Of a DNA stretch of 64,000 nucleotides, positions 1 to 64,000 are shown piece after piece; the stretch's first letter is position 1, and every line of letters begins with the position of its first letter. Position numbers and translations under genes: made by a program. Source of the DNA: Rhodobacter sp. NTK016B (lineage in GTDB: Bacteria; Pseudomonadota; Alphaproteobacteria; Rhodobacterales; Rhodobacteraceae); assembly GCF_017303295.1 (NCBI RefSeq), contig NZ_JAFKOK010000006.1, forward strand, positions 124,001 to 188,000, in the 5' to 3' direction. The notes below the pieces were generated by a model. It was not told where the DNA came from and ran no database searches. It was given only the letters and a program-made list of their open reading frames with translations.

Positions 1-1390
1 GTTCAAACACGTCGCGTCGCCGATCCGTCACCAATCCATAGTCAAAACCAAGCTGGGTCAGCCGTTGGTCTGCGTTGTCTGCACGGATACTCAACCGATA
101 CTCAGCGCGAGAGGTGAACATACGATAAGGTTCGCTGACACCACGGTGGATAAGGTCATCGACCATCACACCGATGTAACTGTCGAAGCGAGAGAGTGTC
201 AGCGGCGCCTCATTCAAGGCACACGCAGCAGCATTCGCCCCGGCGAGCAAGCCCTGCGCCCCGGCTTCTTCATAGCCAGTTGTGCCGTTGATCTGGCCCG
301 CCAGGAACAAACCTTCGATTTCGCGGTGCTCCAAGTTGCTATGCAGACCACGTGGATCGAGATAGTCGTATTCGATAGCATATCCGAAATGGCGAACTTC
401 AACATTCTTCAACCCTTTGATAGATTGAAGAAATTTCAACTGAACGCCCTGGGGTAGCGACGTGGAAATGCCGTTGGGGTAAACCAAATCACTGGTTAGC
501 CCTTCCGGCTCGAGAAATACGTTGTGCTCTGCTTTGTCGACAAAACGTACAACCTTATCTTCGATAGAGGGGCAGTAGCGAGGCCCAACGCCAGAAATAT
601 TGCCCACATGCATAGCCGACAGGTGCAGGTTGGCCGAAATGATCTCATGCGTATGCGGATTGGTTTCCGTCACGCCACACGGGACCTGCCGTTCTTGAAT
701 CGCCTTGGTCTCAAATGACAAGAACTCAGGTTCTTCATCGCCAGGCTGCTGGCCAACCAAATCCCAGTTGATACTCGACGCAACCAGACGCGCCGGTGTC
801 CCCGTCTTCAAGCGACCTACGCCGTGAGCAGCCTCGCGCAACCGGTCTCCGAAACGTTCGGCTGCTGGCGATCCGCGGCGACCGGCTTTGATCCGTTCTG
901 TCCCGATATGGATCTCTCCCCGAAGAAAGGTCCCCGTGGCGAGAACAACCGCGCGCGCTTGAATTTCGCTTCTGTCGGCCAAAATAACGGCCTGCACGCC
1001 GCCTGCCTCCACACGCAGATCAACCACTTCAGCTTCGATAACGTCGAGACCTTGTTGCGCACTGACATAGCGCTGAACGAATTCTGCATAACGATCGCGA
1101 TCGGCCTGCACGCGCGGCCCCTGTACTGCCGGACCGCGCGATCTGTTAAGTAACCGATATTGAATCGCCGCGTAGTCACCCGCGTGAGCCATCATCCCGT
1201 CAAGCGCGTCAATCTCGCGCACCAGATGACCTTTGCCGATCCCACCGATCGCCGGATTACACGACATGATTCCCAGATCGCTCTTGCGAAAGGTAACCAG
1301 AGCCGTACGCGCTTTCCGGCGCGCCGCTGCCAAAGCGGCTTCGACACCGGCGTGGCCGGCTCCGACGACGATGACGTCATATTGTTTCAC
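1..1390 (-). CDS. mnmG: tRNA uridine-5-carboxymethylaminomethyl modification enzyme MnmG (partial, runs off left edge)
   Basis: FAD- and NADH-dependent partner of MnmE; together they install the carboxymethylaminomethyl group at U34 of certain tRNAs. About the first 463 residues are present and the reading frame stays open to the window edge, so this is a cut gene, not a pseudogene. My translation begins [19 protein letters not shown], giving the dinucleotide-binding GxGxxG loop, followed by the family signature [23 protein letters not shown] around residues 45-65. The start is GTG at 1390, with AGGGA about 8 bases upstream; it lies inside the parS palindrome. It sits 12 bp downstream of mnmE and is probably cotranscribed with it; rsmG, parA and parB are expected further left. 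Hand-counted blocks are about 40-57% GC, lower than the rest of the window. Confidence 0.95.
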
Positions 1391-1398
1391 GTGAAACA
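1383..1398. promoter_or_regulatory. parS centromere site (ParB binding)
   Basis: TGTTTCACGTGAAACA is a perfect 16-bp palindrome identical to the widely conserved chromosomal parS consensus. It spans the mnmG GTG start and the mnmE-mnmG gap. Chromosomal parS sites cluster near oriC next to parAB in most bacteria, which fits the neighbouring genes. ParB binding would spread over this region and load SMC. Confidence 0.95.
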
Positions 1399-1402
1399 GT
1401 CC

Positions 1403-2680
1403 CTACTTGCCGATGCAGAACGACGCAAAGATCCGCCCAAGCACGTCTTCTACATCGACACGCCCGATAATGCCATCCAAAGCCCGGATCCCGGCCTTCA
1501 CATCTTCCGACACAAGGTCCCAGTCAACACCCCGTCCCAGAGCGTCGAGCGCCGCATCAATCCTCTCCTGAGCCCGCGTCAATTTGTCGAAATGCCGCTC
1601 GCGGGTGAACACCGAACTGTCCTGCGCTCGGTCGCGAAGTTCATCTGTAATTCGCCCGACAAGATCGGATATACCCTGCCCGTTCTGCGCCGAAAGCCCC
1701 TCAATTCCCCAAAGATCCGCCTTCGACAGCGCGACGATATCGCCGTCCACCACGTTTACAGGCTCTTCATCAGGGGAACTTTGCAGAAATACCCGAAGAT
1801 CGGCGCGGGCCGCACGGGACTGACCGCGCTCTATCCCCGTCTGCTCGATCTCATCATCGGACTCGCGGAGACCAGCCGTATCGATCAGCGTGACGGCTAG
1901 TCCATCGAGCTCCATCCGTACCTCGATCACGTCCCGCGTGGTACCTGCACGCGATGAGGTAATCGCGGCATCCCTGCCTGCTAATGCATTGAGAAGCGTA
2001 GATTTCCCAGCATTCACACGGCCAATGATCGCCACCTCGAACCCGCTGCGCACGGATTCCGACGCGCGCCGACCGGCCAATTGCCGCTGCAAACTACCCT
2101 GAACCGAGCGGAGCGGTGAAACGACATGCTCGGTCAGGTCGTCGGGCAACTCCTCGTCGGCGAAATCCAGCGCCGCTTCCATCATCGCCAGGGACTGCAA
2201 CAGATCCTCGCGCCAGCCTTCGACCATGGCCCGCGCCGACCCATCCATCACGCTCAGAGCCTGACGTCGCTGAGCATCGGTCTCGGCGTCGATAAGATCC
2301 GCCAGCGCCTCAACCTCAGTCAGGTCCATGCGTCCGTTCAGGAAGGCTCTCCGCGTGAACTCACCGGCCTCGGCGGCGCGCACACCTTCCACGGCCAGAC
2401 ACGCCCGCAGCATCGCCCCCGCGACCGCTACGCTGCCATGCACCTGAAACTCGCAAACCCGTTCGCCGGTAAAGCTGCGGCCCTGCTCGAAGGCAAGCAC
2501 AAGCCCGGTATCGATCACGGAGCCGGTCGCATCGCGAAACCGTGCCCAGCGAACCTCGCGCTCAGCGGGCACGAAACCGGCGATTGCCTCGCATAGGTCA
2601 AAGGCCTGATCACCCGAGGCGCGGATGATCGCCACGCCCGCTCGGCCCTGCGCGGTGGCAAGGGCGACAATCGTGTCCAT
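1403..2680 (-). CDS. mnmE: tRNA modification GTPase MnmE (TrmE)
   Basis: 425-residue GTPase that works with MnmG on wobble uridine of tRNA. The N-terminal formyl-THF-binding domain opens [21 protein letters not shown] central G domain follows, with P-loop GRVNAGKS, switch region SRAGTTRD and DTAGL, all near residues 215-270. The C-terminus is FCIGK, the family hallmark whose cysteine is conserved. GGAGGG lies just upstream of the ATG. It lies 25 bp after rho and 12 bp before mnmG, all in one direction, suggesting a rho-mnmE-mnmG transcription unit. Length is slightly short of the E. coli protein (454) but usual for alphaproteobacteria. Confidence 0.97.
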
Positions 2681-2705
2681 CTGTCCCTCCGGATGAGCGA
2701 CCCGA

Positions 2706-3977
2706 TTACGAGTTCATGGAATCGAAGAACTCGCCGTTCGTCTTGGTCTGTTTGAGCTTCGAAATCAGGAATTCGATCGCATCCGTCGTACCCATCGGGT
2801 TCAGGATGCGGCGCAGAACGAAGGTTTTCTGCAGGTTCGACTTGTCGACCAGCAGGTCTTCCTTCCGCGTCCCGGACTTGAGGATATCCATCGCCGGGAA
2901 CACGCGCTTGTCAGCAACCTTGCGGTCCAGCACGATTTCCGAATTACCCGTACCCTTGAATTCCTCGAAGATCACCTCGTCCATGCGCGAGCCGGTATCG
3001 ATCAGAGCGGTGGCGATGATGGTCAGCGACCCGCCCTCTTCGATGTTCCGTGCGGCGCCGAAGAAACGCTTCGGACGCTGCAGGGCGTTGGCGTCGACAC
3101 CGCCGGTCAGCACCTTGCCCGAAGACGGAACGACGGTGTTAAAAGCCCGGCCCAGACGGGTGATCGAGTCGAGCAAGATCACCACGTCGCGCTTGTGCTC
3201 GACAAGACGCTTGGCCTTTTCGATCACCATCTCGGCCACGGCAACGTGACGCGTCGCCGGCTCGTCGAAGGTCGAAGAGACAACTTCGCCCTTCACCGAG
3301 CGCTGCATGTCCGTGACTTCCTCGGGCCGCTCGTCGATCAGCAACACGATCAAGTAGCATTCCGGATGGTTCGAGGCGATCGAATGCGCGATGTTCTGCA
3401 TCAGCACGGTCTTACCCGTGCGCGGCGGCGCCACGATCAGCGCGCGTTGGCCTTTGCCCAGCGGCACGACGATGTCGATGATCCGGGCCGACCGGTCCTT
3501 GATCGTCGGATCCTCGATTTCCATGTTCAGACGCTCATCGGGATAAAGCGGCGTCAGATTGTCGAAATGGACCTTGTGGCGCGCCCGCTCAGGATCGTCG
3601 AAGTTGATAGACGTCACCTTGGTCAGCGCGAAGTACTTCTCGTTCTCGCCGGGCGCAACGATCACACCTTCGATCGTGTCGCCGGTCCGCAGGCTGAACT
3701 GGCGGATCATCTCGGGCGAGACGTAGATATCGTCAGGACCCGGAAGATAGTTGGCTTCGGTCGAGCGTAGGAAGCCGAAACCGTCCTGCAGAACCTCGAG
3801 CACGCCATCGCCACCGACTTCCCAGCCATCCTCGGCGCGCTCTTTCAGGATCGAGAACATCATCTCGCCCTTGCGCATGGACGGCGCGTTCTCGATTTCA
3901 AGCTCTTCGGCCAGTGCCAACAGCTCGGCGGGTGTCTGGGCTTTCAGCTCGGACAGGTTCAGTCGGTTCTCGGCCAT
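2706..3977 (-). CDS. rho: Transcription termination factor Rho
   Basis: 423-residue RNA-dependent ATPase that terminates transcription. The start chosen is the ATG at 3977 ([12 protein letters not shown]) because GGAGGG sits 7-12 bases upstream; an in-frame start 69 bases further up lacks this and gives a non-family extension. N-terminal Rho-N and cold-shock RNA-binding domains carry the DGFGFLRS motif near residue 65. The ATPase core has Walker A PPRTGKT and Walker B DVVILLDS, with the Q- and R-loop region [20 protein letters not shown]. It is first gene of the minus-strand unit running into mnmE. Its upstream region is the candidate oriC, so the rho promoter must lie within or beside it. 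Confidence 0.97.
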
Positions 3978-4139
3978 GCATAGCCCTCCACGATGCCCCC
4001 GGTTCGGGGTCTGCATCGGATCAATCACAAAGTCTTCGGAAAACACGGGGTCCCGGACGGGTCCGCTTTGGCGTTTCTCTAAGCGAATGGAGGAACCGAG
4101 TCAATTGCGTGACAGATCCATGCCAGGTCTGCGCAGCCC

Positions 4140-4484
4140 ACCCATCTTTCTTAAAGAATAAGAAAAGAGATCTAGGATAGATGATGATTATTGTCCTGGG
4201 GATAACATGAATTCCGATGCTGTCCCCATCTTTGTCCACAGGCCGCTTGTTCATGCGCGGTGGCAAACTTCCTATGCAGGTCTCTGACATCATTAACTGA
4301 ATCAAGTTCCAGCAAAGTTCATCCGATTGCTTGTCACCGATCTTTCACACCCTGTGCACCGGGGTTTTCCCGTGTGGAGAACTGGGCCCCGCGGCTTGAC
4401 TTTCTTGGGTGTAACCGGCGATCTCTCGCCAGCACCCCCTTTGGCCCCCAACTCACCCAGAGTTTTCGAGCGGACTTATCCACA
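4140..4484. other. Candidate chromosomal replication origin (oriC) between rho and maf
   Basis: The gap between divergent rho (start 3977) and maf (start 4484) is 506 bp with no supported gene. It contains an AT-rich stretch at about 4148-4210 that includes AGATCT, visibly poorer in GC than its surroundings. DnaA-box-like 9-mers are: minus-strand TTATCCCCA at 4197-4205, plus-strand TTGTCCACA at 4232-4240, minus-strand TTCTCCACA at 4373-4381 and a perfect TTATCCACA at 4476-4484. The first three have one mismatch each. The parS site 2.8 kb away and the flanking gene order support an origin. I did not find a clear CtrA TTAA-N7-TTAA site. Function is inferred; the region must also hold the rho and maf promoters. 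Confidence 0.65.
4476..4484 (+). promoter_or_regulatory. Perfect DnaA box overlapping the maf start codon
   Basis: TTATCCACA exactly matches the strong DnaA box consensus. Its last base is the A of the maf ATG, so bound DnaA would cover the maf translation start region in DNA and possibly affect maf transcription. Confidence 0.75.
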
Positions 4485-5080
4485 TGACTGTCCTCACCCT
4501 CGCTTCAGGCTCCGCGATCCGGGCGACGCTTTTGCGCAACGCAGGGTTGCAGATTGCGGTCCAGCCGGCGCGAATCGATGAGGAAATGCTGCGCGAGTCG
4601 CTTCAGGCCGAAGGCGCGGGTGCGCATGATCTCGCCGATGCGCTGGCCGAGCATAAGGCGCTGAAGGTCGCGCGGCGAAACCCGCAGGGGATGGTACTGG
4701 GTTGCGACCAGATCCTTGAATGTGATGGCCGCATCTTCGCCAAGCCGCGCGATAAAGATGAAGCGCGCGCACAACTGGATGCCCTTCGCGGCAAAACCCA
4801 CCGTCTGCACACCGCCGCCGTCCTTTTCGCACAGGGCGAGCCGGTCTGGCGTCATGTCGCGACACCCCGACTGACGATGCGCGATGTCTCCGACAGCTAC
4901 CGTGACGCTTATATCGAGCGGAACTGGGACGAAATCCGCCATTGCGTCGGCGCCTATCAGATCGAAGCCGAAGGCGTGCGCCTGTTTTCGGCCATCGAGG
5001 GCGATCTGTTCAGCATTCAGGGCCTGCCCCTGCTCGAACTTCTGCAGATACTCACGCGTCGAAAGGATATCGACGGATGA
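4484..5080 (+). CDS. maf: Maf family nucleoside triphosphate pyrophosphatase
   Basis: 198-residue house-cleaning pyrophosphatase of the Maf/YhdE/YceF family, which hydrolyses modified or canonical NTPs to NMP and PPi. The N-terminus TLASGSAIRATLLRNAG is the phosphate-binding signature (usually LASxSPRR; here SAIR replaces SPRR, a common alphaproteobacterial variant). VLGCDQIL near residue 70 and the KPRDKDEARAQL and GKTHRLHTA segments are family motifs. The ATG overlaps a perfect DnaA box. Its stop overlaps the aroE start (ATGA), so it leads a tightly coupled maf-aroE-coaE-dnaQ operon. Confidence 0.93.
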   Translation: MTVLTLASGSAIRATLLRNAGLQIAVQPARIDEEMLRESLQAEGAGAHDLADALAEHKALKVARRNPQGMVLGCDQILECDGRIFAKPRDKDEARAQLDALRGKTHRLHTAAVLFAQGEPVWRHVATPRLTMRDVSDSYRDAYIERNWDEIRHCVGAYQIEAEGVRLFSAIEGDLFSIQGLPLLELLQILTRRKDIDG

Positions 5081-5895
5081 CCCAGCTTCGCATCGCCGGT
5101 GTGATCGGTGACCCGGTCGCACATAGCCGCTCACCGCGCCTGTTCCGTCACTGGCTGCAGCGCTACGGGCTTGAGGGCCATTACGTGCCGCTGCATATCA
5201 AACCTGACGATTTCGCCGAAGCCCTGCGCATCCTGCCGCGCATGGGGTTTGTCGGCGTCAATGTCACCATCCCCCACAAGCACGACGCGCTGGGGCTGGC
5301 AGACACGGTGACAAAGCTTGCGGACCGTATTGGCGCGGCGAACACACTGACCTTCACCAAATCCGGGATCGAGGCCGACAATACCGATGCCTATGGTTTC
5401 GCCCAGAACATCCGCGATGCGCATCCCGACTGGGCGCCGCGCGTGGTCTCTCTGGTCGGTGCCGGCGGTGCCGGCCGCGCGGTGATCGCTGCCCTTCAGG
5501 ATGCTGGGGCCGACGAGATCCGCCTCACCAACCGCACCGAAGCCCGGGCTGATGAGCTGGCGGGCGAACTGGGCGACGGCATCACCGTTGTGCCCTGGGC
5601 TGAGCGCGCGGCAATGCTGGAGGGCTGCGACACGCTGATCAACGGCACGGCGATGGGCATGTCGGGCAATCCTCCGCTCGATCTGGCGCTGGATGATCTT
5701 TCGGGCACGGCGCTTGTCACCGATCTGGTCTATACGCCGCTGGAAACGCCGCTTCTGGCCGCGGCCCGCGCGCGCGGCAACCGGGTGGTCGACGGTCTGG
5801 GGATGCTTCTGCATCAGGCGGTTCCGGGGTTCGAGCGCTGGTTCGGCCATCGTCCGCGCGTTGACGAGGCTTTGCGCAAGGCGGTGTTGGGATGA
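5077..5895 (+). CDS. aroE: Shikimate dehydrogenase (NADP+)
   Basis: 272-residue enzyme that reduces 3-dehydroshikimate to shikimate in aromatic amino acid synthesis. Start is the ATG at 5077 in an ATGA overlap with maf, giving [20 protein letters not shown] with the substrate-binding SRSP motif. NVTIPHK (catalytic lysine) lies near residue 67. The nucleotide-binding loop GAGGAGRA is near residue 130, and NGTAMGM follows. An in-frame upstream extension lies entirely inside maf and is not family-like. It overlaps coaE by 4 bp. Confidence 0.96.
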
Positions 5896-6488
5896 CGTTG
5901 GTTCTGGGGCTTACCGGCTCGATCGGCATGGGAAAATCCACCACGGCAGGCTTCTTCCGCGACGCGGGCGTGCCGGTCTGGGATGCCGATGCCGCCGTGC
6001 ACGCGCTCTATCGCAAAGGCGGCCCGGCTGTTGCGCCGCTGGCCGCGCTGCACCCGGCGGCGGTTGTCGACGGGGCCATCGACCGCGCCGCCTTGCGCGA
6101 CTGGATCGCTGCGGACAAGACCGCATTGAAGCAGATCGAAGCGGTAGTTCACCCGCTGGTCGGCCAATCGCGTGCCGATTTCATCGCTGACAATGCCGAC
6201 AAGCCGCTGGTCGTTGTCGACGTGCCCCTGCTGTTCGAAACCGGCGGTGAGCGTGGCGTGGAGGAAGTGCTGGTCGTGTCCGCCCCGCCCGAGGTGCAGC
6301 GCGAGCGGGTTCTCGCCCGCCCCGGCATGACAGAGGCGCATTTCCAGACCATCCTGTCGAAACAGATGCCCGATGCCGAGAAACGCGCCCGCGCCGACCA
6401 CGTCATCGAAACGCTGACCCTTGATCAGACCCGCAGCGCCGTGTTCGAACTGGTCGCCAAGCTGAGCGGAGAGACGCCCGATGCGTGA
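5892..6488 (+). CDS. coaE: Dephospho-CoA kinase
   Basis: 198-residue P-loop kinase for the last step of coenzyme A synthesis, phosphorylating the 3'-OH of dephospho-CoA. Walker [10 protein letters not shown] is at residues 9-17, and [10 protein letters not shown] (the CoA-binding region) follows. [12 protein letters not shown] is the conserved central motif, and DHVIE is near the C-terminus. It starts 4 bp inside aroE and ends 8 bp inside dnaQ, so translation is probably coupled along the operon. Confidence 0.96.
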
Positions 6489-7173
6489 AATCGTCATGGA
6501 TACGGAAACCACCGGGTTCGAGCCGTCCGAAGGCCACCGGCTGGTTGAAATCGGCGGCGTCGAGCTGGTCAACCACATGCCGACCGGTCGCACCTATCAC
6601 CAATACATCAACCCCGAACGCGATATGCCCGAAGAGGCGTTCAACGTGCACGGGTTGTCGGCGGATTTCCTGCGCCCGCAGCCGAAATTCAACGAGATCG
6701 CGGATGGCTTTGTCGAATTCTTCACCGGCGCCACGCTTGTGATCCACAACGCCGCTTTCGACATGAAGTTCCTGAATTTCGAGCTTGAGAAATCGGGGCG
6801 GCCGAAGCTGGAAAACAAGGTTATCGACACGCTTGCCATCGCCCGGCGCCGCTTTCCGGGTTCGCCGGCCTCGCTCGACGCGCTGTGCCGCCGCTTCGGT
6901 ATCGACAACTCGTCGCGTACGCTCCACGGCGCGCTTCTCGACTCGGAAATCCTGGCCGAAGTCTATCTGGAACTGATGGGCGGGCGGCAGCCCGACCTTG
7001 TGCTGGGCGGTGCGGGATCGTCCCGTAACCGGGGTTCGGTCGACAGCCAGTGGCGTCCGCGCCCGCGCCCGGCGCCCTTGCCCTCGCGGCTGTCGCCGGA
7101 CGAAGCCGCCGCCCATGCCAAGCTGGTTGAAAAGCTGGGCGAGGCGGCGATCTGGGCACGCTATGATTCCTGA
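6481..7173 (+). CDS. dnaQ: DNA polymerase III epsilon subunit (proofreading 3'-5' exonuclease)
   Basis: 230-residue DEDDh exonuclease. Exo [11 protein letters not shown] is at residues 6-15, with catalytic Asp and Glu. Exo II is NAAFDMKFL and Exo III is [18 protein letters not shown], with the catalytic His and Asp. The last ~55 residues form the C-terminal tail that binds the alpha subunit in the family. It overlaps coaE by 8 bp and the next gene by 11 bp. A replication protein beside the candidate oriC is usual for alphaproteobacteria. Confidence 0.96.
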
Positions 7174-8338
7174 CGCGCTGGTCGTGGGCGCCGGTCCTGC
7201 CGGGCTCATGGCCGCCGACCGCCTGCTTGCCGCCGGGTATTCGGTGCTGCTGGCCGAGGCCAAACCCTCGCCCGCCCGCAAACTGCTGATGGCGGGGAAA
7301 TCCGGGCTGAACGTCACCAAGGACGAACCGTTCGACGCCTTTATTTCGAATTATTACGAAGCAAGGGAATGGCTGCGCCCAATGCTGACCGCCTTCGGCC
7401 CCGCCGAGGTGCAAGAGTGGATGCACGCGCAGGGACAGGCAGTCTTCACCGGCTCGTCCGGGCGGGTCTTTCCGCAGGCGATGAAGGCCTCGCCGCTGCT
7501 GCGTTACTGGCTGGCGGATCTGAGCGCGCGGGGTCTGGATCTGCGCCCGCGCTGGCGCTGGCAGGGCGACGGGCGGTTCGACACCCCCGAGGGGCCGGTG
7601 ACAGTGACGCCCAAGGCCAATGTGCTGGCGATGGGCGGCGCAAGCTGGGCGCGGTTGGGGTCCGATGGCGCCTGGGCCGATCTGCTGCGGCAAAAGGGCA
7701 TCGAGCCCGCGCCGTTCAGGCCGGCGAATATGGGGTTCCATATCGACTGGTCCGACCACATGGCGCGCCATTTCGGCCAGCCGCTCAAAGGGGTTGCGTT
7801 GATCGCGGGTCGTCAGAGCGTGCGGGCCGAAGCGGTGATCTCCCGGCGCGGCCTCGAAGGCGGCGGGATTTATGCGCTCAGCCGTACCCTGCGTGACGGC
7901 GCGCCGCTCTTCGTCGACCTGTTCCCGGATCTGAGCATCGATGCGCTGACCGACCGGATCGCCCGCCGTCCCAGCCGGGAATCCTCGGCCAACCGTCTGC
8001 GCAAGCTGGGGCTGATCGAGGGGCGTCTGGCCCTTGTGCAGGAATTCCTGCGGCCGCTGCCCGATGATCCCATGAAAGCGGCGCAGGCGCTCAAACGGTT
8101 GCGTATCCCGCTGACCGGACCGCGCCCGATGGACGAGGCGATCTCGACCGCTGGGGGTATCCGCCGCGCGGATCTGACCGAAGACCTGATGCTGCGCGCG
8201 CTGCCCGGCACCTTCGCTGCGGGTGAAATGCTGGATTGGGAGGCCCCGACCGGCGGCTACCTGCTGACCGCCTGTCTTGCGACGGGTCGCTGGGCGGGTG
8301 ATGGTGCCGCGCGGTTCATTGCGTCCCGGTCAGGATAA
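7163..8338 (+). CDS. NAD(P)/FAD-dependent oxidoreductase of the BaiN/YhiN (HI0933-like) family
   Basis: 391-residue predicted flavoprotein. The start at 7163, 11 bp inside dnaQ, gives [21 protein letters not shown], the Rossmann FAD-binding loop. MAGKSGLNVTK near residue 45 is the HI0933-family motif (usually GxGRCNxTN). VLAMGGASWARLGSDG lies mid-protein. The C-terminal FAD motif TFAAGEMLDWEAPTGGYLLT is characteristic. The physiological substrate of this subfamily is not established. It is the last gene of the maf-dnaQ operon; its 3' end overlaps the convergent phosphopantetheinyl transferase by 23 bp. Confidence 0.85.
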   Translation: MIPDALVVGAGPAGLMAADRLLAAGYSVLLAEAKPSPARKLLMAGKSGLNVTKDEPFDAFISNYYEAREWLRPMLTAFGPAEVQEWMHAQGQAVFTGSSGRVFPQAMKASPLLRYWLADLSARGLDLRPRWRWQGDGRFDTPEGPVTVTPKANVLAMGGASWARLGSDGAWADLLRQKGIEPAPFRPANMGFHIDWSDHMARHFGQPLKGVALIAGRQSVRAEAVISRRGLEGGGIYALSRTLRDGAPLFVDLFPDLSIDALTDRIARRPSRESSANRLRKLGLIEGRLALVQEFLRPLPDDPMKAAQALKRLRIPLTGPRPMDEAISTAGGIRRADLTEDLMLRALPGTFAAGEMLDWEAPTGGYLLTACLATGRWAGDGAARFIASRSG

Positions 8339-8939
8339 AGCCGCCGCCGATGGCAAAGCGCCCGTCGATGCCGTGACCGGCACGGAAAGGGCCGACATCG
8401 CGCTGGAATTCTGCGCGAAACGTATCGTCGCCCAAGGTAATCGCCAGCGTCTCGAACCCGAACAGCGCGCCGGTTTGCGGGTATTGCGCTTTGTAGACGG
8501 CCTCTTTCGCGCTGAAGATCAGCCGTGCCTGATGCGGGGTCAGGCCCCGCTCTTGCGGCAAAAGCACGGTGTCCCAGATTTCTTCGGGCAGCTCGGCATC
8601 CAGCTCCAGATCGAGGCCGATCAACCCCTCACCCACAGCCGCGACGGCCCAGCCCCCGGCATGCGAGATCGAGCCCGTGACACCGTCGGGCCAGACCGGG
8701 CTGCGGTCTATGGCCATCGGGATCGCGACATCGCGGCCGATCGCCTGCCGCGCCGCCTGTCGTCCGGCCGAGAATTCTGCACGACGCCGGTCGATGGCAC
8801 GCTCGACGGCGCGCTCTTCTTCGGGTTTTAGCGAAACATCACCGATGGGCACCACAGCCACCCGCATAGGTGCCGGGAAAACGCGCACCGCCAGCCCTTC
8901 GAGCTGGCGGCGCGTTGTTTCAAGGTCGATGGCGTTCAC
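8316..8939 (-). CDS. 4'-phosphopantetheinyl transferase (EntD/Sfp superfamily)
   Basis: 207-residue enzyme that transfers phosphopantetheine from CoA to carrier-protein serines. The superfamily motifs are in order: VTGSISHAGGWAVAAVG near residue 87, IGLDLE (Mg-binding Asp/Glu; GLDLE in place of the more common GIDIE) and FSAKEAVYKAQ near residue 143. It starts 7 bp after the NRPS gene, so it most likely activates the T and ACP domains encoded just upstream. The EntD-type N-terminal region (VVPIGDVSLKPEEERAV) argues for the secondary-metabolism class rather than AcpS. Confidence 0.93.
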   Translation of the reverse strand: MNAIDLETTRRQLEGLAVRVFPAPMRVAVVPIGDVSLKPEEERAVERAIDRRRAEFSAGRQAARQAIGRDVAIPMAIDRSPVWPDGVTGSISHAGGWAVAAVGEGLIGLDLELDAELPEEIWDTVLLPQERGLTPHQARLIFSAKEAVYKAQYPQTGALFGFETLAITLGDDTFRAEFQRDVGPFRAGHGIDGRFAIGGGFILTGTQ

Positions 8940-8946
8940 GCCGGGA

Positions 8947-11900
8947 TCATCCGAGCTTGCTCAGCCGCTCGGCCCGCATCGCGCGGCGGCGCGACATCGC
9001 GTCCATGCGTCCGCGTGCGGCCTCTTGCTCGACCTCCTTGGCGGGTTCGGGAGTTTGCGGCGCGGTGCTGCCCGCAGGCTTCAACTTGGCGTCGATATGC
9101 GCCGCCAGAGCCTGCAAAACCGGGAAGCGGAACACGTCGGTGATTGAAAGGCCCGGCAGCGCCAGCGCCTCGCGGATCTCACGATGCGCCTGCACGGCCA
9201 GCAGCGAATGCCCGCCAAGCTGGAAGAAGTTGTCGGCGGGCTTGATCTCGGCCACGCCCAGAACCTTCTGCCAGATCGCCGCGATGCGGGCCTGCGTATC
9301 GCCGCCATTCGCCGCCACAGGGGCCGCGATCACCGCCGCACGCACCACGCCCGGTGCGGGCAGCGCCTTGCGGTCGATCTTCTTGTTGGGCGTCAGCGGG
9401 AAGCTGTCTAGCCGCACGACAGCCGAGGGCACCATATGCGCGGGCAACACCCCCGCCAGCGCCGTTTTGAGCGCGCCGGTATCGGCATGGCCCAGCACAT
9501 AGGCCACCAGCCGCACGTCGCCCGGCTGATCCTCGCGCGCGATGACGACCGATTGCGTGACGCCGGGCAGCGCGTCGAGCTGCGTCTCGATCTCGCCCAG
9601 CTCGATCCGGTAGCCGCGGATCTTCACCTGATGGTCGGCGCGACCCAAGAAATCGACCGTCCCGTCCGCGCGCAGCCGCACCAGATCGCCGGTGCGATAG
9701 AGCCGCTCGCCGTCAATGGTGACGAACCGCTCGGCGGTCAGCTCAGGGCGCTGCCAATAGCCGCGCGTGACGCCTGCCCCGCCGATCCACAGCTCGCCTT
9801 CCTGCCCCACCGGGACCGGGCGTTGCTGGTCGTCCAGAACGTGCAGCGTCGTGTTGGCGATGGCCGAGCCGATGCCGACCACGCCCTCGCCGCCCTTCGA
9901 AAAGGCGGTGGTGGACCAGATCGTGGTTTCCGTGGGGCCGTACATGTTCTGCACCGGCGCGCCGGTGATCCCCGCCAGCTGCGACGCCAGAGCGCCCGGC
10001 AGCGCTTCGCCGCCGACCATCATGTGTTTGACCTGACCCAGCGCTGCGCGGGCCTCGTCATTGGTGACCAGCATCCGTGCCATCGAGGGCGTGCATTGCA
10101 GATGGGTGACCTTGTGGCGCTGGATCTGCGCGGCGAGCGAGAAGTCATTCGCGTCCAGCTCGGCCGGCGCGTTCGACCGGCGCAGCACCTCGGCCAGCGG
10201 ATAGAGCCCTTCGAGCACCTGCTGGGTGGGGATGCCGTAATCGATCAGGCAGCCGATCTCGGCCACGCCGATGGCTTTGAGTTGCTCGACGCGACGGATG
10301 CAATCGTCGACCGTGCCGAACAGACCGCTGTCTTCGAAATAGCGGTTGAAGGCATAATCGAGGATCCCGTCCACCTCGTCCTGGCTGAGCGTGGCAAGGT
10401 CGATCTCCATCGGGTTCGACGTGCCCTTGGGCTTCTTGAACGCGGGGAAGGCCCATGCGTATTGCTTCAGCAGCCCGGCAGCGGACAGAAGATAGCTCTT
10501 CATCGGGCCGCTGGCGGTTTCGCGCGCGATCTCGCGGGTGCGGGCGACATAGGTGTGCAGCATCATCGTGACGGTGTAATCGGCAGGATCGCGTCCCACC
10601 TCACGCAGGGCTTCGTGGTAGATCTTGATCTTCTCGGCCACCTCGTCGATCGACTGGCCCAGAAGGTGGGTCAGCACGTTCGCACCGATGCGCCCGGCTT
10701 CGCGCCACGTCTCGGGATTGCCCGCCGTGGTCAGCCAGATCGGCAATTCCTTGGACACCGGGCGCGGCAGCGACTGAACGATGCGTTCTTCGCCATTATG
10801 GTCAAACGCGACATCCTCGCCACGCCACAGCTTGCGCACCTTCTCGATCGTGTCGAACAAGGCGGCCTTGTTGTGGGGCACGCTGTTTTCCGGCCGCAGC
10901 ACGAAATCGACCGGGTGCCAGCCCGAGGCCATGCCAAGGCCCACGCGCCCGTTGGTCAGGTTGTCGATCACTGCCCATTCCTCGGCGATCCTGAGCGGAT
11001 GGTGCAGCGGCGCCACGCAAGAGCCCGAGCGCACGTCGATATTTTTGGTCACCGCCGCCACCGCCGCGCCGGTAACGGCGGGGTTCGGATAGGGGCCACC
11101 GAAGGCGTGGAAATGGCGTTCCGGCGTCCAGACGGCGCGGAAGCCGTGGGTATCGGCAAACTTCGCGCCTTCCAGCAGCAGCTCGTATTTTTTCGGCCCG
11201 GGGCCGTCATCGTTGCCCCAGTAGAACAGGCTGAAATCCATCTTCTTGTCGGAAATCGCCATCGACCCGCCAGAGACCATCATGCGGTCTTCGTCCGACG
11301 TCAGCACCAGCTTGAAGCCGCGCGCGAGCGTCCAGAAGAGCTCGAGCACCGAAATATCGAAGGACAGCGAGGTCACCGCGAGCCAAACCCCTGCCGGATC
11401 GTGCTGAATGCGCTGATCCATGCCGGCGAAGAAGTTGGCGACGTTGCGGTGTTCGACCATCACGCCCTTGGGCAGCCCGGTCGAGCCCGAGGTATAGATC
11501 AGATAGGCAAGGTTTTCGGGCGCGGCGCCGGTTTCGGGGTTTCCCTCGGGCGCCGAGGCGACGCGGGTATCGGTGTCCAGAACCAGCAGCTGCGCGGCGT
11601 GGTCCGGCAGACTGTCGATCAGGGCCGATTGCGTCACGATGACCGGCGCGCCGCTATCGGTGACGAAATGCTTCAGGCGGTCGGTGGGATAGGACGGATC
11701 CATCGGCACATAAGCGCCGCCTGCTTTCAGAATGCCCAGCGCGCCGATCAGCAGATCGGGCGAGCGGCGGGCGCACAGCGCGACGGGCGTGTCGGGTTTG
11801 ATGCCCATGTCTTGCAATACATGCGCGACCTTGTTGGCGCGCGCGTTGAGCTGGGCATAGGTCAGCGACCGGCCCTCGAAGACCAGCGCGGTCGCGTCGG

Positions 11901-13473
11901 GCGTGCGGGCAACCTGCGCTTCGAACAGGCGGCTGATCGGCTGGTTGTCGAAAGGCTCGGCGGTGTCGTTGAGCCGCGCAAGGATCGCCCGCTCGCGCGC
12001 GCTGAGGCGGTCGAGCTCGGCCAGCGGCGTGGCGATTTCGGCCTGCGCCAAATGCGCGATGCGGGCGGCGGCAAGATCCAGCGCCGCTTCGTCGGTCAGG
12101 GACAGATCGGCGCTCAGCGTCAGACCCGCAGGTCCCGATACGAGGCATAGCGCCACACCTTCGATGGGCGTACCGGTTTCCGACAGGCCCAGCGCGGGGG
12201 CGGAAAGCGGCATCAGCGCCGGGTCGCGGCCAATGAGGTCGCGCGCATAGGAGGGATGCGTTTCAGTGAAGGCTTTGGCGTCCGCAATCGCGGCTTCCAG
12301 CGCGCCGAGGCTGTCCCCCGTGACGTTCATCGGCACCCACGGGGCGATATACGCGGTGGCGGCGCGATGCGCATCGCCGGTCATCGGGCCGCGATAGGCC
12401 CAGCTGCCGGGGGTAAAGGACGACAGGATCGCCGCCGCACGGGGGGCGGTGACGTTGTCCAGCGCACGCTCGGCCCGGCCGGTGCCGCCGCTTCTGGTGG
12501 ACAGCTCGGACGGGGCAAAGGCGGCAAGCGCCTTGCGCCAGCGCGCTTCGCCGGGCGTGACGCGGGCCATGGCGTCGGTCAGCGCGTCGGACGGGGCAGG
12601 CAGCAGATCACCGGTCGCGGCGATGTCGCTTTCGGGCAGGCCGCCCAGACAGGTCAGGCCCGTCAGAATCACCGCGCCATCGGCGCAGGCAACGGTCAGC
12701 GCGTCGCCCGTGTCCAAGACGGTGCCCGGCACGCCCGAGCCGGGGACGATTTCCGCCCCGGTCACGGCGAAAACGCCCTTGGCTGTTTCGACCTTCGGCA
12801 GCGCCAGCGGGTTCCAGTAACCGCTATGATCGAGCGCGCGCACCAGACGGACGATCTCGGCCGCCGGGCGAGTGAAGTCGATCCGCGCGGCGCGGGCGGG
12901 GCGGTCGTCACGGCGATAGAGCGTGCGCTGGCTCAGGTCCTGCGCGGTGCCGGGCGCATCGCTTTCCAGCGCGGCGACCACGGCAGGGAAGCTTTCGATG
13001 GCCGCACCATAGCAGCGGGCATTGAGCGAAAAGGTGGTATCGTCGGGCTGAATGTCGAAGGCGGCCTGTTGCAGGATCCGACCTTCGTCGATCCCGCCCT
13101 CGATCCGGTGCCATGTCACGCCGTGGCGCGTCTCGCCGTTCAGCATCGCCCAGAGCGGCGCGTTCAGCCCGGCATAACGCGGCAGCGGGCCGTCATGAAA
13201 ATTGACCGCCCCTTTGGCGGCGCGGGCGATCAGCGCGTCGGGCAGAACGGACAGGTTGGCAATCGACAGCAGCCAGTCGAAATCTTCGGTGACACGGGTC
13301 TCAAGCCCCTTGCCCGGCTCAACCACTGGCAGGCCGGCGGTTTCGGCCCAGGCGATCACCTCGGCATTGCGGCTGGCGACGGTGACGATCCGGTGGCCCC
13401 GGCCAAGAAGGATCTTGGCGCATTCCACCAGCAGGGATTCATTCCCAACCAGGACACTCGAAAAAGACGTCAT
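8947..13473 (-). CDS. NRPS loading module: formyltransferase - degenerate C - A (with inserted luciferase-like monooxygenase) - T
   Basis: 1508 residues. About 1-290: formyltransferase with N91, H93 in NFHDGPLPRYAG and D129 in GGIDEG, as in methionyl-tRNA formyltransferase. About 330-500: resembles the C-terminal half of a condensation domain but has no HHxxxDG. About 510-1390: adenylation domain with LIYTSGSTGLPKG, FDISVLELFW, MYGPTETTIW, YRTGD and NKKIDRK. Between the FDISVLELFW and YGPTE motifs (about 745-1070) is a flavin luciferase-like monooxygenase of the MupA/Atu3671 type. T domain serine is S1423 in LGGHSLL, and a basic tail follows. The specificity residues I extract are D-I-L-Q-V-G-M-I-W-K, close to glycine codes. 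AGGAGAG precedes the ATG. The product would be a formylated, possibly hydroxylated aminoacyl-T starter. Confidence 0.9.
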   Translation of the reverse strand: MTSFSSVLVGNESLLVECAKILLGRGHRIVTVASRNAEVIAWAETAGLPVVEPGKGLETRVTEDFDWLLSIANLSVLPDALIARAAKGAVNFHDGPLPRYAGLNAPLWAMLNGETRHGVTWHRIEGGIDEGRILQQAAFDIQPDDTTFSLNARCYGAAIESFPAVVAALESDAPGTAQDLSQRTLYRRDDRPARAARIDFTRPAAEIVRLVRALDHSGYWNPLALPKVETAKGVFAVTGAEIVPGSGVPGTVLDTGDALTVACADGAVILTGLTCLGGLPESDIAATGDLLPAPSDALTDAMARVTPGEARWRKALAAFAPSELSTRSGGTGRAERALDNVTAPRAAAILSSFTPGSWAYRGPMTGDAHRAATAYIAPWVPMNVTGDSLGALEAAIADAKAFTETHPSYARDLIGRDPALMPLSAPALGLSETGTPIEGVALCLVSGPAGLTLSADLSLTDEAALDLAAARIAHLAQAEIATPLAELDRLSARERAILARLNDTAEPFDNQPISRLFEAQVARTPDATALVFEGRSLTYAQLNARANKVAHVLQDMGIKPDTPVALCARRSPDLLIGALGILKAGGAYVPMDPSYPTDRLKHFVTDSGAPVIVTQSALIDSLPDHAAQLLVLDTDTRVASAPEGNPETGAAPENLAYLIYTSGSTGLPKGVMVEHRNVANFFAGMDQRIQHDPAGVWLAVTSLSFDISVLELFWTLARGFKLVLTSDEDRMMVSGGSMAISDKKMDFSLFYWGNDDGPGPKKYELLLEGAKFADTHGFRAVWTPERHFHAFGGPYPNPAVTGAAVAAVTKNIDVRSGSCVAPLHHPLRIAEEWAVIDNLTNGRVGLGMASGWHPVDFVLRPENSVPHNKAALFDTIEKVRKLWRGEDVAFDHNGEERIVQSLPRPVSKELPIWLTTAGNPETWREAGRIGANVLTHLLGQSIDEVAEKIKIYHEALREVGRDPADYTVTMMLHTYVARTREIARETASGPMKSYLLSAAGLLKQYAWAFPAFKKPKGTSNPMEIDLATLSQDEVDGILDYAFNRYFEDSGLFGTVDDCIRRVEQLKAIGVAEIGCLIDYGIPTQQVLEGLYPLAEVLRRSNAPAELDANDFSLAAQIQRHKVTHLQCTPSMARMLVTNDEARAALGQVKHMMVGGEALPGALASQLAGITGAPVQNMYGPTETTIWSTTAFSKGGEGVVGIGSAIANTTLHVLDDQQRPVPVGQEGELWIGGAGVTRGYWQRPELTAERFVTIDGERLYRTGDLVRLRADGTVDFLGRADHQVKIRGYRIELGEIETQLDALPGVTQSVVIAREDQPGDVRLVAYVLGHADTGALKTALAGVLPAHMVPSAVVRLDSFPLTPNKKIDRKALPAPGVVRAAVIAAPVAANGGDTQARIAAIWQKVLGVAEIKPADNFFQLGGHSLLAVQAHREIREALALPGLSITDVFRFPVLQALAAHIDAKLKPAGSTAPQTPEPAKEVEQEAARGRMDAMSRRRAMRAERLSKLG

Positions 13474-13475
13474 TC

Positions 13476-14420
13476 TTAACTCTCCTGCGGTCGGCGCGTT
13501 CCCAGACTGTGTCGCAAGAGATCGCGGACAAAATGTGGCGGGGTGTGGGGTTGTTTGCGTTGCAGCAACACCCGCAGCCCGAACAGGCCCAGCCCGGCCA
13601 TATGCGCGGCGGTCGCGGTCAGCGTGTAGAGGCGACCGTGGTTCTTTTCAAAGTAATGCTGCCGCGACTGAAACCAATAATCCGGCACGCGGGACCATTG
13701 CTTCATCCCGGTGCTGACCGAGCCGATATGCACGACCCGGCTCTCAACCACATAGGCCGCGTTCCAGCCCGCGCGCCGCCCGCGCAGGAACAGATCAACC
13801 TCTTCGAAATACAGGAAAAACGTCTCGTCGAAGAGACCGATCTCATCCAGCATGTCCTGCCGCATCAGCACGCTGGCCCCGGCGACCCAGTCGACCTGCG
13901 TGGTCTGCGTGGGCAGCGGCGGGGCGACGATGGCGTGTTTGAGCAGCTTCGAAACCGGGCCGGTCTGCGCCGCGCCCTCGAACTCGCTGGCGATCGAGGG
14001 GAAGCGGAAGGCGGTGACATGCGGCACATCGTCATCCCCCCGGATCGCGCTGCCCGCAAAGCCGGTCTGCGGATGGGTGTCGAGGTAATCGAGCAGCACG
14101 CGGATCGCATCGGGTTCGGGGAAGGCGTCCGAATTCATGATGAAGACGTAATCGGGCCGCGTTCCGTCCGGCAGGCCCGCGCGGATGCCCACATTGTTCC
14201 CCGCCCCGAAGCCGCCATTGCGTTCAGACGCGATCACCCGCACGCGTGGCCAGCTTTCGGCACGGGCGCTCAGGGTTTCGAAACTGCCGTCCTGGCTGTC
14301 ATTGTCGACGATGGTGATCGCGCCCTCGATCCCTTCCATCGCGGTGATTGCGGCCTCGGTGGCGCGCGCTGTCATCTCGGCGGTGCGCCAGTTCAGGATC
14401 ACGCACAGAACGCGGCTCAT
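13476..14420 (-). CDS. Family 2 glycosyltransferase (rhamnosyltransferase-like, WbbL/COG1216 type)
   Basis: 314-residue GT-A glycosyltransferase. The N-terminus VILNWRTAEMTARA and ITIVDNDSQDGS are the nucleotide-sugar-binding region. ERNGGFGAGNNVGI near residue 85 and FIMNSDAFPEPDAI (DxD-like position) are typical of the rhamnosyltransferase class. YFEEVDLFLRGRRAGW near residue 210 is the conserved acidic ED motif. Its ATG overlaps the PKS stop (ATGA) and its stop lies 2 bp before the NRPS start, so it is embedded in the biosynthetic operon. It may glycosylate the PKS/NRPS product or a carrier; the sugar and acceptor are unknown. Confidence 0.88.
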   Translation of the reverse strand: MSRVLCVILNWRTAEMTARATEAAITAMEGIEGAITIVDNDSQDGSFETLSARAESWPRVRVIASERNGGFGAGNNVGIRAGLPDGTRPDYVFIMNSDAFPEPDAIRVLLDYLDTHPQTGFAGSAIRGDDDVPHVTAFRFPSIASEFEGAAQTGPVSKLLKHAIVAPPLPTQTTQVDWVAGASVLMRQDMLDEIGLFDETFFLYFEEVDLFLRGRRAGWNAAYVVESRVVHIGSVSTGMKQWSRVPDYWFQSRQHYFEKNHGRLYTLTATAAHMAGLGLFGLRVLLQRKQPHTPPHFVRDLLRHSLGTRRPQES

Positions 14421-17400
14421 GTCTCGACCTCGGCGATCAGGGTCTTCAGCTTGGAGGCCATGACGCGGACATTGGGTTCCAGCACCATGGAATCGTGATC
14501 GCCGGGAACCTCGTGCACGCTGAGCCGGGCCATGAAGCGCGACCAGTCGTTATCGTCATAGACGTATTCCTTCGCACTGCTGACCCAGCGCCCGCCCGAG
14601 ACCTTCCAATGCCGGTCCAGCGGCGGGCGGAACAGCGCGACCCGGCCGTCATAGGGGGCAAGGCCGACATGCGGCAGGGCATTGCGGAAAGCGGTTTCGA
14701 TAGCGCGGTTGTGGAAGCCGCTATCGGCTTCGGCCTGCGCCTCTTGCGCCATGCGTTCCAGCTCTTCCTTCCACAATTTGCGGTTGGCCATCCATTCGGC
14801 GAAATAGCCCGGACCCTTGCGCCGGAACTCGGTCGCCTTGATCAGCGCTTTGTCGGTGCGATTCAGCGCCGGGCGCTCGGGCAGAGGTGTGTCCAGCAGC
14901 GTCAGCAGCGCGACCTCTTCGCCCTCGGCGCGCAATTGCCGCGCCATTTCCAAAGCCGTCAACCCGCCGCCCGAGAAACCGCCGATCAGGTAGGGCCCGT
15001 GCGGTTGCACCTGCCGGACCTCGGTCAGGTAGTCGCGCGCGGCGTCATCCAGACGGCGATGCGGTTCGGCGCCACCCAGAAGGCCGCGCGCCTGCAGGCC
15101 ATAGAACGGCCGGTCGCGGCCCAGAAGCTGGGCGAGATTGCGCAGGTTCAGCACGTTGCCGAACATGCCCGCGCACAGGAAGAACGGCGTCTTCGCGCCC
15201 GGCTCGCCCTCGTGCATCGGCACGAGGAACTCGTAGCGTTTCTGCGGCACGGCCACGGCGGGGGCATCGCCCGTCTCGGTGATCCCGGCGCGTTCGGCGA
15301 CCATGGCGGCGACTTTTTCGACGGTCGGCGCTTCGAACAGGATCGAGATCGGGAAATCGACCGACCATGTTTTCTTCACGCGCGCGAACAGCCGGACGGC
15401 GATCAGCGAATGGCCGCCAAGATCGAAGAAGCTGTCCTGCACGCCGACGCCCTGCACGCCCAGCAATTCCTCGAACATCGCCACCAGCATCCGCTCGACA
15501 TCGTTGCGCGGCTCGACATAGGCGCTGTCGAGATTGGGGCGTTCGAATTTCTGCCCGTCGCCGGTTTCGATCTCGATAGGCTGCGCGGCCTCGGCGATCA
15601 GTTCGGGCAGCGTCAGCGACGAGATCACCACCTGCCGACGATCCGTAGCGATGGCGCGCAGGAAACCCTCGGCGCCCTCGGCTGCGGTCAGGCCCTGCGC
15701 AAGATTGCGCGCCAGCCGTTCTTCGCCGGGATTGAGCGCGCGGTCGTCGGTCCCGGCGTCGAACTCCACTTCCGAGGGCAGAAGCGGCGCGGGCGTCCCA
15801 AAGCCGCCGTCCAGCCGCTTGATTGTGAAGCGGGCGATCTCGGCGCAGACCTCGCCCTCGGGCGTGGCAAGGGTGATGTCGAAACTGGCCACGCCCTGTT
15901 CGGCGGGGGCGATACGGACATGGCTGACGATTTCGGCGGGCAGGGCGCGGAAGACCTTCACGCTGCCATAGCTGACCGGCACCCAGAGCGCGCGACCGCC
16001 GTAACCCGCGATCAGCTCCATCGCCCAGCCGGTGGCAAGGTCCGTCAGCGCGGGATGCAGCACAAAGCCCTGATCCAGATCGGCGCGGAACGCTTCGGGC
16101 AGGGACAGCCGGGCGATGCCTTCGCCGGTGCCATAGCCCTGCCGTTTCAGCACCCGCCAGCGCGGGCCGAAGTTCAGATGCGTCTCCTGCCCCGTGGCGA
16201 TGCCGCAGGGATCTTTCTTGATCCCGGTCTGGCAGCGCCCTTCGACCGCGGCGATGTCCAGCGGCGCGGGGCGGGCGATGTCGCGCATGTTGATCTGCGC
16301 GCTGGCATTCAGCACGAAGCCGTCCCGCCCGCGCAGGGTCACGCCCGAGCGCAGCGCGAAGTCATAGCCCGCATCGTTGCGCGTCAGCGTCACGCGGATC
16401 GCGCGGGGGTCGTCGACCTCGAGCGCGCGGAAGAAGGTCAGGTCGGCGATCTCGAAGGGTTCGACCTCGCCCTGTCCGTGCAGCGATTGCGCGGCGATTT
16501 CCAGCATCCCGGTGCCGGGCACCAGCGCGCGGTTGTCCTTGGTGCGGTGTTCGTCCAGCAGCCACATATCGGTGGTATAGGTCGCGCTGAAACGCCGGTT
16601 CATCCCCGCGTCAAAGCCCGCCGTTTCCAGCAAAGGCAGCGCGACGGGCGTTTCCGGCATCGCCGGGTCGTGGCCCAGGCGCGAGGCCATAGCGTCGGCG
16701 GCCATGCCGACCTCGGCCCAGATGCCCCAGTCGATGGCGGTGACGCGGGTCTTGCCCGAACGCGCCGTGGCCCAGGCGTTGAGATATTCGTTCGCGGCAA
16801 CGTAATCGACCTGACCGGCGGGCGCCGTCAGGGTCGAGGTGGACGAGAACACGACGATCCGTTCGACCGCGCCGTCGGGCAGCAGGCTGTCGAGCACGCG
16901 TGTGCCGTGGACCTTGGGGGCAAAGACGTTTTCCACGCTGCCGACCGATTTCGCGGCCATCGGCGCGTCGTCAATCGTGCCCGCCGCGTGGATCACGCCG
17001 TGAATCTTGCCGAACCGCGTGCGGGCGGCGTCGAGGGCTGCGCGCATCTCGTCGATATTGCAGACATCGGCAGCGGTGATCATCACCTCGCCGCCCATGG
17101 CTTCCAGCCGCTCGACCTGCAGGATGCGGCGGGTCGCGGCGTCGCCGCGCGCCTTCGCGGCCTCCCATTCTTCGCGCGGCGGCAGGGCGGTGCGAGCGAT
17201 CAGCACGATCTTCGCGCCTGAGCGTTGGATCAGAGCCTCGGCCACGGATTGCCCGATGCCGCCGAAACCGCCGGTGATGACCCAGGCCGCGCCCTGCGGC
17301 AAGTCGGGGGTGTCGGTCAGCGGCTGCGCGCGCAGTTTCTGCACGAAGCGCTTGGTTCCGCGCAGGGCGGCGACATGGTTGCCGGGCTGGGCGAGCAGCT

Positions 17401-20400
17401 CTTCAAGGATCGGCAGGGTTTGATCCGGCGCCGATCCGCGCTTGCGGGTGCGGGGGTCGATATCCAGCGTGCCGATGGTGATCCCGGTGACCTCATGCGG
17501 CATCACGCGGGCGGGCCCGGCGATCAGCGCCTTTTCCGGCCAGCGCAGCGCTTCGTCCCGGACGCGCTGGGCGCCGGCGGTGATGACGCTCATGTGGATC
17601 GGCCCGGCGAGGCCTTCATCCGCAATGGCCTGACCGAGGAACAGCAGCGAATAAAAGCCCTGTTCCACATGCGCCTGAAACGCGTTCGAGCCGGGGCGGA
17701 ACCGCTCTTCGCCCGAGGCGAGCCAGAAATGCGCGATGCGGGTGGGCACGGTGCCGCGATGGACAAGGTCCTGAACAAGCAGATCATACCCCTCGCGCCC
17801 GCGCTCGGGCGGCAGGGTATAGGCATTCTCGCCCCGGCGGCAGAACGTGTCGCCGGTCTGCACCTCGATCACCTTTTGTCCGGCGTCGCGCAGGCGGGCG
17901 ATGACGGGGGCGGCGATGCCGTCCTGATCGGCGAAGATCAGCCAGCTTTCCGCCGGGGCCTGATCCAGCTCGGTCTCGACATCGAGATCCACCTCGGCCG
18001 AGCGCGCGACCCAGGCCAGCCGCGTGCCCATGTCCGCGACATCCTCGATCCGCGCGGGAAGGGCGGTTTCTACCGCCGTGGCGGGTTTGGCGGGGGCGAT
18101 GAAATATTCGCGCCGGTCAAAGGCATAGCCCGGCAGCGGCAGTTTCACCCGCCGCGCCTCGCCCCAGATCTGCGCCCAATCGAACGCGCCGCCCAGTGCC
18201 CAGATCCGGCCCAGAAGGCCCATGTGGTACATATCGTCGGCGATGTCTTCGTCGGGATGGCGCAGCGCGGCCAGAACCTGTTGCGGCGGCACCGCGCCAT
18301 GCATCCGGGTGAGCGAGGACAGCGCCTTGCCCGGCCCGACCTCGATCCAGATGCGGTTGGGGGTCTCGGCCAGATGGGCCACGCAATCGGCGAACATCAC
18401 CGTGCTGCGCAGGTGCTGGGTCCAGTAATCGGGGCTGGTGGCCTGCTCGGGCGTCAGGGGCTGGCCGGTGCGGTTGGAGATGATCGGCAGTTGCGGCGGA
18501 CTAAGCCGGATCGACGCCAGATAAGCACGGAACTGACCGAGGATCGGTTCGAGCATCTTGGAATGCGCGGCGATGTCGATGGCGATGCGCTGGGTATCGA
18601 TGCCATCCGCTTCAAGCCGTTTGGCCAGATCCTCAAGCCCCGCATCGGGGCCGCTGACCACTGTCAGCTCCGGCGCGTTGACCGAGGCGATATCCAGATC
18701 GCCCAGATAGGGCGTCAGCGCGTCCAGACCCAGCGGCACCGACAGCATCCCGCCCGCAGGCACGGTGTCGAACAGCGAGCCGCGCAGATGCACCAGACCG
18801 ATGCAATCTTCGAAGCTGAGGACGCCGGCAAGGCAGGCGGCAGTGTTCTCGCCCATCGAATGCCCGACCAGGGCCGAGGGCTGCACGCCCCACGCCATCA
18901 GCATCTGCGCCAGAGCGTATTCGGTGATCATGATCAGCGGCAGCTGGACCGAGGGTTTTTTCAGCGTCTCGTTCGCCGCGTCCTCGGCCCCCGGTTCGGG
19001 CAACCAGAGCGCGCGCAGATCGTAGGACAGGCGCGGCTGCAGGATCTCAAGCCCGCGATCCATCCATTCGGCGAAGACCGGCTCGGTTTCATAGAGATCG
19101 CGCGCCATGCCCGCATATTGGGCACCGCCGCCGGGGAACAGGAAAACCACGTCGGGATTGTCCAGCGCGGTATGGCTGAAGACCCGGCGCGGGTTGTCGG
19201 TTTCCAAAAGCGAGGCGGCTTCTTCGGCTGTTTCGGCCACCACCACGCGGCGCTTGTCAAAGGCGCGGCGGCCCTGCTTCAGCGTCCAGGCGATATCGGC
19301 AAGGTTCTGATCGGGGTTCGCGCGCAGATGAGCGGCCAGATTGGCCGCCTGCCCGTCCAGCGTGGTTTTCGAGCGCGCCGAGAGGGTGAACAGCTGAAAC
19401 GGCCAGTCGCTTTCCTCGGACGGGGCGCGTTCGGGCGCTTCTTGAAGGATCGCATGGGCATTGGTGCCGCCCACGCCCAGTGAGTTGACGCCCGCGCGGC
19501 GCGGATGGCCGCGGTTCTCCCACGGCGTCAGCGCGGCGTTGACGGCGAAGGGCGAGGTTTCGAAATCGATCGTCGGGTTCGGCGCCTCGAAGCCCAGCGA
19601 GGGGGGCATTTCCTTGTGATGCAGCGACAGCGCCACCTTGATGAGCGAGGCCACGCCCGCCGCCGTGTCCAGATGGCCGATATTGGTCTTGACCGAGCCG
19701 ATCTTGCAGAATTGCGTCTTGTCGGTGGTCTGCTGAAAGGCCTGCGTCATCGCGGCGACCTCGATCGGGTCGCCCAGATAGGTGCCGGTGCCGTGGCATT
19801 CGATGTAATCGACCGTCTCGGCGGGAACGTCGGACAATGCCTGCGCCTCGGCCACGCAGCGCGCCTGACCCTCGACCGAGGGCGCCAGATAGCCCGCCTT
19901 CTGCGCGCCGTCATTGTTGATCGCCGATCCCTTGACCACGGCCCAGATATGGTCGCCGTCGCGGATCGCATCGTCCAGCCGTTTCAGCGCCACGCAGCCC
20001 GCGCCCGAGCCGAACACCGTGCCCTGCGCGCGATGGTCGAAGGCATGGCATTCGCCATCGGGGCTCAGGATCTCGTTTTCCTTGTAGAAATAGCCGCGCA
20101 TCTGCGGCAGCTCGATAGTCACGCCGCCCGCCAGCGCCATGTCGCATTCGCCGTTCAACAGCGCCTGCGAGGCATAGTGCAGCGCCACCAGAGAGGTCGA
20201 ACACGCGGTCTGGATGTTGATCGACGGGCCGCGCAGGTCGAAGATATGGCTGACGCGGGTGGACAGGAAATCCTTGTCGTTGCCGGTATGGCGCAGCAGG
20301 AACATGCCGACATCGCGCACGATGTCGCGGTTCGAGCAGATGTTGAAATAGAAATAGCTGCCCATGCCGCAGCCCGCATAGACGCCGATCGTGCCGTCGA

Positions 20401-20743
20401 AGCCGTCGGGCGTGGTGCCCGCGTTCTCCATCGCTTCCCACGCCACTTCCAGGAACTGGCGGTGCTGCGGGTCGAGGATCGCGGCCTCCTTGGGCGAGAA
20501 GCCGAAGAACTCGGCGTCGAAATCGGCGAATTTGTCGAGCGGCGCGGCGAAGGGGACGTAGTTGGGCTGACGGATATTGGCCGGGTCTTCGCCCGCAGCC
20601 AGAAGCTCATCCTCGGTCAGTTGACGGATGGCACGGGTGCCCGAACGCAGCATCTCCCAATAGGCATCGACCGACGGCGCACCCGGCAGATGGGCGGCCA
20701 TGCCCACGATGGCGATGTCGGTGTCGGAGATATCGGCGGACAT
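14417..20743 (-). CDS. Type I polyketide synthase, single module KS-AT-KR-DH-ACP-TE
   Basis: 2108 residues from the ATG at 20743, with AAAGG 7 bases upstream. KS (about 8-435): Cys181 in TACSTS, His in CHGTGT, His in NIGH. AT (about 530-820): FPGGGAQY and Ser629 in GHSMGE; the selectivity motif reads AAHS, neither the malonyl nor the methylmalonyl consensus. KR (about 1150-1345): VITGGFGGIGQS, with Tyr1314 and Asn1318 in DYVAANEY and an IDD motif at 1257-1259, resembling B-type LDD. DH (about 1385-1650): His1399 and Asp1568 in HPALTD; the glycine of HxxxGxxxxP is not present. ACP serine is S1779 in DLGGHSL. TE: Ser1924 in GFSGGG, Asp1951, His in GDHDSM. The KR-before-DH order is uncommon. The missing loading domain and the N-terminal KS suggest it accepts the NRPS starter. 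Confidence 0.92.
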   Translation of the reverse strand: MSADISDTDIAIVGMAAHLPGAPSVDAYWEMLRSGTRAIRQLTEDELLAAGEDPANIRQPNYVPFAAPLDKFADFDAEFFGFSPKEAAILDPQHRQFLEVAWEAMENAGTTPDGFDGTIGVYAGCGMGSYFYFNICSNRDIVRDVGMFLLRHTGNDKDFLSTRVSHIFDLRGPSINIQTACSTSLVALHYASQALLNGECDMALAGGVTIELPQMRGYFYKENEILSPDGECHAFDHRAQGTVFGSGAGCVALKRLDDAIRDGDHIWAVVKGSAINNDGAQKAGYLAPSVEGQARCVAEAQALSDVPAETVDYIECHGTGTYLGDPIEVAAMTQAFQQTTDKTQFCKIGSVKTNIGHLDTAAGVASLIKVALSLHHKEMPPSLGFEAPNPTIDFETSPFAVNAALTPWENRGHPRRAGVNSLGVGGTNAHAILQEAPERAPSEESDWPFQLFTLSARSKTTLDGQAANLAAHLRANPDQNLADIAWTLKQGRRAFDKRRVVVAETAEEAASLLETDNPRRVFSHTALDNPDVVFLFPGGGAQYAGMARDLYETEPVFAEWMDRGLEILQPRLSYDLRALWLPEPGAEDAANETLKKPSVQLPLIMITEYALAQMLMAWGVQPSALVGHSMGENTAACLAGVLSFEDCIGLVHLRGSLFDTVPAGGMLSVPLGLDALTPYLGDLDIASVNAPELTVVSGPDAGLEDLAKRLEADGIDTQRIAIDIAAHSKMLEPILGQFRAYLASIRLSPPQLPIISNRTGQPLTPEQATSPDYWTQHLRSTVMFADCVAHLAETPNRIWIEVGPGKALSSLTRMHGAVPPQQVLAALRHPDEDIADDMYHMGLLGRIWALGGAFDWAQIWGEARRVKLPLPGYAFDRREYFIAPAKPATAVETALPARIEDVADMGTRLAWVARSAEVDLDVETELDQAPAESWLIFADQDGIAAPVIARLRDAGQKVIEVQTGDTFCRRGENAYTLPPERGREGYDLLVQDLVHRGTVPTRIAHFWLASGEERFRPGSNAFQAHVEQGFYSLLFLGQAIADEGLAGPIHMSVITAGAQRVRDEALRWPEKALIAGPARVMPHEVTGITIGTLDIDPRTRKRGSAPDQTLPILEELLAQPGNHVAALRGTKRFVQKLRAQPLTDTPDLPQGAAWVITGGFGGIGQSVAEALIQRSGAKIVLIARTALPPREEWEAAKARGDAATRRILQVERLEAMGGEVMITAADVCNIDEMRAALDAARTRFGKIHGVIHAAGTIDDAPMAAKSVGSVENVFAPKVHGTRVLDSLLPDGAVERIVVFSSTSTLTAPAGQVDYVAANEYLNAWATARSGKTRVTAIDWGIWAEVGMAADAMASRLGHDPAMPETPVALPLLETAGFDAGMNRRFSATYTTDMWLLDEHRTKDNRALVPGTGMLEIAAQSLHGQGEVEPFEIADLTFFRALEVDDPRAIRVTLTRNDAGYDFALRSGVTLRGRDGFVLNASAQINMRDIARPAPLDIAAVEGRCQTGIKKDPCGIATGQETHLNFGPRWRVLKRQGYGTGEGIARLSLPEAFRADLDQGFVLHPALTDLATGWAMELIAGYGGRALWVPVSYGSVKVFRALPAEIVSHVRIAPAEQGVASFDITLATPEGEVCAEIARFTIKRLDGGFGTPAPLLPSEVEFDAGTDDRALNPGEERLARNLAQGLTAAEGAEGFLRAIATDRRQVVISSLTLPELIAEAAQPIEIETGDGQKFERPNLDSAYVEPRNDVERMLVAMFEELLGVQGVGVQDSFFDLGGHSLIAVRLFARVKKTWSVDFPISILFEAPTVEKVAAMVAERAGITETGDAPAVAVPQKRYEFLVPMHEGEPGAKTPFFLCAGMFGNVLNLRNLAQLLGRDRPFYGLQARGLLGGAEPHRRLDDAARDYLTEVRQVQPHGPYLIGGFSGGGLTALEMARQLRAEGEEVALLTLLDTPLPERPALNRTDKALIKATEFRRKGPGYFAEWMANRKLWKEELERMAQEAQAEADSGFHNRAIETAFRNALPHVGLAPYDGRVALFRPPLDRHWKVSGGRWVSSAKEYVYDDNDWSRFMARLSVHEVPGDHDSMVLEPNVRVMASKLKTLIAEVET

Positions 20744-20830
20744 GGCGTACCTTTGATGCAACGGAATTCGAACGGAAACTGGCTGATCTTTGGGGCGAGA
20801 GTGGCGCCCCAATCGGGCTGAAATCGGGCG

Positions 20831-22357
20831 TCAAATCAAGGTTCTGGGCCCGCTCGCCGCCGGGTCTTGTGCCGGGCCACTGCTTTGCTCGCCGCGATTG
20901 AGGCCCAACATGACGCCGCGATGAGCGCGCCGCAACCGCTCGTCGCGGGTGGCGTTGGTGGCGTGTTTCATATCCTCGGCATAGCCCAGAAGCGCGCCCG
21001 CCATCAGCCATGTGAAGGGAATGAGCGTGGCATTGGGCAACAGGTCGAACATGTTCACGGCAAGGATCAGCGCAATCGTACTGACCTCGACCGGGACGGG
21101 GGCGGCCCCCCGGCGACCCGCCTGAAAGGCCAGTGAATAAAGCGGCAGCGCCAGCATCCCGAAAGCGGCGATATAGCCCAGCCAGCCGTAATGCCCGATG
21201 GTGATGATCCATTGGCCGTCGACGATGGTCTCGGTCTCGCCGGTGGCGGCGTCGTAGACCATGAACCGGCCCCAGCCACCCCAGCCGAAAAGCGGCCGTT
21301 CCTCGACATGATCGAGGATGCGCTGTTCGTTGTTGAACCGGTATTCCAGCGATTGCTCGCGCTCTTCGCTGATCTCGGACACCTGATCTAGGATCGCCTG
21401 CGTCGGCACCAGTTCCAGCCCGCGCAGCATTGGATAGGCGATGACCAGCGTGACCAGCATCGTCGCGATGGCCAGATGGATTCGCGGTTTCATCAGCAGG
21501 ATGACCGGCACGAAGGCCAGCGTGTAAAGCAGCGGCCCCATCGATTTGGTCAGCACAACAAGGAACAGCCCGAAGCCCACCATGAGCAACCGCTTGCCCG
21601 CCAGATCCTTGGGGGCGATGCGGAACCGTCCGGCGGCGGCCATGGTGACCATGAAGACGAAGAAGGCGACCCAAAGCCCGTGCGGCATGAAAACGAAGGG
21701 CCGGAACCCGCCCTGCCGCATCGCCTGCGCGAAATCATGCTGGAAAAAGCCGTAGATGCGGGTGTGCAGCTGCGGCGACATCCGCACCTCGTAGAGCATC
21801 GGCAGGGCATAGAGCATCCCGCCGATGACCAGTGCCAGAAGGATCTCGCGCATGCCTTCGGGTCCGCGCAACGCCTCGCGGGCAAGGAAGAAGGGCAGCA
21901 TGAAGAAGATCTGCTGCACCAGCGCCGAGCCGGAATCATAGAATCTGAGCCCCGGAAGTCCCCACAATTCCAGCGCATTGGGATCGACCAGCCGCATCGA
22001 GCCGAACCGGTCCACGCCGAACTGGATCGCATCCATGTTGTTGAAAACGGTGATCGCCGGGCTGATGAGGAACATCACCACCAGAAGCCGCCCGACCCAG
22101 GCCTGCGGCACAAGGTTGGGCATCCGGCCCCAATACGACATGCAGATGGCAAAGGCCGTGAGGTTGGGAATGCTTTCCTTGTTCAACGGCGGGATCAGCG
22201 GGAAGTTGATTGCGCTGATCTGCGGCAGAAACATATAGGCGCCAAGGATCGACCAGATCAGCGCCCGCTGCTGCGACATGGTGCGGAACATGACGATCAC
22301 GACGACCGGATAGCCGACAAGCGCGAGCAGCGCGAAGATATTGCCGATCTGGATCAT
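20831..22357 (-). CDS. Polytopic membrane protein resembling O-antigen polymerase/ligase
   Basis: 508 residues from the ATG at 22357 (MIQIGNIFALLALVGYPVVV), giving roughly ten to twelve hydrophobic segments. An in-frame extension upstream is arginine-rich and not hydrophobic, so I reject it. A large periplasmic-type loop near residues 330-385 carries RFNNEQRILDHVEERPLFGWGGWGR, which matches the pattern of Wzy/WaaL-type proteins around the catalytic loop (xxPxxGWG). The short cytoplasmic C-terminus is hydrophilic. It ends 87 bp before the PKS, same strand, so it may be the first gene of the PKS/NRPS operon. Function is inferred from topology and the loop motif only. Confidence 0.65.
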   Translation of the reverse strand: MIQIGNIFALLALVGYPVVVIVMFRTMSQQRALIWSILGAYMFLPQISAINFPLIPPLNKESIPNLTAFAICMSYWGRMPNLVPQAWVGRLLVVMFLISPAITVFNNMDAIQFGVDRFGSMRLVDPNALELWGLPGLRFYDSGSALVQQIFFMLPFFLAREALRGPEGMREILLALVIGGMLYALPMLYEVRMSPQLHTRIYGFFQHDFAQAMRQGGFRPFVFMPHGLWVAFFVFMVTMAAAGRFRIAPKDLAGKRLLMVGFGLFLVVLTKSMGPLLYTLAFVPVILLMKPRIHLAIATMLVTLVIAYPMLRGLELVPTQAILDQVSEISEEREQSLEYRFNNEQRILDHVEERPLFGWGGWGRFMVYDAATGETETIVDGQWIITIGHYGWLGYIAAFGMLALPLYSLAFQAGRRGAAPVPVEVSTIALILAVNMFDLLPNATLIPFTWLMAGALLGYAEDMKHATNATRDERLRRAHRGVMLGLNRGEQSSGPAQDPAASGPRTLI

Positions 22358-22567
22358 GCCTGCGCATCCCCTGCGCGCAACGGCCCGCCCGGAGTGATTG
22401 CCTGCCGTCTCATTGCCCGTTCTTTGCCCAAACCGCGATACTCGTCTTGCCTGCACGCTTGCGGGCTTTCATGGCGCGGCGGGGCTATCTATAACCATCT
22501 CCGGACGCGCTGTCTGCCCTCAGCCGGGGAGCATGGTGGCGAATTGCGTCCAGAGTATGGGGGATTC
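22358..22567. other. Divergent intergenic region, likely promoters of the biosynthetic operon and of the WecG/TagA gene
   Basis: 210 bp between the start codons of two divergent genes. CTATCTATAACC at about 22481-22492 looks like a -10 region reading right, but no convincing -35 was identified. No gene, tRNA or inverted operator was seen. Confidence 0.35.
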
Positions 22568-23314
22568 GTGGAGTTTTCATTCCCGCCGCATCGGATCGAG
22601 GTCAACATGGCCGATTCCGCTGCGCTGCTGGCCGAGGTGCGGCGCCGGTTTCGCGCCGATGAAGGCTTCGCGCTGGCGACGATCAATCTCGATCACCTTG
22701 TGAAGCTGGCGCGCGATCCGGCCTTCCGCGAGGTCTATGCCGCGCAGGATCTGGTCTGTGCCGATGGCAATCCGATCGTCTGGCTGTCGAAGCTGGCGGG
22801 AAAGCCCGTCTCTCTGGTGCCCGGTTCGGACATGGTGGTGCCGCTGGCCAGCCTTGCCGCGCGCGAAGAGGTTCCCGTGGCGCTGATGGGCTCGACGGAC
22901 GAGGCGCTGTCGGATGCAGGCGCTGCACTGTCCGAACGCGTCCCGGGCCTGCGGATCGTCTCGCGCATCGCGCCGCCAATGGGGTTCGATCCCACCGGCC
23001 CCGACGCCCGGCGCATTCTGCAGGAGATCGCCGCATCGGGCGCAAGGCTGTGCTTCGTCGCACTGGGGGCGCCCAAGCAGGAACAATTCGCCGCTTTCGG
23101 ACGCCAGATCGCGCCGCAGGTGGGCTTTGCTTCGATCGGGGCGGGGCTGGATTTTCTGGCCGGACGACAGCAGCGGGCGCCGGAATGGGTGCGCGCGATT
23201 GCCATGGAATGGGTCTGGCGGATGATGTCGAACCCGCGGCGGCTGGCGAAGCGGTATTTCGACTGTATCGTGATCCTGCCGGGGCAGGCGCTGCGCGCGT
23301 GGCGCCAGCGCTAA
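22568..23314 (+). CDS. WecG/TagA/CpsF family glycosyltransferase
   Basis: 248-residue enzyme of the GT26 fold, which in characterised members transfers N-acetylmannosamine or a related sugar to a lipid-linked acceptor during surface polysaccharide or teichoic acid synthesis. GTG at 22568 was chosen: GGGGGA lies 4-9 bases before it and [16 protein letters not shown] matches the family start. [46 protein letters not shown] and the GAGLDFLAG motif are all present in order. The C-terminal [15 protein letters not shown] is the membrane-association helix of the family. It is divergent from the O-antigen polymerase-like gene. Confidence 0.92.
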
Positions 23315-23432
23315 GCGGTTTCAAAAGCCGCCTTTCGAGGGTCTTCGGCGACAAGTCCGGGCTGGATGTTCCGGCCCGATTCCGGCAAGGTCGGCGGGCA
23401 TTTTCGCGAACCACTTACCCGGGAGACCTCTG

Positions 23433-24542
23433 ATGAAAACCCGTGCCGCCGTCGCCTTCGAGGCGAAGAAACCGCTCGAGATTGTCGAGCTTGACCTTGA
23501 GGGCCCGAAAGCGGGCGAAGTGCTGGTCGAAATCATGGCGACCGGCATCTGCCATACCGACGCCTACACGCTGGACGGGCTGGACAGCGAAGGCCTGTTC
23601 CCGTCGGTGCTGGGCCATGAAGGCGCGGGTATCGTGCGCGAAGTCGGCGCGGGCGTGACCTCGGTCAAGCCGGGCGACCACGTGATCCCGCTTTACACCC
23701 CCGAATGCCGCCAGTGCAAAAGCTGCCTGTCGGGCAAGACCAACCTGTGCACCGCGATCCGCGCCACGCAGGGCAAGGGCGTGATGCCCGATGGCACATC
23801 GCGCTTCAGCTACAAGGGCGCGCCGGTCTATCACTATATGGGCTGCTCGACCTTCTCGAACTTCACCGTCCTGCCGGAAATCGCCGTGGCGAAAATCCGC
23901 GAGGACGCGCCCTTCGACAAGGCCTGCTATATCGGCTGCGGCGTAACCACGGGCGTAGGCGCCGTGATCAACTCGGCCAAGGTCGAGCCGGGCGCGAATG
24001 TCGTGGTCTTCGGACTGGGCGGCATCGGTCTGAACGTGATTCAGGGCGCCCGCATGGTGGGTGCCGACAAGATCATCGGCGTCGATATCAACGACGAGAA
24101 AGCCCAGTGGGGCAAGATGTTCGGCATGACCGATTTCGTGAACCCGACCAAGATCGACGGCGACATCGTCGCCAAGCTGGTCGAGATGACCGATGGCGGC
24201 GCGGATTACACCTTTGACTGCACCGGCAACACCATGGTCATGCGTCAGGCGCTGGAAGCCTGCCATCGCGGCTGGGGTGTCTCGACGGTGATCGGCGTGG
24301 CCGAGGCGGGCAAGGAAATCTCGACCCGTCCGTTCCAGCTGGTGACCGGGCGCGTCTGGAAGGGCTCGGCCTTTGGCGGTGCGCGGGGCCGGACCGACGT
24401 TCCGAAGATCGTCGACTGGTACATGAACAAGAAGATCGAAATCGACCCGATGATCACTCACACGCTGTCGCTGGAAGAGATCAACAAGGGTTTCGACCTG
24501 ATGCATGCGGGCGAGTCGATCCGGTCGGTGGTGGTGTTCTGA
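23433..24542 (+). CDS. frmA: S-(hydroxymethyl)glutathione dehydrogenase / class III alcohol dehydrogenase
   Basis: 369-residue zinc enzyme oxidising S-hydroxymethylglutathione (formaldehyde plus glutathione) to S-formylglutathione. [11 protein letters not shown] near residue 43 holds the catalytic zinc Cys and His, followed by LGHEGAGIV. Four structural zinc cysteines lie in [17 protein letters not shown] (residues about 91-105). [12 protein letters not shown] is the NAD-binding loop. GGAG lies upstream of the ATG. The last base pairs overlap the start of the S-formylglutathione hydrolase gene, so the two form a formaldehyde detoxification operon. Confidence 0.97.
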
Positions 24543-25375
24543 TGGAACGCATCAACCGCTGGCGCAGTCACGGCGGCTGGCAGGAAGTCTGGCGCCATGA
24601 CAGCGACGAGACGGGAACGCCGATGGAGTTCTCGATCTTCCTGCCCGATGGGGAAGGTCCGAAACCCGTCGTGTGGTACCTGTCCGGACTGACCTGCAAC
24701 TGGTCGAACGTCACCGAGAAGGGCGAGTTTCGCGCGGCCTGTGCGAAACACGGCCTGATCTTCGTGGCGCCCGATACCTCGCCGCGCGGCGACGGCGTGC
24801 CCGACGATCCCGAAGGCGCCTATGATTTCGGTCTGGGTGCGGGGTTCTATGTCGACAGCACGCGCGCGCCCTGGGCCACGAATTACCGCATGCGGTCTTA
24901 TGTCGAGACGGAACTGCCGACGCTGCTGCGCCAGCATTTCCCGATGGATATGGACCGTCAGGCGATCATGGGCCATTCGATGGGCGGGCACGGGGCGCTG
25001 ACGATCGGGCTGCGCAACGCGTCGCGCTTCCGCTCGGTTTCGGCCTTCGCGCCGATCTGTGCGCCGACACAATGCCCATGGGGCCAGAAGGCGCTGGGCC
25101 AGTATCTGGGTTCGGATCAGGATGCTTGGGCCGATTACGATGCCTGCCGTCTGATCGAGGGTGGCGCGCGGGTGGCGGCGCTGAAGGTCGATCAGGGGGC
25201 GGCGGACGGGTTCCTTGAGACCCAGCTGATGCCCGAAAAGCTGGACGCGGCCTGCAAGGCGGCGGGTCAGCCGCTGGAGCTGGGCGTGCATGAAGGCTAC
25301 GATCATTCGTATTACTTCATTTCCAGCTTCATGGGTACGCATCTCGATTGGCATGCGGCGCATCTGACGGCCTGA
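24542..25375 (+). CDS. fghA: S-formylglutathione hydrolase
   Basis: 277-residue esterase-D-family serine hydrolase that splits S-formylglutathione into formate and glutathione, completing the pathway begun by the upstream dehydrogenase. PVVWYLSGLTCN near residue 45 forms the oxyanion hole region. MGHSMGGHGAL near residue 145 contains the nucleophilic serine. The catalytic His is in YDHSYYF near residue 255. Its ATG overlaps the TGA of the previous gene. A hairpin repeat follows and probably terminates the operon. Confidence 0.96.
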   Translation: MERINRWRSHGGWQEVWRHDSDETGTPMEFSIFLPDGEGPKPVVWYLSGLTCNWSNVTEKGEFRAACAKHGLIFVAPDTSPRGDGVPDDPEGAYDFGLGAGFYVDSTRAPWATNYRMRSYVETELPTLLRQHFPMDMDRQAIMGHSMGGHGALTIGLRNASRFRSVSAFAPICAPTQCPWGQKALGQYLGSDQDAWADYDACRLIEGGARVAALKVDQGAADGFLETQLMPEKLDAACKAAGQPLELGVHEGYDHSYYFISSFMGTHLDWHAAHLTA

Positions 25376-25390
25376 AGGCCGCGCCTTTGG

Positions 25391-25480
25391 AAACGGGAGA
25401 GAGGGGGCTGTCTGCCCCCTCTTTGCCATCCGGCAAATTCACCCCCGAGGATATTTCCGGAACAAAGATGCGGGCGGCTA
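25391..25480 (+). repeat. Intergenic hairpin repeat, copy 1 (also terminator-like)
   Basis: AGAGGGGGC (25399-25408) and GCCCCCTCT form a hairpin followed by TTTG, then AAATTCACCCCCGAGGATATTTCCGGAACAAAGATGCGGGCGGC. The same arrangement recurs near 60541-60620 in direct orientation, and near 32777-32840 in inverted orientation. A partial inverted copy is at 42920-42954. It probably terminates the fghA transcript. Confidence 0.8.
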
Positions 25481-25575
25481 TTTTCGCCCGGACGATAGAC
25501 GCGGCGCGGCGGCGCGATACCTTGGCCGCTGGACGCGATTGTTGCTAGGCTGCGACATCATCGACAGGAGTTTTC

Positions 25576-26754
25576 ATGCGTTTCTTTAAAGCCGCGGCTC
25601 TGGCCGCTTTCATGGTGGCCCCGGCAATCGCGCAGGCGCAGGCTTGTGGCGGGAACTGGCAGGCCTTTGTCAACGACATGCGCGGGCAGGCGGTGCGCAA
25701 CGGCATCCCCCAGAACGTCGCGGATGCGTTTTTCGGCGGGCTGCGCCAGAACCAGACGGTGCTGAGCCGCGACCGCGCGCAGGGGTTTTTCCAGCGCCCT
25801 TTCATCGAATTCTCGCGCGCGCTGATCAGCCAGAACCGGCTGAACCGCGCCCGCCAGCTTCTGTCGCAGCAATCGGGCCTGTTCCAGCGCCTGCAGTCGC
25901 AATACGGCATCAGCCCGGGCGTCATGCTGGCCTTCCTGGCCTTCGAGACGGATTTCGGCGCGGTGCAGGGCGATATCAACACCGCCGATGCGCTGGCGAC
26001 GCTGTCGCATGATTGCCGCCGCCCCGAACTGTTCCGCCCGCAACTTCTGGCCATGGCCGAGCTCTATCGCCGTGGCGATCTGGATCCGCGCACCACGCAG
26101 GGCGCCTGGGCGGGCGAGATCGGCATGGTGCAGATGCTGCCGCGCGACATTCTGGAGCTGGGCGTCGATGCCGATGGCAACGGTCATGTCGATGTGCGCG
26201 GCTCGATGGCCGACGCGGTGCTGACCGGGGCCGCGCTGCTGCGCCATCATGGCTGGCGCCCGAACGAGCCGTGGCTGATCGAGGTCTCGGTGCCGCAGGG
26301 GTTGGATCTGCGCCAGACGGGTCTGCGCACGCAGATGAGCGTGAGCGACTGGGCGCGGCTGGGCGTGCAGGCGCGCGGAACCTCGATGCCGTCCGGCCGT
26401 TTGCCGGCCTCGGTGATCCTGCCGCAGGGGCGTGGCGGGCCGGCCTTCATGATCTTCGACAATTTCCGCGTGCTGTTCGAATGGAACCAGTCGTTCACCT
26501 ATGTGGTGACCGCGGCCTATTTCGCCACCCGGATCGAGGGCGCGCCGGTTTATGACGCGGGCAATCCGCAGCCGGGGCTGAATCAGAACCAGATGGTCGA
26601 TCTGCAGCGCCGCCTGCAGGCGCGCGGGTTCGATGTCGGCGGTGCCGATGGGATTCTGGGTGCGGGGACGCGTGCCGCCGTGCAGGACGTTCAGGCGCAG
26701 CTTGGCCTGCCTGCCGATGGCTGGCCGACGCCGGATCTGCTGCGCCGTCTGTGA
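25576..26754 (+). CDS. Lytic murein transglycosylase (MltB-like) with C-terminal peptidoglycan-binding domain
   Basis: 392 residues. Signal peptide MRFFKAAALAAFMVAPAIAQA, with cleavage probably after AQA. The SLT_2 catalytic domain has the likely catalytic Glu in FLAFETDFGAVQG (residue about 122) and GAWAGEIGMVQMLPRDIL, corresponding to the GxWAGAxGxxQF motif of MltB. The C-terminal 60 residues, MVDLQRRLQARGFDVGGADGILG, are a typical peptidoglycan-binding repeat. It cleaves murein glycan strands to 1,6-anhydro ends in the periplasm. FETDFG differs from the paralogue's LESSFG at 59085-60533. It stands alone between a hairpin repeat and a DUF2853 gene. Confidence 0.9.
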   Translation: MRFFKAAALAAFMVAPAIAQAQACGGNWQAFVNDMRGQAVRNGIPQNVADAFFGGLRQNQTVLSRDRAQGFFQRPFIEFSRALISQNRLNRARQLLSQQSGLFQRLQSQYGISPGVMLAFLAFETDFGAVQGDINTADALATLSHDCRRPELFRPQLLAMAELYRRGDLDPRTTQGAWAGEIGMVQMLPRDILELGVDADGNGHVDVRGSMADAVLTGAALLRHHGWRPNEPWLIEVSVPQGLDLRQTGLRTQMSVSDWARLGVQARGTSMPSGRLPASVILPQGRGGPAFMIFDNFRVLFEWNQSFTYVVTAAYFATRIEGAPVYDAGNPQPGLNQNQMVDLQRRLQARGFDVGGADGILGAGTRAAVQDVQAQLGLPADGWPTPDLLRRL

Positions 26755-26867
26755 TTTCGGCCTGATCGGTCCCCCGGACCCGCGACGCCGCGCTTTTGGC
26801 TTGCCCGAAAGCGCGGCGTCTTCGTAAGCTCACCCGTGAGATGGAAGAAACCAATGGGGAGACCACG

Positions 26868-27209
26868 ATGGGACGCCGCGACGAGCTGATTGCGAAATAC
26901 GCCGAGGATTTGCGCACCAAATGCGGCATGGAGCCGGATATGGACCTGCTGACCAAGGTCACCATCGGCTGCGGGCCGTCGATCTACGACGCCGACGCGG
27001 CGACGGTGGCGGCCAGCCAGCCGGGTGAGATCGAGACCGTCAAGACCAAGTACCTGATGAAGAAACTGGGCCTGCCCGACGGTCCGGCGCTGGACGAGGC
27101 GATTGCCAGCGTGATCGAGACTTATGGCAAGTCCGAGCGCAACAAGTACCGCGCGGTGGTCTATTACATGCTCTGCAAGCATTTCGGCAAGGAAGCGGTC
27201 TACGCCTGA
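26868..27209 (+). CDS. DUF2853 family protein
   Basis: 113 residues from the ATG at 26868, preceded by GGGGAGA. MGRRDELIAKYAEDL, CGPSIYDADAATVA and SERNKYRAVVYYMLCKHFGKE fit the small DUF2853 family found widely in alphaproteobacteria and bacteroidetes. It is soluble, mostly helical, with no signal peptide. The molecular function is unknown. It is a single gene followed by a strong terminator. Confidence 0.85.
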   Translation: MGRRDELIAKYAEDLRTKCGMEPDMDLLTKVTIGCGPSIYDADAATVAASQPGEIETVKTKYLMKKLGLPDGPALDEAIASVIETYGKSERNKYRAVVYYMLCKHFGKEAVYA

Positions 27210-27510
27210 GCGCACTTCTGGAATGCGTGGCATTTGACTGAAATGCCAGATACTTGCGCTTTGCCTTGAGCGCGCGACTGTGACAGGGTGAGTTCAGGGC
27301 CAGGATGGCCCGGGACATATCCAGATCTACGTGTGGTGCGAAGGGCACGTGGGAAGATGGGGGTTCCGGGCGATCGGAACCCCCATCGCTTTTGTGCGCC
27401 CCCGACCTTTTTTGGCGGAACGTGGCGCGGCGGTGTTCCTGACTTCCCCTCGAAAGACGCTGACGAATGACGACCCTGAAAGAGGACGGTTCCGGCTGCG
27501 CCTGTGGCGG
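27210..27510. other. Convergent intergenic region with terminator and a possible small structured RNA
   Basis: 301 bp between the DUF2853 gene and the 3' end of the minus-strand glycan cluster. GTGC-GAAGG-GCAC within 27337-27349 and the strong hairpin at 27356-27387 are the only structures seen. No ORF with coding character and no known RNA family was recognised. Confidence 0.5.
27356..27395. terminator. Bidirectional intrinsic terminator
   Basis: Twelve-base perfect stem GATGGGGGTTCC (27356-27367) with GGAACCCCCATC (27376-27387), an 8-base loop, then GCTTTTG. It serves the DUF2853 gene and could stop the convergent sulfotransferase operon. Confidence 0.85.
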
Positions 27511-28923
27511 CTACAGATCCGCGAAACCGAACGTATCGAAATCCCGGCCATAGGCCTCGCGCACGAGGCGGGTGATCTCATCATCGCGGATCTCGGACAG
27601 GGGTCGCGCGGCGGGGGTGGTCTGATCGCTCCACTCGTCGCTCCATTCGGGGGGCGACGGATGGCCCATGCGGCGGGCAAGATGGGGCAGATCCTCGGCC
27701 AGATCCTCTTCGCGCAGCACCAGATCGGGCGAGATTACCTTGGCATAGCCGTCGAGCAACGCGGCCTGCGTGGCCCAGATCGGCCAGGGTTGCAGCCCGG
27801 TCTGCCCCGAGATCGAAGCGCGGCAGAATTTCAGATAGGCTTTGAAGGCGTCGCGGTCCGCGTTCAGCGATCCCCGGGCAAGGGTGGGATCGCTGCCGAA
27901 CAGCCGGATCATATGCTCGCGCACGGGCTCGACCTCGCCCGTGGCGATGCGGGTCGTGAACACGTCATAGGCGCGTTTGAGCGGGTGGCGCAAAACGGTG
28001 AAACTGCGCTGTCCCTTTTGCCCCTGCCGCCAGCGATGCAGCCGCCCTTCGTCAAAGCCGGTGGCGAGCGCGTCGGGCGTCACCCGGTCGAGTGCAGCCA
28101 TCCAGCGGATCACCTCTGTTTCGGGCGCTCCGCGCAGGGGCAGGAACAAGAGCGGCGTCTGAACCCCGCCCTGCGCCGCGTCGAGCATCGGCCCGCGCCG
28201 TACCTCGAAATTCGGCGTGCGGCCCAGATCGAACCGGTCGATCCGCGCCAGCGCCTTGGCCACATCGCCGGGATTGGAGAGTTTCTGATCCAGCGGCTCG
28301 GGGTTCTGCTTCTTCAGCGCGCGCGGCAGCCGGTCGATATGCGATGCCAGACCCAGCCAGCGCGCCAGCCCGTTGAGCACCTCGAGATCGTTGGCATCGT
28401 CGTAACCGATATAGAACGCGCTCTGGCCGGTGGTCTGCAGGGTGTTGAGGATCTCGATCTGCGTGGATTGCAGCCGGGACAGATGGGTTTCGAATTCGTC
28501 GGCGTCGAAGCTCACCTGCGTTTGCCGACGGTTCTTGACATCGCCCAGCTTCCACTGGTTCGTCGCCGCCGCGATCTTGCGCGAGACATAGCTGTCGAGC
28601 GGGTTGCGTGTCAGCACGATCTTGGCGCAGGCGGTATCGTGCAACACATGGTCCCAGATCCGGGGATCGTGGTCGTGAAACAGCCGGAAGCCCGGCATCC
28701 GCGCCTTGGTATCGCGGACGGCCATCATCAGCGACCAAGGATCGGCCTCGCGCTGGGCGAAGCTCACGCCGAGATAGCTTTCGGTGCCGGGCGTGTTGAT
28801 GAACCCGGTATTGAACAGCTCGCCATGGCATTCGATGCCGTCGAAGGCGTTCAGGTTCGATTCCAGCAGGTTTGAACCCGTGCGCATCTCGGCGAGGATC
28901 ACGAAATAGTCGAAGGCCATCAT
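27511..28923 (-). CDS. Sulfotransferase-like protein (NodH/Stf0 type), two-part
   Basis: 470 residues; the ATG at 28923 or the adjacent one at 28920 fits, both overlapping the stop of the upstream GT14 gene. The N-terminus FDYFVILAEMRTGSNLLESNLNA resembles the PAPS 5'-phosphosulfate loop of NodH-like sulfotransferases. KIVLTRNPLDSYVSRKIA near residue 105 resembles the 3'-phosphate-binding region. A second segment near residue 330, SFTVLRHPLKRAYDVFTTRI, resembles the matching motif of the Sulfotransfer_2 family, suggesting a second, partial sulfotransferase-like domain. It is last gene of a run of glycosyltransferases, with cysQ nearby to remove PAP. Sulfation of a surface glycan is inferred; substrate unknown. 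Confidence 0.72.
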   Translation of the reverse strand: MMAFDYFVILAEMRTGSNLLESNLNAFDGIECHGELFNTGFINTPGTESYLGVSFAQREADPWSLMMAVRDTKARMPGFRLFHDHDPRIWDHVLHDTACAKIVLTRNPLDSYVSRKIAAATNQWKLGDVKNRRQTQVSFDADEFETHLSRLQSTQIEILNTLQTTGQSAFYIGYDDANDLEVLNGLARWLGLASHIDRLPRALKKQNPEPLDQKLSNPGDVAKALARIDRFDLGRTPNFEVRRGPMLDAAQGGVQTPLLFLPLRGAPETEVIRWMAALDRVTPDALATGFDEGRLHRWRQGQKGQRSFTVLRHPLKRAYDVFTTRIATGEVEPVREHMIRLFGSDPTLARGSLNADRDAFKAYLKFCRASISGQTGLQPWPIWATQAALLDGYAKVISPDLVLREEDLAEDLPHLARRMGHPSPPEWSDEWSDQTTPAARPLSEIRDDEITRLVREAYGRDFDTFGFADL

Positions 28924-30617
28924 TTCATCCGATGCGAGGGGCCGGGCGGCAGCGGCGTGGTGGGGAAATCGCCCATCAGCACCGGCTGCATGCCCTGATT
29001 GCGCAGGTCCTGCAGGAACGAGCCGAAGCCGTTCAGATCGACCAGTTCCGGAATGCGGATCATCCGCGACTGCGCATGGGGCGCGATCTCGTCGAACAGC
29101 AGATGCAGCGGCTCGGCGGGATTCTCCAGAAACTCGGCCATCGTCCAGATGCGGATCCGCGCGCGCACATGCGGCGAATGCAGGATGTCGATCATGTCGG
29201 ATTCGATGCGCTGCAGCCGCGCCGCCTCGCGCCGGATCTCGGCCACGTCGCGGCCCGATAGGTAAAGCGGCACCGCCCAAGCCCCGGAAATGACCGAGAT
29301 CTGCGCGTTGGAATCGGTGGCCATGAACCACAGCAGGTCATAGCGCCGGCCCTGTGTATCAGCGGGGCCGAACTGGAAGCACTGCCGCTCGCCCCGCGCC
29401 GACCACAGCAGATTGGTCAGGAAAGCGCGCGGGTTATAGTCGCGCAGACTGGCGCTATCGGACAGCCCGCCCGCGAAGGTCTTTTCGCGCCCGGCGAATT
29501 CGGCCTTGTGGGGGGCGAAGAGATGCCCGTGCACCCGGCAATTCGCGACCGAAGACAGCCAGCCCTCGAAATCCTGAAACACCTCGGTGAAACCCTGAAA
29601 CACCGAATAGGGCTCGGCCGTTTTGCCGTTCTCGCGGTTCTGCATCGGGAAGCGGCTGGCCATGTAAAGCCCCGCGCGGCCCCTGATGCGCTGCTCGGTA
29701 GCGCGGGCAAAATGCCGGTCGATGCGCGAGGGTTGAGGCTCGGCCAGATTGACCGGCCCGGGGCGCGGCGACAGGAAGTGCTGGTACAGCCGATCCGACC
29801 CCCGCCAGATCTTGCGCGCCATGAAGCAATCCGAGCGGCGTAAAAGCTGCAGGTGATCGTCGTAGAACACATGCGGCTTGCCCTGATGGTCGAACTTGCC
29901 CAGCGTCGGCGAGCGGCTTTCGATCTGGCGCGTATGAAGCCGCACCAGCGTCTGAAAATAGCTCTCGTCAGGGATCCAGACGCGCTTGAAATAGCGGTCA
30001 TAGACGGGGCGCATCGGGTCCTTCAGGATCGCCTCGAGCGTCTCGCGAGTCAGGCACCACCACTGACTGCCGATATGCGGCACGATCCCGTCGGGAATGT
30101 CGCGTTTCACGTGCAACAATCGCTGCGCGTCGACCAGCCGGTCGAACAGCCATTTGTTGGTCTTGAAGCCCACCGGGAAATGCAGCGTGAAGCGCTCTTC
30201 GGACAGGCCGCCCTTGGTCCAGTTCACATCCGCCACGCTGACGGATTCGATGAAATCGGTATCGGGATGGCGGTCAAGCCAAGCCTGCAGATCCGCGACG
30301 GGCCGCAGGGGCAGGCAGGCGCCCGACAGGGCATAGACGCGCTCGATCTTCGGAAAACTCTCGAGCATCAGCTCGGTCGCCGCCTGCATCGCCGCGACAA
30401 GTGACCACTTGCCCCAATCGCAGCGAAAGCGCTTGCTGAACCGCACGTCGGGCAGATCGGCTAGCGCCTGAACCAGTCCCGCGCGGTCATCCTGAGGCGT
30501 ACGCGCATCGACATGGATCACCACCGGACTGCCCGAGGCCGCCACGAAGCGCGCGACCTGCGCGGCCCGGTCCAGCGCGGTATGCACCAGCATGATGAAG
30601 CCCAGCCGTTCGCTCAT
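28920..30617 (-). CDS. GT14 (core-2/I-branching type) glycosyltransferase with C-terminal extension
   Basis: 565 residues from the ATG at 30617, preceded by GGAAGC. Residues about 1-270 match the branching N-acetylglucosaminyl/xylosyltransferase family: MSERLGFIMLVHTALDRAAQ, VYALSGACLPLRPV, GSQWWCLTRETL and WIPDESYFQTL with the conserved acidic residues. Residues about 300-565 form a separate C-terminal domain that I associate with the DUF5927 family found fused to such enzymes in Rhodobacteraceae. GHLFAPHKAEFAGREKTFAGG is within it. It overlaps its neighbours on both sides (ATGA upstream, AAATGATG downstream), so translation is coupled. Confidence 0.82.
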   Translation of the reverse strand: MSERLGFIMLVHTALDRAAQVARFVAASGSPVVIHVDARTPQDDRAGLVQALADLPDVRFSKRFRCDWGKWSLVAAMQAATELMLESFPKIERVYALSGACLPLRPVADLQAWLDRHPDTDFIESVSVADVNWTKGGLSEERFTLHFPVGFKTNKWLFDRLVDAQRLLHVKRDIPDGIVPHIGSQWWCLTRETLEAILKDPMRPVYDRYFKRVWIPDESYFQTLVRLHTRQIESRSPTLGKFDHQGKPHVFYDDHLQLLRRSDCFMARKIWRGSDRLYQHFLSPRPGPVNLAEPQPSRIDRHFARATEQRIRGRAGLYMASRFPMQNRENGKTAEPYSVFQGFTEVFQDFEGWLSSVANCRVHGHLFAPHKAEFAGREKTFAGGLSDSASLRDYNPRAFLTNLLWSARGERQCFQFGPADTQGRRYDLLWFMATDSNAQISVISGAWAVPLYLSGRDVAEIRREAARLQRIESDMIDILHSPHVRARIRIWTMAEFLENPAEPLHLLFDEIAPHAQSRMIRIPELVDLNGFGSFLQDLRNQGMQPVLMGDFPTTPLPPGPSHRMK

Positions 30618-31624
30618 GCCCAGCTTCCTTTCGACATCAGCCCCATGATTTCCAGCTGCCGCCAGTTGATGAAGCGCTCGGACCATTTCGTCCACAGGTT
30701 CGTCTCGTCGTCGAGCCCGCGCGCATAAGCGTGGTATTCGCGCCCGCCCATGTAATGCTCGCCACGCGCCAGCTCTTCGTCGGCCTTTTCGCCCAGCGTG
30801 GCGAGGAATTTCGCGTGTAACAGACAGCCCGAGGCCTTCTCGCCCCCCAGCGTGTCATAGGTCAGGTTCAGCCCGCGCGGCAGCAGCATATGGGTCGAAC
30901 TGACATAGGCATAAGACCGGTGCCATTTCACCAGGGGCACCTTGTTGAGGGCGGGTGCGGCCTTCGGGTGATCGGCAAAGAAGGCGCGCGCGCGCGGGCC
31001 GCCCTGAATCCACAGATTGCGGAAATCGGCATTGCGGGTGATCGTATAATTCGCGCTGTCGAACCAGCTGGCGATTTCCAGCGGATTGCGCCCCTCGATA
31101 CAGGGCTGCTCCCTGACCGGCCCGCGCGGATAGACATCGAGCAGCAGCGTGCCAAAACTGCGCAGACCCGCATCGTCCAGCCAGTCGGTCAGCGCGCGCA
31201 GCGGCCGCGTGTCGCAAAACGGGTAGAGGAAGAACTCGTCGACATCGACCACCAGCGACCAGTGCCCGTGACCATGGCGCCGCAACAGGGCATTCATCCA
31301 GTCCATGCCGAAGCGTGACGCCTTGTAGCTCGCTTCGGTCCGCCAGAGCGAGACATCGGGTTGCGCGGCCAGATAGTCGGTTGATCCGTCATCCGAACCG
31401 TTATCGACGATCAGAAAATGCTGCACGCCCAGATCGCGGTAATATTTCAGGAAATAGGGCAGCCGCGGCTTTTCGTTGCGCAGCGTGGCGAAAAGCAGGA
31501 TGGCGTTGCGGTCGATCCCGCTGGTCCGGTTTCGCACCGCGCGCAGATCACGCGCTTTGCGCCGGGCGCGGAACAGCCAGCGCCGACGTCGCAAACGCAA
31601 CCGGTATGAAGACACAACGCCCAC
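30614..31624 (-). CDS. Family 2 glycosyltransferase (PF13704-like), tandem copy B
   Basis: Up to 336 residues. The start is uncertain: GTG at 31624 or a GTG three codons later; both give a basic N-terminus. ILLFATLRNEKPRLPYFLKYYRDLG, FLIVDNGSDDGSTDYLA and the DxD-type VVDVDEFFLYP (near residue 125) define the catalytic region. WIQGGPRARAFF and VPLVKWHRSYAYVSSTHMLLP lie in the C-terminal half. It is clearly paralogous to the next gene upstream (31724-32749). It overlaps the GT14 start by 4 bp. Donor and acceptor sugars are unknown. Confidence 0.85.
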   Translation of the reverse strand: MGVVSSYRLRLRRRRWLFRARRKARDLRAVRNRTSGIDRNAILLFATLRNEKPRLPYFLKYYRDLGVQHFLIVDNGSDDGSTDYLAAQPDVSLWRTEASYKASRFGMDWMNALLRRHGHGHWSLVVDVDEFFLYPFCDTRPLRALTDWLDDAGLRSFGTLLLDVYPRGPVREQPCIEGRNPLEIASWFDSANYTITRNADFRNLWIQGGPRARAFFADHPKAAPALNKVPLVKWHRSYAYVSSTHMLLPRGLNLTYDTLGGEKASGCLLHAKFLATLGEKADEELARGEHYMGGREYHAYARGLDDETNLWTKWSERFINWRQLEIMGLMSKGSWA

Positions 31625-31723
31625 GCGTCACCCACTGCCCAAGCCTGTTTCGGCTCGTTTTTCTTGGCGCGACTTTAACCCGATCCGGATCACCGGCAAA
31701 CCCCTAACTGCCGCAAGGGTTGA

Positions 31724-32749
31724 TCACCCCCAGCCGCCCCGCGACATCAGCCCCTCGGCTTCCAGCTGGCGCCAGTCGCGATAGGGGGTCGACCACGGCG
31801 TCCACAGATCCGGCGACCGCGTCAGCGCGTCATAGTAATCGTCGAAAGCGCCCGGCTCGCCGAAATGCTGGCGCCGGGTCTTTTCCTCGACGGATTTCGC
31901 GTCGATGCCGGGCAGGAACTTGGTGTGCAGCAACACGCCCGACAATTTCTCGCCGCCATCCCGGTCGTAGACCGAACCATTCAGCCAATGTGGCAGCAGC
32001 ACATGGGTCGAATTCAGATAGACATAGCGCCAGTGCCACTTGATCAGCGGGATCTTCGTCAACGTCGGGCCGCGCTCGGGCCGCTCAGTAAAGAACATCC
32101 GTGGCCGCGGCCCGCCCTGGATCCACAGCGCCCCGGTATCGGGTTTGCGGGCGATGGTGTAATTGCCCTTGTCGTACCAGCCCAACGCTTCGACCGGATT
32201 CTGGCCGGGGCGATAGGCCACCGCGTCGAGCGGCCCCTTGGGATAGAGATCGAGCATCAGCGCGCCAAAGGCCACCTCTCCCTCGGCATCCAGAAAATCG
32301 CACAGGGCCGGCAAGGGGCGCGTGTCGTGATGGGGATAGACCAGCAGCTCGTCGGCATCGACGCCCAGACACCAATGCCCGACCCCGTGCCGCTGCATCA
32401 GCGCCATCATCCAGTCGACCCCGAACCGCGCCGCGCGGTAACTGGCGCGGGTATGCCACAGCGACACATCAGGCTGCGCGGCCAGAAAATCGCCGCTGCC
32501 GTCGTCGCTGTCATTATCCACGATCAGGAAGTGACGGACACCCAAGCTCCTGTAATGGCTCAGGAAATAGGGAAGCCGCTGGATTTCGTTGCGCAGACAG
32601 CTAAAGGCCAGCACGTCGCCCGGCGCGATCTGGTCCGTACGGTCGGCCAGCGCGGCCAGCTGACGCCGCTTGAAGAAAGCGCGCGCGATCCGCAGCTGCC
32701 GTCTCCGGCGCCACTTATAGGCACTCCACAGGCTTCGGGCCTTGGGCAT
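31724..32749 (-). CDS. Family 2 glycosyltransferase (PF13704-like), tandem copy A
   Basis: 341 residues with AGGAG immediately upstream of the ATG. The basic N-terminus MPKARSLWSAYKWRRRRQLR could associate with the membrane. VLAFSCLRNEIQRLPYFLSHYRSLG, FLIVDNDSDDGSGDFLAAQPDVSLW and VDADELLVYP match the downstream paralogue almost position for position. The same holds for ALWIQGGPRPRMFF and IPLIKWHWRYVYLNSTHVLLP. The catalytic DxD is present. It heads the glycosyltransferase run copy A - copy B - GT14 - sulfotransferase. The gene pair is probably an old tandem duplication. Confidence 0.86.
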   Translation of the reverse strand: MPKARSLWSAYKWRRRRQLRIARAFFKRRQLAALADRTDQIAPGDVLAFSCLRNEIQRLPYFLSHYRSLGVRHFLIVDNDSDDGSGDFLAAQPDVSLWHTRASYRAARFGVDWMMALMQRHGVGHWCLGVDADELLVYPHHDTRPLPALCDFLDAEGEVAFGALMLDLYPKGPLDAVAYRPGQNPVEALGWYDKGNYTIARKPDTGALWIQGGPRPRMFFTERPERGPTLTKIPLIKWHWRYVYLNSTHVLLPHWLNGSVYDRDGGEKLSGVLLHTKFLPGIDAKSVEEKTRRQHFGEPGAFDDYYDALTRSPDLWTPWSTPYRDWRQLEAEGLMSRGGWG

Positions 32750-32776
32750 GGGACTCCTTCGCGTGCTTCACTTTGC

Positions 32777-32840
32777 CCTAAATACTCTCGGGGGTGAATT
32801 CGCGAAAGCGAAGAGGGGGCGGAAAGCCCCCTCTCTTTGT
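32777..32840 (-). repeat. Intergenic hairpin repeat, copy 3 (inverted)
   Basis: AAATACTCTCGGGGGTGAATTCGCG, a spacer and the hairpin AGAGGGGGC/GCCCCCTCT match the reverse complement of the element at 25391-25480. It lies between galU and the glycosyltransferase run and probably terminates galU. Confidence 0.75.
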
Positions 32841-32859
32841 CTTTGCCGATGCGGGCGGC

Positions 32860-33756
32860 TTACTGTGCCGCGTTGCGCATCGCCATCATGTCGTAGATGT
32901 AATCCTGCAGCTCGTCGCGCAGGTCTTCGCGAGCCAGACCGAAGGCGAGGGTCGCTTGCAGGAACCCGGCCTTCGAGCCGCAATCGAAGCGCTGGCCCTC
33001 GAAGCGATAGCCATAGACGTTGTTCTTTTCGACGATCTGGCGGGCGATCGCATCGGTGAGCTGGATCTCGCCGCCGGCGCCGGTTTCATGGCTGTCGAGC
33101 GCGCGCATCACATCGGCGGACAGCACGTAGCGGCCGATAACCGCAAGGTTCGACGGTTGGGTGCCCGGCGCGGGTTTCTCGACCATGCCCGAGACCGGCA
33201 GCACCGCGCTCATCCCGGCGGGAACGTCGAGGATGCCATAGGACGAGGCCTTGTCCTCGGGGACTTCCATTGCCGCGACCATGTTGCCGCCGGTTTCCTC
33301 GTAGGCTTCCAGCATCTGCTTGAGGCAGGGCTTCTCGGCGGCGATGACGTCGTCGGGCAGGATCACCGCGAACGGCTCGTCGCCGACCAGATGGCGTGCG
33401 CACCACACGGCATGGCCCAGACCCAGCGCTTGGTTCTGGCGGACATAGGAAATCGCGCCCGATTCCATGCAGGTGTCGTTATAGATATCCAGCAGCGATT
33501 GCTTGTTCTTCGCCTTGAGCGACATTTCCAGCTCGGGCGAGCGGTCGAAGTAATCTTCGAGCGCGCTTTTGCCGCGCGAGGTGACGAAGATGAATTCTTC
33601 GATCCCGGCTTCGCGGGCCTCATCGATCGCGTATTGGATCAGCGGGCGATCCACCAGCGTCAGAACTTCTTTCGGAACAGCTTTCGTCGCGGGCAGGAAA
33701 CGGGTGCCCAGACCGGCGACAGGGAAGACGGCTTTCGTGACTTTATTCTTGCGCAT
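32860..33756 (-). CDS. galU: UTP-glucose-1-phosphate uridylyltransferase
   Basis: 298 residues from the ATG at 33756, with AGGTGGAG upstream; a 13-codon in-frame extension is not family-like. TKAVFPVAGLGTRFLPATKAVPKEVL is the nucleotide-binding signature with the activator lysine. EFIFVTSRGKSALEDYFD, FAVILPDDVI and GEIQLTDAI follow as in GalU/ExoN. It makes UDP-glucose, a precursor for exopolysaccharide, LPS and glycolipids. It lies 179 bp from cysQ and next to the glycosyltransferase run, consistent with supplying that pathway. Confidence 0.96.
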   Translation of the reverse strand: MRKNKVTKAVFPVAGLGTRFLPATKAVPKEVLTLVDRPLIQYAIDEAREAGIEEFIFVTSRGKSALEDYFDRSPELEMSLKAKNKQSLLDIYNDTCMESGAISYVRQNQALGLGHAVWCARHLVGDEPFAVILPDDVIAAEKPCLKQMLEAYEETGGNMVAAMEVPEDKASSYGILDVPAGMSAVLPVSGMVEKPAPGTQPSNLAVIGRYVLSADVMRALDSHETGAGGEIQLTDAIARQIVEKNNVYGYRFEGQRFDCGSKAGFLQATLAFGLAREDLRDELQDYIYDMMAMRNAAQ

Positions 33757-33935
33757 CGGGACGCTCCACCTTGCTACACACATCGTGGGTCTCACTGCCC
33801 ACCGACAAGATGGTTAATCGCGGCCAATCGGGGCGCGATTGTGTCCGGAAACCGGGATTTTGTTGATGAATCAAGAAAAGCGGGGCCGGCGCGCGCCGCA
33901 ATGCCGCGAGGCGCGCGCCAGATGGGCGGGTGTGC

Positions 33936-34733
33936 TTATTTCAGCGCCACTTCCGGGCTGAGAACCAGAAAGAACGGGTTCTCGTAACCGGGCTTGCCAT
34001 AGGTCAGCGGCGTATGGTCGTCGAATCGCAGCACCGTGCCGCCCGCGCCCAGCACCACGGCATGACCGGCGGCGGTGTCCCATTCCATCGTGCGGCCAAG
34101 GCGGGGATAGAAATCGGCCTCACCGGTCGCCACCAGACAGAATTTCAGCGACGAGCCCGCGCTTTTTGCGTCCTTGACGGCATAACGGTTGATGTATTCG
34201 TCGGTCGCCGCGTCGCGATGCGATTTCGACGCCACGACCAGAAGCGCGTCATTGTCGGGTTTGGACACGCGGATCGGCGTCACCTCGCCCTGCTCTTCGC
34301 CGAACGGCCCGGTCTCTTCGACCGAAGCCCCATCGGCGCGGGTATAGAACAGCCGTTCCTTGGCGGGCGCATAAACGACGCCGCGCACCGGCACCCCGTT
34401 TTCCACCAGCGCGATATTCACGGTGAAATCCCCGCGGCGCTGGACGAATTCCTTGGTCCCGTCGAGCGGGTCGACGATGATGAAGCGGTCGGCCTTCAGG
34501 CTGTGGGTTTCGGCGGCTTCCTCGGTCACGACGGCGATCTCGGGGAAGTCCTTGGCCAGCTCGGCGCGGATCACTTCGTCGGCGGCCTCGTCAGCCTCGG
34601 TGACCGGTGAATTGTCGGATTTCGCGCGGGCTTCGAAATCGGGGCGGCCATAGACCTCCATGATGACCTCGCCGGCCTGCAGGGCGATCTTGCGAAAGGC
34701 GGTCTCGATGAGTTGATGAAAATCGTCCGACAT
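33936..34733 (-). CDS. cysQ: 3'(2'),5'-bisphosphate nucleotidase CysQ
   Basis: 265 residues from the ATG at 34733, with AAGGA about 10 bases upstream. It belongs to the lithium-sensitive, Mg-dependent phosphatase family. SPVTEADEAADEVI provides a metal-binding acidic residue. VTEEAAE, DPLDGTKEFVQRRGDFTVNIAL (metal-binding DPxDGT) and the C-terminal EWDTAAGHAVVLGAGG (WDxAA) complete the signature. It dephosphorylates PAP, the by-product of PAPS use in sulfate assimilation and sulfotransferase reactions. The sulfotransferase-like gene 5 kb away suggests a local functional link. Confidence 0.95.
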   Translation of the reverse strand: MSDDFHQLIETAFRKIALQAGEVIMEVYGRPDFEARAKSDNSPVTEADEAADEVIRAELAKDFPEIAVVTEEAAETHSLKADRFIIVDPLDGTKEFVQRRGDFTVNIALVENGVPVRGVVYAPAKERLFYTRADGASVEETGPFGEEQGEVTPIRVSKPDNDALLVVASKSHRDAATDEYINRYAVKDAKSAGSSLKFCLVATGEADFYPRLGRTMEWDTAAGHAVVLGAGGTVLRFDDHTPLTYGKPGYENPFFLVLSPEVALK

Positions 34734-34852
34734 CAATAATATCCTTGGGTGGACGCGTCAGAGCGCGAGTTGATCGAATTCGGCTTTGGACTTATCCTTT
34801 GCTGCTCCCGGAATGCAAGGTTCGGGGTTTCTTACCGGCGGAAAGAACACCG

Positions 34853-35674
34853 ATGCTCAGCAATCGCAGTCAGGACGGATGGTTCGTTTCCGCCTTCACG
34901 ATCCTTGAATTGATCTATCATGCCGGGGTGCGGTCGGTGCGCAACCAGCATGGCAACGCCATGATGGGCCTGCTGATGAACATCGCCCAGACCCTGCTTC
35001 TGGTCGGCGTGTTCTACGGCATGTATTATTTCGTGGGCTGGAAACCGGGCGGTATCCGGGGCGATTTCCTGCTTTACCTGATGACCGGGGTCTTCCTGTT
35101 CATGTGCCACGTCAAGGCGATGGGCGCGGTCGTCGGCGCCGAAGGTCCGACCTCGGCGATGATGAAACACGCGCCGATGAACACGATTGTCGCCATCGGC
35201 GCCGCCGCGCTGGGCGAACTTTACGTGCAGATCCTGTCGGTGTCGGTCGTGCTGTTCATCTACCATGCCGCGTGGGAGCCTTTGGTGATCCATGATCCGC
35301 TGGGCTGTATCCTGATGCTGCTGCTGGCGTGGTTTTCGGGCGTTGCGGTGGGCACGATCTTTCTGGCGATGAAGCCGTGGTCGCCCAAGGCGGTAGGGCT
35401 GGCGTCGCAGATCTATTCGCGGACCAACATGTTCGCCTCGGGCAAGATGTTCGTGGCCAATTCCCTGCCCGGAATCATGCTGCCCTATTTCGCGTGGAAC
35501 CCGCTTTTTCACATCATCGATCAGGCGCGCGGCTTCGCGTTCCTCAATTACAACCCGCATTACACCAGCACGTTATACCCGGTCGTCGTGACCTTCGCCC
35601 TGCTGCTTGTCGGCCTGATGGGGGAGTTCTATACCCGCAGGCGGGCATCGCTGAGCTGGGGCGCCAAGCAATAG
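34853..35674 (+). CDS. ABC-2 type polysaccharide export permease (KpsM-like)
   Basis: 273 residues from the ATG at 34853, with GGAAAG about 10 bases upstream; upstream in-frame sequence is poor. About six membrane segments are visible, including MGLLMNIAQTLLLVGVFYGMYYFV and VVTFALLLVGLMGEFYTRR at the end. ARGFAFLNYNPHYTSTLYP near residue 225 resembles the periplasmic re-entrant region of capsule and O-antigen exporters. The matching ATP-binding subunit (KpsT) is not adjacent; the next gene is an SH3 protein. It is divergent from cysQ. Function in exporting the polymer made by the neighbouring cluster is inferred. Confidence 0.75.
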   Translation: MLSNRSQDGWFVSAFTILELIYHAGVRSVRNQHGNAMMGLLMNIAQTLLLVGVFYGMYYFVGWKPGGIRGDFLLYLMTGVFLFMCHVKAMGAVVGAEGPTSAMMKHAPMNTIVAIGAAALGELYVQILSVSVVLFIYHAAWEPLVIHDPLGCILMLLLAWFSGVAVGTIFLAMKPWSPKAVGLASQIYSRTNMFASGKMFVANSLPGIMLPYFAWNPLFHIIDQARGFAFLNYNPHYTSTLYPVVVTFALLLVGLMGEFYTRRRASLSWGAKQ

Positions 35675-35683
35675 GAGTCTTCC

Positions 35684-36295
35684 ATGCTTTCGCGTTTCTT
35701 CCTTCTTCTGACCTGTTTGTTCCTAGCCCAGACCGCGCTTGCGCAGGAATTTCCCGCCCTGCACCGGGTGGTCGATGTCCGCGCCGGCGACTGGCTCAAT
35801 ATCCGCGCCGAACCCGATGCAAGGGCCGAGATCCTCGGCCGTTTCGACCGTACCCAAACCGGGATCGAGGTGATCGGTCTGTCCGAAGACCGCCGCTGGG
35901 GGCTGGTGCGCACCGACGAAAGAGTCGGCTGGTCGTCGATGCGCTATCTCGAAGCCGAGCGCAGCGACAGCTGGATCGACGGCCAGCAAAGCCTGACCTG
36001 CATGGGGACCGAGCCGTTCTGGACCTTCCATCTGTACCTTCCCGGCAATTCCGCGACCTATGACAGCCTTGCCGACGGGGCGATGACCTTTACCACCGAC
36101 GCGCCGAACCTGCCCATGACGCGGGGCCCCTATACCCTTGCCGTGCCGTTCAGCGGGCCGCGCAGCGGCATGGTGACGATCCGCAACGCGGTCTGCGACG
36201 ACGGGATGAGCGACCGGCTGTATGGGCTTGAGGCGCAGGTCTACTGGCGCGGGCAGCGCGACGGGTTGTCGGGTTGCTGCATACTGGGTGGCTAA
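35684..36295 (+). CDS. Secreted SH3-domain protein with COG3650-like C-terminal half
   Basis: 203 residues, GGAG upstream. Signal peptide MLSRFFLLLTCLFLAQTALAQ. Residues about 28-90 form a bacterial SH3 domain (VVDVRAGDWLNIRAEPDARAEILG, RRWGLVR, VGWSSMRYL). Residues about 103-203 contain CMGTEPFWTFHL, FTTDAP, CDDGMSDRLYGLEA and GCC, a pattern I associate with COG3650-type periplasmic proteins. The paired cysteines could form disulfides. It follows the export permease by 9 bp and may be cotranscribed. Its role is unknown; cell-envelope association is likely from the signal peptide. Confidence 0.75.
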   Translation: MLSRFFLLLTCLFLAQTALAQEFPALHRVVDVRAGDWLNIRAEPDARAEILGRFDRTQTGIEVIGLSEDRRWGLVRTDERVGWSSMRYLEAERSDSWIDGQQSLTCMGTEPFWTFHLYLPGNSATYDSLADGAMTFTTDAPNLPMTRGPYTLAVPFSGPRSGMVTIRNAVCDDGMSDRLYGLEAQVYWRGQRDGLSGCCILGG

Positions 36296-36355
36296 GGCGC
36301 GCTTGTAATCCCTCGGGCGGCGGGCATAGATCGACCGGCAACCAAAAAGGTCCTC

Positions 36356-36802
36356 ATGCCCACCGTTTTCATTGATGCCGATGCCTGTCCCGTGCGCGAC
36401 GAAGCGCTTCGCGCGGTGCTCAGGCACGACGCAACCATCGTCTATGTCTCGAATGGCGGGATCCGTCCGGTCGATCACCCGAAGGTCCGGATGGTCTATG
36501 TCGATCAGGGGGCGGATGCGGCGGATAAATGGATCGCCGAAGCCTGCGCGCCGGGCGACATTGCCGTCACCGCCGACATTCCGCTGGCCGCGCGCTGCGT
36601 CGATGCCGGGGCACTGGTGCTCAAGCCCGACGGGTCCGAACTGACGACGTCCAGCGTGGGGCAGGCGCTGGCGATGCGCGATCTCGCCGCCGATCTGCGC
36701 TCGGCCGATCCGTTCCGTCAGGGGTCAGGCAAGAGCTTTACCAAGCGCGACCGGGCGCGTTTTGCGCAGGCGCTGGACCGGGCGCTGACGAGGGCACGAT
36801 GA
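36356..36802 (+). CDS. YaiI/YqxD family protein (DUF188)
   Basis: 148 residues. FIDADACPVRDEAL near the N-terminus, VYVSNGGIRP, VDQGADAADKWI and VTADIPLAARC with GKSFTKRDRARFAQALD at the end are the conserved DUF188 motifs. The fold is PIN-like, with several conserved acidic residues, so nuclease activity is plausible but not shown. AAGG lies upstream of the ATG. Its stop overlaps the start of the transporter gene (ATGA), so the two are translationally coupled. Confidence 0.92.
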   Translation: MPTVFIDADACPVRDEALRAVLRHDATIVYVSNGGIRPVDHPKVRMVYVDQGADAADKWIAEACAPGDIAVTADIPLAARCVDAGALVLKPDGSELTTSSVGQALAMRDLAADLRSADPFRQGSGKSFTKRDRARFAQALDRALTRAR

Positions 36803-37746
36803 GCGGGGCCACCGCGCGCCCCGCCCCGCCCGTCGCGCTGGTGGGCGGGCTTTGCGCGGTGGGCGCTGCGCTGGGCTTCTCGCTCAATGACATGGCGGTC
36901 AAGTTCCTGTCCGGGGCCTATCCGCTGCATCAGGTAGTGTTGTTCCGCTCAATGGTCGCACTGGCGATCATCCTGTCGGTGGTCATCCCTCTGTCCGGCG
37001 GCTACCGCATTCTGCGCACGACGATGCTGGGCAAGCACCTGCTGCGCGGCTGTTTCATCGTCATGGCCAACATGACCTATTTCATCGCGCTCGCGGCGAT
37101 GCCGATTGCCGATGCAACGGCGATCTTCTTCGTCAGCCCGCTGGTGATCGCCCTGTTCTCGATCGTATTTCTGGGCGAAACCGTCGGTCCGCGTCGCTGG
37201 ACGGCAATCGGCGCGGGGCTTGTGGGCGTGATCGTGATGATCCGCCCGGGGACCGAGGCATTCAGCCCCATCGCCCTGCTGCCGCTTCTGGCCGCCACCG
37301 CCTATGCGGCGCTCAACACGATGACCCGGCATATGGGCGTGCGCGAAACGGCGGCGTCGATGGCGGCCTATACGCAATTCACCTTTCTCGGCTTCAGCCT
37401 TGTCTTCGGGCTGATTGCCGGGCGCGGCGATTTCCTGCCGGTCGATGCGGGGCCTTCGGTGGATTTTCTTCTGCGCGGCTGGATCTGGCCGCAAATGGTC
37501 GATGTGCCGTTTTTCGTTCTCGCCGGGATCGGCACGGCGATGGGCGGTTTCCTGATCGCGCAGGCCTATCGCCTGTGCGAATCCGCGCTGGTCGCACCGC
37601 TGGAATACGTGGCGATGCCGATGGCGGTTTTCTGGGGCGTGGCGATTTTCGGCGAATGGCCGGATGCGGTTTCATGGACCGGAATAAGCCTGATTTTGGG
37701 CGCCGGCATTTATCTGATTTGGCGGGAAACGCGGAAATCGGCGTGA
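36799..37746 (+). CDS. DMT-superfamily (EamA) transporter
   Basis: 315 residues from the ATG at 36799 in an ATGA overlap with the DUF188 gene. Ten predicted membrane segments are arranged as two EamA repeats: SLNDMAVKFLSGAYPLHQVVLFR in the first half, and LEYVAMPMAVFWGVAIFGEWPD in the second. FISPLV-like FVSPLVIALFSIVFLGETVG is typical of the family. Members export amino acids or other metabolites; the substrate cannot be told from the sequence. Confidence 0.88.
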   Translation: MSGATARPAPPVALVGGLCAVGAALGFSLNDMAVKFLSGAYPLHQVVLFRSMVALAIILSVVIPLSGGYRILRTTMLGKHLLRGCFIVMANMTYFIALAAMPIADATAIFFVSPLVIALFSIVFLGETVGPRRWTAIGAGLVGVIVMIRPGTEAFSPIALLPLLAATAYAALNTMTRHMGVRETAASMAAYTQFTFLGFSLVFGLIAGRGDFLPVDAGPSVDFLLRGWIWPQMVDVPFFVLAGIGTAMGGFLIAQAYRLCESALVAPLEYVAMPMAVFWGVAIFGEWPDAVSWTGISLILGAGIYLIWRETRKSA

Positions 37747-37828
37747 CCGGGTTTTGCAAAATGCTATTGACCTGAGAGCGGTTCTTGTGCAGAGCAAGAT
37801 TGTTACCACTCATTGACAGGATCAAACC

Positions 37829-38140
37829 ATGATCGATCTGGACGCTCTTTCGTTAAAAGAGCTCAAGCAACTCAAGAAAGAGGTTGATGCAGCGGTTATC
37901 GAGTATGCCGAACGGGAACGCCGCCGTGCCTTGGAAGAGGTCGAGGCTTTCGCGCGTGAGCGCGGGCTGACCGTTGCGGATCTTAACCAGTTGGTCGCGA
38001 AGAAAACGCGCAAGCCTGCTGCACCGAAATACGCCAATCCCGAAGATCCCTCGCAGACCTGGAGCGGACGTGGCCGCCGCCCGCGCTGGATCGAAGCCGC
38101 CCTCAGCGATGGCAAATCGCTCGAGGATATGGCGATCTGA
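37829..38140 (+). CDS. H-NS family nucleoid-associated regulator (HvrA-like)
   Basis: 103 residues. The N-terminal coiled-coil (LKELKQLKKEVDAAVIEYAERERRRALEEV) is the oligomerisation region. The C-terminal DNA-binding domain has YANPEDPSQTWSGRGRRPRW, with the GRGRRPxW core that inserts in the minor groove of AT-rich DNA. AGGA lies upstream of the ATG, and TTGACA occurs 15 bases before it but too close to be a promoter. In Rhodobacter, HvrA affects photosynthesis and nitrogen-fixation genes; here its targets are unknown. A strong terminator follows. Confidence 0.93.
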   Translation: MIDLDALSLKELKQLKKEVDAAVIEYAERERRRALEEVEAFARERGLTVADLNQLVAKKTRKPAAPKYANPEDPSQTWSGRGRRPRWIEAALSDGKSLEDMAI

Positions 38141-38240
38141 ATGCGTTAATTAACACGTTCGTTATTTTTGTTTTGTGAACGTTTATTAATGCGACCATTA
38201 ATCCGGATTGTTGACACTTGTCATCGCAATTCGCGGAAAA

Positions 38241-38276
38241 TGAAAAAGCGGCGGCCGTTTGGCCGCCGCTTTCTAT
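38241..38276. terminator. Bidirectional intrinsic terminator between hns-like gene and map
   Basis: Twelve-base stem AAAGCGGCGGCC (38245-38256) with GGCCGCCGCTTT (38261-38272) and loop GTTT, flanked by A and T tracts on both sides. It can terminate the H-NS gene and the convergent map gene. Confidence 0.9.
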
Positions 38277-38318
38277 TCAACTTATGGTTACCTGAGGCCG
38301 CTTTTTGTGCCCCGGCTT

Positions 38319-39128
38319 TCAACCCCAGGTCGGATGAAACTTGCCTGCGGGAGAAAGTGTGAAGATCTCGCAACCATCGGCTGTTACGCCGATTGAATGC
38401 TCGAATTGCGCCGACAGCGATTTATCGCGCGTCACAGCGGTCCATTCATCGGCCAGAACTTTGGTCTCGGCGCGGCCCAGATTAACCATCGGTTCGATGG
38501 TGAAGAACATGCCTTCTTCCAGCCGCGCCTCGCGCCCCGGACGGCCGTAATGCAGCACGTTGGGCGGCGCGTGGAACACCCGGCCCAGCCCGTGCCCGCA
38601 GAAATCGCGCACCACGGACATGCGCTGGGATTCCACATAGCTCTGAATCGCGTAGCCGATATCGCCGAACGTGTTGCCGGGCTTCACGGCCTCGATCCCC
38701 AGCATCAGCGCGTCATGCGTCACCTGAATCAGCCGCTCGGCCTTGCGGCCCAGTTCGCCCGCGACATACATCCGCGAGGTATCGCCGAACCAGCCATCGA
38801 CGATGACGGTAACGTCGATATTCAGGATGTCGCCGTTGCGCAGGACCTTGTCACCGGGAATCCCGTGGCAGACCACGTGGTTCACCGAGATGCAGCTCGC
38901 ATGCTGATAGCCGCGATAGCCGATCGTTGCTGACGTGACGCCCGCCGTCTTGATCATCTCTTCGATCAGGCGGTCGATCTCGCCGGTCTTCTGGCCGGGA
39001 AACACATGCTCGGCGATATCGTCCAGAATTTGCGCGGCAACCTGCCCCGCCTTGTGCATCCCCGCGAAATCTTCCGGATCGTGAAGCCTGATCCCTTCGC
39101 GGGTGACGGTGCCCTTCTTGTCGTACAC
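38319..39128 (-). CDS. map: Methionine aminopeptidase, type I
   Basis: 269 residues from a GTG at 39128 with AGAGG 8 bases upstream. It removes the N-terminal methionine of nascent proteins. Metal ligands are in NIDVTVIVDGWFGDTSRM (two Asp), GHGLGRVFHAPP (His), FFTIEPMV (Glu) and QFEHSIGVT (Glu). SVNHVVCHGIPGDKVL is the conserved substrate-pocket segment. It is type I (no large insertion). It is a single gene, convergent with the H-NS gene and divergent from the repeat-module exported protein. Confidence 0.95.
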   Translation of the reverse strand: MYDKKGTVTREGIRLHDPEDFAGMHKAGQVAAQILDDIAEHVFPGQKTGEIDRLIEEMIKTAGVTSATIGYRGYQHASCISVNHVVCHGIPGDKVLRNGDILNIDVTVIVDGWFGDTSRMYVAGELGRKAERLIQVTHDALMLGIEAVKPGNTFGDIGYAIQSYVESQRMSVVRDFCGHGLGRVFHAPPNVLHYGRPGREARLEEGMFFTIEPMVNLGRAETKVLADEWTAVTRDKSLSAQFEHSIGVTADGCEIFTLSPAGKFHPTWG

Positions 39129-39338
39129 GGCATGACCTCTTTTTTGCCCGCTCTAAATAGGCGCTCTTGGCGAAAATGACCAGTCGGGCGCCCCCGGTGG
39201 CGCCGTTCGACCGCACGGGACCGGCGCTATGCGTGAATGTGTTGCGCCGAAGACGCGACGTCAGGGCGATCGCGCATGGCTCTCTTGTCTCTGACCCCAT
39301 CCCCCATAGACTGGGGCGCGTTCCCGGGGGATGACGAC

Positions 39339-40784
39339 ATGCAGCACAAAACCGCTTTCTGGGCGTCCAGCGCCCTCGCCGTGACCCTCGCGGTCGGATC
39401 GGGCGCGCAGGCACAGGATTATCGGGCACAGGGTTTCGAGATCGAAACCGGCCTCGACGTGCTGCAATCCCCCAACACGCTGATCGAAGGGCTGCACCGG
39501 CTCTATATCGGTCGCCGCGTCTCGCCCGTCTTCAGCGTCGGTCAGTCCATCTATTCCGGCGCGCTGGGCGATGCCGGTGGCGCGTTCTTCTGGGGTTTCG
39601 AAGGCGTCGCCACCCTGCCCGTCAGCCAACGGCTGTCGCTGTCGTTGTCGGGCTTCGTCGGCGGTGGCGGAGGTGCGGCGCAGGTGATCGGCGACGGGCT
39701 GATGCTGCGCGCGGGCGTGGCGCTGGATTATCAGCTTTCGCCGTCGTGGGACGTGCAGGCCCATGCCGCGTGGCTGCGCATCGATGGTGCGCCCATCGAC
39801 GGCCCGACCTTCGGGCTTGGCCTGCGCTACCGTGTCGGTGCGGGCGGGCTGGGCTTCAGCAGCGGCGGCGTGCCGGAATTCGACGCGATCTCGGTTTTCG
39901 CCACGCAGACCACCTCGCCCTCGGGCACGCGCACGCGGCCCGGGCCCCAGCAGCCCGATATCTCGATGGTCGGCGCGCGCTTCCATGTCGATACCGGCCC
40001 CAACACGCAGCTCTGGTTCGGCGGCGCCGGTGCGGCGCGCGGGGCGCAGGGGTACATGCAGATCATGGGCGGCGCCCGCTATATCCAGCCGGTCGGCGGC
40101 CTGAGCTTCTTTGCCGAAGGGTCGGCGGGCTTTGCGGGCGGCGGGCTGGTCGATACCGGCGCGGGCCTGCTTCTGGGCGCGGCGCTGGGCGCCAGCATGC
40201 CGGTCACCCGCACGATGGATGTCGAGCTGTCGGTCGGCGCGACGATGGCGCCGGATGGGGATTTCTCGGCGGCGACCCTGACGCTGGGCCTGATGCGGCA
40301 TTTCAACCGTGACGGCATGGGGGGCGGCGCACAGCGCTGGGCCTATACCGGCGGTATTCAGGCGCAGTCGGCCGAGGCGGGCTTTTTCATCACCCCGCGT
40401 CCGGGCACCGATTACGTGGTCATGCAGCACAGCGCCTTCGACTACTTCCTTGGCGACCGGCTCTATGCCACCGGCAGCGCCATGACCGCGCTGCAGGGCG
40501 GTGTCGCGGGTTACGCGCTGGGCATGGTGGGGCTGGGCTATGAGATGCCGCTCACCTCGCGCTGGAGCATTTCGGTCGAGGGCCTGCTGGGCGCGGCCGG
40601 CGGCGGCGGCGTGAACACGGCGGGCGGTATCGTTGCCGGGCTGCAGGCCGATATCGACTACCGTGTTGGCGAAAGCTGGCGGATCTCGGCGGGGATCGGG
40701 CGCCTTGCCAGCATCGAGTCCGGCGGCATGCAGCCGATGACGCTGTCGCTGGGCGTGAAAATCCCCTTCACCACCCATCGCTGA
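39339..40784 (+). CDS. Exported protein of three repeated beta-rich modules (uncharacterised)
   Basis: 481 residues from the ATG at 39339, with a GGGGG run 9-13 bases upstream. Signal peptide MQHKTAFWASSALAVTLAVG, cleaved near AQA-QD at about 25. Three homologous modules are visible: residues about 55-166, 213-322 and 375-477. Each has a pair of hydrophobic/aromatic strands, a glycine-rich turn (GFVGGGGGAAQV, GFAGGGLVDTG, GAAGGGGVNTAG) and alternating strands ending LRYRV, LMRHF or VKIPF. Alternating polar/hydrophobic strands suggest an outer-membrane barrel or a periplasmic beta protein. I do not recognise a family. It is divergent from map. Confidence 0.75.
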   Translation: MQHKTAFWASSALAVTLAVGSGAQAQDYRAQGFEIETGLDVLQSPNTLIEGLHRLYIGRRVSPVFSVGQSIYSGALGDAGGAFFWGFEGVATLPVSQRLSLSLSGFVGGGGGAAQVIGDGLMLRAGVALDYQLSPSWDVQAHAAWLRIDGAPIDGPTFGLGLRYRVGAGGLGFSSGGVPEFDAISVFATQTTSPSGTRTRPGPQQPDISMVGARFHVDTGPNTQLWFGGAGAARGAQGYMQIMGGARYIQPVGGLSFFAEGSAGFAGGGLVDTGAGLLLGAALGASMPVTRTMDVELSVGATMAPDGDFSAATLTLGLMRHFNRDGMGGGAQRWAYTGGIQAQSAEAGFFITPRPGTDYVVMQHSAFDYFLGDRLYATGSAMTALQGGVAGYALGMVGLGYEMPLTSRWSISVEGLLGAAGGGGVNTAGGIVAGLQADIDYRVGESWRISAGIGRLASIESGGMQPMTLSLGVKIPFTTHR

Positions 40785-40862
40785 GTTCTGCCCGGCACCG
40801 ATTGGAAACCCCGCATAACCGCGCTAACCTCCGGCTCGAACGCAAAGAGGTAATACAGCGCC

Positions 40863-41582
40863 ATGGGCAATCCCACCGCCGCCATGCTCGTCATCGGGGA
40901 CGAGATCCTGTCGGGCCGCACCCGCGACACGAATACCAACCACCTCGCCAAAGAGCTGTCGACCCGTGGCATCCGCCTGTGCGAGGCCCGCGTGGTGGCC
41001 GACGACCAAGACGCCATCGTCGCGGCGGTGAATGCCCTGCGCGCGGCCTATGATACGGTTTTCACCTCGGGCGGGATCGGCCCCACCCATGACGACATCA
41101 CCGCCGATGCCGTTGCCGGCGCCTTCGGTGCCTCCATCGATGTGCGCGACGATGCCCGCGCGATCTTGGAAGCGCATTACCAGCGCACCGGGTTCGAGCT
41201 GAACGAGATGCGCCTGCGTATGGCCCGCATCCCCGAAGGCGCCACGCTGATCGACAACCCGATTTCGGCCGCGCCGGGTTTCACGCTGGGCAATGTCCAT
41301 GTGATGGCCGGCGTGCCCGCGATTTTCGAAGCGATGGTCGCCAGTGTCCTGCCCACGCTGACGGGTGGCGATCCGCTGCTCAGCCAGATGATCGATATCG
41401 ACCGGGGCGAGGGCGAGATTGCGGGCAAGCTGAAGGCTCTGGCCGAGAAATTCCCCGATCTGAGCTTCGGCAGCTACCCCTATCAGCGCAACGGCGCCTA
41501 TGGCACGCAGCTGGTCGTGCGCGGCACCGATGCGGGGCAACTCGACCGGGCGATGGTCGAACTGGCGGCGCTGGCACCATGA
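40863..41582 (+). CDS. Molybdopterin-binding (MoCF/CinA N-terminal-like) protein
   Basis: 239 residues; AGAGGTAA precedes the ATG. AAMLVIGDEILSGRTRDTNTNHLAKEL, VFTSGGIGPTHDDITADAVA and AAPGFTLGNVHVMAGVPAIFEAM are the MoaB/Mog-like fold motifs shared with the N-terminal half of CinA. It lacks the C-terminal deamidase domain of full CinA, as do many alphaproteobacterial homologues. Its exact reaction is not established; COG1058 members include nucleotide-processing pyrophosphatases. It overlaps the acetyltransferase gene by 4 bp. Confidence 0.88.
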   Translation: MGNPTAAMLVIGDEILSGRTRDTNTNHLAKELSTRGIRLCEARVVADDQDAIVAAVNALRAAYDTVFTSGGIGPTHDDITADAVAGAFGASIDVRDDARAILEAHYQRTGFELNEMRLRMARIPEGATLIDNPISAAPGFTLGNVHVMAGVPAIFEAMVASVLPTLTGGDPLLSQMIDIDRGEGEIAGKLKALAEKFPDLSFGSYPYQRNGAYGTQLVVRGTDAGQLDRAMVELAALAP

Positions 41583-42280
41583 GCGCGGCTTTGTTCGCGG
41601 CGCTCGAGGCAAGCTGGCCGCCTGTATCGTCTGAGGCCGCCGGTCCCTTCCGCCGCCGCGACGGCGCGGGGGGCGGCAAGCGGACCAGCGCGACGGTGCT
41701 TGAGGGCGCGTATTCCGATGCCGCGCTCGACGCGCTGGGGCCTGACCCGCTGTTTCAGATCCGCCTTGGCGCCGATGCCGATCAGGACGCGCTGGATCAT
41801 GCGCTTGAAGCGCGCGGCTACCATATCGTCGATCCCACCGTGCTGATGACCGCGCCGATCGACACCATCGCCGAGAAGCCCAAGCCGATCACCCTGCCGA
41901 CGATCTGGCCGCCGCTCGCGATCCACCGGCGGATCTGGGAAGCGGCGCAGGTCGGTCCCGCCCGCATCGCCGTCATGCACCGCGCCGCCGATCCGAAGAC
42001 CGCCGCCATCGCCCGCATCCGCGACAAGCCCGCGGGTGTGGGTTTCGTCTCGGTGCATGAGGGCATCGCCATGCTGCATGCCCTCTATGTCGAACCGCCG
42101 TTCCGGCGCGAAGGCGTCGGGCGCGACATGGTGCGCGGCCTTGCCTGGTGGGCAGAGCAGAACGGCGCGCAGACCTTCGCGCTGGCCGTGGTCGCCGCCA
42201 ATGCGGGCGCGCGGGCGCTTTACAATGATCTTGGCATGTCCGAGGTTGCTGCTTACCACTACAGGGAGAAGACACCATGA
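41579..42280 (+). CDS. GNAT family N-acetyltransferase
   Basis: 233 residues, starting in an ATGA overlap with the previous gene. The C-terminal half holds the acetyl-CoA-binding motif A, LYVEPPFRREGVGRDMVRGLAWWA near residue 175, and motif B, LAVVAANAGARALYNDLGM. The N-terminal ~100 residues look like a degenerate second GNAT fold. The substrate is not predictable. It is cotranscribed with the MoCF-like and AhpD-like genes by overlapping start/stop codons. Confidence 0.85.
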   Translation: MSAALFAALEASWPPVSSEAAGPFRRRDGAGGGKRTSATVLEGAYSDAALDALGPDPLFQIRLGADADQDALDHALEARGYHIVDPTVLMTAPIDTIAEKPKPITLPTIWPPLAIHRRIWEAAQVGPARIAVMHRAADPKTAAIARIRDKPAGVGFVSVHEGIAMLHALYVEPPFRREGVGRDMVRGLAWWAEQNGAQTFALAVVAANAGARALYNDLGMSEVAAYHYREKTP

Positions 42281-42837
42281 CCCGGATCAGCGCGCTGGAC
42301 CTGCCGCAGATGGACCCGCTGCCGCCCGAAACGCAGCGCTATTTCGACATCTGTCAGGAAAAGCTGGGCATGGTGCCGAACGTCCTGCAGGCCTATGCCT
42401 TCGACATCACCAAGCTGAATGCCTTCACGGCGATGTATAACGACCTGATGATGGGTCCGTCCGGCCTGTCGAAGCTGGAACGCGAGATGATCGCTGTGGT
42501 GGTCAGTTCGATCAACCGGTGCTGGTATTGTCAGGTGGCGCATGGCGCCGCCGTGCGCGCGCTGGGCACGCCGGAACTGGGCGAGGCGATGGTGATGAAC
42601 TGGCGCTATGCCGATCTCGACGCGCGCCAGACCGCCATGCTGACCTTCGCCGAGAAAGCGACCAAGGCCTCGGCCGAGATCGTCGAGGCCGACCGTCAGG
42701 CGCTGCGCGATCAGGGTTTCACCGACCGCGACATTTTCGACATCGCCTCGACCGTGGGCTTTTACAACATGTCGAACCGCGTCGCATCAGCGATCGGAAT
42801 GCAACCCAATCCGGAATATCATGCGCAGTCGCGCTGA
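42277..42837 (+). CDS. Peroxidase-related AhpD/carboxymuconolactone decarboxylase family protein
   Basis: 186 residues, in an ATGA overlap with the acetyltransferase gene. The AhpD-type redox signature is CWYCQVAHGAAVR near residue 80, with CxxC and the following His. LSKLEREMIAVVVSSINRC precedes it. DIFDIASTVGFYNMSNRVASA near the C-terminus is typical of the peroxidase-related (TIGR01926-like) subgroup. It is likely an alkylhydroperoxidase-like disulfide reductase. It is the last gene of the three-gene overlap operon. Confidence 0.9.
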   Translation: MTRISALDLPQMDPLPPETQRYFDICQEKLGMVPNVLQAYAFDITKLNAFTAMYNDLMMGPSGLSKLEREMIAVVVSSINRCWYCQVAHGAAVRALGTPELGEAMVMNWRYADLDARQTAMLTFAEKATKASAEIVEADRQALRDQGFTDRDIFDIASTVGFYNMSNRVASAIGMQPNPEYHAQSR

Positions 42838-42919
42838 TCCGGCCTTGACCCTCACACCCGCGTGAACAGATTATCGCGACCCTGCCCCGGGCAGACCGGA
42901 TCGATCCTGCGTCATCTTG

Positions 42920-42954
42920 TCTGAAATACTCCGGGGGTGCGGGGGCTGGCCCCC
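42920..42954 (-). repeat. Intergenic hairpin repeat, copy 4 (partial, inverted)
   Basis: GAAATACTCCGGGGGTG is followed directly by the hairpin GCGGGGGCTGGCCCCCGC. It shares the AAATAC-TC-GGGGGTG block with the copies at 25.4, 32.8 and 60.5 kb but lacks the intervening TTCGCG-type spacer. Confidence 0.6.
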
Positions 42955-42982
42955 GCGTTGTCGCCTGTCACGGATCGCATCG

Positions 42983-44230
42983 ATGCCTCAGAAAGCCCCG
43001 CTCATCACTCCCGTCCTGATCGGCGGCTGTCTGGTCATCATGATCGGCTTCGCGATCCGTGCCTCGTTCGGCGTGTTCCAGATCCCGATTGCCGAGGAAT
43101 TCGGCTGGCCGCGTGCCGAGTTCTCGCTCGCCATCGCCGTCCAGAACCTTGCATGGGGGATCGGCCAGCCGCTGTTCGGCGCGGTGGCCGAGCGTTTCGG
43201 CGACCGCCGGGCCATCGTGCTGGGCGCGCTGTTCTACGCAGCCGGTCTGGTCCTGTCTGCCTTTGCCATGACGCCCGGCTCGATGCAGCTTCTTGAAATC
43301 CTTGTCGGATTCGGCATCGCCGGCACCGGCTTCGGGGTGATCCTGGCCGTGGTGGGTCGCGCCGCCTCGGATGAGAACCGCTCGCTCGCCTTGGGCATCG
43401 CCACCGCTGCGGGCTCGGCCGGGCAGGTCTTCGGCGCGCCGGTGGCCGAACTGCTGCTCGCCTCGTTCCCGTGGCAGACCGTGTTCCTGATCTTCGCGGT
43501 CGCTATCCTTGCCGTTCTGGCGGTGCTGCCGATGATGCGCTCGCCGGTGATGGCCACGCGGGCCGAGCTGGAACAAAGCATGGGGCAGGCGCTGCTGCAG
43601 GCCTTTCGCGATCCGTCCTTCTCGCTGATTTTTCTGGGCTTCTTCTCCTGCGGCTATCAGCTGGCCTTCATCACCGCGCATTTCCCGGCCATGGTGACCG
43701 AGATGTGCGGCGCGATCTCGCCGAACGGTTATCTGGCGGCGCTGGGCATCACCACCACCTCGGCGCTGGGCGCCGTGGCGATCGCGGTGATCGGGCTGGC
43801 CAATATCGCCGGCACCATCACCGCCGCCTGGGCGGGCAAGCGCTGGACGAAAAAGTACCTGCTGGCGGGGATCTATCTGGCCCGGACGGTGATCGCCGCG
43901 ACCTTCATCCTGATGCCGATCACGCCCGCCTCGGTGCTGATCTTTTCTCTGTTGATGGGCGCCTTGTGGCTGGCCACGGTGCCGCTGACCTCGGGCCTCG
44001 TCGCGCATATCTACGGGCTGCGCTACATGGGCACGCTTTATGGCTTCGTGTTCCTCAGCCACCAGATCGGCGGGTTCCTCGGCGTCTGGCTGGGCGGCGC
44101 GCTGTACGATGTCTACGGCGATTACACGCTGGTCTGGTGGGTCGGCGTCGCGGTGGGGGCGTTCTCGGCGCTGGTCCATCTGCCGATCCGCGAGAAACCG
44201 ATCAACGCGCCGCTGATGGCTGCGCAGTGA
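42983..44230 (+). CDS. MFS transporter
   Basis: 415 residues from the ATG at 42983; in-frame sequence upstream lies in the hairpin repeat. Twelve membrane segments are visible. GVFQIPIAEEFGWPRAEFSLAIAVQNLAWGIGQPLFGAVAERFGDRR is the TM1-TM2 region, with the loop 2-3 motif GAVAERFGDRR close to the MFS signature. RYMGTLYGFVFLSHQIGGFLGVWLGG near residue 350 is typical of monocarboxylate/oxalate-formate-type members. Substrate unresolved. It is followed 10 bp later by gph. Confidence 0.88.
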   Translation: MPQKAPLITPVLIGGCLVIMIGFAIRASFGVFQIPIAEEFGWPRAEFSLAIAVQNLAWGIGQPLFGAVAERFGDRRAIVLGALFYAAGLVLSAFAMTPGSMQLLEILVGFGIAGTGFGVILAVVGRAASDENRSLALGIATAAGSAGQVFGAPVAELLLASFPWQTVFLIFAVAILAVLAVLPMMRSPVMATRAELEQSMGQALLQAFRDPSFSLIFLGFFSCGYQLAFITAHFPAMVTEMCGAISPNGYLAALGITTTSALGAVAIAVIGLANIAGTITAAWAGKRWTKKYLLAGIYLARTVIAATFILMPITPASVLIFSLLMGALWLATVPLTSGLVAHIYGLRYMGTLYGFVFLSHQIGGFLGVWLGGALYDVYGDYTLVWWVGVAVGAFSALVHLPIREKPINAPLMAAQ

Positions 44231-44240
44231 GGGCCCTGTA

Positions 44241-44891
44241 ATGAGGATCGTCTTCGACCTTGACGGCACGCTTATCGATTCCGCGCCCGATATCGCCCAC
44301 GCCGCGAACGAGGTGCTGAAATCCGAGGGCTTCGCGCCGGTGACGCTGGAACAGACCCGCAGTTTCGTGGGCAACGGCGCGCGCGTCTTTGTCGAGCGGT
44401 TGGAACGCGCCTCGGCTGGCGGGAACGCGCCGGACCGCACTGCCCGCATGCGCGCCCGCTTTATCACGGAATACGAGCGCGCCCACGGGCATACGGTGAT
44501 CTATCCGGGGGTCGAAGCGGCGATTGCCACGCTGAAGTCCCAAGGTTGGCGCATCGGGCTGTGCACCAACAAGCCGATGGTGCCGACCCGGGCGGTGCTG
44601 GCGCATTTCGGCTGGTCGGATCTGTTCGAGACCGTTCTGGGGGGTGATTCGCTGCCGCAGATGAAGCCTGATCCGTCCCCCCTGCACGCCGTGCTGGAGA
44701 CGCTGGGCGACGGGCCTGCGGTCTATGTCGGGGACAGCGAGGTCGACGCGATGACCGCGCAGGCTGCGGGCGTGCCCTTCGCGCTTTACACCGAGGGCTA
44801 TCGCAAGACGGGTCTGGATGAGATCCCGCATAGCGAGGCGTTCGACGACTGGGCCGCCCTGCCCGGCATTGCCGCCCGGCTGATTGTTTAG
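44241..44891 (+). CDS. gph: Phosphoglycolate phosphatase (HAD superfamily)
   Basis: 216 residues. HAD motif I is [15 protein letters not shown] at residues 4-18, motif II is CTNKP near residue 110, and motif III/IV is KPDPSPL with [17 protein letters not shown] helical cap domain lies between motifs I and II, as in Gph. It hydrolyses 2-phosphoglycolate formed from oxidative DNA repair or Rubisco oxygenation. Its stop overlaps the convergent ubiG stop by 4 bp, so no terminator separates the two. Confidence 0.9.
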
Positions 44892-45625
44892 TCCCGGCGG
44901 ATCGAGGCGGTGACGTAGTTCACCGACAGGTCGCGTTCGGACAGAGACCAGCTCCACAAGATCGGGTTGAATACCATGCCCTTGCGGTCCACCGGGTCCA
45001 GGCCGGCTTGCCCGATCAGCGCGTAAAGCTCGTCCGGGGTGATGAATTTTGCCCATTCATGCGTGCCGCGCGGCAGCCAGCGCATCACCACCTCGGCCCC
45101 GAAGATCGCCATCGCATAGCTTTTCGGGTTGCGGTTGATGGTCGAGCAGATCATCAGCCCGCCGGTTTTCAGCAGGTCGTGGCAGGCGGTCAGATAGGCC
45201 AGCGGATCGGAGACATGCTCGACAACTTCCATGTTCAGCACCACGTCGAACCGCTCTCCCGCTGCGGCCAGATCTTCGGCCGTTGTGTGGCGATAGTCGA
45301 TCTCGAGCCCCGATTGCTCGGCGTGGACCTGCGCGACGGGAATGTTGCGCTCGGCTGCGTCGGCGCCGACCACCTCGGCCCCCAGTCGCGCCATCGGTTC
45401 CGACAACAGCCCGCCGCCGCAGCCGATATCCAGCAGACGCAGCCCTTCGAACGGGCGCGGCTGTGACAGATCGCGGTCGAATTCGGCGGCGATCTGGCTG
45501 GTGATGTAATCCAGACGGCAGGGGTTGAGCATGTGCAACGGCTTGAACTTGCCATGCGGATTCCACCAATCCGCGGCCATGGCCTCGAATTTCGCAACTT
45601 CCGCTGGGTCGATGGTGCTGTTCAT
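44888..45625 (-). CDS. ubiG: Ubiquinone biosynthesis O-methyltransferase UbiG
   Basis: 245 residues from the ATG at 45625. It methylates two hydroxyls in ubiquinone synthesis. [29 protein letters not shown] is the N-terminal UbiG signature, [11 protein letters not shown] is the SAM-binding loop near residue 65, and NMEVVEHV and [17 protein letters not shown] follow. The C-terminal [10 protein letters not shown] matches. It is divergent from pip with 69 bp between the starts. Confidence 0.95.
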
Positions 45626-45694
45626 GCTGCGCTCCGCCTTGCCTTTTGTGTCCGCATCCCGTGGAATGCCTCCGCCGAGCGGTATATAGACTGG

Positions 45695-46681
45695 ATGATG
45701 GATAAGTCCCACGAGCAAAAGAGCGCAGCCGCGTATCTCTACCCGCCCATCGAGCCCAACAACCGGCAGATGCTGGAGGTCGGCGACGGGCATACCCTGT
45801 ATGTCGAGGAATGCGGCAACCCCGACGGCGTCCCCGTGGTCGTGTTGCATGGCGGGCCGGGCGGCGGGTGCAGCCCGATGATGCGGCGTTTCTTCGATCC
45901 CCGGCATTACCGGATCGTGCTGTTCGACCAGCGTGGCTGCGGGCGCTCGCGTCCCCATGCCAGCGTCGAGGCGAACACCACCCAGCACCTGATCGCCGAT
46001 ATCGAGCGGATCCGCAAAACGCTGGGAATCGGCCGCTGGGTCGTGTTCGGCGGAAGCTGGGGCGCGACGTTGGCGCTGGCCTATGCGCAGGCCCATCCCG
46101 CCAATGCCGCGTGGCTGGTCCTGCGCGGCGTGTTCATGGGAACGCAGGCCGAGCTCGACTGGTTCTATGGCGGCGGCGCCGGGCGTTTTTACCCCGAGCT
46201 ATGGTCGCGTTTTTCCGAGGCGATTCCCGATGACGAGCAGGACGACCTGATCGCCGCCTATCACCGGCGGTTGTTCTCTGGCGTCTTTGCCAAGGAAACG
46301 CGCTATTCGCGGCTCTGGTCGGATTGGGAAAACGCGCTCGCTACGGTCGAGACGCGCTTTCCGCATGAGACGCCGGTCGACTACGCCCGCGCCTTTGCCC
46401 GGCTCGAAAACCACTATTTCACGCATAAGTGCTTCTTCGACCGCGATGGCCAGTTGCTGGACGAGATCTGGAAGCTGAACGGCGTGCGCGGCACCATCGT
46501 GCAGGGTCAGTTCGACATGATCTGCCCGCCTGTCACCGCGTGGAAACTGCACCGCGCGTGGTCGGGCAGCACCTTGTCGCTGGTGCCGATGGCGGGTCAT
46601 GCGCTGTCGGAACCCGGCATCACGCGTGAACTGGTTTCGGTGATGGAAGGGCTGAAAAGCTCGGGCCTGCTGGAACGCTAG
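45695..46681 (+). CDS. pip: Prolyl aminopeptidase (proline iminopeptidase)
   Basis: 328 residues, counting from the first of two adjacent ATGs (45695 or 45698). It cleaves N-terminal proline from peptides. [13 protein letters not shown] near residue 45 is the oxyanion-hole loop. [13 protein letters not shown] and [14 protein letters not shown] near residue 120 hold the serine nucleophile. QFDMICPP (Asp region) and AGHALSEPG (His) complete the alpha/beta hydrolase triad. Length and motifs match cytoplasmic monomeric enzymes. Its TAG stop is shared with the convergent next gene through the palindrome CTAG. Confidence 0.94.
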
Positions 46682-47562
46682 GTCAGACGGTATTCGGCGA
46701 TTTCGGTCCTCTGCAGGACGTTCTGGTTGTCGTCGGATACCGTGGTCGCCCACAGATGGCCCTGCGCGTCACGGGTGATCGAGATCCCCTCGTGATTGTC
46801 CAAAGACCCCATCGAGGTTTCCACCAGCGTTTCCGGTCTGCTCCAGTCGCCGGGACGCAAGCGACTGATACGACTGGCAAAAAATGCCAGCCGGAACTTG
46901 CGCTCAAGCATATAGAGATTGCCGTCGGGGCCGAAATCCAGACCCACCGGTCTGAACCCGTCGCGGTCGGGGATCAGCGCGAGGATCTCCCAGTTCTGGC
47001 GCAGGCGATAAAGCGGGAAGGTGCCGTCCAGCGGTGCTTCGGGCACGACATAGACCGCGCCCTGTTCATCGACGGCGATCCCTTCGAGGCTTTCGTTCTG
47101 CGGCAGCCGTTCCCAGCTTTGCGCGACCGGCAGCGCGGTGGCCGCGCCGCGTTCATCGGCATAGACCGAGATCCGGCCGCGCCGGTTCTCGAACGACACA
47201 TAAAGCGTGCCGTCCAGCCGCTGATCCAGCCCCTCGGAATCGCCCCGCCCGCCGCGCAGCGCGTTGCCCGCCGTGCCGCGCAGGCGAAAATGCTCGATCT
47301 TCTGGATGCCGGTCAGCGTGCCCTGTGCATCGCGGATCAACCGCGCGCGCACCACGAAACCCCGGTCGCTGAGAAACAGCGCGCGACTGCGGTCGGTGCT
47401 CAGTTCGATGCCCGAAAAGCCGCCGAAGAACTCGCCCGGCTCGGACCAGCGCAGCAGCGTATCGGGGCGCACGATCTGCGCCTGCGCGGCCTTTGCGGGC
47501 AGCAACGCGGCGGCGGCGCTGGCAGCGCCCAGGGTCATGACATCGCGGCGGGAATATCGCAT
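46678..47562 (-). CDS. Tat-exported esterase-like/phytase-like beta-propeller protein
   Basis: 294 residues from the ATG at 47562. [28 protein letters not shown] is a twin-arginine signal peptide (SRRDVM, cleavage near AQA-Q). [68 protein letters not shown] and [14 protein letters not shown] are blades of the 'esterase-like activity of phytase' family (PF13449). The repeated EG(I/L) acidic positions may bind metal. The substrate is unknown. The start codon faces the rimP promoter region. Confidence 0.85.
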
Positions 47563-47632
47563 GGCGGTGCCGATCCTAGCGCCGCTCGGGGCGCGAGGGA
47601 ATCCGTCACCGGGCGTCATCCGCACATATCGC

Positions 47633-47661
47633 TTGAATTTCTCGCGACCGGGGCGTATATC
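47633..47661 (+). promoter_or_regulatory. Sigma-70-type promoter of the rimP-nusA-infB operon
   Basis: TTGAAT (47633-47638), 17-bp spacer, TATATC (47656-47661), four of six consensus matches in each hexamer. It lies about 100 bp upstream of the rimP ATG, with a hairpin terminator in between. Confidence 0.65.
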
Positions 47662-47715
47662 GCCTTCAACAGCGGCGCTGGAGGGTCCAAACCTGCAGCC
47701 CACCGGACACTTTCG

Positions 47716-47739
47716 CGGGCCGCTTCGGCCCGTTTTTTT
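47716..47739 (+). terminator. Leader terminator / attenuator upstream of rimP
   Basis: Perfect stem CGGGCCG (47716-47722) with CGGCCCG (47726-47732) and loop CTT, followed by seven T. It lies between the promoter at 47633-47661 and rimP, in the direction of transcription, with no gene ahead of it. It therefore looks like an attenuator of the operon rather than the end of another transcript. Confidence 0.75.
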
Positions 47740-47758
47740 ATTTCTGGAGTTCGCCGCG

Positions 47759-48370
47759 ATGAGCGAGCAGTCACAACCCGAAGACATCGGCGATCTGGTG
47801 GCCCGTGCCGCCGTTGACCGGCGCCTTGCGTCGATCGTCAAACCCGCGGTCGAAGCCGCCGGTTTCGAACTGGTGCGCCTGCGCCTGATGGCCGGCAAGA
47901 CGCGCACGCTGCAGATCATGGCGGACCGGCCCGATGGCGGGATCGAAATCGACGAACTGGGCGAGATCACCACGCTGGTGGGCGCCGTTCTCGATGTCGA
48001 GGACCCGCTGGAAGACCCTTATGTGCTGGAAGTCTCGAGCCCCGGCATCGACCGTCCGCTGACCCGGCTGAAGGATTTCGAAGCCTGGTCCGGCTATGAA
48101 GCGCGGCTTGAAACCAACGAGCTGATCGATGGCCGCCGCCGCTTCAAGGGCACGCTGCAGGGCGTCGAAGAGAACGAGGTCCTGATCGAGATCGAGGATC
48201 ACGGCGAGCCGGTGATCATCGGCCTGCAATTCGAGTGGCTGAGCGACGCCAAGCTGATCCTCACGGATGAGCTGATCGAGGAAACACTGCGCGCGCGGAA
48301 ATCCGCGGGCGTCATCAACGAGTCCGACTTCGACACCATCGAAACCGATAGCGCTTCCGAGGAGGAGTGA
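47759..48370 (+). CDS. rimP: Ribosome maturation factor RimP
   Basis: 203 residues from the ATG at 47759 with GGAG about 8 bases upstream. It is required for 30S subunit assembly. [25 protein letters not shown]-like [39 protein letters not shown] is the central signature (about residues 62-100), and the C-terminal SH3-like domain follows. An acidic tail, about residues 185-203, extends beyond the E. coli protein. It leads the rimP-nusA-ylxR-infB operon, 3 bp before nusA. Confidence 0.95.
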
Positions 48371-48373
48371 CAG

Positions 48374-49987
48374 ATGGCCATTACCAGCGCCAACCAGCTT
48401 GAACTGCTGCAAACCGCCGAAGCGGTCGCGCGTGAGAAACTGATCGACCCCGAACTGGTCGTTCAGGCGATGGAAGACAGCCTCGCCCGCGCCGCGAAAT
48501 CGCGTTACGGCGCCGATATGGACATCCGCGTCCATATCGACCGCAAGACCGGCCGCGCGCAGTTCACCCGCGTGCGCACCGTGGTCGAAGATGAAGAATT
48601 CGAGAACCATCACGCGCAGCTGACGGTGCAGCAGGCGAAGCAATTCATGGCCGATCCGCAGATCGGTGATGAGCTGAAGGATGACGTGCCCCCCGTCGAG
48701 CTGGGCCGCATCGCCGCGCAATCGGCCAAGCAGGTGATCTTGCAGAAGGTCCGCGAGGCCGAGCGCGATCGTCAGTACGACGAGTTCAAGGACCGCGCCG
48801 GCACGATCATCAACGGCACCGTCAAGCGCGAGGAATACGGCAACATCATCGTCGATATCGGCCGTGGTGAAGGCATCCTGCGCCGCAACGAAAAGATCGG
48901 CCGCGAAAGCTATCGCCCGAACGACCGTATCCGCTGCTTCATCAAGGATGTGCGCCGCGAAGCCCGTGGTCCGCAGGTCTTCCTGTCGCGCACCGCGCCC
49001 GATTTCATGGCCGCCCTGTTCAAGATGGAAGTGCCGGAAATCTACGACGGCATCATCGAGATCAAGGCCGTGGCCCGCGATCCCGGTTCGCGTGCGAAGA
49101 TCGCGGTCATCAGCTATGACGGCTCGATCGACCCGGTCGGCGCCTGTGTCGGTATGCGCGGCTCGCGCGTGCAGGCCGTGGTGAACGAACTGCAGGGCGA
49201 GAAGATCGACATCATTCCGTGGAATGAAGATCAGGCGACGTTCCTCGTGAACGCGCTGCAGCCCGCCGAGGTCTCGAAAGTCGTGATCGACGAAGATGCC
49301 GCGCGCATCGAGGTCGTGGTGCCCGACGAGCAGCTGTCGCTCGCCATTGGCCGTCGTGGTCAGAACGTGCGTCTGGCCAGCCAGCTCACGGGTCTCGACA
49401 TCGACATCATGACGGAATCCGATGAATCCGCCCGTCGTCAGGCCGAGTTCACCGAGCGTACCAACCTGTTCATGGAAGCGCTCGATATCGACGAGATGAT
49501 GGCGCAGCTTCTGGTGGCCGAAGGCTTCAGCAATCTGGAAGAGGTTGCCTATGTCGAGCTCGACGAGCTGCTGGCGATCGACGGCTTCGACCAAGACACC
49601 GCGACCGAGCTGCAGGCGCGTGCCCGCGACAAGATCGAAGCGGCCAATCAGGCGGCGCTGGACAATGCCCGCGCGCTGGGTGTGGAACAGAGCCTCATTG
49701 ACTTTGAGGGTCTGACGCCCCAGATGATTGAGGCGCTTGCCAAGGATGGCGTGAAGTCGCTCGACGATTTCGCCACCTGCGCCGACTGGGAACTGGCCGG
49801 TGGCTGGACCACGGTCGACGGCCAGCGCATGAAAGACGACGGTATTCTCGAGCCCTTCGAGATGAGCCTCGAAGAAGCTCAGACCCTGATCATGACGGCC
49901 CGTATCCAGCTTGGTTGGGTCGATCCGGCAGATCTCGAATCCGAGGAAATCGAGGAAGAGATCGCCGAGGGCGAGGAAGAGGCGTAA
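48374..49987 (+). CDS. nusA: Transcription termination/antitermination factor NusA
   Basis: 537 residues. The N-terminal RNA-polymerase-binding domain occupies about 1-125. The S1 domain ([22 protein letters not shown]) is followed by KH1 and KH2, including [20 protein letters not shown] and [18 protein letters not shown]. Two C-terminal helix-hairpin-helix repeats ([38 protein letters not shown]) and an acidic tail ([11 protein letters not shown]) complete the protein. It binds nascent RNA and modulates pausing and Rho-dependent termination. NusA autoregulation at leader terminators is known elsewhere and would fit the hairpin before rimP. Confidence 0.97.
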
Positions 49988-49999
49988 GGAGCCCGGATC

Positions 50000-50623
50000 A
50001 TGACGCGGGGCGGGCGCACAAGGGACCGCGACGAACCCGAGCGGCGGTGTATCGCCACGGGCGAGACGCAGCCCAAAGGCGGGCTGATCCGCTTCGTGGT
50101 CGGACCCGAAGCGCAGGTCGTGCCCGATATCGAGGGCAAACTGCCCGGTCGGGGCATCTATGTCTCGGCCGACAGGGCGGCAATCGCGCAGGCAACCAAG
50201 CGAAAGCTGTTTGCCCGCGCGGCACGGGCCCCGGTAACGGTGCCCGACGGATTGGACGGACTTGTCCATGACCTGCTGACCCGGCGCGTGATCGAACTGA
50301 TCGCGCTGGGTCGCAAGGCCGGGCAGGCCGTTGCGGGCTATGAAAAGGTCCGCGACTGGTTGACGACGGAAACGGCAGAGGTGCTTATTCAGGCCTCGGA
50401 CGGATCCGAACGGGGAAAGACGAAGCTCAGGCCCCCGGCAGAGGGTGGCAGCTATATCGGCTGCCTCACCGCCGAAGAGCTGGGTTCGGCTTTTGGCCGT
50501 GAACATGTGATCCATGCCGCGCTTGCCTATGGCGGTCTGTCGTCACGTGTAGTAGAGGAAGCGGCGAAACTCGCGCGATTGCGTGAGGCAGTCGGTGGTG
50601 CCGATGCCACCGGAGAGGATTGA
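50000..50623 (+). CDS. YlxR (DUF448) / L7Ae-like RNA-binding fusion protein
   Basis: 207 residues. Residues about 12-90 are the YlxR domain: [20 protein letters not shown] and [13 protein letters not shown], the GRGAY/W-type motif. Residues about 95-200 resemble the ribosomal L7Ae family ([23 protein letters not shown]). Two-domain forms like this are usual in alphaproteobacteria between nusA and infB. It is predicted to bind RNA; the precise role is unsettled. It lies 12 bp after nusA and 8 bp before infB. Confidence 0.92.
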
Positions 50624-50631
50624 CGAGACGC

Positions 50632-53166
50632 ATGAGCGATACAGACGGCAAGAAACCCCTTGGGCTGCGCGGCGGCTCGACCCCCGGTCAGGTGAAGCAA
50701 AGCTTTAGCCACGGGCGGACCAAGGCGGTGGTGGTTGAGACGAAGCGCAAACGCGTTGTGGTGCCGAAACCCGGCTCCGCAGCGTCTGGCGATGCGTCGT
50801 CTTCCAAGCCGGCCTCGGGTGGCGGCGGTAACCGCCGTCCCGCCGGGATCTCGGACGCGGAAATGGACCGTCGCCTCGCAGCGGTGCGCGCGGCCAAGGC
50901 CCGCGAGGCCGAGGAAACCGCGCAGCGCGCGGCCGACGAAAAGCAGCGCGAGGAAGATCGCGAACGCCGCCGGCAGGAAGCCGAGCAGCGCGAGCGTGAG
51001 GAACGCGAGCGCGAAGAGGCCCGCAAAGCCAAGGAAGAGGAAGAGGCGCGCAAGGTCGCCGAAGCGGAGAAGGCGAAAGCCGACGCCGCCGCGGCCAAGG
51101 CTGCGCCCGCCGCTGCCGAAAAACCCGCCGAGCGCGCCGCCCCCGGCGGTGCCGCCGATCGTGGCCCGGTGCGTGGCGGCGGTGCGCCGACCCCGCGCAA
51201 GACCGACCGCGAACGCGACGACCGCGACCAGCGTGGCAAGAAAAGCGGTGGCGATGCCGGTGGCCGTCGCGCGGGCAAACTGACGCTCAACGCGGCCCTC
51301 AGCGGCAACGAAGGCGGCCGCCAGCGGTCGCTCGCTGCGATGAAGCGCAAGCAGGAAAAGGCCCGCGCCAAGGCGCTGGGTCAGGGCCAGCGCGCCGAAA
51401 AGCAGGCGCGTGACGTCCAGCTGCCCGAAACCATCGTCGTGCAGGAACTTGCCAATCGGATGGCCGAACGCGCCGCCGACGTGGTCAAGTCGCTGATGAA
51501 GATGGGCATGATGGTGGCGATGAATCAGCCCATCGACGCCGACACCGCCGAGCTGGTGATCGAAGAATTCGGCCACCGCGCGGTTCGCGTGTCGGACGCC
51601 GATGTCGAGCAGGTCATCGACACGGTCGAGGACAAGGACGAAGACCTCGTCTCGCGTCCGCCGATCATCACGATCATGGGTCACGTCGACCACGGCAAGA
51701 CCTCGCTGCTTGATGCCATTCGCAAGACCAGCGTCGTCTCGGGCGAAGCCGGCGGCATCACCCAGCATATCGGCGCCTATCAGGTGACCACGGAATCGGG
51801 GGCGGTTCTGTCCTTCCTCGATACGCCGGGCCACGCGGCCTTCACCTCGATGCGGGCCCGTGGCGCGCAGGTGACGGACGTCGTCGTTCTGGTCGTGGCT
51901 GCCGATGACTCGGTCATGCCGCAGACGATCGAAGCGCTCAACCACGCGAAAGCGGCGGGTGTGCCGATGATCGTGGCGATCAACAAGATCGACCGCCCCG
52001 CCGCCGACGCCAACCGCGTGCGCACCGAATTGCTGCAGCACGAGGTCGTGGTCGAGCAGATGGGCGGCGACGTGCAGGATGTCGAGGTTTCGGCCGTGAC
52101 CGGTCAGGGCCTGGAACAACTGCTGGAAGCCATCGCGCTGCAGGCCGAGATCCTCGAGCTCAAGGCCAACCCGACGCGCGCTGCGCAGGGTGCGGTCATC
52201 GAAGCCAAGCTCGACGTGGGTCGCGGTCCGGTCGCTACCGTTCTGGTTCAGAACGGGACGCTCAAGCGCGGCGACATCTTCGTCGTCGGCGAGCAATGGG
52301 GCAAGGTCCGTGCGCTGATCAACGACAAGGGCGAGCGCGTCGACGAAGCCGGGCCTTCGGTTCCGGTCGAGGTGCTGGGTCTCAACGGCACGCCCGAAGC
52401 CGGTGACGTGCTCAACGTGGTCGAGACCGAAGCGCAGGCGCGTGAAATCGCCGAGTACCGTGAGGAAGCCGCGAAAGACAAGCGCGCTGCCGCCGGTGCC
52501 GCGACGACGCTCGAACAGATGATGGCCAAGGCCAAGGCCGACAAGGACGTGGCCGAGCTGCCGGTTCTGGTGAAAGCCGACGTGCAGGGCTCTGCCGAGG
52601 CGATCGTTCAGGCGCTGGAGAAAGTCGGCAACGACGAGGTCCGCGTGCGCGTGCTGCACTATGGTGTCGGCGCGGTCACGGATTCGGATGTCGGCCTGTC
52701 GGAAGCCTCGGGCGCGCCGATCATCGCCTTCAACGTCCGGGCCAACGCGATGGCGCGGAACTCGGCCCAGCAAAAGGGCGTCGAGATCCGCTATTACTCG
52801 ATCATCTACGATCTGATCGACGACATCAAAGCGGCGGCCTCGGGTCTTCTGAAGGACGAAGTGCGCGAAACCTTCATCGGTTACGCCGAGATCCGCGAAG
52901 TCTTCAAGGTGTCGGGCGTCGGCAAGGTTGCCGGTTGTCTGGTCACCGAAGGTGTTGCCCGTCGTTCGGCCGGTGTGCGCCTGCTGCGCGACAACGTGGT
53001 TGTCCACGAAGGCACGCTGAAGACGCTGAAGCGCTTCAAGGACGAAGTGAAGGACGTTCAGTCCGGTCAGGAATGCGGCATGGCCTTCGAGAATTACGAA
53101 GACATCCGTCAGGGCGACGTCATCGAGATCTTCGAGCGTACGACGGTCGAACGCACGCTCGACTGA
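50632..53166 (+). CDS. infB: Translation initiation factor IF-2
   Basis: 844 residues from the ATG at 50632. A long charged N-terminal region (about 75-230) contains an almost continuous Glu/Arg/Lys/Ala helix. The IF2-N domain follows near 260-320. The G domain has [12 protein letters not shown] (about residue 348), DTPGHAAF and NKIDRP. Domain III and the fMet-tRNA-binding C2 domain end the protein (GEECGM-like [20 protein letters not shown]). It positions initiator tRNA on the 30S subunit. It is last gene of the operon; rbfA and truB, which often follow, are absent, and a strong terminator comes next. Confidence 0.97.
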
Positions 53167-53186
53167 TCCGCGTCCAGGCGATCGAA

Positions 53187-53224
53187 ACGGACCGGCAGGG
53201 AAACCTCCGGTCCGTTTTCTTTTG
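53187..53224 (+). terminator. Intrinsic terminator after infB
   Basis: Stem ACGGACCGG (53187-53195) with CCGGTCCGT (53207-53215), extended by AGG/CCT inside and closed by a short A-rich loop, then TTTTCTTTT. It ends the rimP-infB operon. Confidence 0.9.
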
Positions 53225-53247
53225 CGCGGGTCGTGGGTATAAGCGCG

Positions 53248-53283
53248 CCAGTCCTTGCACTCAGGCCAGCCCTTGCACTCAGG
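53248..53283 (+). repeat. Two 18-bp tandem direct repeats
   Basis: CCAGTCCTTGCACTCAGG (53248-53265) and CCAGCCCTTGCACTCAGG (53266-53283) differ at one base. They sit directly upstream of the ATG at 53294. They may affect promoter spacing, or simply be a slippage product. Confidence 0.85.
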
Positions 53284-53293
53284 TTTGTCCCCC

Positions 53294-54184
53294 ATGCCCC
53301 AGATTACCCTGCTCGATGGCGGCCTGAGCCGTGAATTGCTGGCCTATGGCGCGCAGTTGCACCAGCCCGAATGGTCCGCCGGCGCGCTGATGGAGTCCCC
53401 GCAGGCCGTCCAGTCTGCGCATGAGGCCTTCTTTCGGGCGGGCGCCACGATCGCGACGACTAACACCTATGCCGTCGTGCCCTATCATATCGGTGAGGCC
53501 CGCTTTGCCGATAAAGGGCAGGCTTTGGCCGATCTGGCCGGCAAGCTGGCGCGCGATGCGGCCCGCGTGGCCCGTCCTGACGGGCGCGTCGCGGGGTCGC
53601 TGCCGCCTGCCTGCGGCTCGTACCTGCCGCGCGATTTCGATCCGGAGGCCGGGGCGCGGATTTTGTCGGTTCTGGTCCGGGGCCTGACGCCGCATGTCGA
53701 TCTGTGGCTGGCCGAAACGATGAGCAGCCTCGAAGAGGCGCGGGTCACGGCGCAAGCGGTCACGGGGTCGGACAAGCCGCTATGGATGTCCTTCAGCCTG
53801 CGCGACGATCCCGCCGATGCCGAAAGGAGCCCCGCCTTGCGCTCGGGCGAAAGCGTGACTGACGCTGTCGCGCTGGCCATGGAGCACGGCGCGCGCGCGG
53901 TGCTTTTCAACTGTTCGATGCCCGAGGTGATGGAGGCCGCCGTGGCACAGGCCCGTGCGGCATTGCCCGATGACATCCCTGTCGGCGTTTATGCCAACGC
54001 GTTCACCGCGCGCGGCGAAGATGGCGCAGCGAACGAGGTGCTGGCCGCGATCCGCGACGACCTGACGCCCGACAGCTATGCCCACTGGACCGACCGCTGG
54101 ATCGCTGCGGGGGCCACGTTGATCGGGGGATGTTGCGGCATCGGCGCCGAGCATATCGCCGCCCTGCACGAGCGCTACGGCTAA
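53294..54184 (+). CDS. Homocysteine S-methyltransferase family protein
   Basis: 296 residues from the ATG at 53294, a start placed after the tandem repeats. MPQITLLDGGLSRELL is the TIM-barrel start (DGG). Zn-binding cysteines are in LFNCSMPEVM near residue 203 and IGGCCGIGAEHIAAL near residue 275, as in MmuM/betaine-homocysteine methyltransferase. GSLPPACGSYLPRDFDP resembles MmuM-type family members. It transfers a methyl group from a small donor (S-methylmethionine or betaine) to homocysteine; the donor is unresolved. A strong terminator lies between it and the convergent ALDH gene. Confidence 0.88.
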   Translation: MPQITLLDGGLSRELLAYGAQLHQPEWSAGALMESPQAVQSAHEAFFRAGATIATTNTYAVVPYHIGEARFADKGQALADLAGKLARDAARVARPDGRVAGSLPPACGSYLPRDFDPEAGARILSVLVRGLTPHVDLWLAETMSSLEEARVTAQAVTGSDKPLWMSFSLRDDPADAERSPALRSGESVTDAVALAMEHGARAVLFNCSMPEVMEAAVAQARAALPDDIPVGVYANAFTARGEDGAANEVLAAIRDDLTPDSYAHWTDRWIAAGATLIGGCCGIGAEHIAALHERYG

Positions 54185-54215
54185 ACGGCGTCAGGTCGAA
54201 TCAAGAATTCTGGCG

Positions 54216-54264
54216 AAAAGGGTCGGGGCGCGCGCCTGTTACAGCGCGGGCTCCGACCCTTTTG
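54216..54264. terminator. Bidirectional intrinsic terminator between methyltransferase and ALDH genes
   Basis: Eleven-base stem AAAAGGGTCGG (54216-54226) with CCGACCCTTTT (54253-54263); the GC-rich interior can fold further. A and T runs on both sides allow use in both directions. Confidence 0.85.
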
Positions 54265-54358
54265 CCTTCCGTGTTTCCCAACCCGGAATGCCCGAACAGG
54301 GGCGATAGCCCCCCGTCCGGGATCAATGGCACGCGGTCGCGTGCGTTATCTTGGAAAA

Positions 54359-56656
54359 TCAGGCGCCGTAGGGAACCCAGACCGTCTTGACCTGCACCGC
54401 GCGCCGCAGGAAGTCGCGGGACTGCCCGGCCGGTCCGGACCAGTCGCGCGCACGGCTTTCGGCCCAGACGGGTTTCAGGTTGCCCGCCGATTGCGCCTCG
54501 GCGCTCGTGCAGGTCTCGGCATCGGCAAAGACCCACAGCGCCGCGACATCGTCATGCTTGGCCAGCGTATCCGACAGCTCGGCGCGCGGGCCGGTAACGA
54601 TGTTGACCACGCCACCCGGCACGTCCGACGTGTCGAGCACTTGATACAGGTCCAGCGCGGGCACCGGGTCCGCTTGCGACGGCACCGCGATCACCCGGTT
54701 GCCCATGGCAATCGCCGGCAGAACGGTCGAGACGAAGCCCAGAAGCGGCGCTTCCTCGGGGCAGATCACGCCCATGACGCCGAAGGGCTCCTTCATCGCC
54801 AGCGTGACATTCGGGCCGGTCGTCGAATGGACCTTGCCGTCATACTTGTCGGCCCAGGCCGCCCAGTAGAAGGCGCGTTCGACCGCCTGCGCGACCTCGT
54901 CTTTCGGGGCGAAGTCGCGGGCGCGGGCGTTCAGGTTCTCGGCCAGGAAATACAGCACCTGCGCGCGGTTATGGCCGGTGACCTTGGACCAGCCGGACGC
55001 CTTGTGCGCGGCTTCCACGGCGTTGCGGATGTCCTTGCGCCCGCCCAGCGGGATCTGCGCGCCATCTACGGCATAGGAATAGCCGCCATCCGGGCGCTTC
55101 TCCGCGCCGCCGATATAGAGCTTGCGCGTGCGGTCCACCGCGTCGCCCGAAGCCGAGGCGGGCAGGGCGGACAGCGGGGCACGTGCTTTGCGCTCCTTGC
55201 CCGTGGCCTCGTCCGAGGTCAGATAGGCCAGCATCCCCTCTCGTGCGCCTTCGCGGCCGAAGCCGGATTCGCGCATCCCGCCGAACGGGGCGTTGGCGTC
55301 GAACATGTTGGTGCCGTTGATCCAGATGATCCCCGCCTTGACCTGCCCGGCGATGTCCATGGCGGTCGTCAGGTTCTCGGTCCACAGGCTCGCGGCAAGG
55401 CCGTAGCGGGTGTTGTTGGCCAGCTCGACGGCTTCGCCGGGGGTGCGGAAGGTCATCAGCGTGACCACCGGGCCGAAGATTTCTTCGGTATTGGCGATAT
55501 TGGCAGCACCCAGATCGGTCAGCAGCATCGGCGCGCAAAAGCTGCCCGGCCCGTTGGGGACCGGCGCCTGATGCAGCACCGCGCCCTGTTGCACCGCCTG
55601 ATCGACCAGCCCGCGAATGCGCTCAAGCTGGGTGGTATGCACCACGGCGCCGATATCCGTGGACTTGTCCAAGGGATCGCCGACGCGCAGCTTGGCCATG
55701 CGGGCTTTCAGGCGGTTGGTGAAGGTCTCGGCCACCTGTTCCTGCACCAGAATCCGCGAGCCTGCACAGCAGACTTCGCCCTGATTGAACCAGATGGCAT
55801 CGACCACGCCCTCGACCGCGGCATCGAGATCGGCCTCGGCAAAGACGATGAAGGGGGATTTGCCGCCCAGTTCCAGCGTCAGCGCCTTGCCGGTGCCCGC
55901 CGTGGCTTGCCGGATGATGCGCCCGACCTCGGTCGAGCCGGTGAAGGCGATCTTGTCGACCTCGGCCTCGACCAGCGCGGCGCCGGTGCGCCCGTCGCCG
56001 GTGACGATGTTGACGACACCCTTGGGCAGCCCGGCTTCGACGCAGAGCTCGGCAAAGAGCAGCGCGGTCAGCGGCGTGAACTCGGCAGGCTTCAGCACCA
56101 CCGTGTTGCCGGCGGCCAGCGCGGGCGCGACCTTCCACGCCAGCATGAGCAGCGGGAAGTTCCACGGGATGATCTGCCCGCAGACGCCATGCGGGCGCAT
56201 ACCGGGGAATTCATCGGCCAGAAGCTCGGCCCAGCCGGCATGGTGATAGAAATGGCGCACCGCCAGCGGCACGTCGATATCGCGCGATTCCCGGATCGGC
56301 TTACCGTTATCCAGCGTTTCCAGCACGGCAAACAGTCGCTCGCGCTTCTGCATCAGCCGGGCCAGTGCGTAGAGATGCCGCGCCCGCTGCCCGCCCGACA
56401 GTTTTGCCCAGCCTTTCGCGGCCGAGCGTGCGGCCTTCACCGCGTCGGCGACGTCCTCGGCGCTGCCTTGCGCGATATGCGCCAGCTCTTCGCCCGTCGC
56501 CGGGTTGGTGGTGGCGAAGGTCTCGCCCGGCTTGGTGAAGGCGCCGTTGATGAAATGTCCGAAACGACGATCCTTCAGCCAGTCCTTGGCGATCGTGGCC
56601 GATTCCGGGGCCGGGCCGTAATCCATCATCTGTAGGGCTTCCGTGACAGTGGGCAT
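54359..56656 (-). CDS. ALDH16-type tandem-domain aldehyde dehydrogenase
   Basis: 765 residues. The first aldehyde dehydrogenase domain (about 1-480) is complete: PWNFPLLMLAWKVAPALAAGN, FTGSTEVGR, LELGGKSPF (general-base Glu) and FNQGEVCCAGSR with the catalytic Cys. The second (about 500-765) has AFYWAAWADKYDGKVH and VICPEEAPLLGFVSTVLPAIAMGN but no catalytic GQxC region, so it is non-catalytic. This architecture and length match bacterial ALDH16 enzymes. It lies 7 bp downstream of deoC, whose product acetaldehyde it could oxidise to acetate. GAGGT precedes the ATG. Confidence 0.9.
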   Translation of the reverse strand: MPTVTEALQMMDYGPAPESATIAKDWLKDRRFGHFINGAFTKPGETFATTNPATGEELAHIAQGSAEDVADAVKAARSAAKGWAKLSGGQRARHLYALARLMQKRERLFAVLETLDNGKPIRESRDIDVPLAVRHFYHHAGWAELLADEFPGMRPHGVCGQIIPWNFPLLMLAWKVAPALAAGNTVVLKPAEFTPLTALLFAELCVEAGLPKGVVNIVTGDGRTGAALVEAEVDKIAFTGSTEVGRIIRQATAGTGKALTLELGGKSPFIVFAEADLDAAVEGVVDAIWFNQGEVCCAGSRILVQEQVAETFTNRLKARMAKLRVGDPLDKSTDIGAVVHTTQLERIRGLVDQAVQQGAVLHQAPVPNGPGSFCAPMLLTDLGAANIANTEEIFGPVVTLMTFRTPGEAVELANNTRYGLAASLWTENLTTAMDIAGQVKAGIIWINGTNMFDANAPFGGMRESGFGREGAREGMLAYLTSDEATGKERKARAPLSALPASASGDAVDRTRKLYIGGAEKRPDGGYSYAVDGAQIPLGGRKDIRNAVEAAHKASGWSKVTGHNRAQVLYFLAENLNARARDFAPKDEVAQAVERAFYWAAWADKYDGKVHSTTGPNVTLAMKEPFGVMGVICPEEAPLLGFVSTVLPAIAMGNRVIAVPSQADPVPALDLYQVLDTSDVPGGVVNIVTGPRAELSDTLAKHDDVAALWVFADAETCTSAEAQSAGNLKPVWAESRARDWSGPAGQSRDFLRRAVQVKTVWVPYGA

Positions 56657-56663
56657 TGGGACC

Positions 56664-57614
56664 TCAGGCGATGGCGTGGCGGTGCGAGGCGGCGTAGCGC
56701 CCGGTGACGTAATGTTCGAGCTGACGCTCGATATCGCCCAGCATGGACGATGCGCCGAAGCGGAACAGGTCGGGCTCGAGCCAGTCCCGGCCCAGCTCTT
56801 CCTTCATCAGGATCTGCCACGACAGCGCGTCCTTGCCGGTCTTCATCCCGCCGGCAGGCTTGAAGCCGATCTGCACGCCGGTCCTGTCGCCATAGTCGCG
56901 CAACGCCCGGACCATGGTCAGCGACACCGGAATGGTTGCGTTGACGCCCTCTTTTCCGGTCGAGGTCTTGATGAAATCCGCGCCTGCCTGCATCGCCACC
57001 ATCGACGCCTTGTAGACATTCGACATCGTGACCAGATCGCCGGTGGCAAGGATCGCCTTCATATGCGCGTCGCCACAGGCTTCGCGCATCGTGGCGATCT
57101 CATCGTAAAGCGCCTGCCAATTGCCGTCGAAGACATGCGCGCGGGTGATGACGATGTCGATCTCGTCCGCGCCCTGATCGACCGCATAGCGGATCTCAGC
57201 CAGCCGCAGGTCCAAGGGCATCAGACCGGCGGGAAAGCCCGTCGCGACCGAGGCCACGGGGATCCCGCTGTTCGACAGCGCGCGCTTGGCTGCGCCCACC
57301 ATCGTCGGATAGACGCAGACCGCGCCGGTTTTCGGCATCTCGGTCAGGCCCAGCCCCTCGGCGATATGGTCGGCGATCGGGCGGCGGGCCTTGGCGCAAA
57401 GCCGGGCCACGCGGTTCTCGGTATCGTCGCCCGCCAGCGTCGTCAGATCCATACAGCGGATGGCATTTACCAGCCACGCCGCCTGATGTTCTTTCTTCAC
57501 CGACCGCCGCGCCAGCAGCGAGGCCGCCCTGCGCTCGGCGGCGGGGCGGTTGATCTGGATGCGGTCGAACCAGTCGGTCGTCAGGGGCAGTCCGGGGTTG
57601 CGGTCGTGCGACAT
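56664..57614 (-). CDS. deoC: Deoxyribose-phosphate aldolase
   Basis: 316 residues from the ATG at 57614. It splits 2-deoxyribose 5-phosphate into glyceraldehyde 3-phosphate and acetaldehyde, in deoxynucleoside catabolism. CMDLTTLAGDD near residue 55, VCVYPTMVGAAKRAL, VATGFPAG, DEIDIVI and MKAILATGDL are conserved. ADFIKTSTGKEGVNAT near residue 235 carries the Schiff-base lysine, and IGFKPAGGMKT follows. The longer eukaryote-like form (over 300 residues) is usual for this subgroup. It is first gene of deoC-ALDH16. A perfect RutR-type palindrome lies 69 bp upstream. Confidence 0.95.
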   Translation of the reverse strand: MSHDRNPGLPLTTDWFDRIQINRPAAERRAASLLARRSVKKEHQAAWLVNAIRCMDLTTLAGDDTENRVARLCAKARRPIADHIAEGLGLTEMPKTGAVCVYPTMVGAAKRALSNSGIPVASVATGFPAGLMPLDLRLAEIRYAVDQGADEIDIVITRAHVFDGNWQALYDEIATMREACGDAHMKAILATGDLVTMSNVYKASMVAMQAGADFIKTSTGKEGVNATIPVSLTMVRALRDYGDRTGVQIGFKPAGGMKTGKDALSWQILMKEELGRDWLEPDLFRFGASSMLGDIERQLEHYVTGRYAASHRHAIA

Positions 57615-57646
57615 GAAAGAGGGTTCCGGCAGCGGTGAAAGGACAA

Positions 57647-57675
57647 AGTATGATCGAGTGAACGCGCCCCTGCAA
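57647..57675 (-). promoter_or_regulatory. Candidate deoC promoter
   Basis: On the minus strand: TTGCAG (57675-57670), 17-bp spacer, CATACT (57652-57647). It is 33 bp upstream of the deoC ATG and directly downstream of the palindrome at 57683-57698. Confidence 0.55.
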
Positions 57676-57682
57676 TCCCAGC

Positions 57683-57698
57683 TTGACCAAGTGGTCAA
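57683..57698. promoter_or_regulatory. RutR-type operator (TTGACCA-NN-TGGTCAA)
   Basis: TTGACCAAGTGGTCAA is a perfect 7-2-7 inverted repeat. It equals the consensus reported for RutR, the TetR-family regulator of pyrimidine use in E. coli that senses uracil. It sits between deoC and the divergent ABC ATPase gene. Its centre lies about 15 bp upstream of the candidate deoC -35, so activation or repression by interference are both possible. Confidence 0.7.
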
Positions 57699-57775
57699 AA
57701 AACGCGGCGTCGTTGCGTGGGGCGGGCGAGAACGCTTTTGATTGTTACGTCAGACAGGGGTTACACCAAAGAAAA

Positions 57776-57804
57776 TTGACATCTGCTTCGCCCAAGCCTA
57801 ATCC
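57776..57804 (+). promoter_or_regulatory. Strong sigma-70-type promoter of the ABC ATPase gene
   Basis: TTGACA (57776-57781, perfect -35), 17-bp spacer, TAATCC (57799-57804). It lies 49 bp upstream of the ATG at 57854. Confidence 0.7.
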
Positions 57805-57853
57805 CGTATTCCCAAGTGCAACGGTTGGAATTGGCTGAAAGGCCCCTGATCCG

Positions 57854-58942
57854 ATGACCGAACTGCCTGCGACACGCAGCTTCAGAATGCCGGCCGAGGC
57901 CTCGCCTCTCGGTTTCCGCCAGCGGCCCATCAAGCCGCTGCTCGACGTCGACCGCCTGCGCAAGACCTTTCCGCATGCCTCGACCTCGGCGGTCGAGCGC
58001 GTTTCGCTGGCCGTGGGCGAGGGCGAGCTTCTGGCGCTGTTGGGTCCGTCGGGCTGTGGCAAGACGACGACGCTGCGGATGATCGGCGGGTTCGAGCAGC
58101 CGGACGAAGGCACGATCACCTTCGACGGTCACGATATCACCACGCTGCCCCCCGAAGCGCGCGGCATCGGTTTCGTGTTTCAGGACTACGCGCTGTTCCC
58201 GCATCTGTCGGTTCTGGACAATGTCCGTTTCGGGCTGCGCAAGATGCCCCGCGCGCAGGCGACCGCGCGGGCCGAAGACATGCTGAAGCTGGTCGGCCTG
58301 TCCGATCTTGGCCGCCGCCGCCCGCATCAATTGTCGGGCGGTCAGCAACAGCGCGTGGCGCTGGCCCGGGCGCTGGCCGTAGCGCCGCAGCTGATCCTGC
58401 TGGACGAGCCTTTCTCGAATCTCGACGCGAAGATGCGGATCGAGACGCGGCAAGAGGTCCGGCGGCTGCTGAAATCGACGGGCTCGGCGGGGATCCTTGT
58501 CACCCACGATCAGGAAGAGGCGCTGGCGCTTGCCGATCGTATCGCGGTGATGGATGGCGGGCGGATCGTGCAGCTTGGCACGCCCGACGAGATCTATCGC
58601 AACCCGGTCTCGGAATTCGTGGCGAATTTCATTGGCCGCTCGAACATCGTGTCGGGCCGGGCCGAAGGCATGAACGCGCATACCCCGTTCGGCGACCTGC
58701 CGATGACCCGCGCGGCGAATGGCTCGGTCTCGCTGGCCGTGCGCCCTGAGCAGATCATGCTCGAAGCCGACCCGAATGGCGCGGCGGTGATCGTCGGACG
58801 CGAATTCCGCGGCCACGATCAGATCTACTGGGTTAAGAAAGACGAAACCTGTTTCGTCGTAATCTCGGGTCCCGGGCAGGATCACCCGGACGGAACGCGG
58901 GTCAATATGCGCATCTGCGACTGCGTCGTTCCGCTCAACTGA
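57854..58942 (+). CDS. ABC transporter ATP-binding protein (Fe3+/polyamine-type importer subunit, orphan)
   Basis: 362 residues. Walker A GPSGCGKTTT near residue 73, Q-loop FVFQDYALFPH, signature LSGGQQQRVALARAL near residue 155, Walker B LILLDEP and H-loop VTHDQEEAL are all intact. The C-terminal ~100 residues form a TOBE_2 domain (VRPEQIMLEADPNGAAVIVG), as in FbpC and PotA. The closing CFVVISGPGQDHPDGTRVNMRICDCVVPLN is unusually cysteine-containing. No permease or binding-protein gene is adjacent, so the partner subunits must be elsewhere. It has its own promoter. Confidence 0.88.
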   Translation: MTELPATRSFRMPAEASPLGFRQRPIKPLLDVDRLRKTFPHASTSAVERVSLAVGEGELLALLGPSGCGKTTTLRMIGGFEQPDEGTITFDGHDITTLPPEARGIGFVFQDYALFPHLSVLDNVRFGLRKMPRAQATARAEDMLKLVGLSDLGRRRPHQLSGGQQQRVALARALAVAPQLILLDEPFSNLDAKMRIETRQEVRRLLKSTGSAGILVTHDQEEALALADRIAVMDGGRIVQLGTPDEIYRNPVSEFVANFIGRSNIVSGRAEGMNAHTPFGDLPMTRAANGSVSLAVRPEQIMLEADPNGAAVIVGREFRGHDQIYWVKKDETCFVVISGPGQDHPDGTRVNMRICDCVVPLN

Positions 58943-59084
58943 TCTCATCGCAAGGCAGTTACGGTGCCGGAAATCCGGCATCGGGCGGAATCGCATAGTT
59001 CCGCTTACCCGCGCCGCGGCTCGCTTCCGTTAAAGGCGAGTTTGCAGTATACTCCAGAAAAACAAAGCAAAGAGCAGGCTTCAG

Positions 59085-60533
59085 ATGTCATTTCGTGCCG
59101 GAATCCTCTGGCTCTTCGCCATTGCGTCGGTCTCGGCGTCCGGGTCGGTGCTGGCCTCGGTCGAGGTATCGCCGCGCCCGATGCCGCGTCCGCAGCAGAG
59201 TGTCGAACAGCGGGCGCCGGTTCCTGCCGCCGCGCGTGAGCCCTCCCCCGCCACCCGCGCCGCGACCCCGACGCCGCAAGCAACGTCGGTGAGCGCGCGC
59301 GCCGCCGCTCTGGCGATGCTCGCCCCGGCCAGCAGCCTGCGCCCGAACGCCCGGCCCTCGGGGCTGCGGGCGACCGCGCGGACAAGCGCACCGACGCCGG
59401 TTACCGGCGGCAGCGGCAATGCGCGCTTCGATGCGTGGTTGCGCGATTTCCGCACCCGTGCGCTGCGCGAAGGCATCACGGCGCGTGTTTTCGACACCGC
59501 CATGGCGGGCATTCGTCCCGACAACGATATCCTGCAGCGCGAAGCGCATCAGCCGGAATTCAGCCGCCCGATCTGGGCCTATCTCGACAGCGCCGTTTCG
59601 CAGGCCCGGATCGAGAATGGGCGCCGCGCGCTGAGCCGCTACCGCACCCTTCTGGGCGAGATCGAGGCCCGCTACGGCGTCGAACGCGAGGTCGTGGTCG
59701 CGGTCTGGGGTCTGGAAAGTTCGTTCGGCGAACTGCGCGGGCGCACCCCGATCCTTCCGGCGCTTGCCACGCTGGCGATCTCGTCGCGCCGGGCGGATTT
59801 CTACGAAGAGCAACTGATCGGCGCGCTGCGGATCATTCAGGCAGGCGATGTCGATGCCAGCCACATGGTCGGAAGCTGGGCGGGCGCGATGGGCCATACG
59901 CAGTTCATCCCCACCAGCTACCTGTCCTACGCGGTGGATTTTCGCAGCGACGGGCGGCGCGACATCTGGTCGGACGACCCGACGGATTCGCTGGCTTCGA
60001 CGGCGGCCTATCTGGCCAGCCATGGCTGGCAGCGCGGACAGCCCTGGGGGGTCGAGGTGACGATCCCGTCGAATTTCAACCCGCGGCTTGCCAATACCAG
60101 CCGTTCGGTCGGCGAATGGACCCGGCTGGGCGTACGCCCGCAACGCGGCGCTTCGCTGCCGCGCTCGGGCGAGGCCACGCTGATGTTCCCGGCAGGCTCT
60201 CGCGGGCCCGCGATCCTGGCATTTCAGAATTTCCGCGTGATCAAGCGCTATAACAACGCCGATGCCTATGCGATTGCCATCGGTCATCTGGCCGACCGGA
60301 TGCGCGACGGGCCCGGTTTCGTGGCAAGCTGGCCGCGCGACGACCGACCGCTCAGCCGCCCGGAACGCGAAGAACTGCAGCAGCATCTGGCGCGCGCGGG
60401 GCATTATGAGGGTGATATCGACGGGCGGGTCGGATCCGGCACGCTGGCCGCCGTGCGCGACTGGCAGGCACAGAACGGGCTGGCGCCGGATGGCTATGTC
60501 TCGCTCGCCCTGCTCGAACGGATGCGGCGCTGA
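59085..60533 (+). CDS. Lytic murein transglycosylase (MltB-like) with proline/alanine-rich linker and peptidoglycan-binding domain
   Basis: 482 residues. Signal peptide or anchor MSFRAGILWLFAIASVSASGSVLASVEV. Residues about 30-110 are Pro/Ala/Arg-rich and of low complexity. The SLT_2 domain has VWGLESSFGELRG with the catalytic Glu (about residue 209) and VGSWAGAMGHTQFIPTSYLSYAVDF, the full MltB signature. The C-terminal REELQQHLARAGHYEGDIDGRVG is a peptidoglycan-binding repeat. It is paralogous to the gene at 25576-26754 but has the longer linker. A hairpin repeat follows the stop. Confidence 0.92.
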   Translation: MSFRAGILWLFAIASVSASGSVLASVEVSPRPMPRPQQSVEQRAPVPAAAREPSPATRAATPTPQATSVSARAAALAMLAPASSLRPNARPSGLRATARTSAPTPVTGGSGNARFDAWLRDFRTRALREGITARVFDTAMAGIRPDNDILQREAHQPEFSRPIWAYLDSAVSQARIENGRRALSRYRTLLGEIEARYGVEREVVVAVWGLESSFGELRGRTPILPALATLAISSRRADFYEEQLIGALRIIQAGDVDASHMVGSWAGAMGHTQFIPTSYLSYAVDFRSDGRRDIWSDDPTDSLASTAAYLASHGWQRGQPWGVEVTIPSNFNPRLANTSRSVGEWTRLGVRPQRGASLPRSGEATLMFPAGSRGPAILAFQNFRVIKRYNNADAYAIAIGHLADRMRDGPGFVASWPRDDRPLSRPEREELQQHLARAGHYEGDIDGRVGSGTLAAVRDWQAQNGLAPDGYVSLALLERMRR

Positions 60534-60540
60534 CACAGGG

Positions 60541-60620
60541 CAGGGGGGCTGTCTGCCCCCCTCTTTGGCTGCGCCAAATTCACCCCCCGAGGATATTTTC
60601 GGAACAAAGATGCGCGCGGC
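60541..60620 (+). repeat. Intergenic hairpin repeat, copy 2 (also terminator-like)
   Basis: AGGGGGGCTGTCTGCCCCCCT hairpin, then CTTTGG, AAATTCACCCCCCGAGGATATTTTCGGAACAAAGATGCGCGCGGC. It matches the element at 25391-25480 in the same orientation with few changes. It ends one base before the stop codon of the convergent ArsR gene. Confidence 0.8.
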
Positions 60621-60977
60621 TTAGTCGCCGTCGGTCGGGATGCCGAGTTCCGAGGCGAGGAAGCGCTCGAACGCGTCGAGATTGAGCGGCTCGAACTGGC
60701 CGAACGCCTGCATCCAGACCGAGGCGGCGCGCATCGCGTCGGGTTCGAGCTTGCACCATTTGAGCCGCCCGCGCTTTTCCTGACTGATCAGCCCGGCCTC
60801 GGCGAGGATCGACAGGTGTTTAGAAATCGCGGCGAGCGAGATCGGGAACGGGTCGGCGACATCGGTGACGGCCATGTCGTCTTCCAGAAGCATCGACAGG
60901 ATTGCCCGCCGTGTGGGATCGGCCAGCGCCATGAAGACCGCATCGAGGGTTTTGGCGTCGCTCATCGGGCTGCTCAT
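60621..60977 (-). CDS. ArsR/SmtB family transcriptional regulator
   Basis: 118 residues if translation starts at the ATG at 60977; ATG 60965 and TTG 61022 are alternatives and no start has a clear ribosome site. LDAVFMALADPTRRAILSML is the N-terminal signature. The winged helix-turn-helix includes ISLAAISKHLSILAEAGLISQEKRGRLKWCKL. I see no CxC metal-binding motif in the expected helix, so it may respond to something other than metal, or act as a partner of an SRPBCC-type gene elsewhere. Target genes are unknown. It is convergent with the transglycosylase. Confidence 0.82.
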   Translation of the reverse strand: MSSPMSDAKTLDAVFMALADPTRRAILSMLLEDDMAVTDVADPFPISLAAISKHLSILAEAGLISQEKRGRLKWCKLEPDAMRAASVWMQAFGQFEPLNLDAFERFLASELGIPTDGD

Positions 60978-61135
60978 GGCATCGGGCGTATCGGCGCTGT
61001 GCGGGGCGGTCAAGATATTCAACGGATCGGTTGAATGTGCAGGCGCGGCATAAGGCGGGGCAATTTGTCCGGAAGGGCCAGAGGCGGGAAAGTTTTATCC
61101 TTTTATTACAGTGGTTTGTAGATCACTAATACTTG

Positions 61136-61164
61136 TTGACTCTGTGACCCCCCGACCCTAGGTT
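61136..61164 (+). promoter_or_regulatory. Candidate promoter of the ATP synthase Fo operon
   Basis: TTGACT (61136-61141), 17-bp spacer, TAGGTT (61159-61164), 41 bp before the atpI ATG. An AT-rich stretch (about 61092-61135) precedes it and may act as an UP-like element. Confidence 0.6.
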
Positions 61165-61204
61165 GCGCCCGACCGTCACCCCGACAGTCGTAGGGGCTTT
61201 CGCC

Positions 61205-61540
61205 ATGTCCGAACCGTCCGATCTTGAGCGCCTGAAAGCGCTCGACGCCCGGCTCGCGAGCTTGAAGAAGGCGCAGGCGCCGAAGGTTAACGGGGTGGCG
61301 CAAGGCCACGACATGGCGAATTACGCCTGGCGCATGGTCACCGAGTTGGTTGCCGGTCTTCTGATCGGTTTCGGCATCGGGTTCGGGCTGGACAAGGTGT
61401 TCGACACCATGCCGCTGTTCCTGGTGCTGTTCATACTTCTGGGTCTTGTGGCCGGGATCCGCACGATGATGCGGACCGCGCAGGAAGCCCAGCGAAAGAG
61501 CACGCAGGCGGGTACAGCCGCCAAGAACGAAGGGGACTGA
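61205..61540 (+). CDS. atpI: ATP synthase protein I
   Basis: 111 residues from the ATG at 61205. Two membrane helices (LVAGLLIGFGIGFGLDKVFD and PLFLVLFILLGLVAGIRTMMR) sit in a basic protein with a Lys/Ala-rich start. GFGIGFGLD is the AtpI motif. It assists assembly of the c-ring in other bacteria. It is 3 bp from atpB and first in the operon, as in Rhodobacter and Paracoccus. Confidence 0.93.
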   Translation: MSEPSDLERLKALDARLASLKKAQAPKVNGVAQGHDMANYAWRMVTELVAGLLIGFGIGFGLDKVFDTMPLFLVLFILLGLVAGIRTMMRTAQEAQRKSTQAGTAAKNEGD

Positions 61541-61543
61541 CAC

Positions 61544-62314
61544 GTGGCCGCAGAAGAGCATGGCGAAGGCCTGGCCTTCCACCCGATGGATCAATTCATC
61601 GTCTCGCCGCTGTTCGGCGACGGCGAAGTGGGCGTCTTCACCATCACCAATGCGACGCTGTGGATGGCGCTGAGCGTTCTGGCGATCGCGCTTCTGTTCA
61701 TCGTGGGGACCCGCGGCCGCGCCATCGTGCCGACGCGGATCCAGTCGATCGCGGAACTGGCCTACGGCTTTATCCACAAGATGGTCGAGGATGTCGCGGG
61801 CAAGGAAGCGCTGTCGTTCTTCCCGTATATCTTCACCGTGTTCCTGTTCATCGTCTTCTCGAACTTCCTGGGCCTACTGCCCATGGCGTTCACGCCGACC
61901 TCGCATATCGCGGTCACCGCGATCCTTGCCATCGGCGTGTTCCTGACCGTGACCATCGTCGGTTTCGTCAAGAACGGCGCGGGCTTCCTGGGTCTGTTCT
62001 GGGTGTCGTCGGCGCCGCTGGCGCTGCGCCCGGTGCTGGCGCTGATTGAGGTCATCTCGTACTTCGTGCGCCCGGTCAGCCATTCCATTCGTCTTGCAGG
62101 CAACATGATGGCCGGCCATGCCGTGATCAAAGTGTTCGCCGCTTTCGCGCCGCTGATCCTGATCTCGGGGATCGGGGTTGCTGTGACGCCGCTGTCCATC
62201 GTCGCCATCACCGCGATGTACGGGCTCGAAATTCTCGTGGCCTTCATTCAGGCCTACGTGTTCACCATCCTGACCTGCGTGTACCTGAAGGACGCGCTGC
62301 ATCCGAGCCACTGA
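61544..62314 (+). CDS. atpB: ATP synthase Fo subunit a
   Basis: 256 residues from a GTG at 61544, preceded by AAGGGGA. At least five membrane helices. The essential arginine is in [12 protein letters not shown] near residue 185. [23 protein letters not shown]-like [19 protein letters not shown] forms the last helix, which faces the c-ring with the conserved Gln. It forms the proton half-channels of the membrane rotor. Confidence 0.97.
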
Positions 62315-62379
62315 CGGCCCGGCTGACTGGTCCCCGGATATCTCTCTATAGCCAATTCCAACCGTAAGGAGTGACGAAT

Positions 62380-62616
62380 ATGGAAGGCTCGATCGTTCAA
62401 ATGGGTGCTTATATCGGCGCTGGCCTGGCCTGCATGGGCATGGGTGGGGCTGCTGTCGGTGTGGGCAACGTTGCCGGCAACTTCCTGTCGGGCGCGCTGC
62501 GCAACCCCTCGGCCGCTGCTGGCCAGACCGCGACGCTGTTCATCGGCATCGCCTTCGCCGAAGCGCTGGGGATCTTCTCGTTCCTCGTCGCTCTGCTGCT
62601 GATGTTCGCCGTCTGA
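62380..62616 (+). CDS. atpE: ATP synthase Fo subunit c
   Basis: 78 residues from the ATG at 62380, chosen because TAAGGAG lies 8 bases upstream; an in-frame GTG three codons earlier overlaps that ribosome site. Hairpin of two helices: the first has the alternating glycine motif [18 protein letters not shown], and the second the proton-binding Glu in [11 protein letters not shown]. The loop RNPSAAAGQ is conserved. Ring-forming proteolipid. Confidence 0.97.
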
Positions 62617-62694
62617 TCCTGACCTTCCCGTGATCCTTACGGCCGGGCGGGTCTGACGACCTGCCCGGCGGATACGGTCAATCAGGAGCATCCG

Positions 62695-63276
62695 ATGGAA
62701 GAAACAGTTCTCGAGCACGGAGCCGAGCAAGCGGCCGAACACGGGGCTGCCGCCGCACATGGTGCCGAGGCGGCGTCGGGTGGCATGCCGCAGCTCGATT
62801 TTGCGACATTCCCGAACCAGATCTTCTGGCTCGTGGTTTCGCTGGTCGTGCTTTATTTCATCCTCTCGCGCGTGGCGTTGCCCCGGATCGGTTCGGTTCT
62901 GGCCGAGCGGACCGGCACCATCACCAACGATATCGCCGCCGCCGAGACATTCAAACAGCAGGCCGCCGAGGCCGAGGCCGCCTATCACAAGGCCCTCGAC
63001 GACGCGCGCGCTGCGGCAGCCAAGGTGGTCGAGGAATCGCGCGCCGAGATCCAGAAGGAGCTCGACGTGGCCATCGCCAAGGCTGATGCCGAAATCGCCG
63101 CCCGCACCGCGGAATCGGAAGCGCGGATCGCCGAGATCCGGGAAAGCGCCGCCGAAGCCGTGAGCAAAGTGGCCAAGGATACGACGCAGGAAATCCTGAC
63201 CGCCTTTGGCGTTCAGGCCGATGCTGCGGCGGTTCAGTCGGCTGTCGACCAACGTCTGAACGGGGGTGCTGCATGA
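62695..63276 (+). CDS. ATP synthase Fo subunit b'
   Basis: 193 residues. The N-terminal ~30 residues are rich in His, Ala and Glu, then a single membrane helix [20 protein letters not shown]. The rest is a long charged coiled-coil ([20 protein letters not shown] onward) forming the peripheral stalk. The divergent b' copy paired with b is usual in photosynthetic and related alphaproteobacteria. GGAGCATCCG precedes the ATG. Its last 4 bp overlap atpF. Confidence 0.93.
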
Positions 63277-63830
63277 CCCGCTTTCTGACCCTGATCACGG
63301 TCTTTGCCGCGTCGCCGGCACTGGCCGCTACCGGGCCTTTCTTCTCGCTGCGCAACACCAACTTCGTCGTGTTGCTGGCGTTCCTCCTGTTCGTCGGGGT
63401 GCTGTTCTACTTCAAGGTTCCGTCGCTGATTGCGGGCCTTCTGGACAAGCGCGCCGCGACGATCCGCGCCGAGCTCGCCGAAGCGCGCAAGCTGCGGGAA
63501 GAAGCTCAGGAGCTTCGGGCGTCGTTTGAACGCAAAAAGGCTGAGGTCAAGGACCAGGCCGAGCGTATCATCGCGAAGGCCAAGGCCGATGCCGAGCTTG
63601 CGGCCCAGCAGGCTCAGTCGGATCTGGAAGCCACGATCGCGCGTCGCCTTCGTTCGGCTGAAGATCACATCGCCTCGGCCGAGGCGAGCGCGGTGAAAGC
63701 GGTTCGGGATCGTGCCATCACGGTGTCGATCGCAGCCTCGCGCGAGCTGATCGCGGCCAACATGTCGGCGGAAGCAGGCAACAAGCTGATCGAATCCTCG
63801 ATCGCGACGGTCGAACAGCGTCTGCACTGA
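63273..63830 (+). CDS. atpF: ATP synthase Fo subunit b
   Basis: 185 residues, starting in an ATGA overlap with the b' gene. The N-terminus [21 protein letters not shown] looks like a cleavable signal peptide. A membrane helix follows ([18 protein letters not shown]), then a coiled-coil stalk ([27 protein letters not shown]) and a C-terminal delta-binding part. It is last gene of the operon, before a bidirectional terminator. The F1 genes are expected elsewhere, as in other Rhodobacterales. Confidence 0.95.
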
Positions 63831-63850
63831 CGTTGATCGCCATCGCCCGA

Positions 63851-63879
63851 AAGGCCCCGCGAAAGCGGGGCCTTTTCGT
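63851..63879. terminator. Bidirectional intrinsic terminator after atpF
   Basis: Stem AAGGCCCCGC (63851-63860) with GCGGGGCCTT (63865-63874), loop GAAA, then TTCGTTT. It separates atpF from the convergent partial gene at the right edge. Confidence 0.9.
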
Positions 63880-63890
63880 TTGGGCGGCGC

Positions 63891-64000
63891 TCAGCGGCGT
63901 TTGAGGTTGTCCTTGACCCTGAAACCATCGGGCACCGTATCGGCGCCATCAAGCAACAGGTCGGCGGCCAGTTCGGCCAGTTTCGGGGCCATGCCGAAAC
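63891..64000 (-). CDS. Partial CDS, C-terminus of a possible FAD-dependent oxidoreductase
   Basis: The last 36 codons of a minus-strand gene entering from the right edge; stop TGA at 63891-63893. The frame reads FGMAPKLAELAADLLLDG and ends KDNLKRR. An FGM-AP-ELAADL pattern resembles the FAD-binding C-terminus of D-amino-acid-oxidase-fold dehydrogenases, but the fragment is too short to be sure. It is convergent with the ATP synthase operon. Confidence 0.5.
   Translation of the reverse strand, partial: FGMAPKLAELAADLLLDGADTVPDGFRVKDNLKRR

Follow-up and report, generated by a model that had tools for sequence, protein, structure and literature searches.

The window analyzed here is a stretch of 64,000 nucleotides from Rhodobacter sp. 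NTK016B (contig NZ_JAFKOK010000006.1, positions 124,001 to 188,000), and it carries on the - strand five consecutive genes, whose positions and common orientation agreed in full with a preliminary description of this DNA. From the high to the low coordinate these genes encode a membrane protein of the Wzy_C (O-antigen ligase/polymerase) family (20831-22357; PF04932, 36.8 bits, cut-off 31.7), a type I PKS with the order KS-AT-KR-DH-ACP-TE (14417-20743, with an ATG start; the frame is also open upstream of it, with an alternative TTG start at 20812), a family 2 glycosyltransferase, GT2 (13476-14420; PF00535, PF13641), an NRPS (8947-13473) and a 4′-phosphopantetheinyl transferase, PPTase (8316-8939; PF17837 and PF01648, with 67.8 bits for Pfam 4PPT_N and 39.3 bits for ACPS), which presumably activates both carrier domains. 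In the same direction, the junctions are an 87-bp gap, a 4-bp overlap, a 2-bp gap and a 7-bp gap; the range of 4-87 bp first given for these overlaps and gaps was right except for the 2-bp gap. Divergent from the operon, on the + strand, lies a gene for a WecG/TagA/CpsF glycosyltransferase (about 22607-23314, with an uncertain start codon; PF03808 matched 22598-23311 with 160 bits). Both this gene and the remaining part of the locus, beyond the window, had been overlooked in the preliminary description. The genes annotated around the operon in the window include none for export, resistance or regulation, and a scan for promoters and terminators was uninformative (2 promoter-like sites vs 1.9 in shuffled sequences, and 13 terminator-like sites vs 9.6, sd 3.2).

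The operon had been described as proximal to the replication origin, and from the gene order and the DnaA-box-like sites this placement is plausible. The candidate oriC (4047-4483, given as context only) is a 437-bp gap between rho and maf, within the order MnmE, Rho, gap, Maf, AroE, CoaE, DnaQ. Four DnaA-box-like sites were detected in this gap, one of them exact and overlapping the first base of maf, and 9 were detected in the whole window vs 3.8 expected. Nevertheless, CoaE/DnaQ were found beside the operon only in the 6 same-genus members of a set of 20 relatives, and the 14 relatives from other genera carry it elsewhere. Since the location is not kept outside the genus, a high gene dosage near oriC, which had been offered as the rationale for this placement, does not hold in general.

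The NRPS has the order F, a weak C-like stretch, A with an inserted luciferase-like monooxygenase, and T. The formyltransferase (F) domain (residues 1 to about 310; 12544-13473, -) matched Pfam Formyl_trans_N and _C, and its residues N91, H93 and D129, which we take to be the Asn-His-Asp formyltransferase triad, were invariant in 14/14 NRPSs. A model of residues 1-520 (pLDDT 91.5) had the methionyl-tRNA formyltransferase 5uai as its best fold match (E=4.9e-23), so that a formyltransferase fold with Asn-His-Asp, as in an LgrA-type starter, is present in this protein. The poorly conserved stretch that follows (residues about 311-490; 12004-12543, -) resembles a condensation-domain remnant by eye only; it gave no Pfam match, and no condensation domain was among the 50 fold matches listed. 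The adenylation domain (AMP-binding, 315 bits) is split. Its first part, up to motif A4 (11269-11925, -), carries an FDISVLEL motif that is invariant in 14/14, and its second part (9361-10152, -) carries the code D-I-L-Q-M-G-M-I-W-K which, with the code positions and the glycine code as we assume them to be, is glycine-like. Between both parts lies an FMN-dependent luciferase-like monooxygenase of the MupA/Atu3671 family (10186-11235, -; TIGR04020, 464 bits, cut-off 244), and a peptidyl carrier (T) domain (9094-9288, -; PF00550, 46 bits) closes the module. The initial proposal of a glycine-like starter that is formylated and perhaps oxidised is supported, at the sequence level, by the F domain, the A code and the inserted monooxygenase. 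The family of this monooxygenase is named after Atu3671, presumably a part of an Agrobacterium siderophore cluster, and in a distant genome (G430) genes for zinc ABC uptake are located within a few kb of the homologous NRPS-PKS pair, as might be the case if the operon were a metallophore-type system in which the monooxygenase N-hydroxylates formylglycine. We consider this very improbable, since no TonB receptor or iron transporter was found in the annotated flanks of the window or of four records (the PLSDB gene tables being incomplete).

In the PKS, all on the - strand, the catalytic residues of the domains were conserved in 21/21 homologues: the Cys and two His of the ketosynthase (19271-20722), the Tyr and Asn of the ketoreductase (16712-17287), the His and Asp of the dehydratase that comes after it (15809-16636; PF21089, PF14765) and the Ser, Asp and His of the thioesterase (14486-15181; PF00975). 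The LGGHSL motif of the acyl carrier domain (15299-15487) was likewise found in 21/21. The domain content, namely a reductive PKS module with a TE, therefore stands as first described, and so does the NRPS to PKS order, because in G430 both are colinear in that order. The acyltransferase (18332-19147) has GHSMGE in 20 homologues and GHSVGE in 1, and IAAH in 21/21. The motifs HAFH and YASH are diagnostic of the extender choice, and IAAH is neither of them, so that a malonyl extender is not assured and the "C2 unit" of the preliminary description becomes uncertain. Among the Pfam domains of the PKS no ER was found, which leaves a single KR-DH module. The presumed product of RkpA and WcbR, the type I PKSs encoded in capsule clusters, is a lipid-like anchor or primer for the polysaccharide, and the PKS-NRPS product could in principle serve the same purpose. 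The genomic logic would be the same, with wcbR/rkpA type I PKS genes lying among the capsule polysaccharide genes of Rhizobiales and Burkholderia in the available text of PMC3908369, but a glycine-like formylating starter followed by a single KR-DH module without ER is unlike a lipid maker, which makes this role improbable.

The PKS-GT2-NRPS order was kept in 20/20 relatives fetched, with an NRPS identity of 52-95%, and a PPTase match adjoined it in 18/20; this conservation, together with the match scores of the NRPS, indicates that the operon is not due to chance. Among 80 named loci, homologues of the PPTase and of the GT2 were each found in 68, and those of the Wzy and WecG proteins in 39 each, while a GT2 homologue was present in only 1/10 Rhizobiales loci. 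Homologues of the window NRPS were also found in Leisingera sp. JC1 (L089) and Phaeobacter sp. (L110). The product of the operon had been called unrecognised. However, the four-gene core of PKS, GT2, NRPS and PPTase corresponds, as far as the available text describes it, to a conserved Roseobacter cluster reported in 28/57 genomes, where the NRPS, PKS, glycosyltransferase and PPTase occur together and the product is uncharacterised (Collins and Nyholm 2015, PMC4337385, citing Martens et al.).

We then analyzed the neighbourhood of the operon with HMMs of 11 locus families (Wzy, Wzx, Wzz, kinase, WecG, the sugar transferase c17, GT4, two GT2, a MocA-epimerase and the secreted protein c6), and a match was called at ≥100 bits. 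In the 63 of the 80 named loci that are ≥20 kb, at least one family was present in 63/63 and at least two in 61/63, whereas control regions of 20 kb, taken from 17 of the genomes used, had any family in 0/20. The 7/80 loci with no locus family are all on contigs of ≤13.1 kb. The training set of the HMMs comprised the window and 20 genomes, of which two or more (HLUCCA12 and Seohaeicola DP4N-5) also occur among the named loci, and Wzy, one of the 11 families, is inside the operon, so that this count is not wholly independent. In the plasmid record of Ruegeria conchae, rfbD, rfbA and a sugar transferase are followed by PKS-GT2-NRPS-PPTase, and polysaccharide genes also surround the operon in those of Ruegeria sp. 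SCSIO 43209, Aminobacter sp. MSH1 and Paracoccus marcusii. Rhizobium grahamii, whose record is without annotation, gave Wzx and WecG matches of 262 and 101 bits, respectively.

In the genome of the window, the remaining locus lies outside the window, about 48 kb from the operon. It includes a Wzx flippase (C65:78860-80203) that is 54% identical to a Polysacc_synt_3 protein, a Wzz-like chain-length protein (L159:12474-13787; PF02706, 28.6 bits, cut-off 25.5) and a kinase candidate (L159:13794-14744), for which the matches to P-loop and to tyrosine-kinase models were all below cut-off. The Wzy-type polymerase would be the PF04932 protein of the operon itself, from a family that also includes ligases. 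A scan of 164 kb of the own contig detected no c17-type sugar transferase; elsewhere a candidate for the initiating phosphoglycosyltransferase is a PF02397 protein in L053, and c17 matches were found in 20/80 loci. For c6 the structural model (pLDDT 83.7) gave weak Foldseek matches to glycosidase barrels (best E 3.0e-5, TM 0.31 and 0.36), which offers a glycosidase-like nature as a lead. An acyl-CoA synthetase of the distal locus (L159:9138-10760) was considered as acyl activator and dropped, as it is a PRK07470 equivalog (878.8 bits, cut-off 774) and did not stand out as a recurring neighbour.

Across 147 relatives, the locus-type Wzx was found in 40/42 PKS-positive and in 0/105 PKS-negative genomes, and the same figures were obtained for c6. 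With one genome per genus from 72 other genera, the values were 25/27 vs 0/45 for each of them (Fisher, 2.3e-17 each), and a glycosyltransferase gene of the window that served as control gave 25/27 vs 33/45 (p 0.065). The exceptions, at the thresholds used, were G039 (85% complete), without Wzx and c6, G079, without Wzx, and G040, without c6. The association does not depend on linkage: more than 1 Mb separates Wzx and the PKS in G051 and in G072, and in G004 they are on different contigs; c6 is on a separate contig from the PKS in G054 and G043, and the distance between the operon and the distal locus genes is about 48 kb in G000 and 80 kb in G008. The operon had been regarded as self-contained, and this view is contradicted by both its neighbourhood and its co-inheritance with a Wzx/Wzy polysaccharide locus. 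If the product were instead a free, secreted and possibly glycosylated small molecule (a signal or an antibiotic), with the polysaccharide genes merely travelling along in a lifestyle island, then an assembly line ending in a TE would be expected, and the cluster is indeed treated as secondary metabolism in the available text of PMC4337385. Consistent with this, a TolC gene adjoins the PKS in Aminobacter, as expected of an exported small molecule, and in G430 (44% identity) no polysaccharide gene was seen near the NRPS and PKS: the locus HMMs had no match in the upstream 16 kb or the downstream 12 kb, and Pfam assigned the 12 flanking proteins searched to housekeeping, to transport (MFS, zinc ABC uptake) and to similar functions. 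We nevertheless judge a free product to be unlikely, because Wzx and c6 follow the PKS even when unlinked, a glycosyltransferase is placed within the operon, and the annotated flanks of the window lack an exporter or resistance gene. In favor of the link with polysaccharides, a distant homologue in G371 (46% identity, another family) is near Wzz, UDP-glucose dehydrogenase, DegT and Wzy_C genes, which are polysaccharide genes other than those of this locus. Against it, a related A-monooxygenase-T protein in Aliiroseovarius sp. M344 has as neighbours an exosortase and a larger NRPS/PKS instead of an EPS locus.

The link between the operon and the polysaccharide pathway is well supported by the recurring neighbourhood and the near-strict co-inheritance, and from the latter the product of the operon is probably a building block of the polymer or a decoration on it. 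We therefore favor, with a probability of roughly 0.6, that the operon makes an acyl group for a Wzx/Wzy-dependent pathway of exopolysaccharide (or capsule) synthesis, and that this group is built into or onto the polymer. In this model, the A domain would charge the carrier with glycine, the F domain would formylate its nitrogen with formyl-tetrahydrofolate as donor, and the inserted monooxygenase may oxidise the carrier-bound residue. The KS would then accept the chain and add one extender unit (malonyl or another), and reduction and dehydration by KR and DH would give a group resembling 4-formamido-3-hydroxybutanoyl or 4-formamidobutenoyl, which the TE would free or pass to a sugar acceptor. 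The GT2 of the operon, the WecG-type enzyme and the distal GT4/GT2 would assemble a lipid-linked repeat unit bearing the acyl group, Wzx would flip it, Wzy would polymerise it, and the Wzz-like protein and the kinase would control the chain length. Both the structure of the acyl group and its position on the polymer are predictions of this model. It is conceivable, although we hold it with somewhat less than even confidence, that many Rhodobacteraceae and some Rhizobiales make a polysaccharide repeat with an N-formyl-aminoacyl group of NRPS-PKS origin, and that for this reason no free product is known. For the cluster of 28/57 roseobacter genomes, for which the available text of PMC4337385 gives no product, the placement among polysaccharide genes points to the polymer as the site to search, and a role in surface polysaccharide assembly would join assembly-line chemistry to the cell surface of an abundant marine group.

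Several known systems resemble the operon in part. In LgrA, the linear gramicidin synthetase, a formyltransferase is fused to A-T in an F-A-T initiation module, and when the NRPS profile was compared with the PDB this protein scored highest (1063 bits); unlike LgrA, the window NRPS has a glycine-like code, a monooxygenase within A, an extra F-A stretch and a PKS partner. In MtaG, a monooxygenase interrupts a glycine-specific A domain between A4 and A5, and the window NRPS shares such an insertion in the A domain. A monooxygenase domain in an assembly line is also present in PuwE (PMC4219810, in its available text), whose solved domain (PDB 6ket) matched the profile of A1 at 425 bits, and, as described in the available text of PMC9765074, in SolF; unlike in MtaG, PuwE and SolF, the window monooxygenase is in a formylating starter module. 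With RkpA/WcbR the operon shares a type I PKS amid polysaccharide genes, but the available text of PMC3908369 does not mention an NRPS partner or a formylating starter for them, and the window PKS ends in KR-DH-ACP-TE. Among open-licence papers, we found no report of an NRPS/PKS tied to roseobacter or alphaproteobacterial polysaccharide loci. The Roseobacter orphan cluster has the same four gene kinds; the available text of PMC4337385 treats it as secondary metabolism, whereas the present analysis links it to a Wzx/Wzy polysaccharide locus and traces it as far as the Rhizobiales.

The five operon genes are closely packed on the - strand of the window, in the order Wzy_C membrane protein (20831-22357), PKS (14417-20743), GT2 (13476-14420), NRPS (8947-13473) and PPTase (8316-8939), so that the strand, order and coordinates of the preliminary description were confirmed. 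The rho-maf intergenic region, likely to be oriC by its gene context, carries four DnaA-box-like sites, one of them exact (4046-4484). A second, separate sugar-polymer-type group was observed at 28920-35674 (a Branch/DUF5927 GT, two Glyco_tranf_2_4 proteins, a nucleotidyltransferase, an inositol monophosphatase-like protein and a weak ABC2 membrane match).

The NRPS consists of an F domain, a weak C-like stretch, an A domain with an inserted TIGR04020 monooxygenase, and a T domain. The insertion lies between FDISVLEL and NMYGPTETTIW, which we take to be the adenylation motifs A4 and A5. The A-domain code at the presumed Stachelhaus positions, DILQMGMIWK, is glycine-like, and 9 of its 10 positions are invariant across 14 homologues. 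Asn91, His93 and Asp129 of the F domain are kept in all 14, and a structure model of residues 1-520 matched methionyl-tRNA and ArnA formyltransferases over ~310 residues. The C-terminus is a short basic tail (~KR-R-x-x-MRAxR), discernible by eye in 20/21 homologues, which may serve in docking to the KS. The PKS has the order KS-AT-KR-DH-ACP-TE, with the catalytic residues of KS, KR, DH, ACP and TE conserved in 21/21 sequences; the AT motif is IAAH, and therefore the extender unit is not fixed by the motif.

In 20 genomes, the families recurring near the operon were Wzx, a Wzz-like protein, a kinase, a WecG-type GT, GT4, two further GT2 (GT2b and GT2c), a MocA-epimerase fusion, a sugar transferase (c17) and a secreted protein (c6). 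Family HMMs (E ≤ 1e-5) were then run on the regions around the best 80 of at least 347 NRPS relatives in named genomes. The core genes PKS, PPTase and GT2 were matched in 76, 68 and 68 of these loci, and the remaining families as follows: Wzz 49, c6 47, GT4 46, GT2c 45, Wzx 42, GT2b 40, kinase 40, WecG 39, Wzy 39, MocA-epimerase 20 and c17 20. Among the 63 of these loci of at least 20 kb, all had at least one of 11 polysaccharide families (≥100 bits) and 61 had at least two; the 7/80 without any were all on contigs of ≤13.1 kb. None of these families was detected at ≥100 bits in 20 control regions, taken from 17 of the genomes at arbitrary coordinates chosen by hand. The in-operon GT2 was present in only 1 of the 10 Rhizobiales loci among the best 80, so it seems dispensable for the core chemistry. 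The c6 protein (575-1054 aa; e.g., fetched locus L047:5452-8195) looks secreted and is followed by, or fused to, a second part that is SGNH-like by eye; its copy in genome G010 had no match in Pfam or NCBIfam and may adopt a glycosidase-barrel fold, weakly matched. In Paracoccus marcusii (L188:1-3634), an additional adenylation-domain protein adjoins the WecB/TagA/CpsF gene of the polysaccharide locus.

NRPS relatives were found in 41 of 147 related genomes (28/130 genera), the PKS in 42, and locus-type Wzx and c6 in 40 each (thresholds defining the locus type, 1e-250 for PKS, 1e-60 for Wzx and 1e-20 for c6). Wzx and c6 were each present in 40/42 PKS-positive versus 0/105 PKS-negative genomes; the NRPS was absent from G012 (70% complete), Wzx from G039 and G079, and c6 from G039 and G040. 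When each of 72 other genera was represented by a single genome, Wzx and c6 both gave 25/27 versus 0/45, and a control glycosyltransferase of another locus (28920-30695) gave 25/27 versus 33/45; genome relatedness is unmodelled in these statistics, and p-values serve as guides only. In seven genomes (G051, G072, G054, G043, G004, G008 and the window's own, G000) Wzx or c6 is distant from the PKS or on a separate contig, which argues for joint function over mere linkage. On contig C65 of G000, WecG and the operon occupy 132-147 kb, and GT2b, Wzz, kinase, Wzx, GT4, GT2c and c6 are at 70.9-84.4 kb. At 23433-25375 of the window, a zinc alcohol dehydrogenase and an esterase are adjacent and resemble a formaldehyde-detoxification pair (presumably FrmA/FrmB-like); the pair adjoins WecG also in G008 and G009 and does not do so in the other 4 same-genus regions. 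The cluster, described earlier as self-contained, is not so: it goes with a Wzx/Wzy polysaccharide pathway, and the genomes compared support well that it is functionally part of it; its product is probably an acyl unit of the polysaccharide that starts from formylglycine.

Some cases speak against this link. In G430 (L197:10789-13933 and L198:1064-7267), whose NRPS (44% identity) is the most distant among those with surroundings fetched from genomes, the NRPS and then the PKS lie amid unrelated genes; zinc ABC uptake genes are found a few kb upstream of the pair, and no polysaccharide genes were seen in the flanks examined. On a plasmid of Aliiroseovarius sp. M344 (L189:13435-27174), a related protein of A-monooxygenase-T build precedes a large NRPS/PKS in a different setting, a few kb from exosortase XrtD, and in Aminobacter a TolC gene adjoins the PKS. 

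Across the class, at E ≤ 1e-250, NRPS relatives occurred in 7/385 sampled genomes, the window's own included, 2 of them outside the family. The best 80 of at least 347 are chiefly from Rhodobacteraceae, with 10 from Rhizobiales (including Devosia, Aureimonas, Rhizobium, Agrobacterium, Bosea, Hyphomicrobium and Xanthobacter) and one from a Myxococcales MAG contig (L126), where the NRPS is 54% identical and the PKS is on the opposite strand; this may reflect either transfer or misbinning. In a plasmid collection 28 records matched the NRPS, and the surroundings of 6 were examined.

The product had been called unrecognised; the cluster itself is not undescribed, since one report contains a four-gene cluster of the same make-up, conserved in 28/57 Roseobacter genomes, with an uncharacterised product (PMC4337385). 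According to another, P. inhibens T5 carries the PKS Inhi_1972 and the NRPS Inhi_1974 (PMC4062626), whose gene spacing, the feature compared, fits the present cluster. Type I PKSs in capsule clusters are already known from wcbR/rkpA (PMC3908369). Our literature search found no paper linking polysaccharide with the NRPS-PKS of roseobacters. What is usefully new here is the functional assignment of the cluster to the Wzx/Wzy pathway, together with the probable acyl unit of the polymer.
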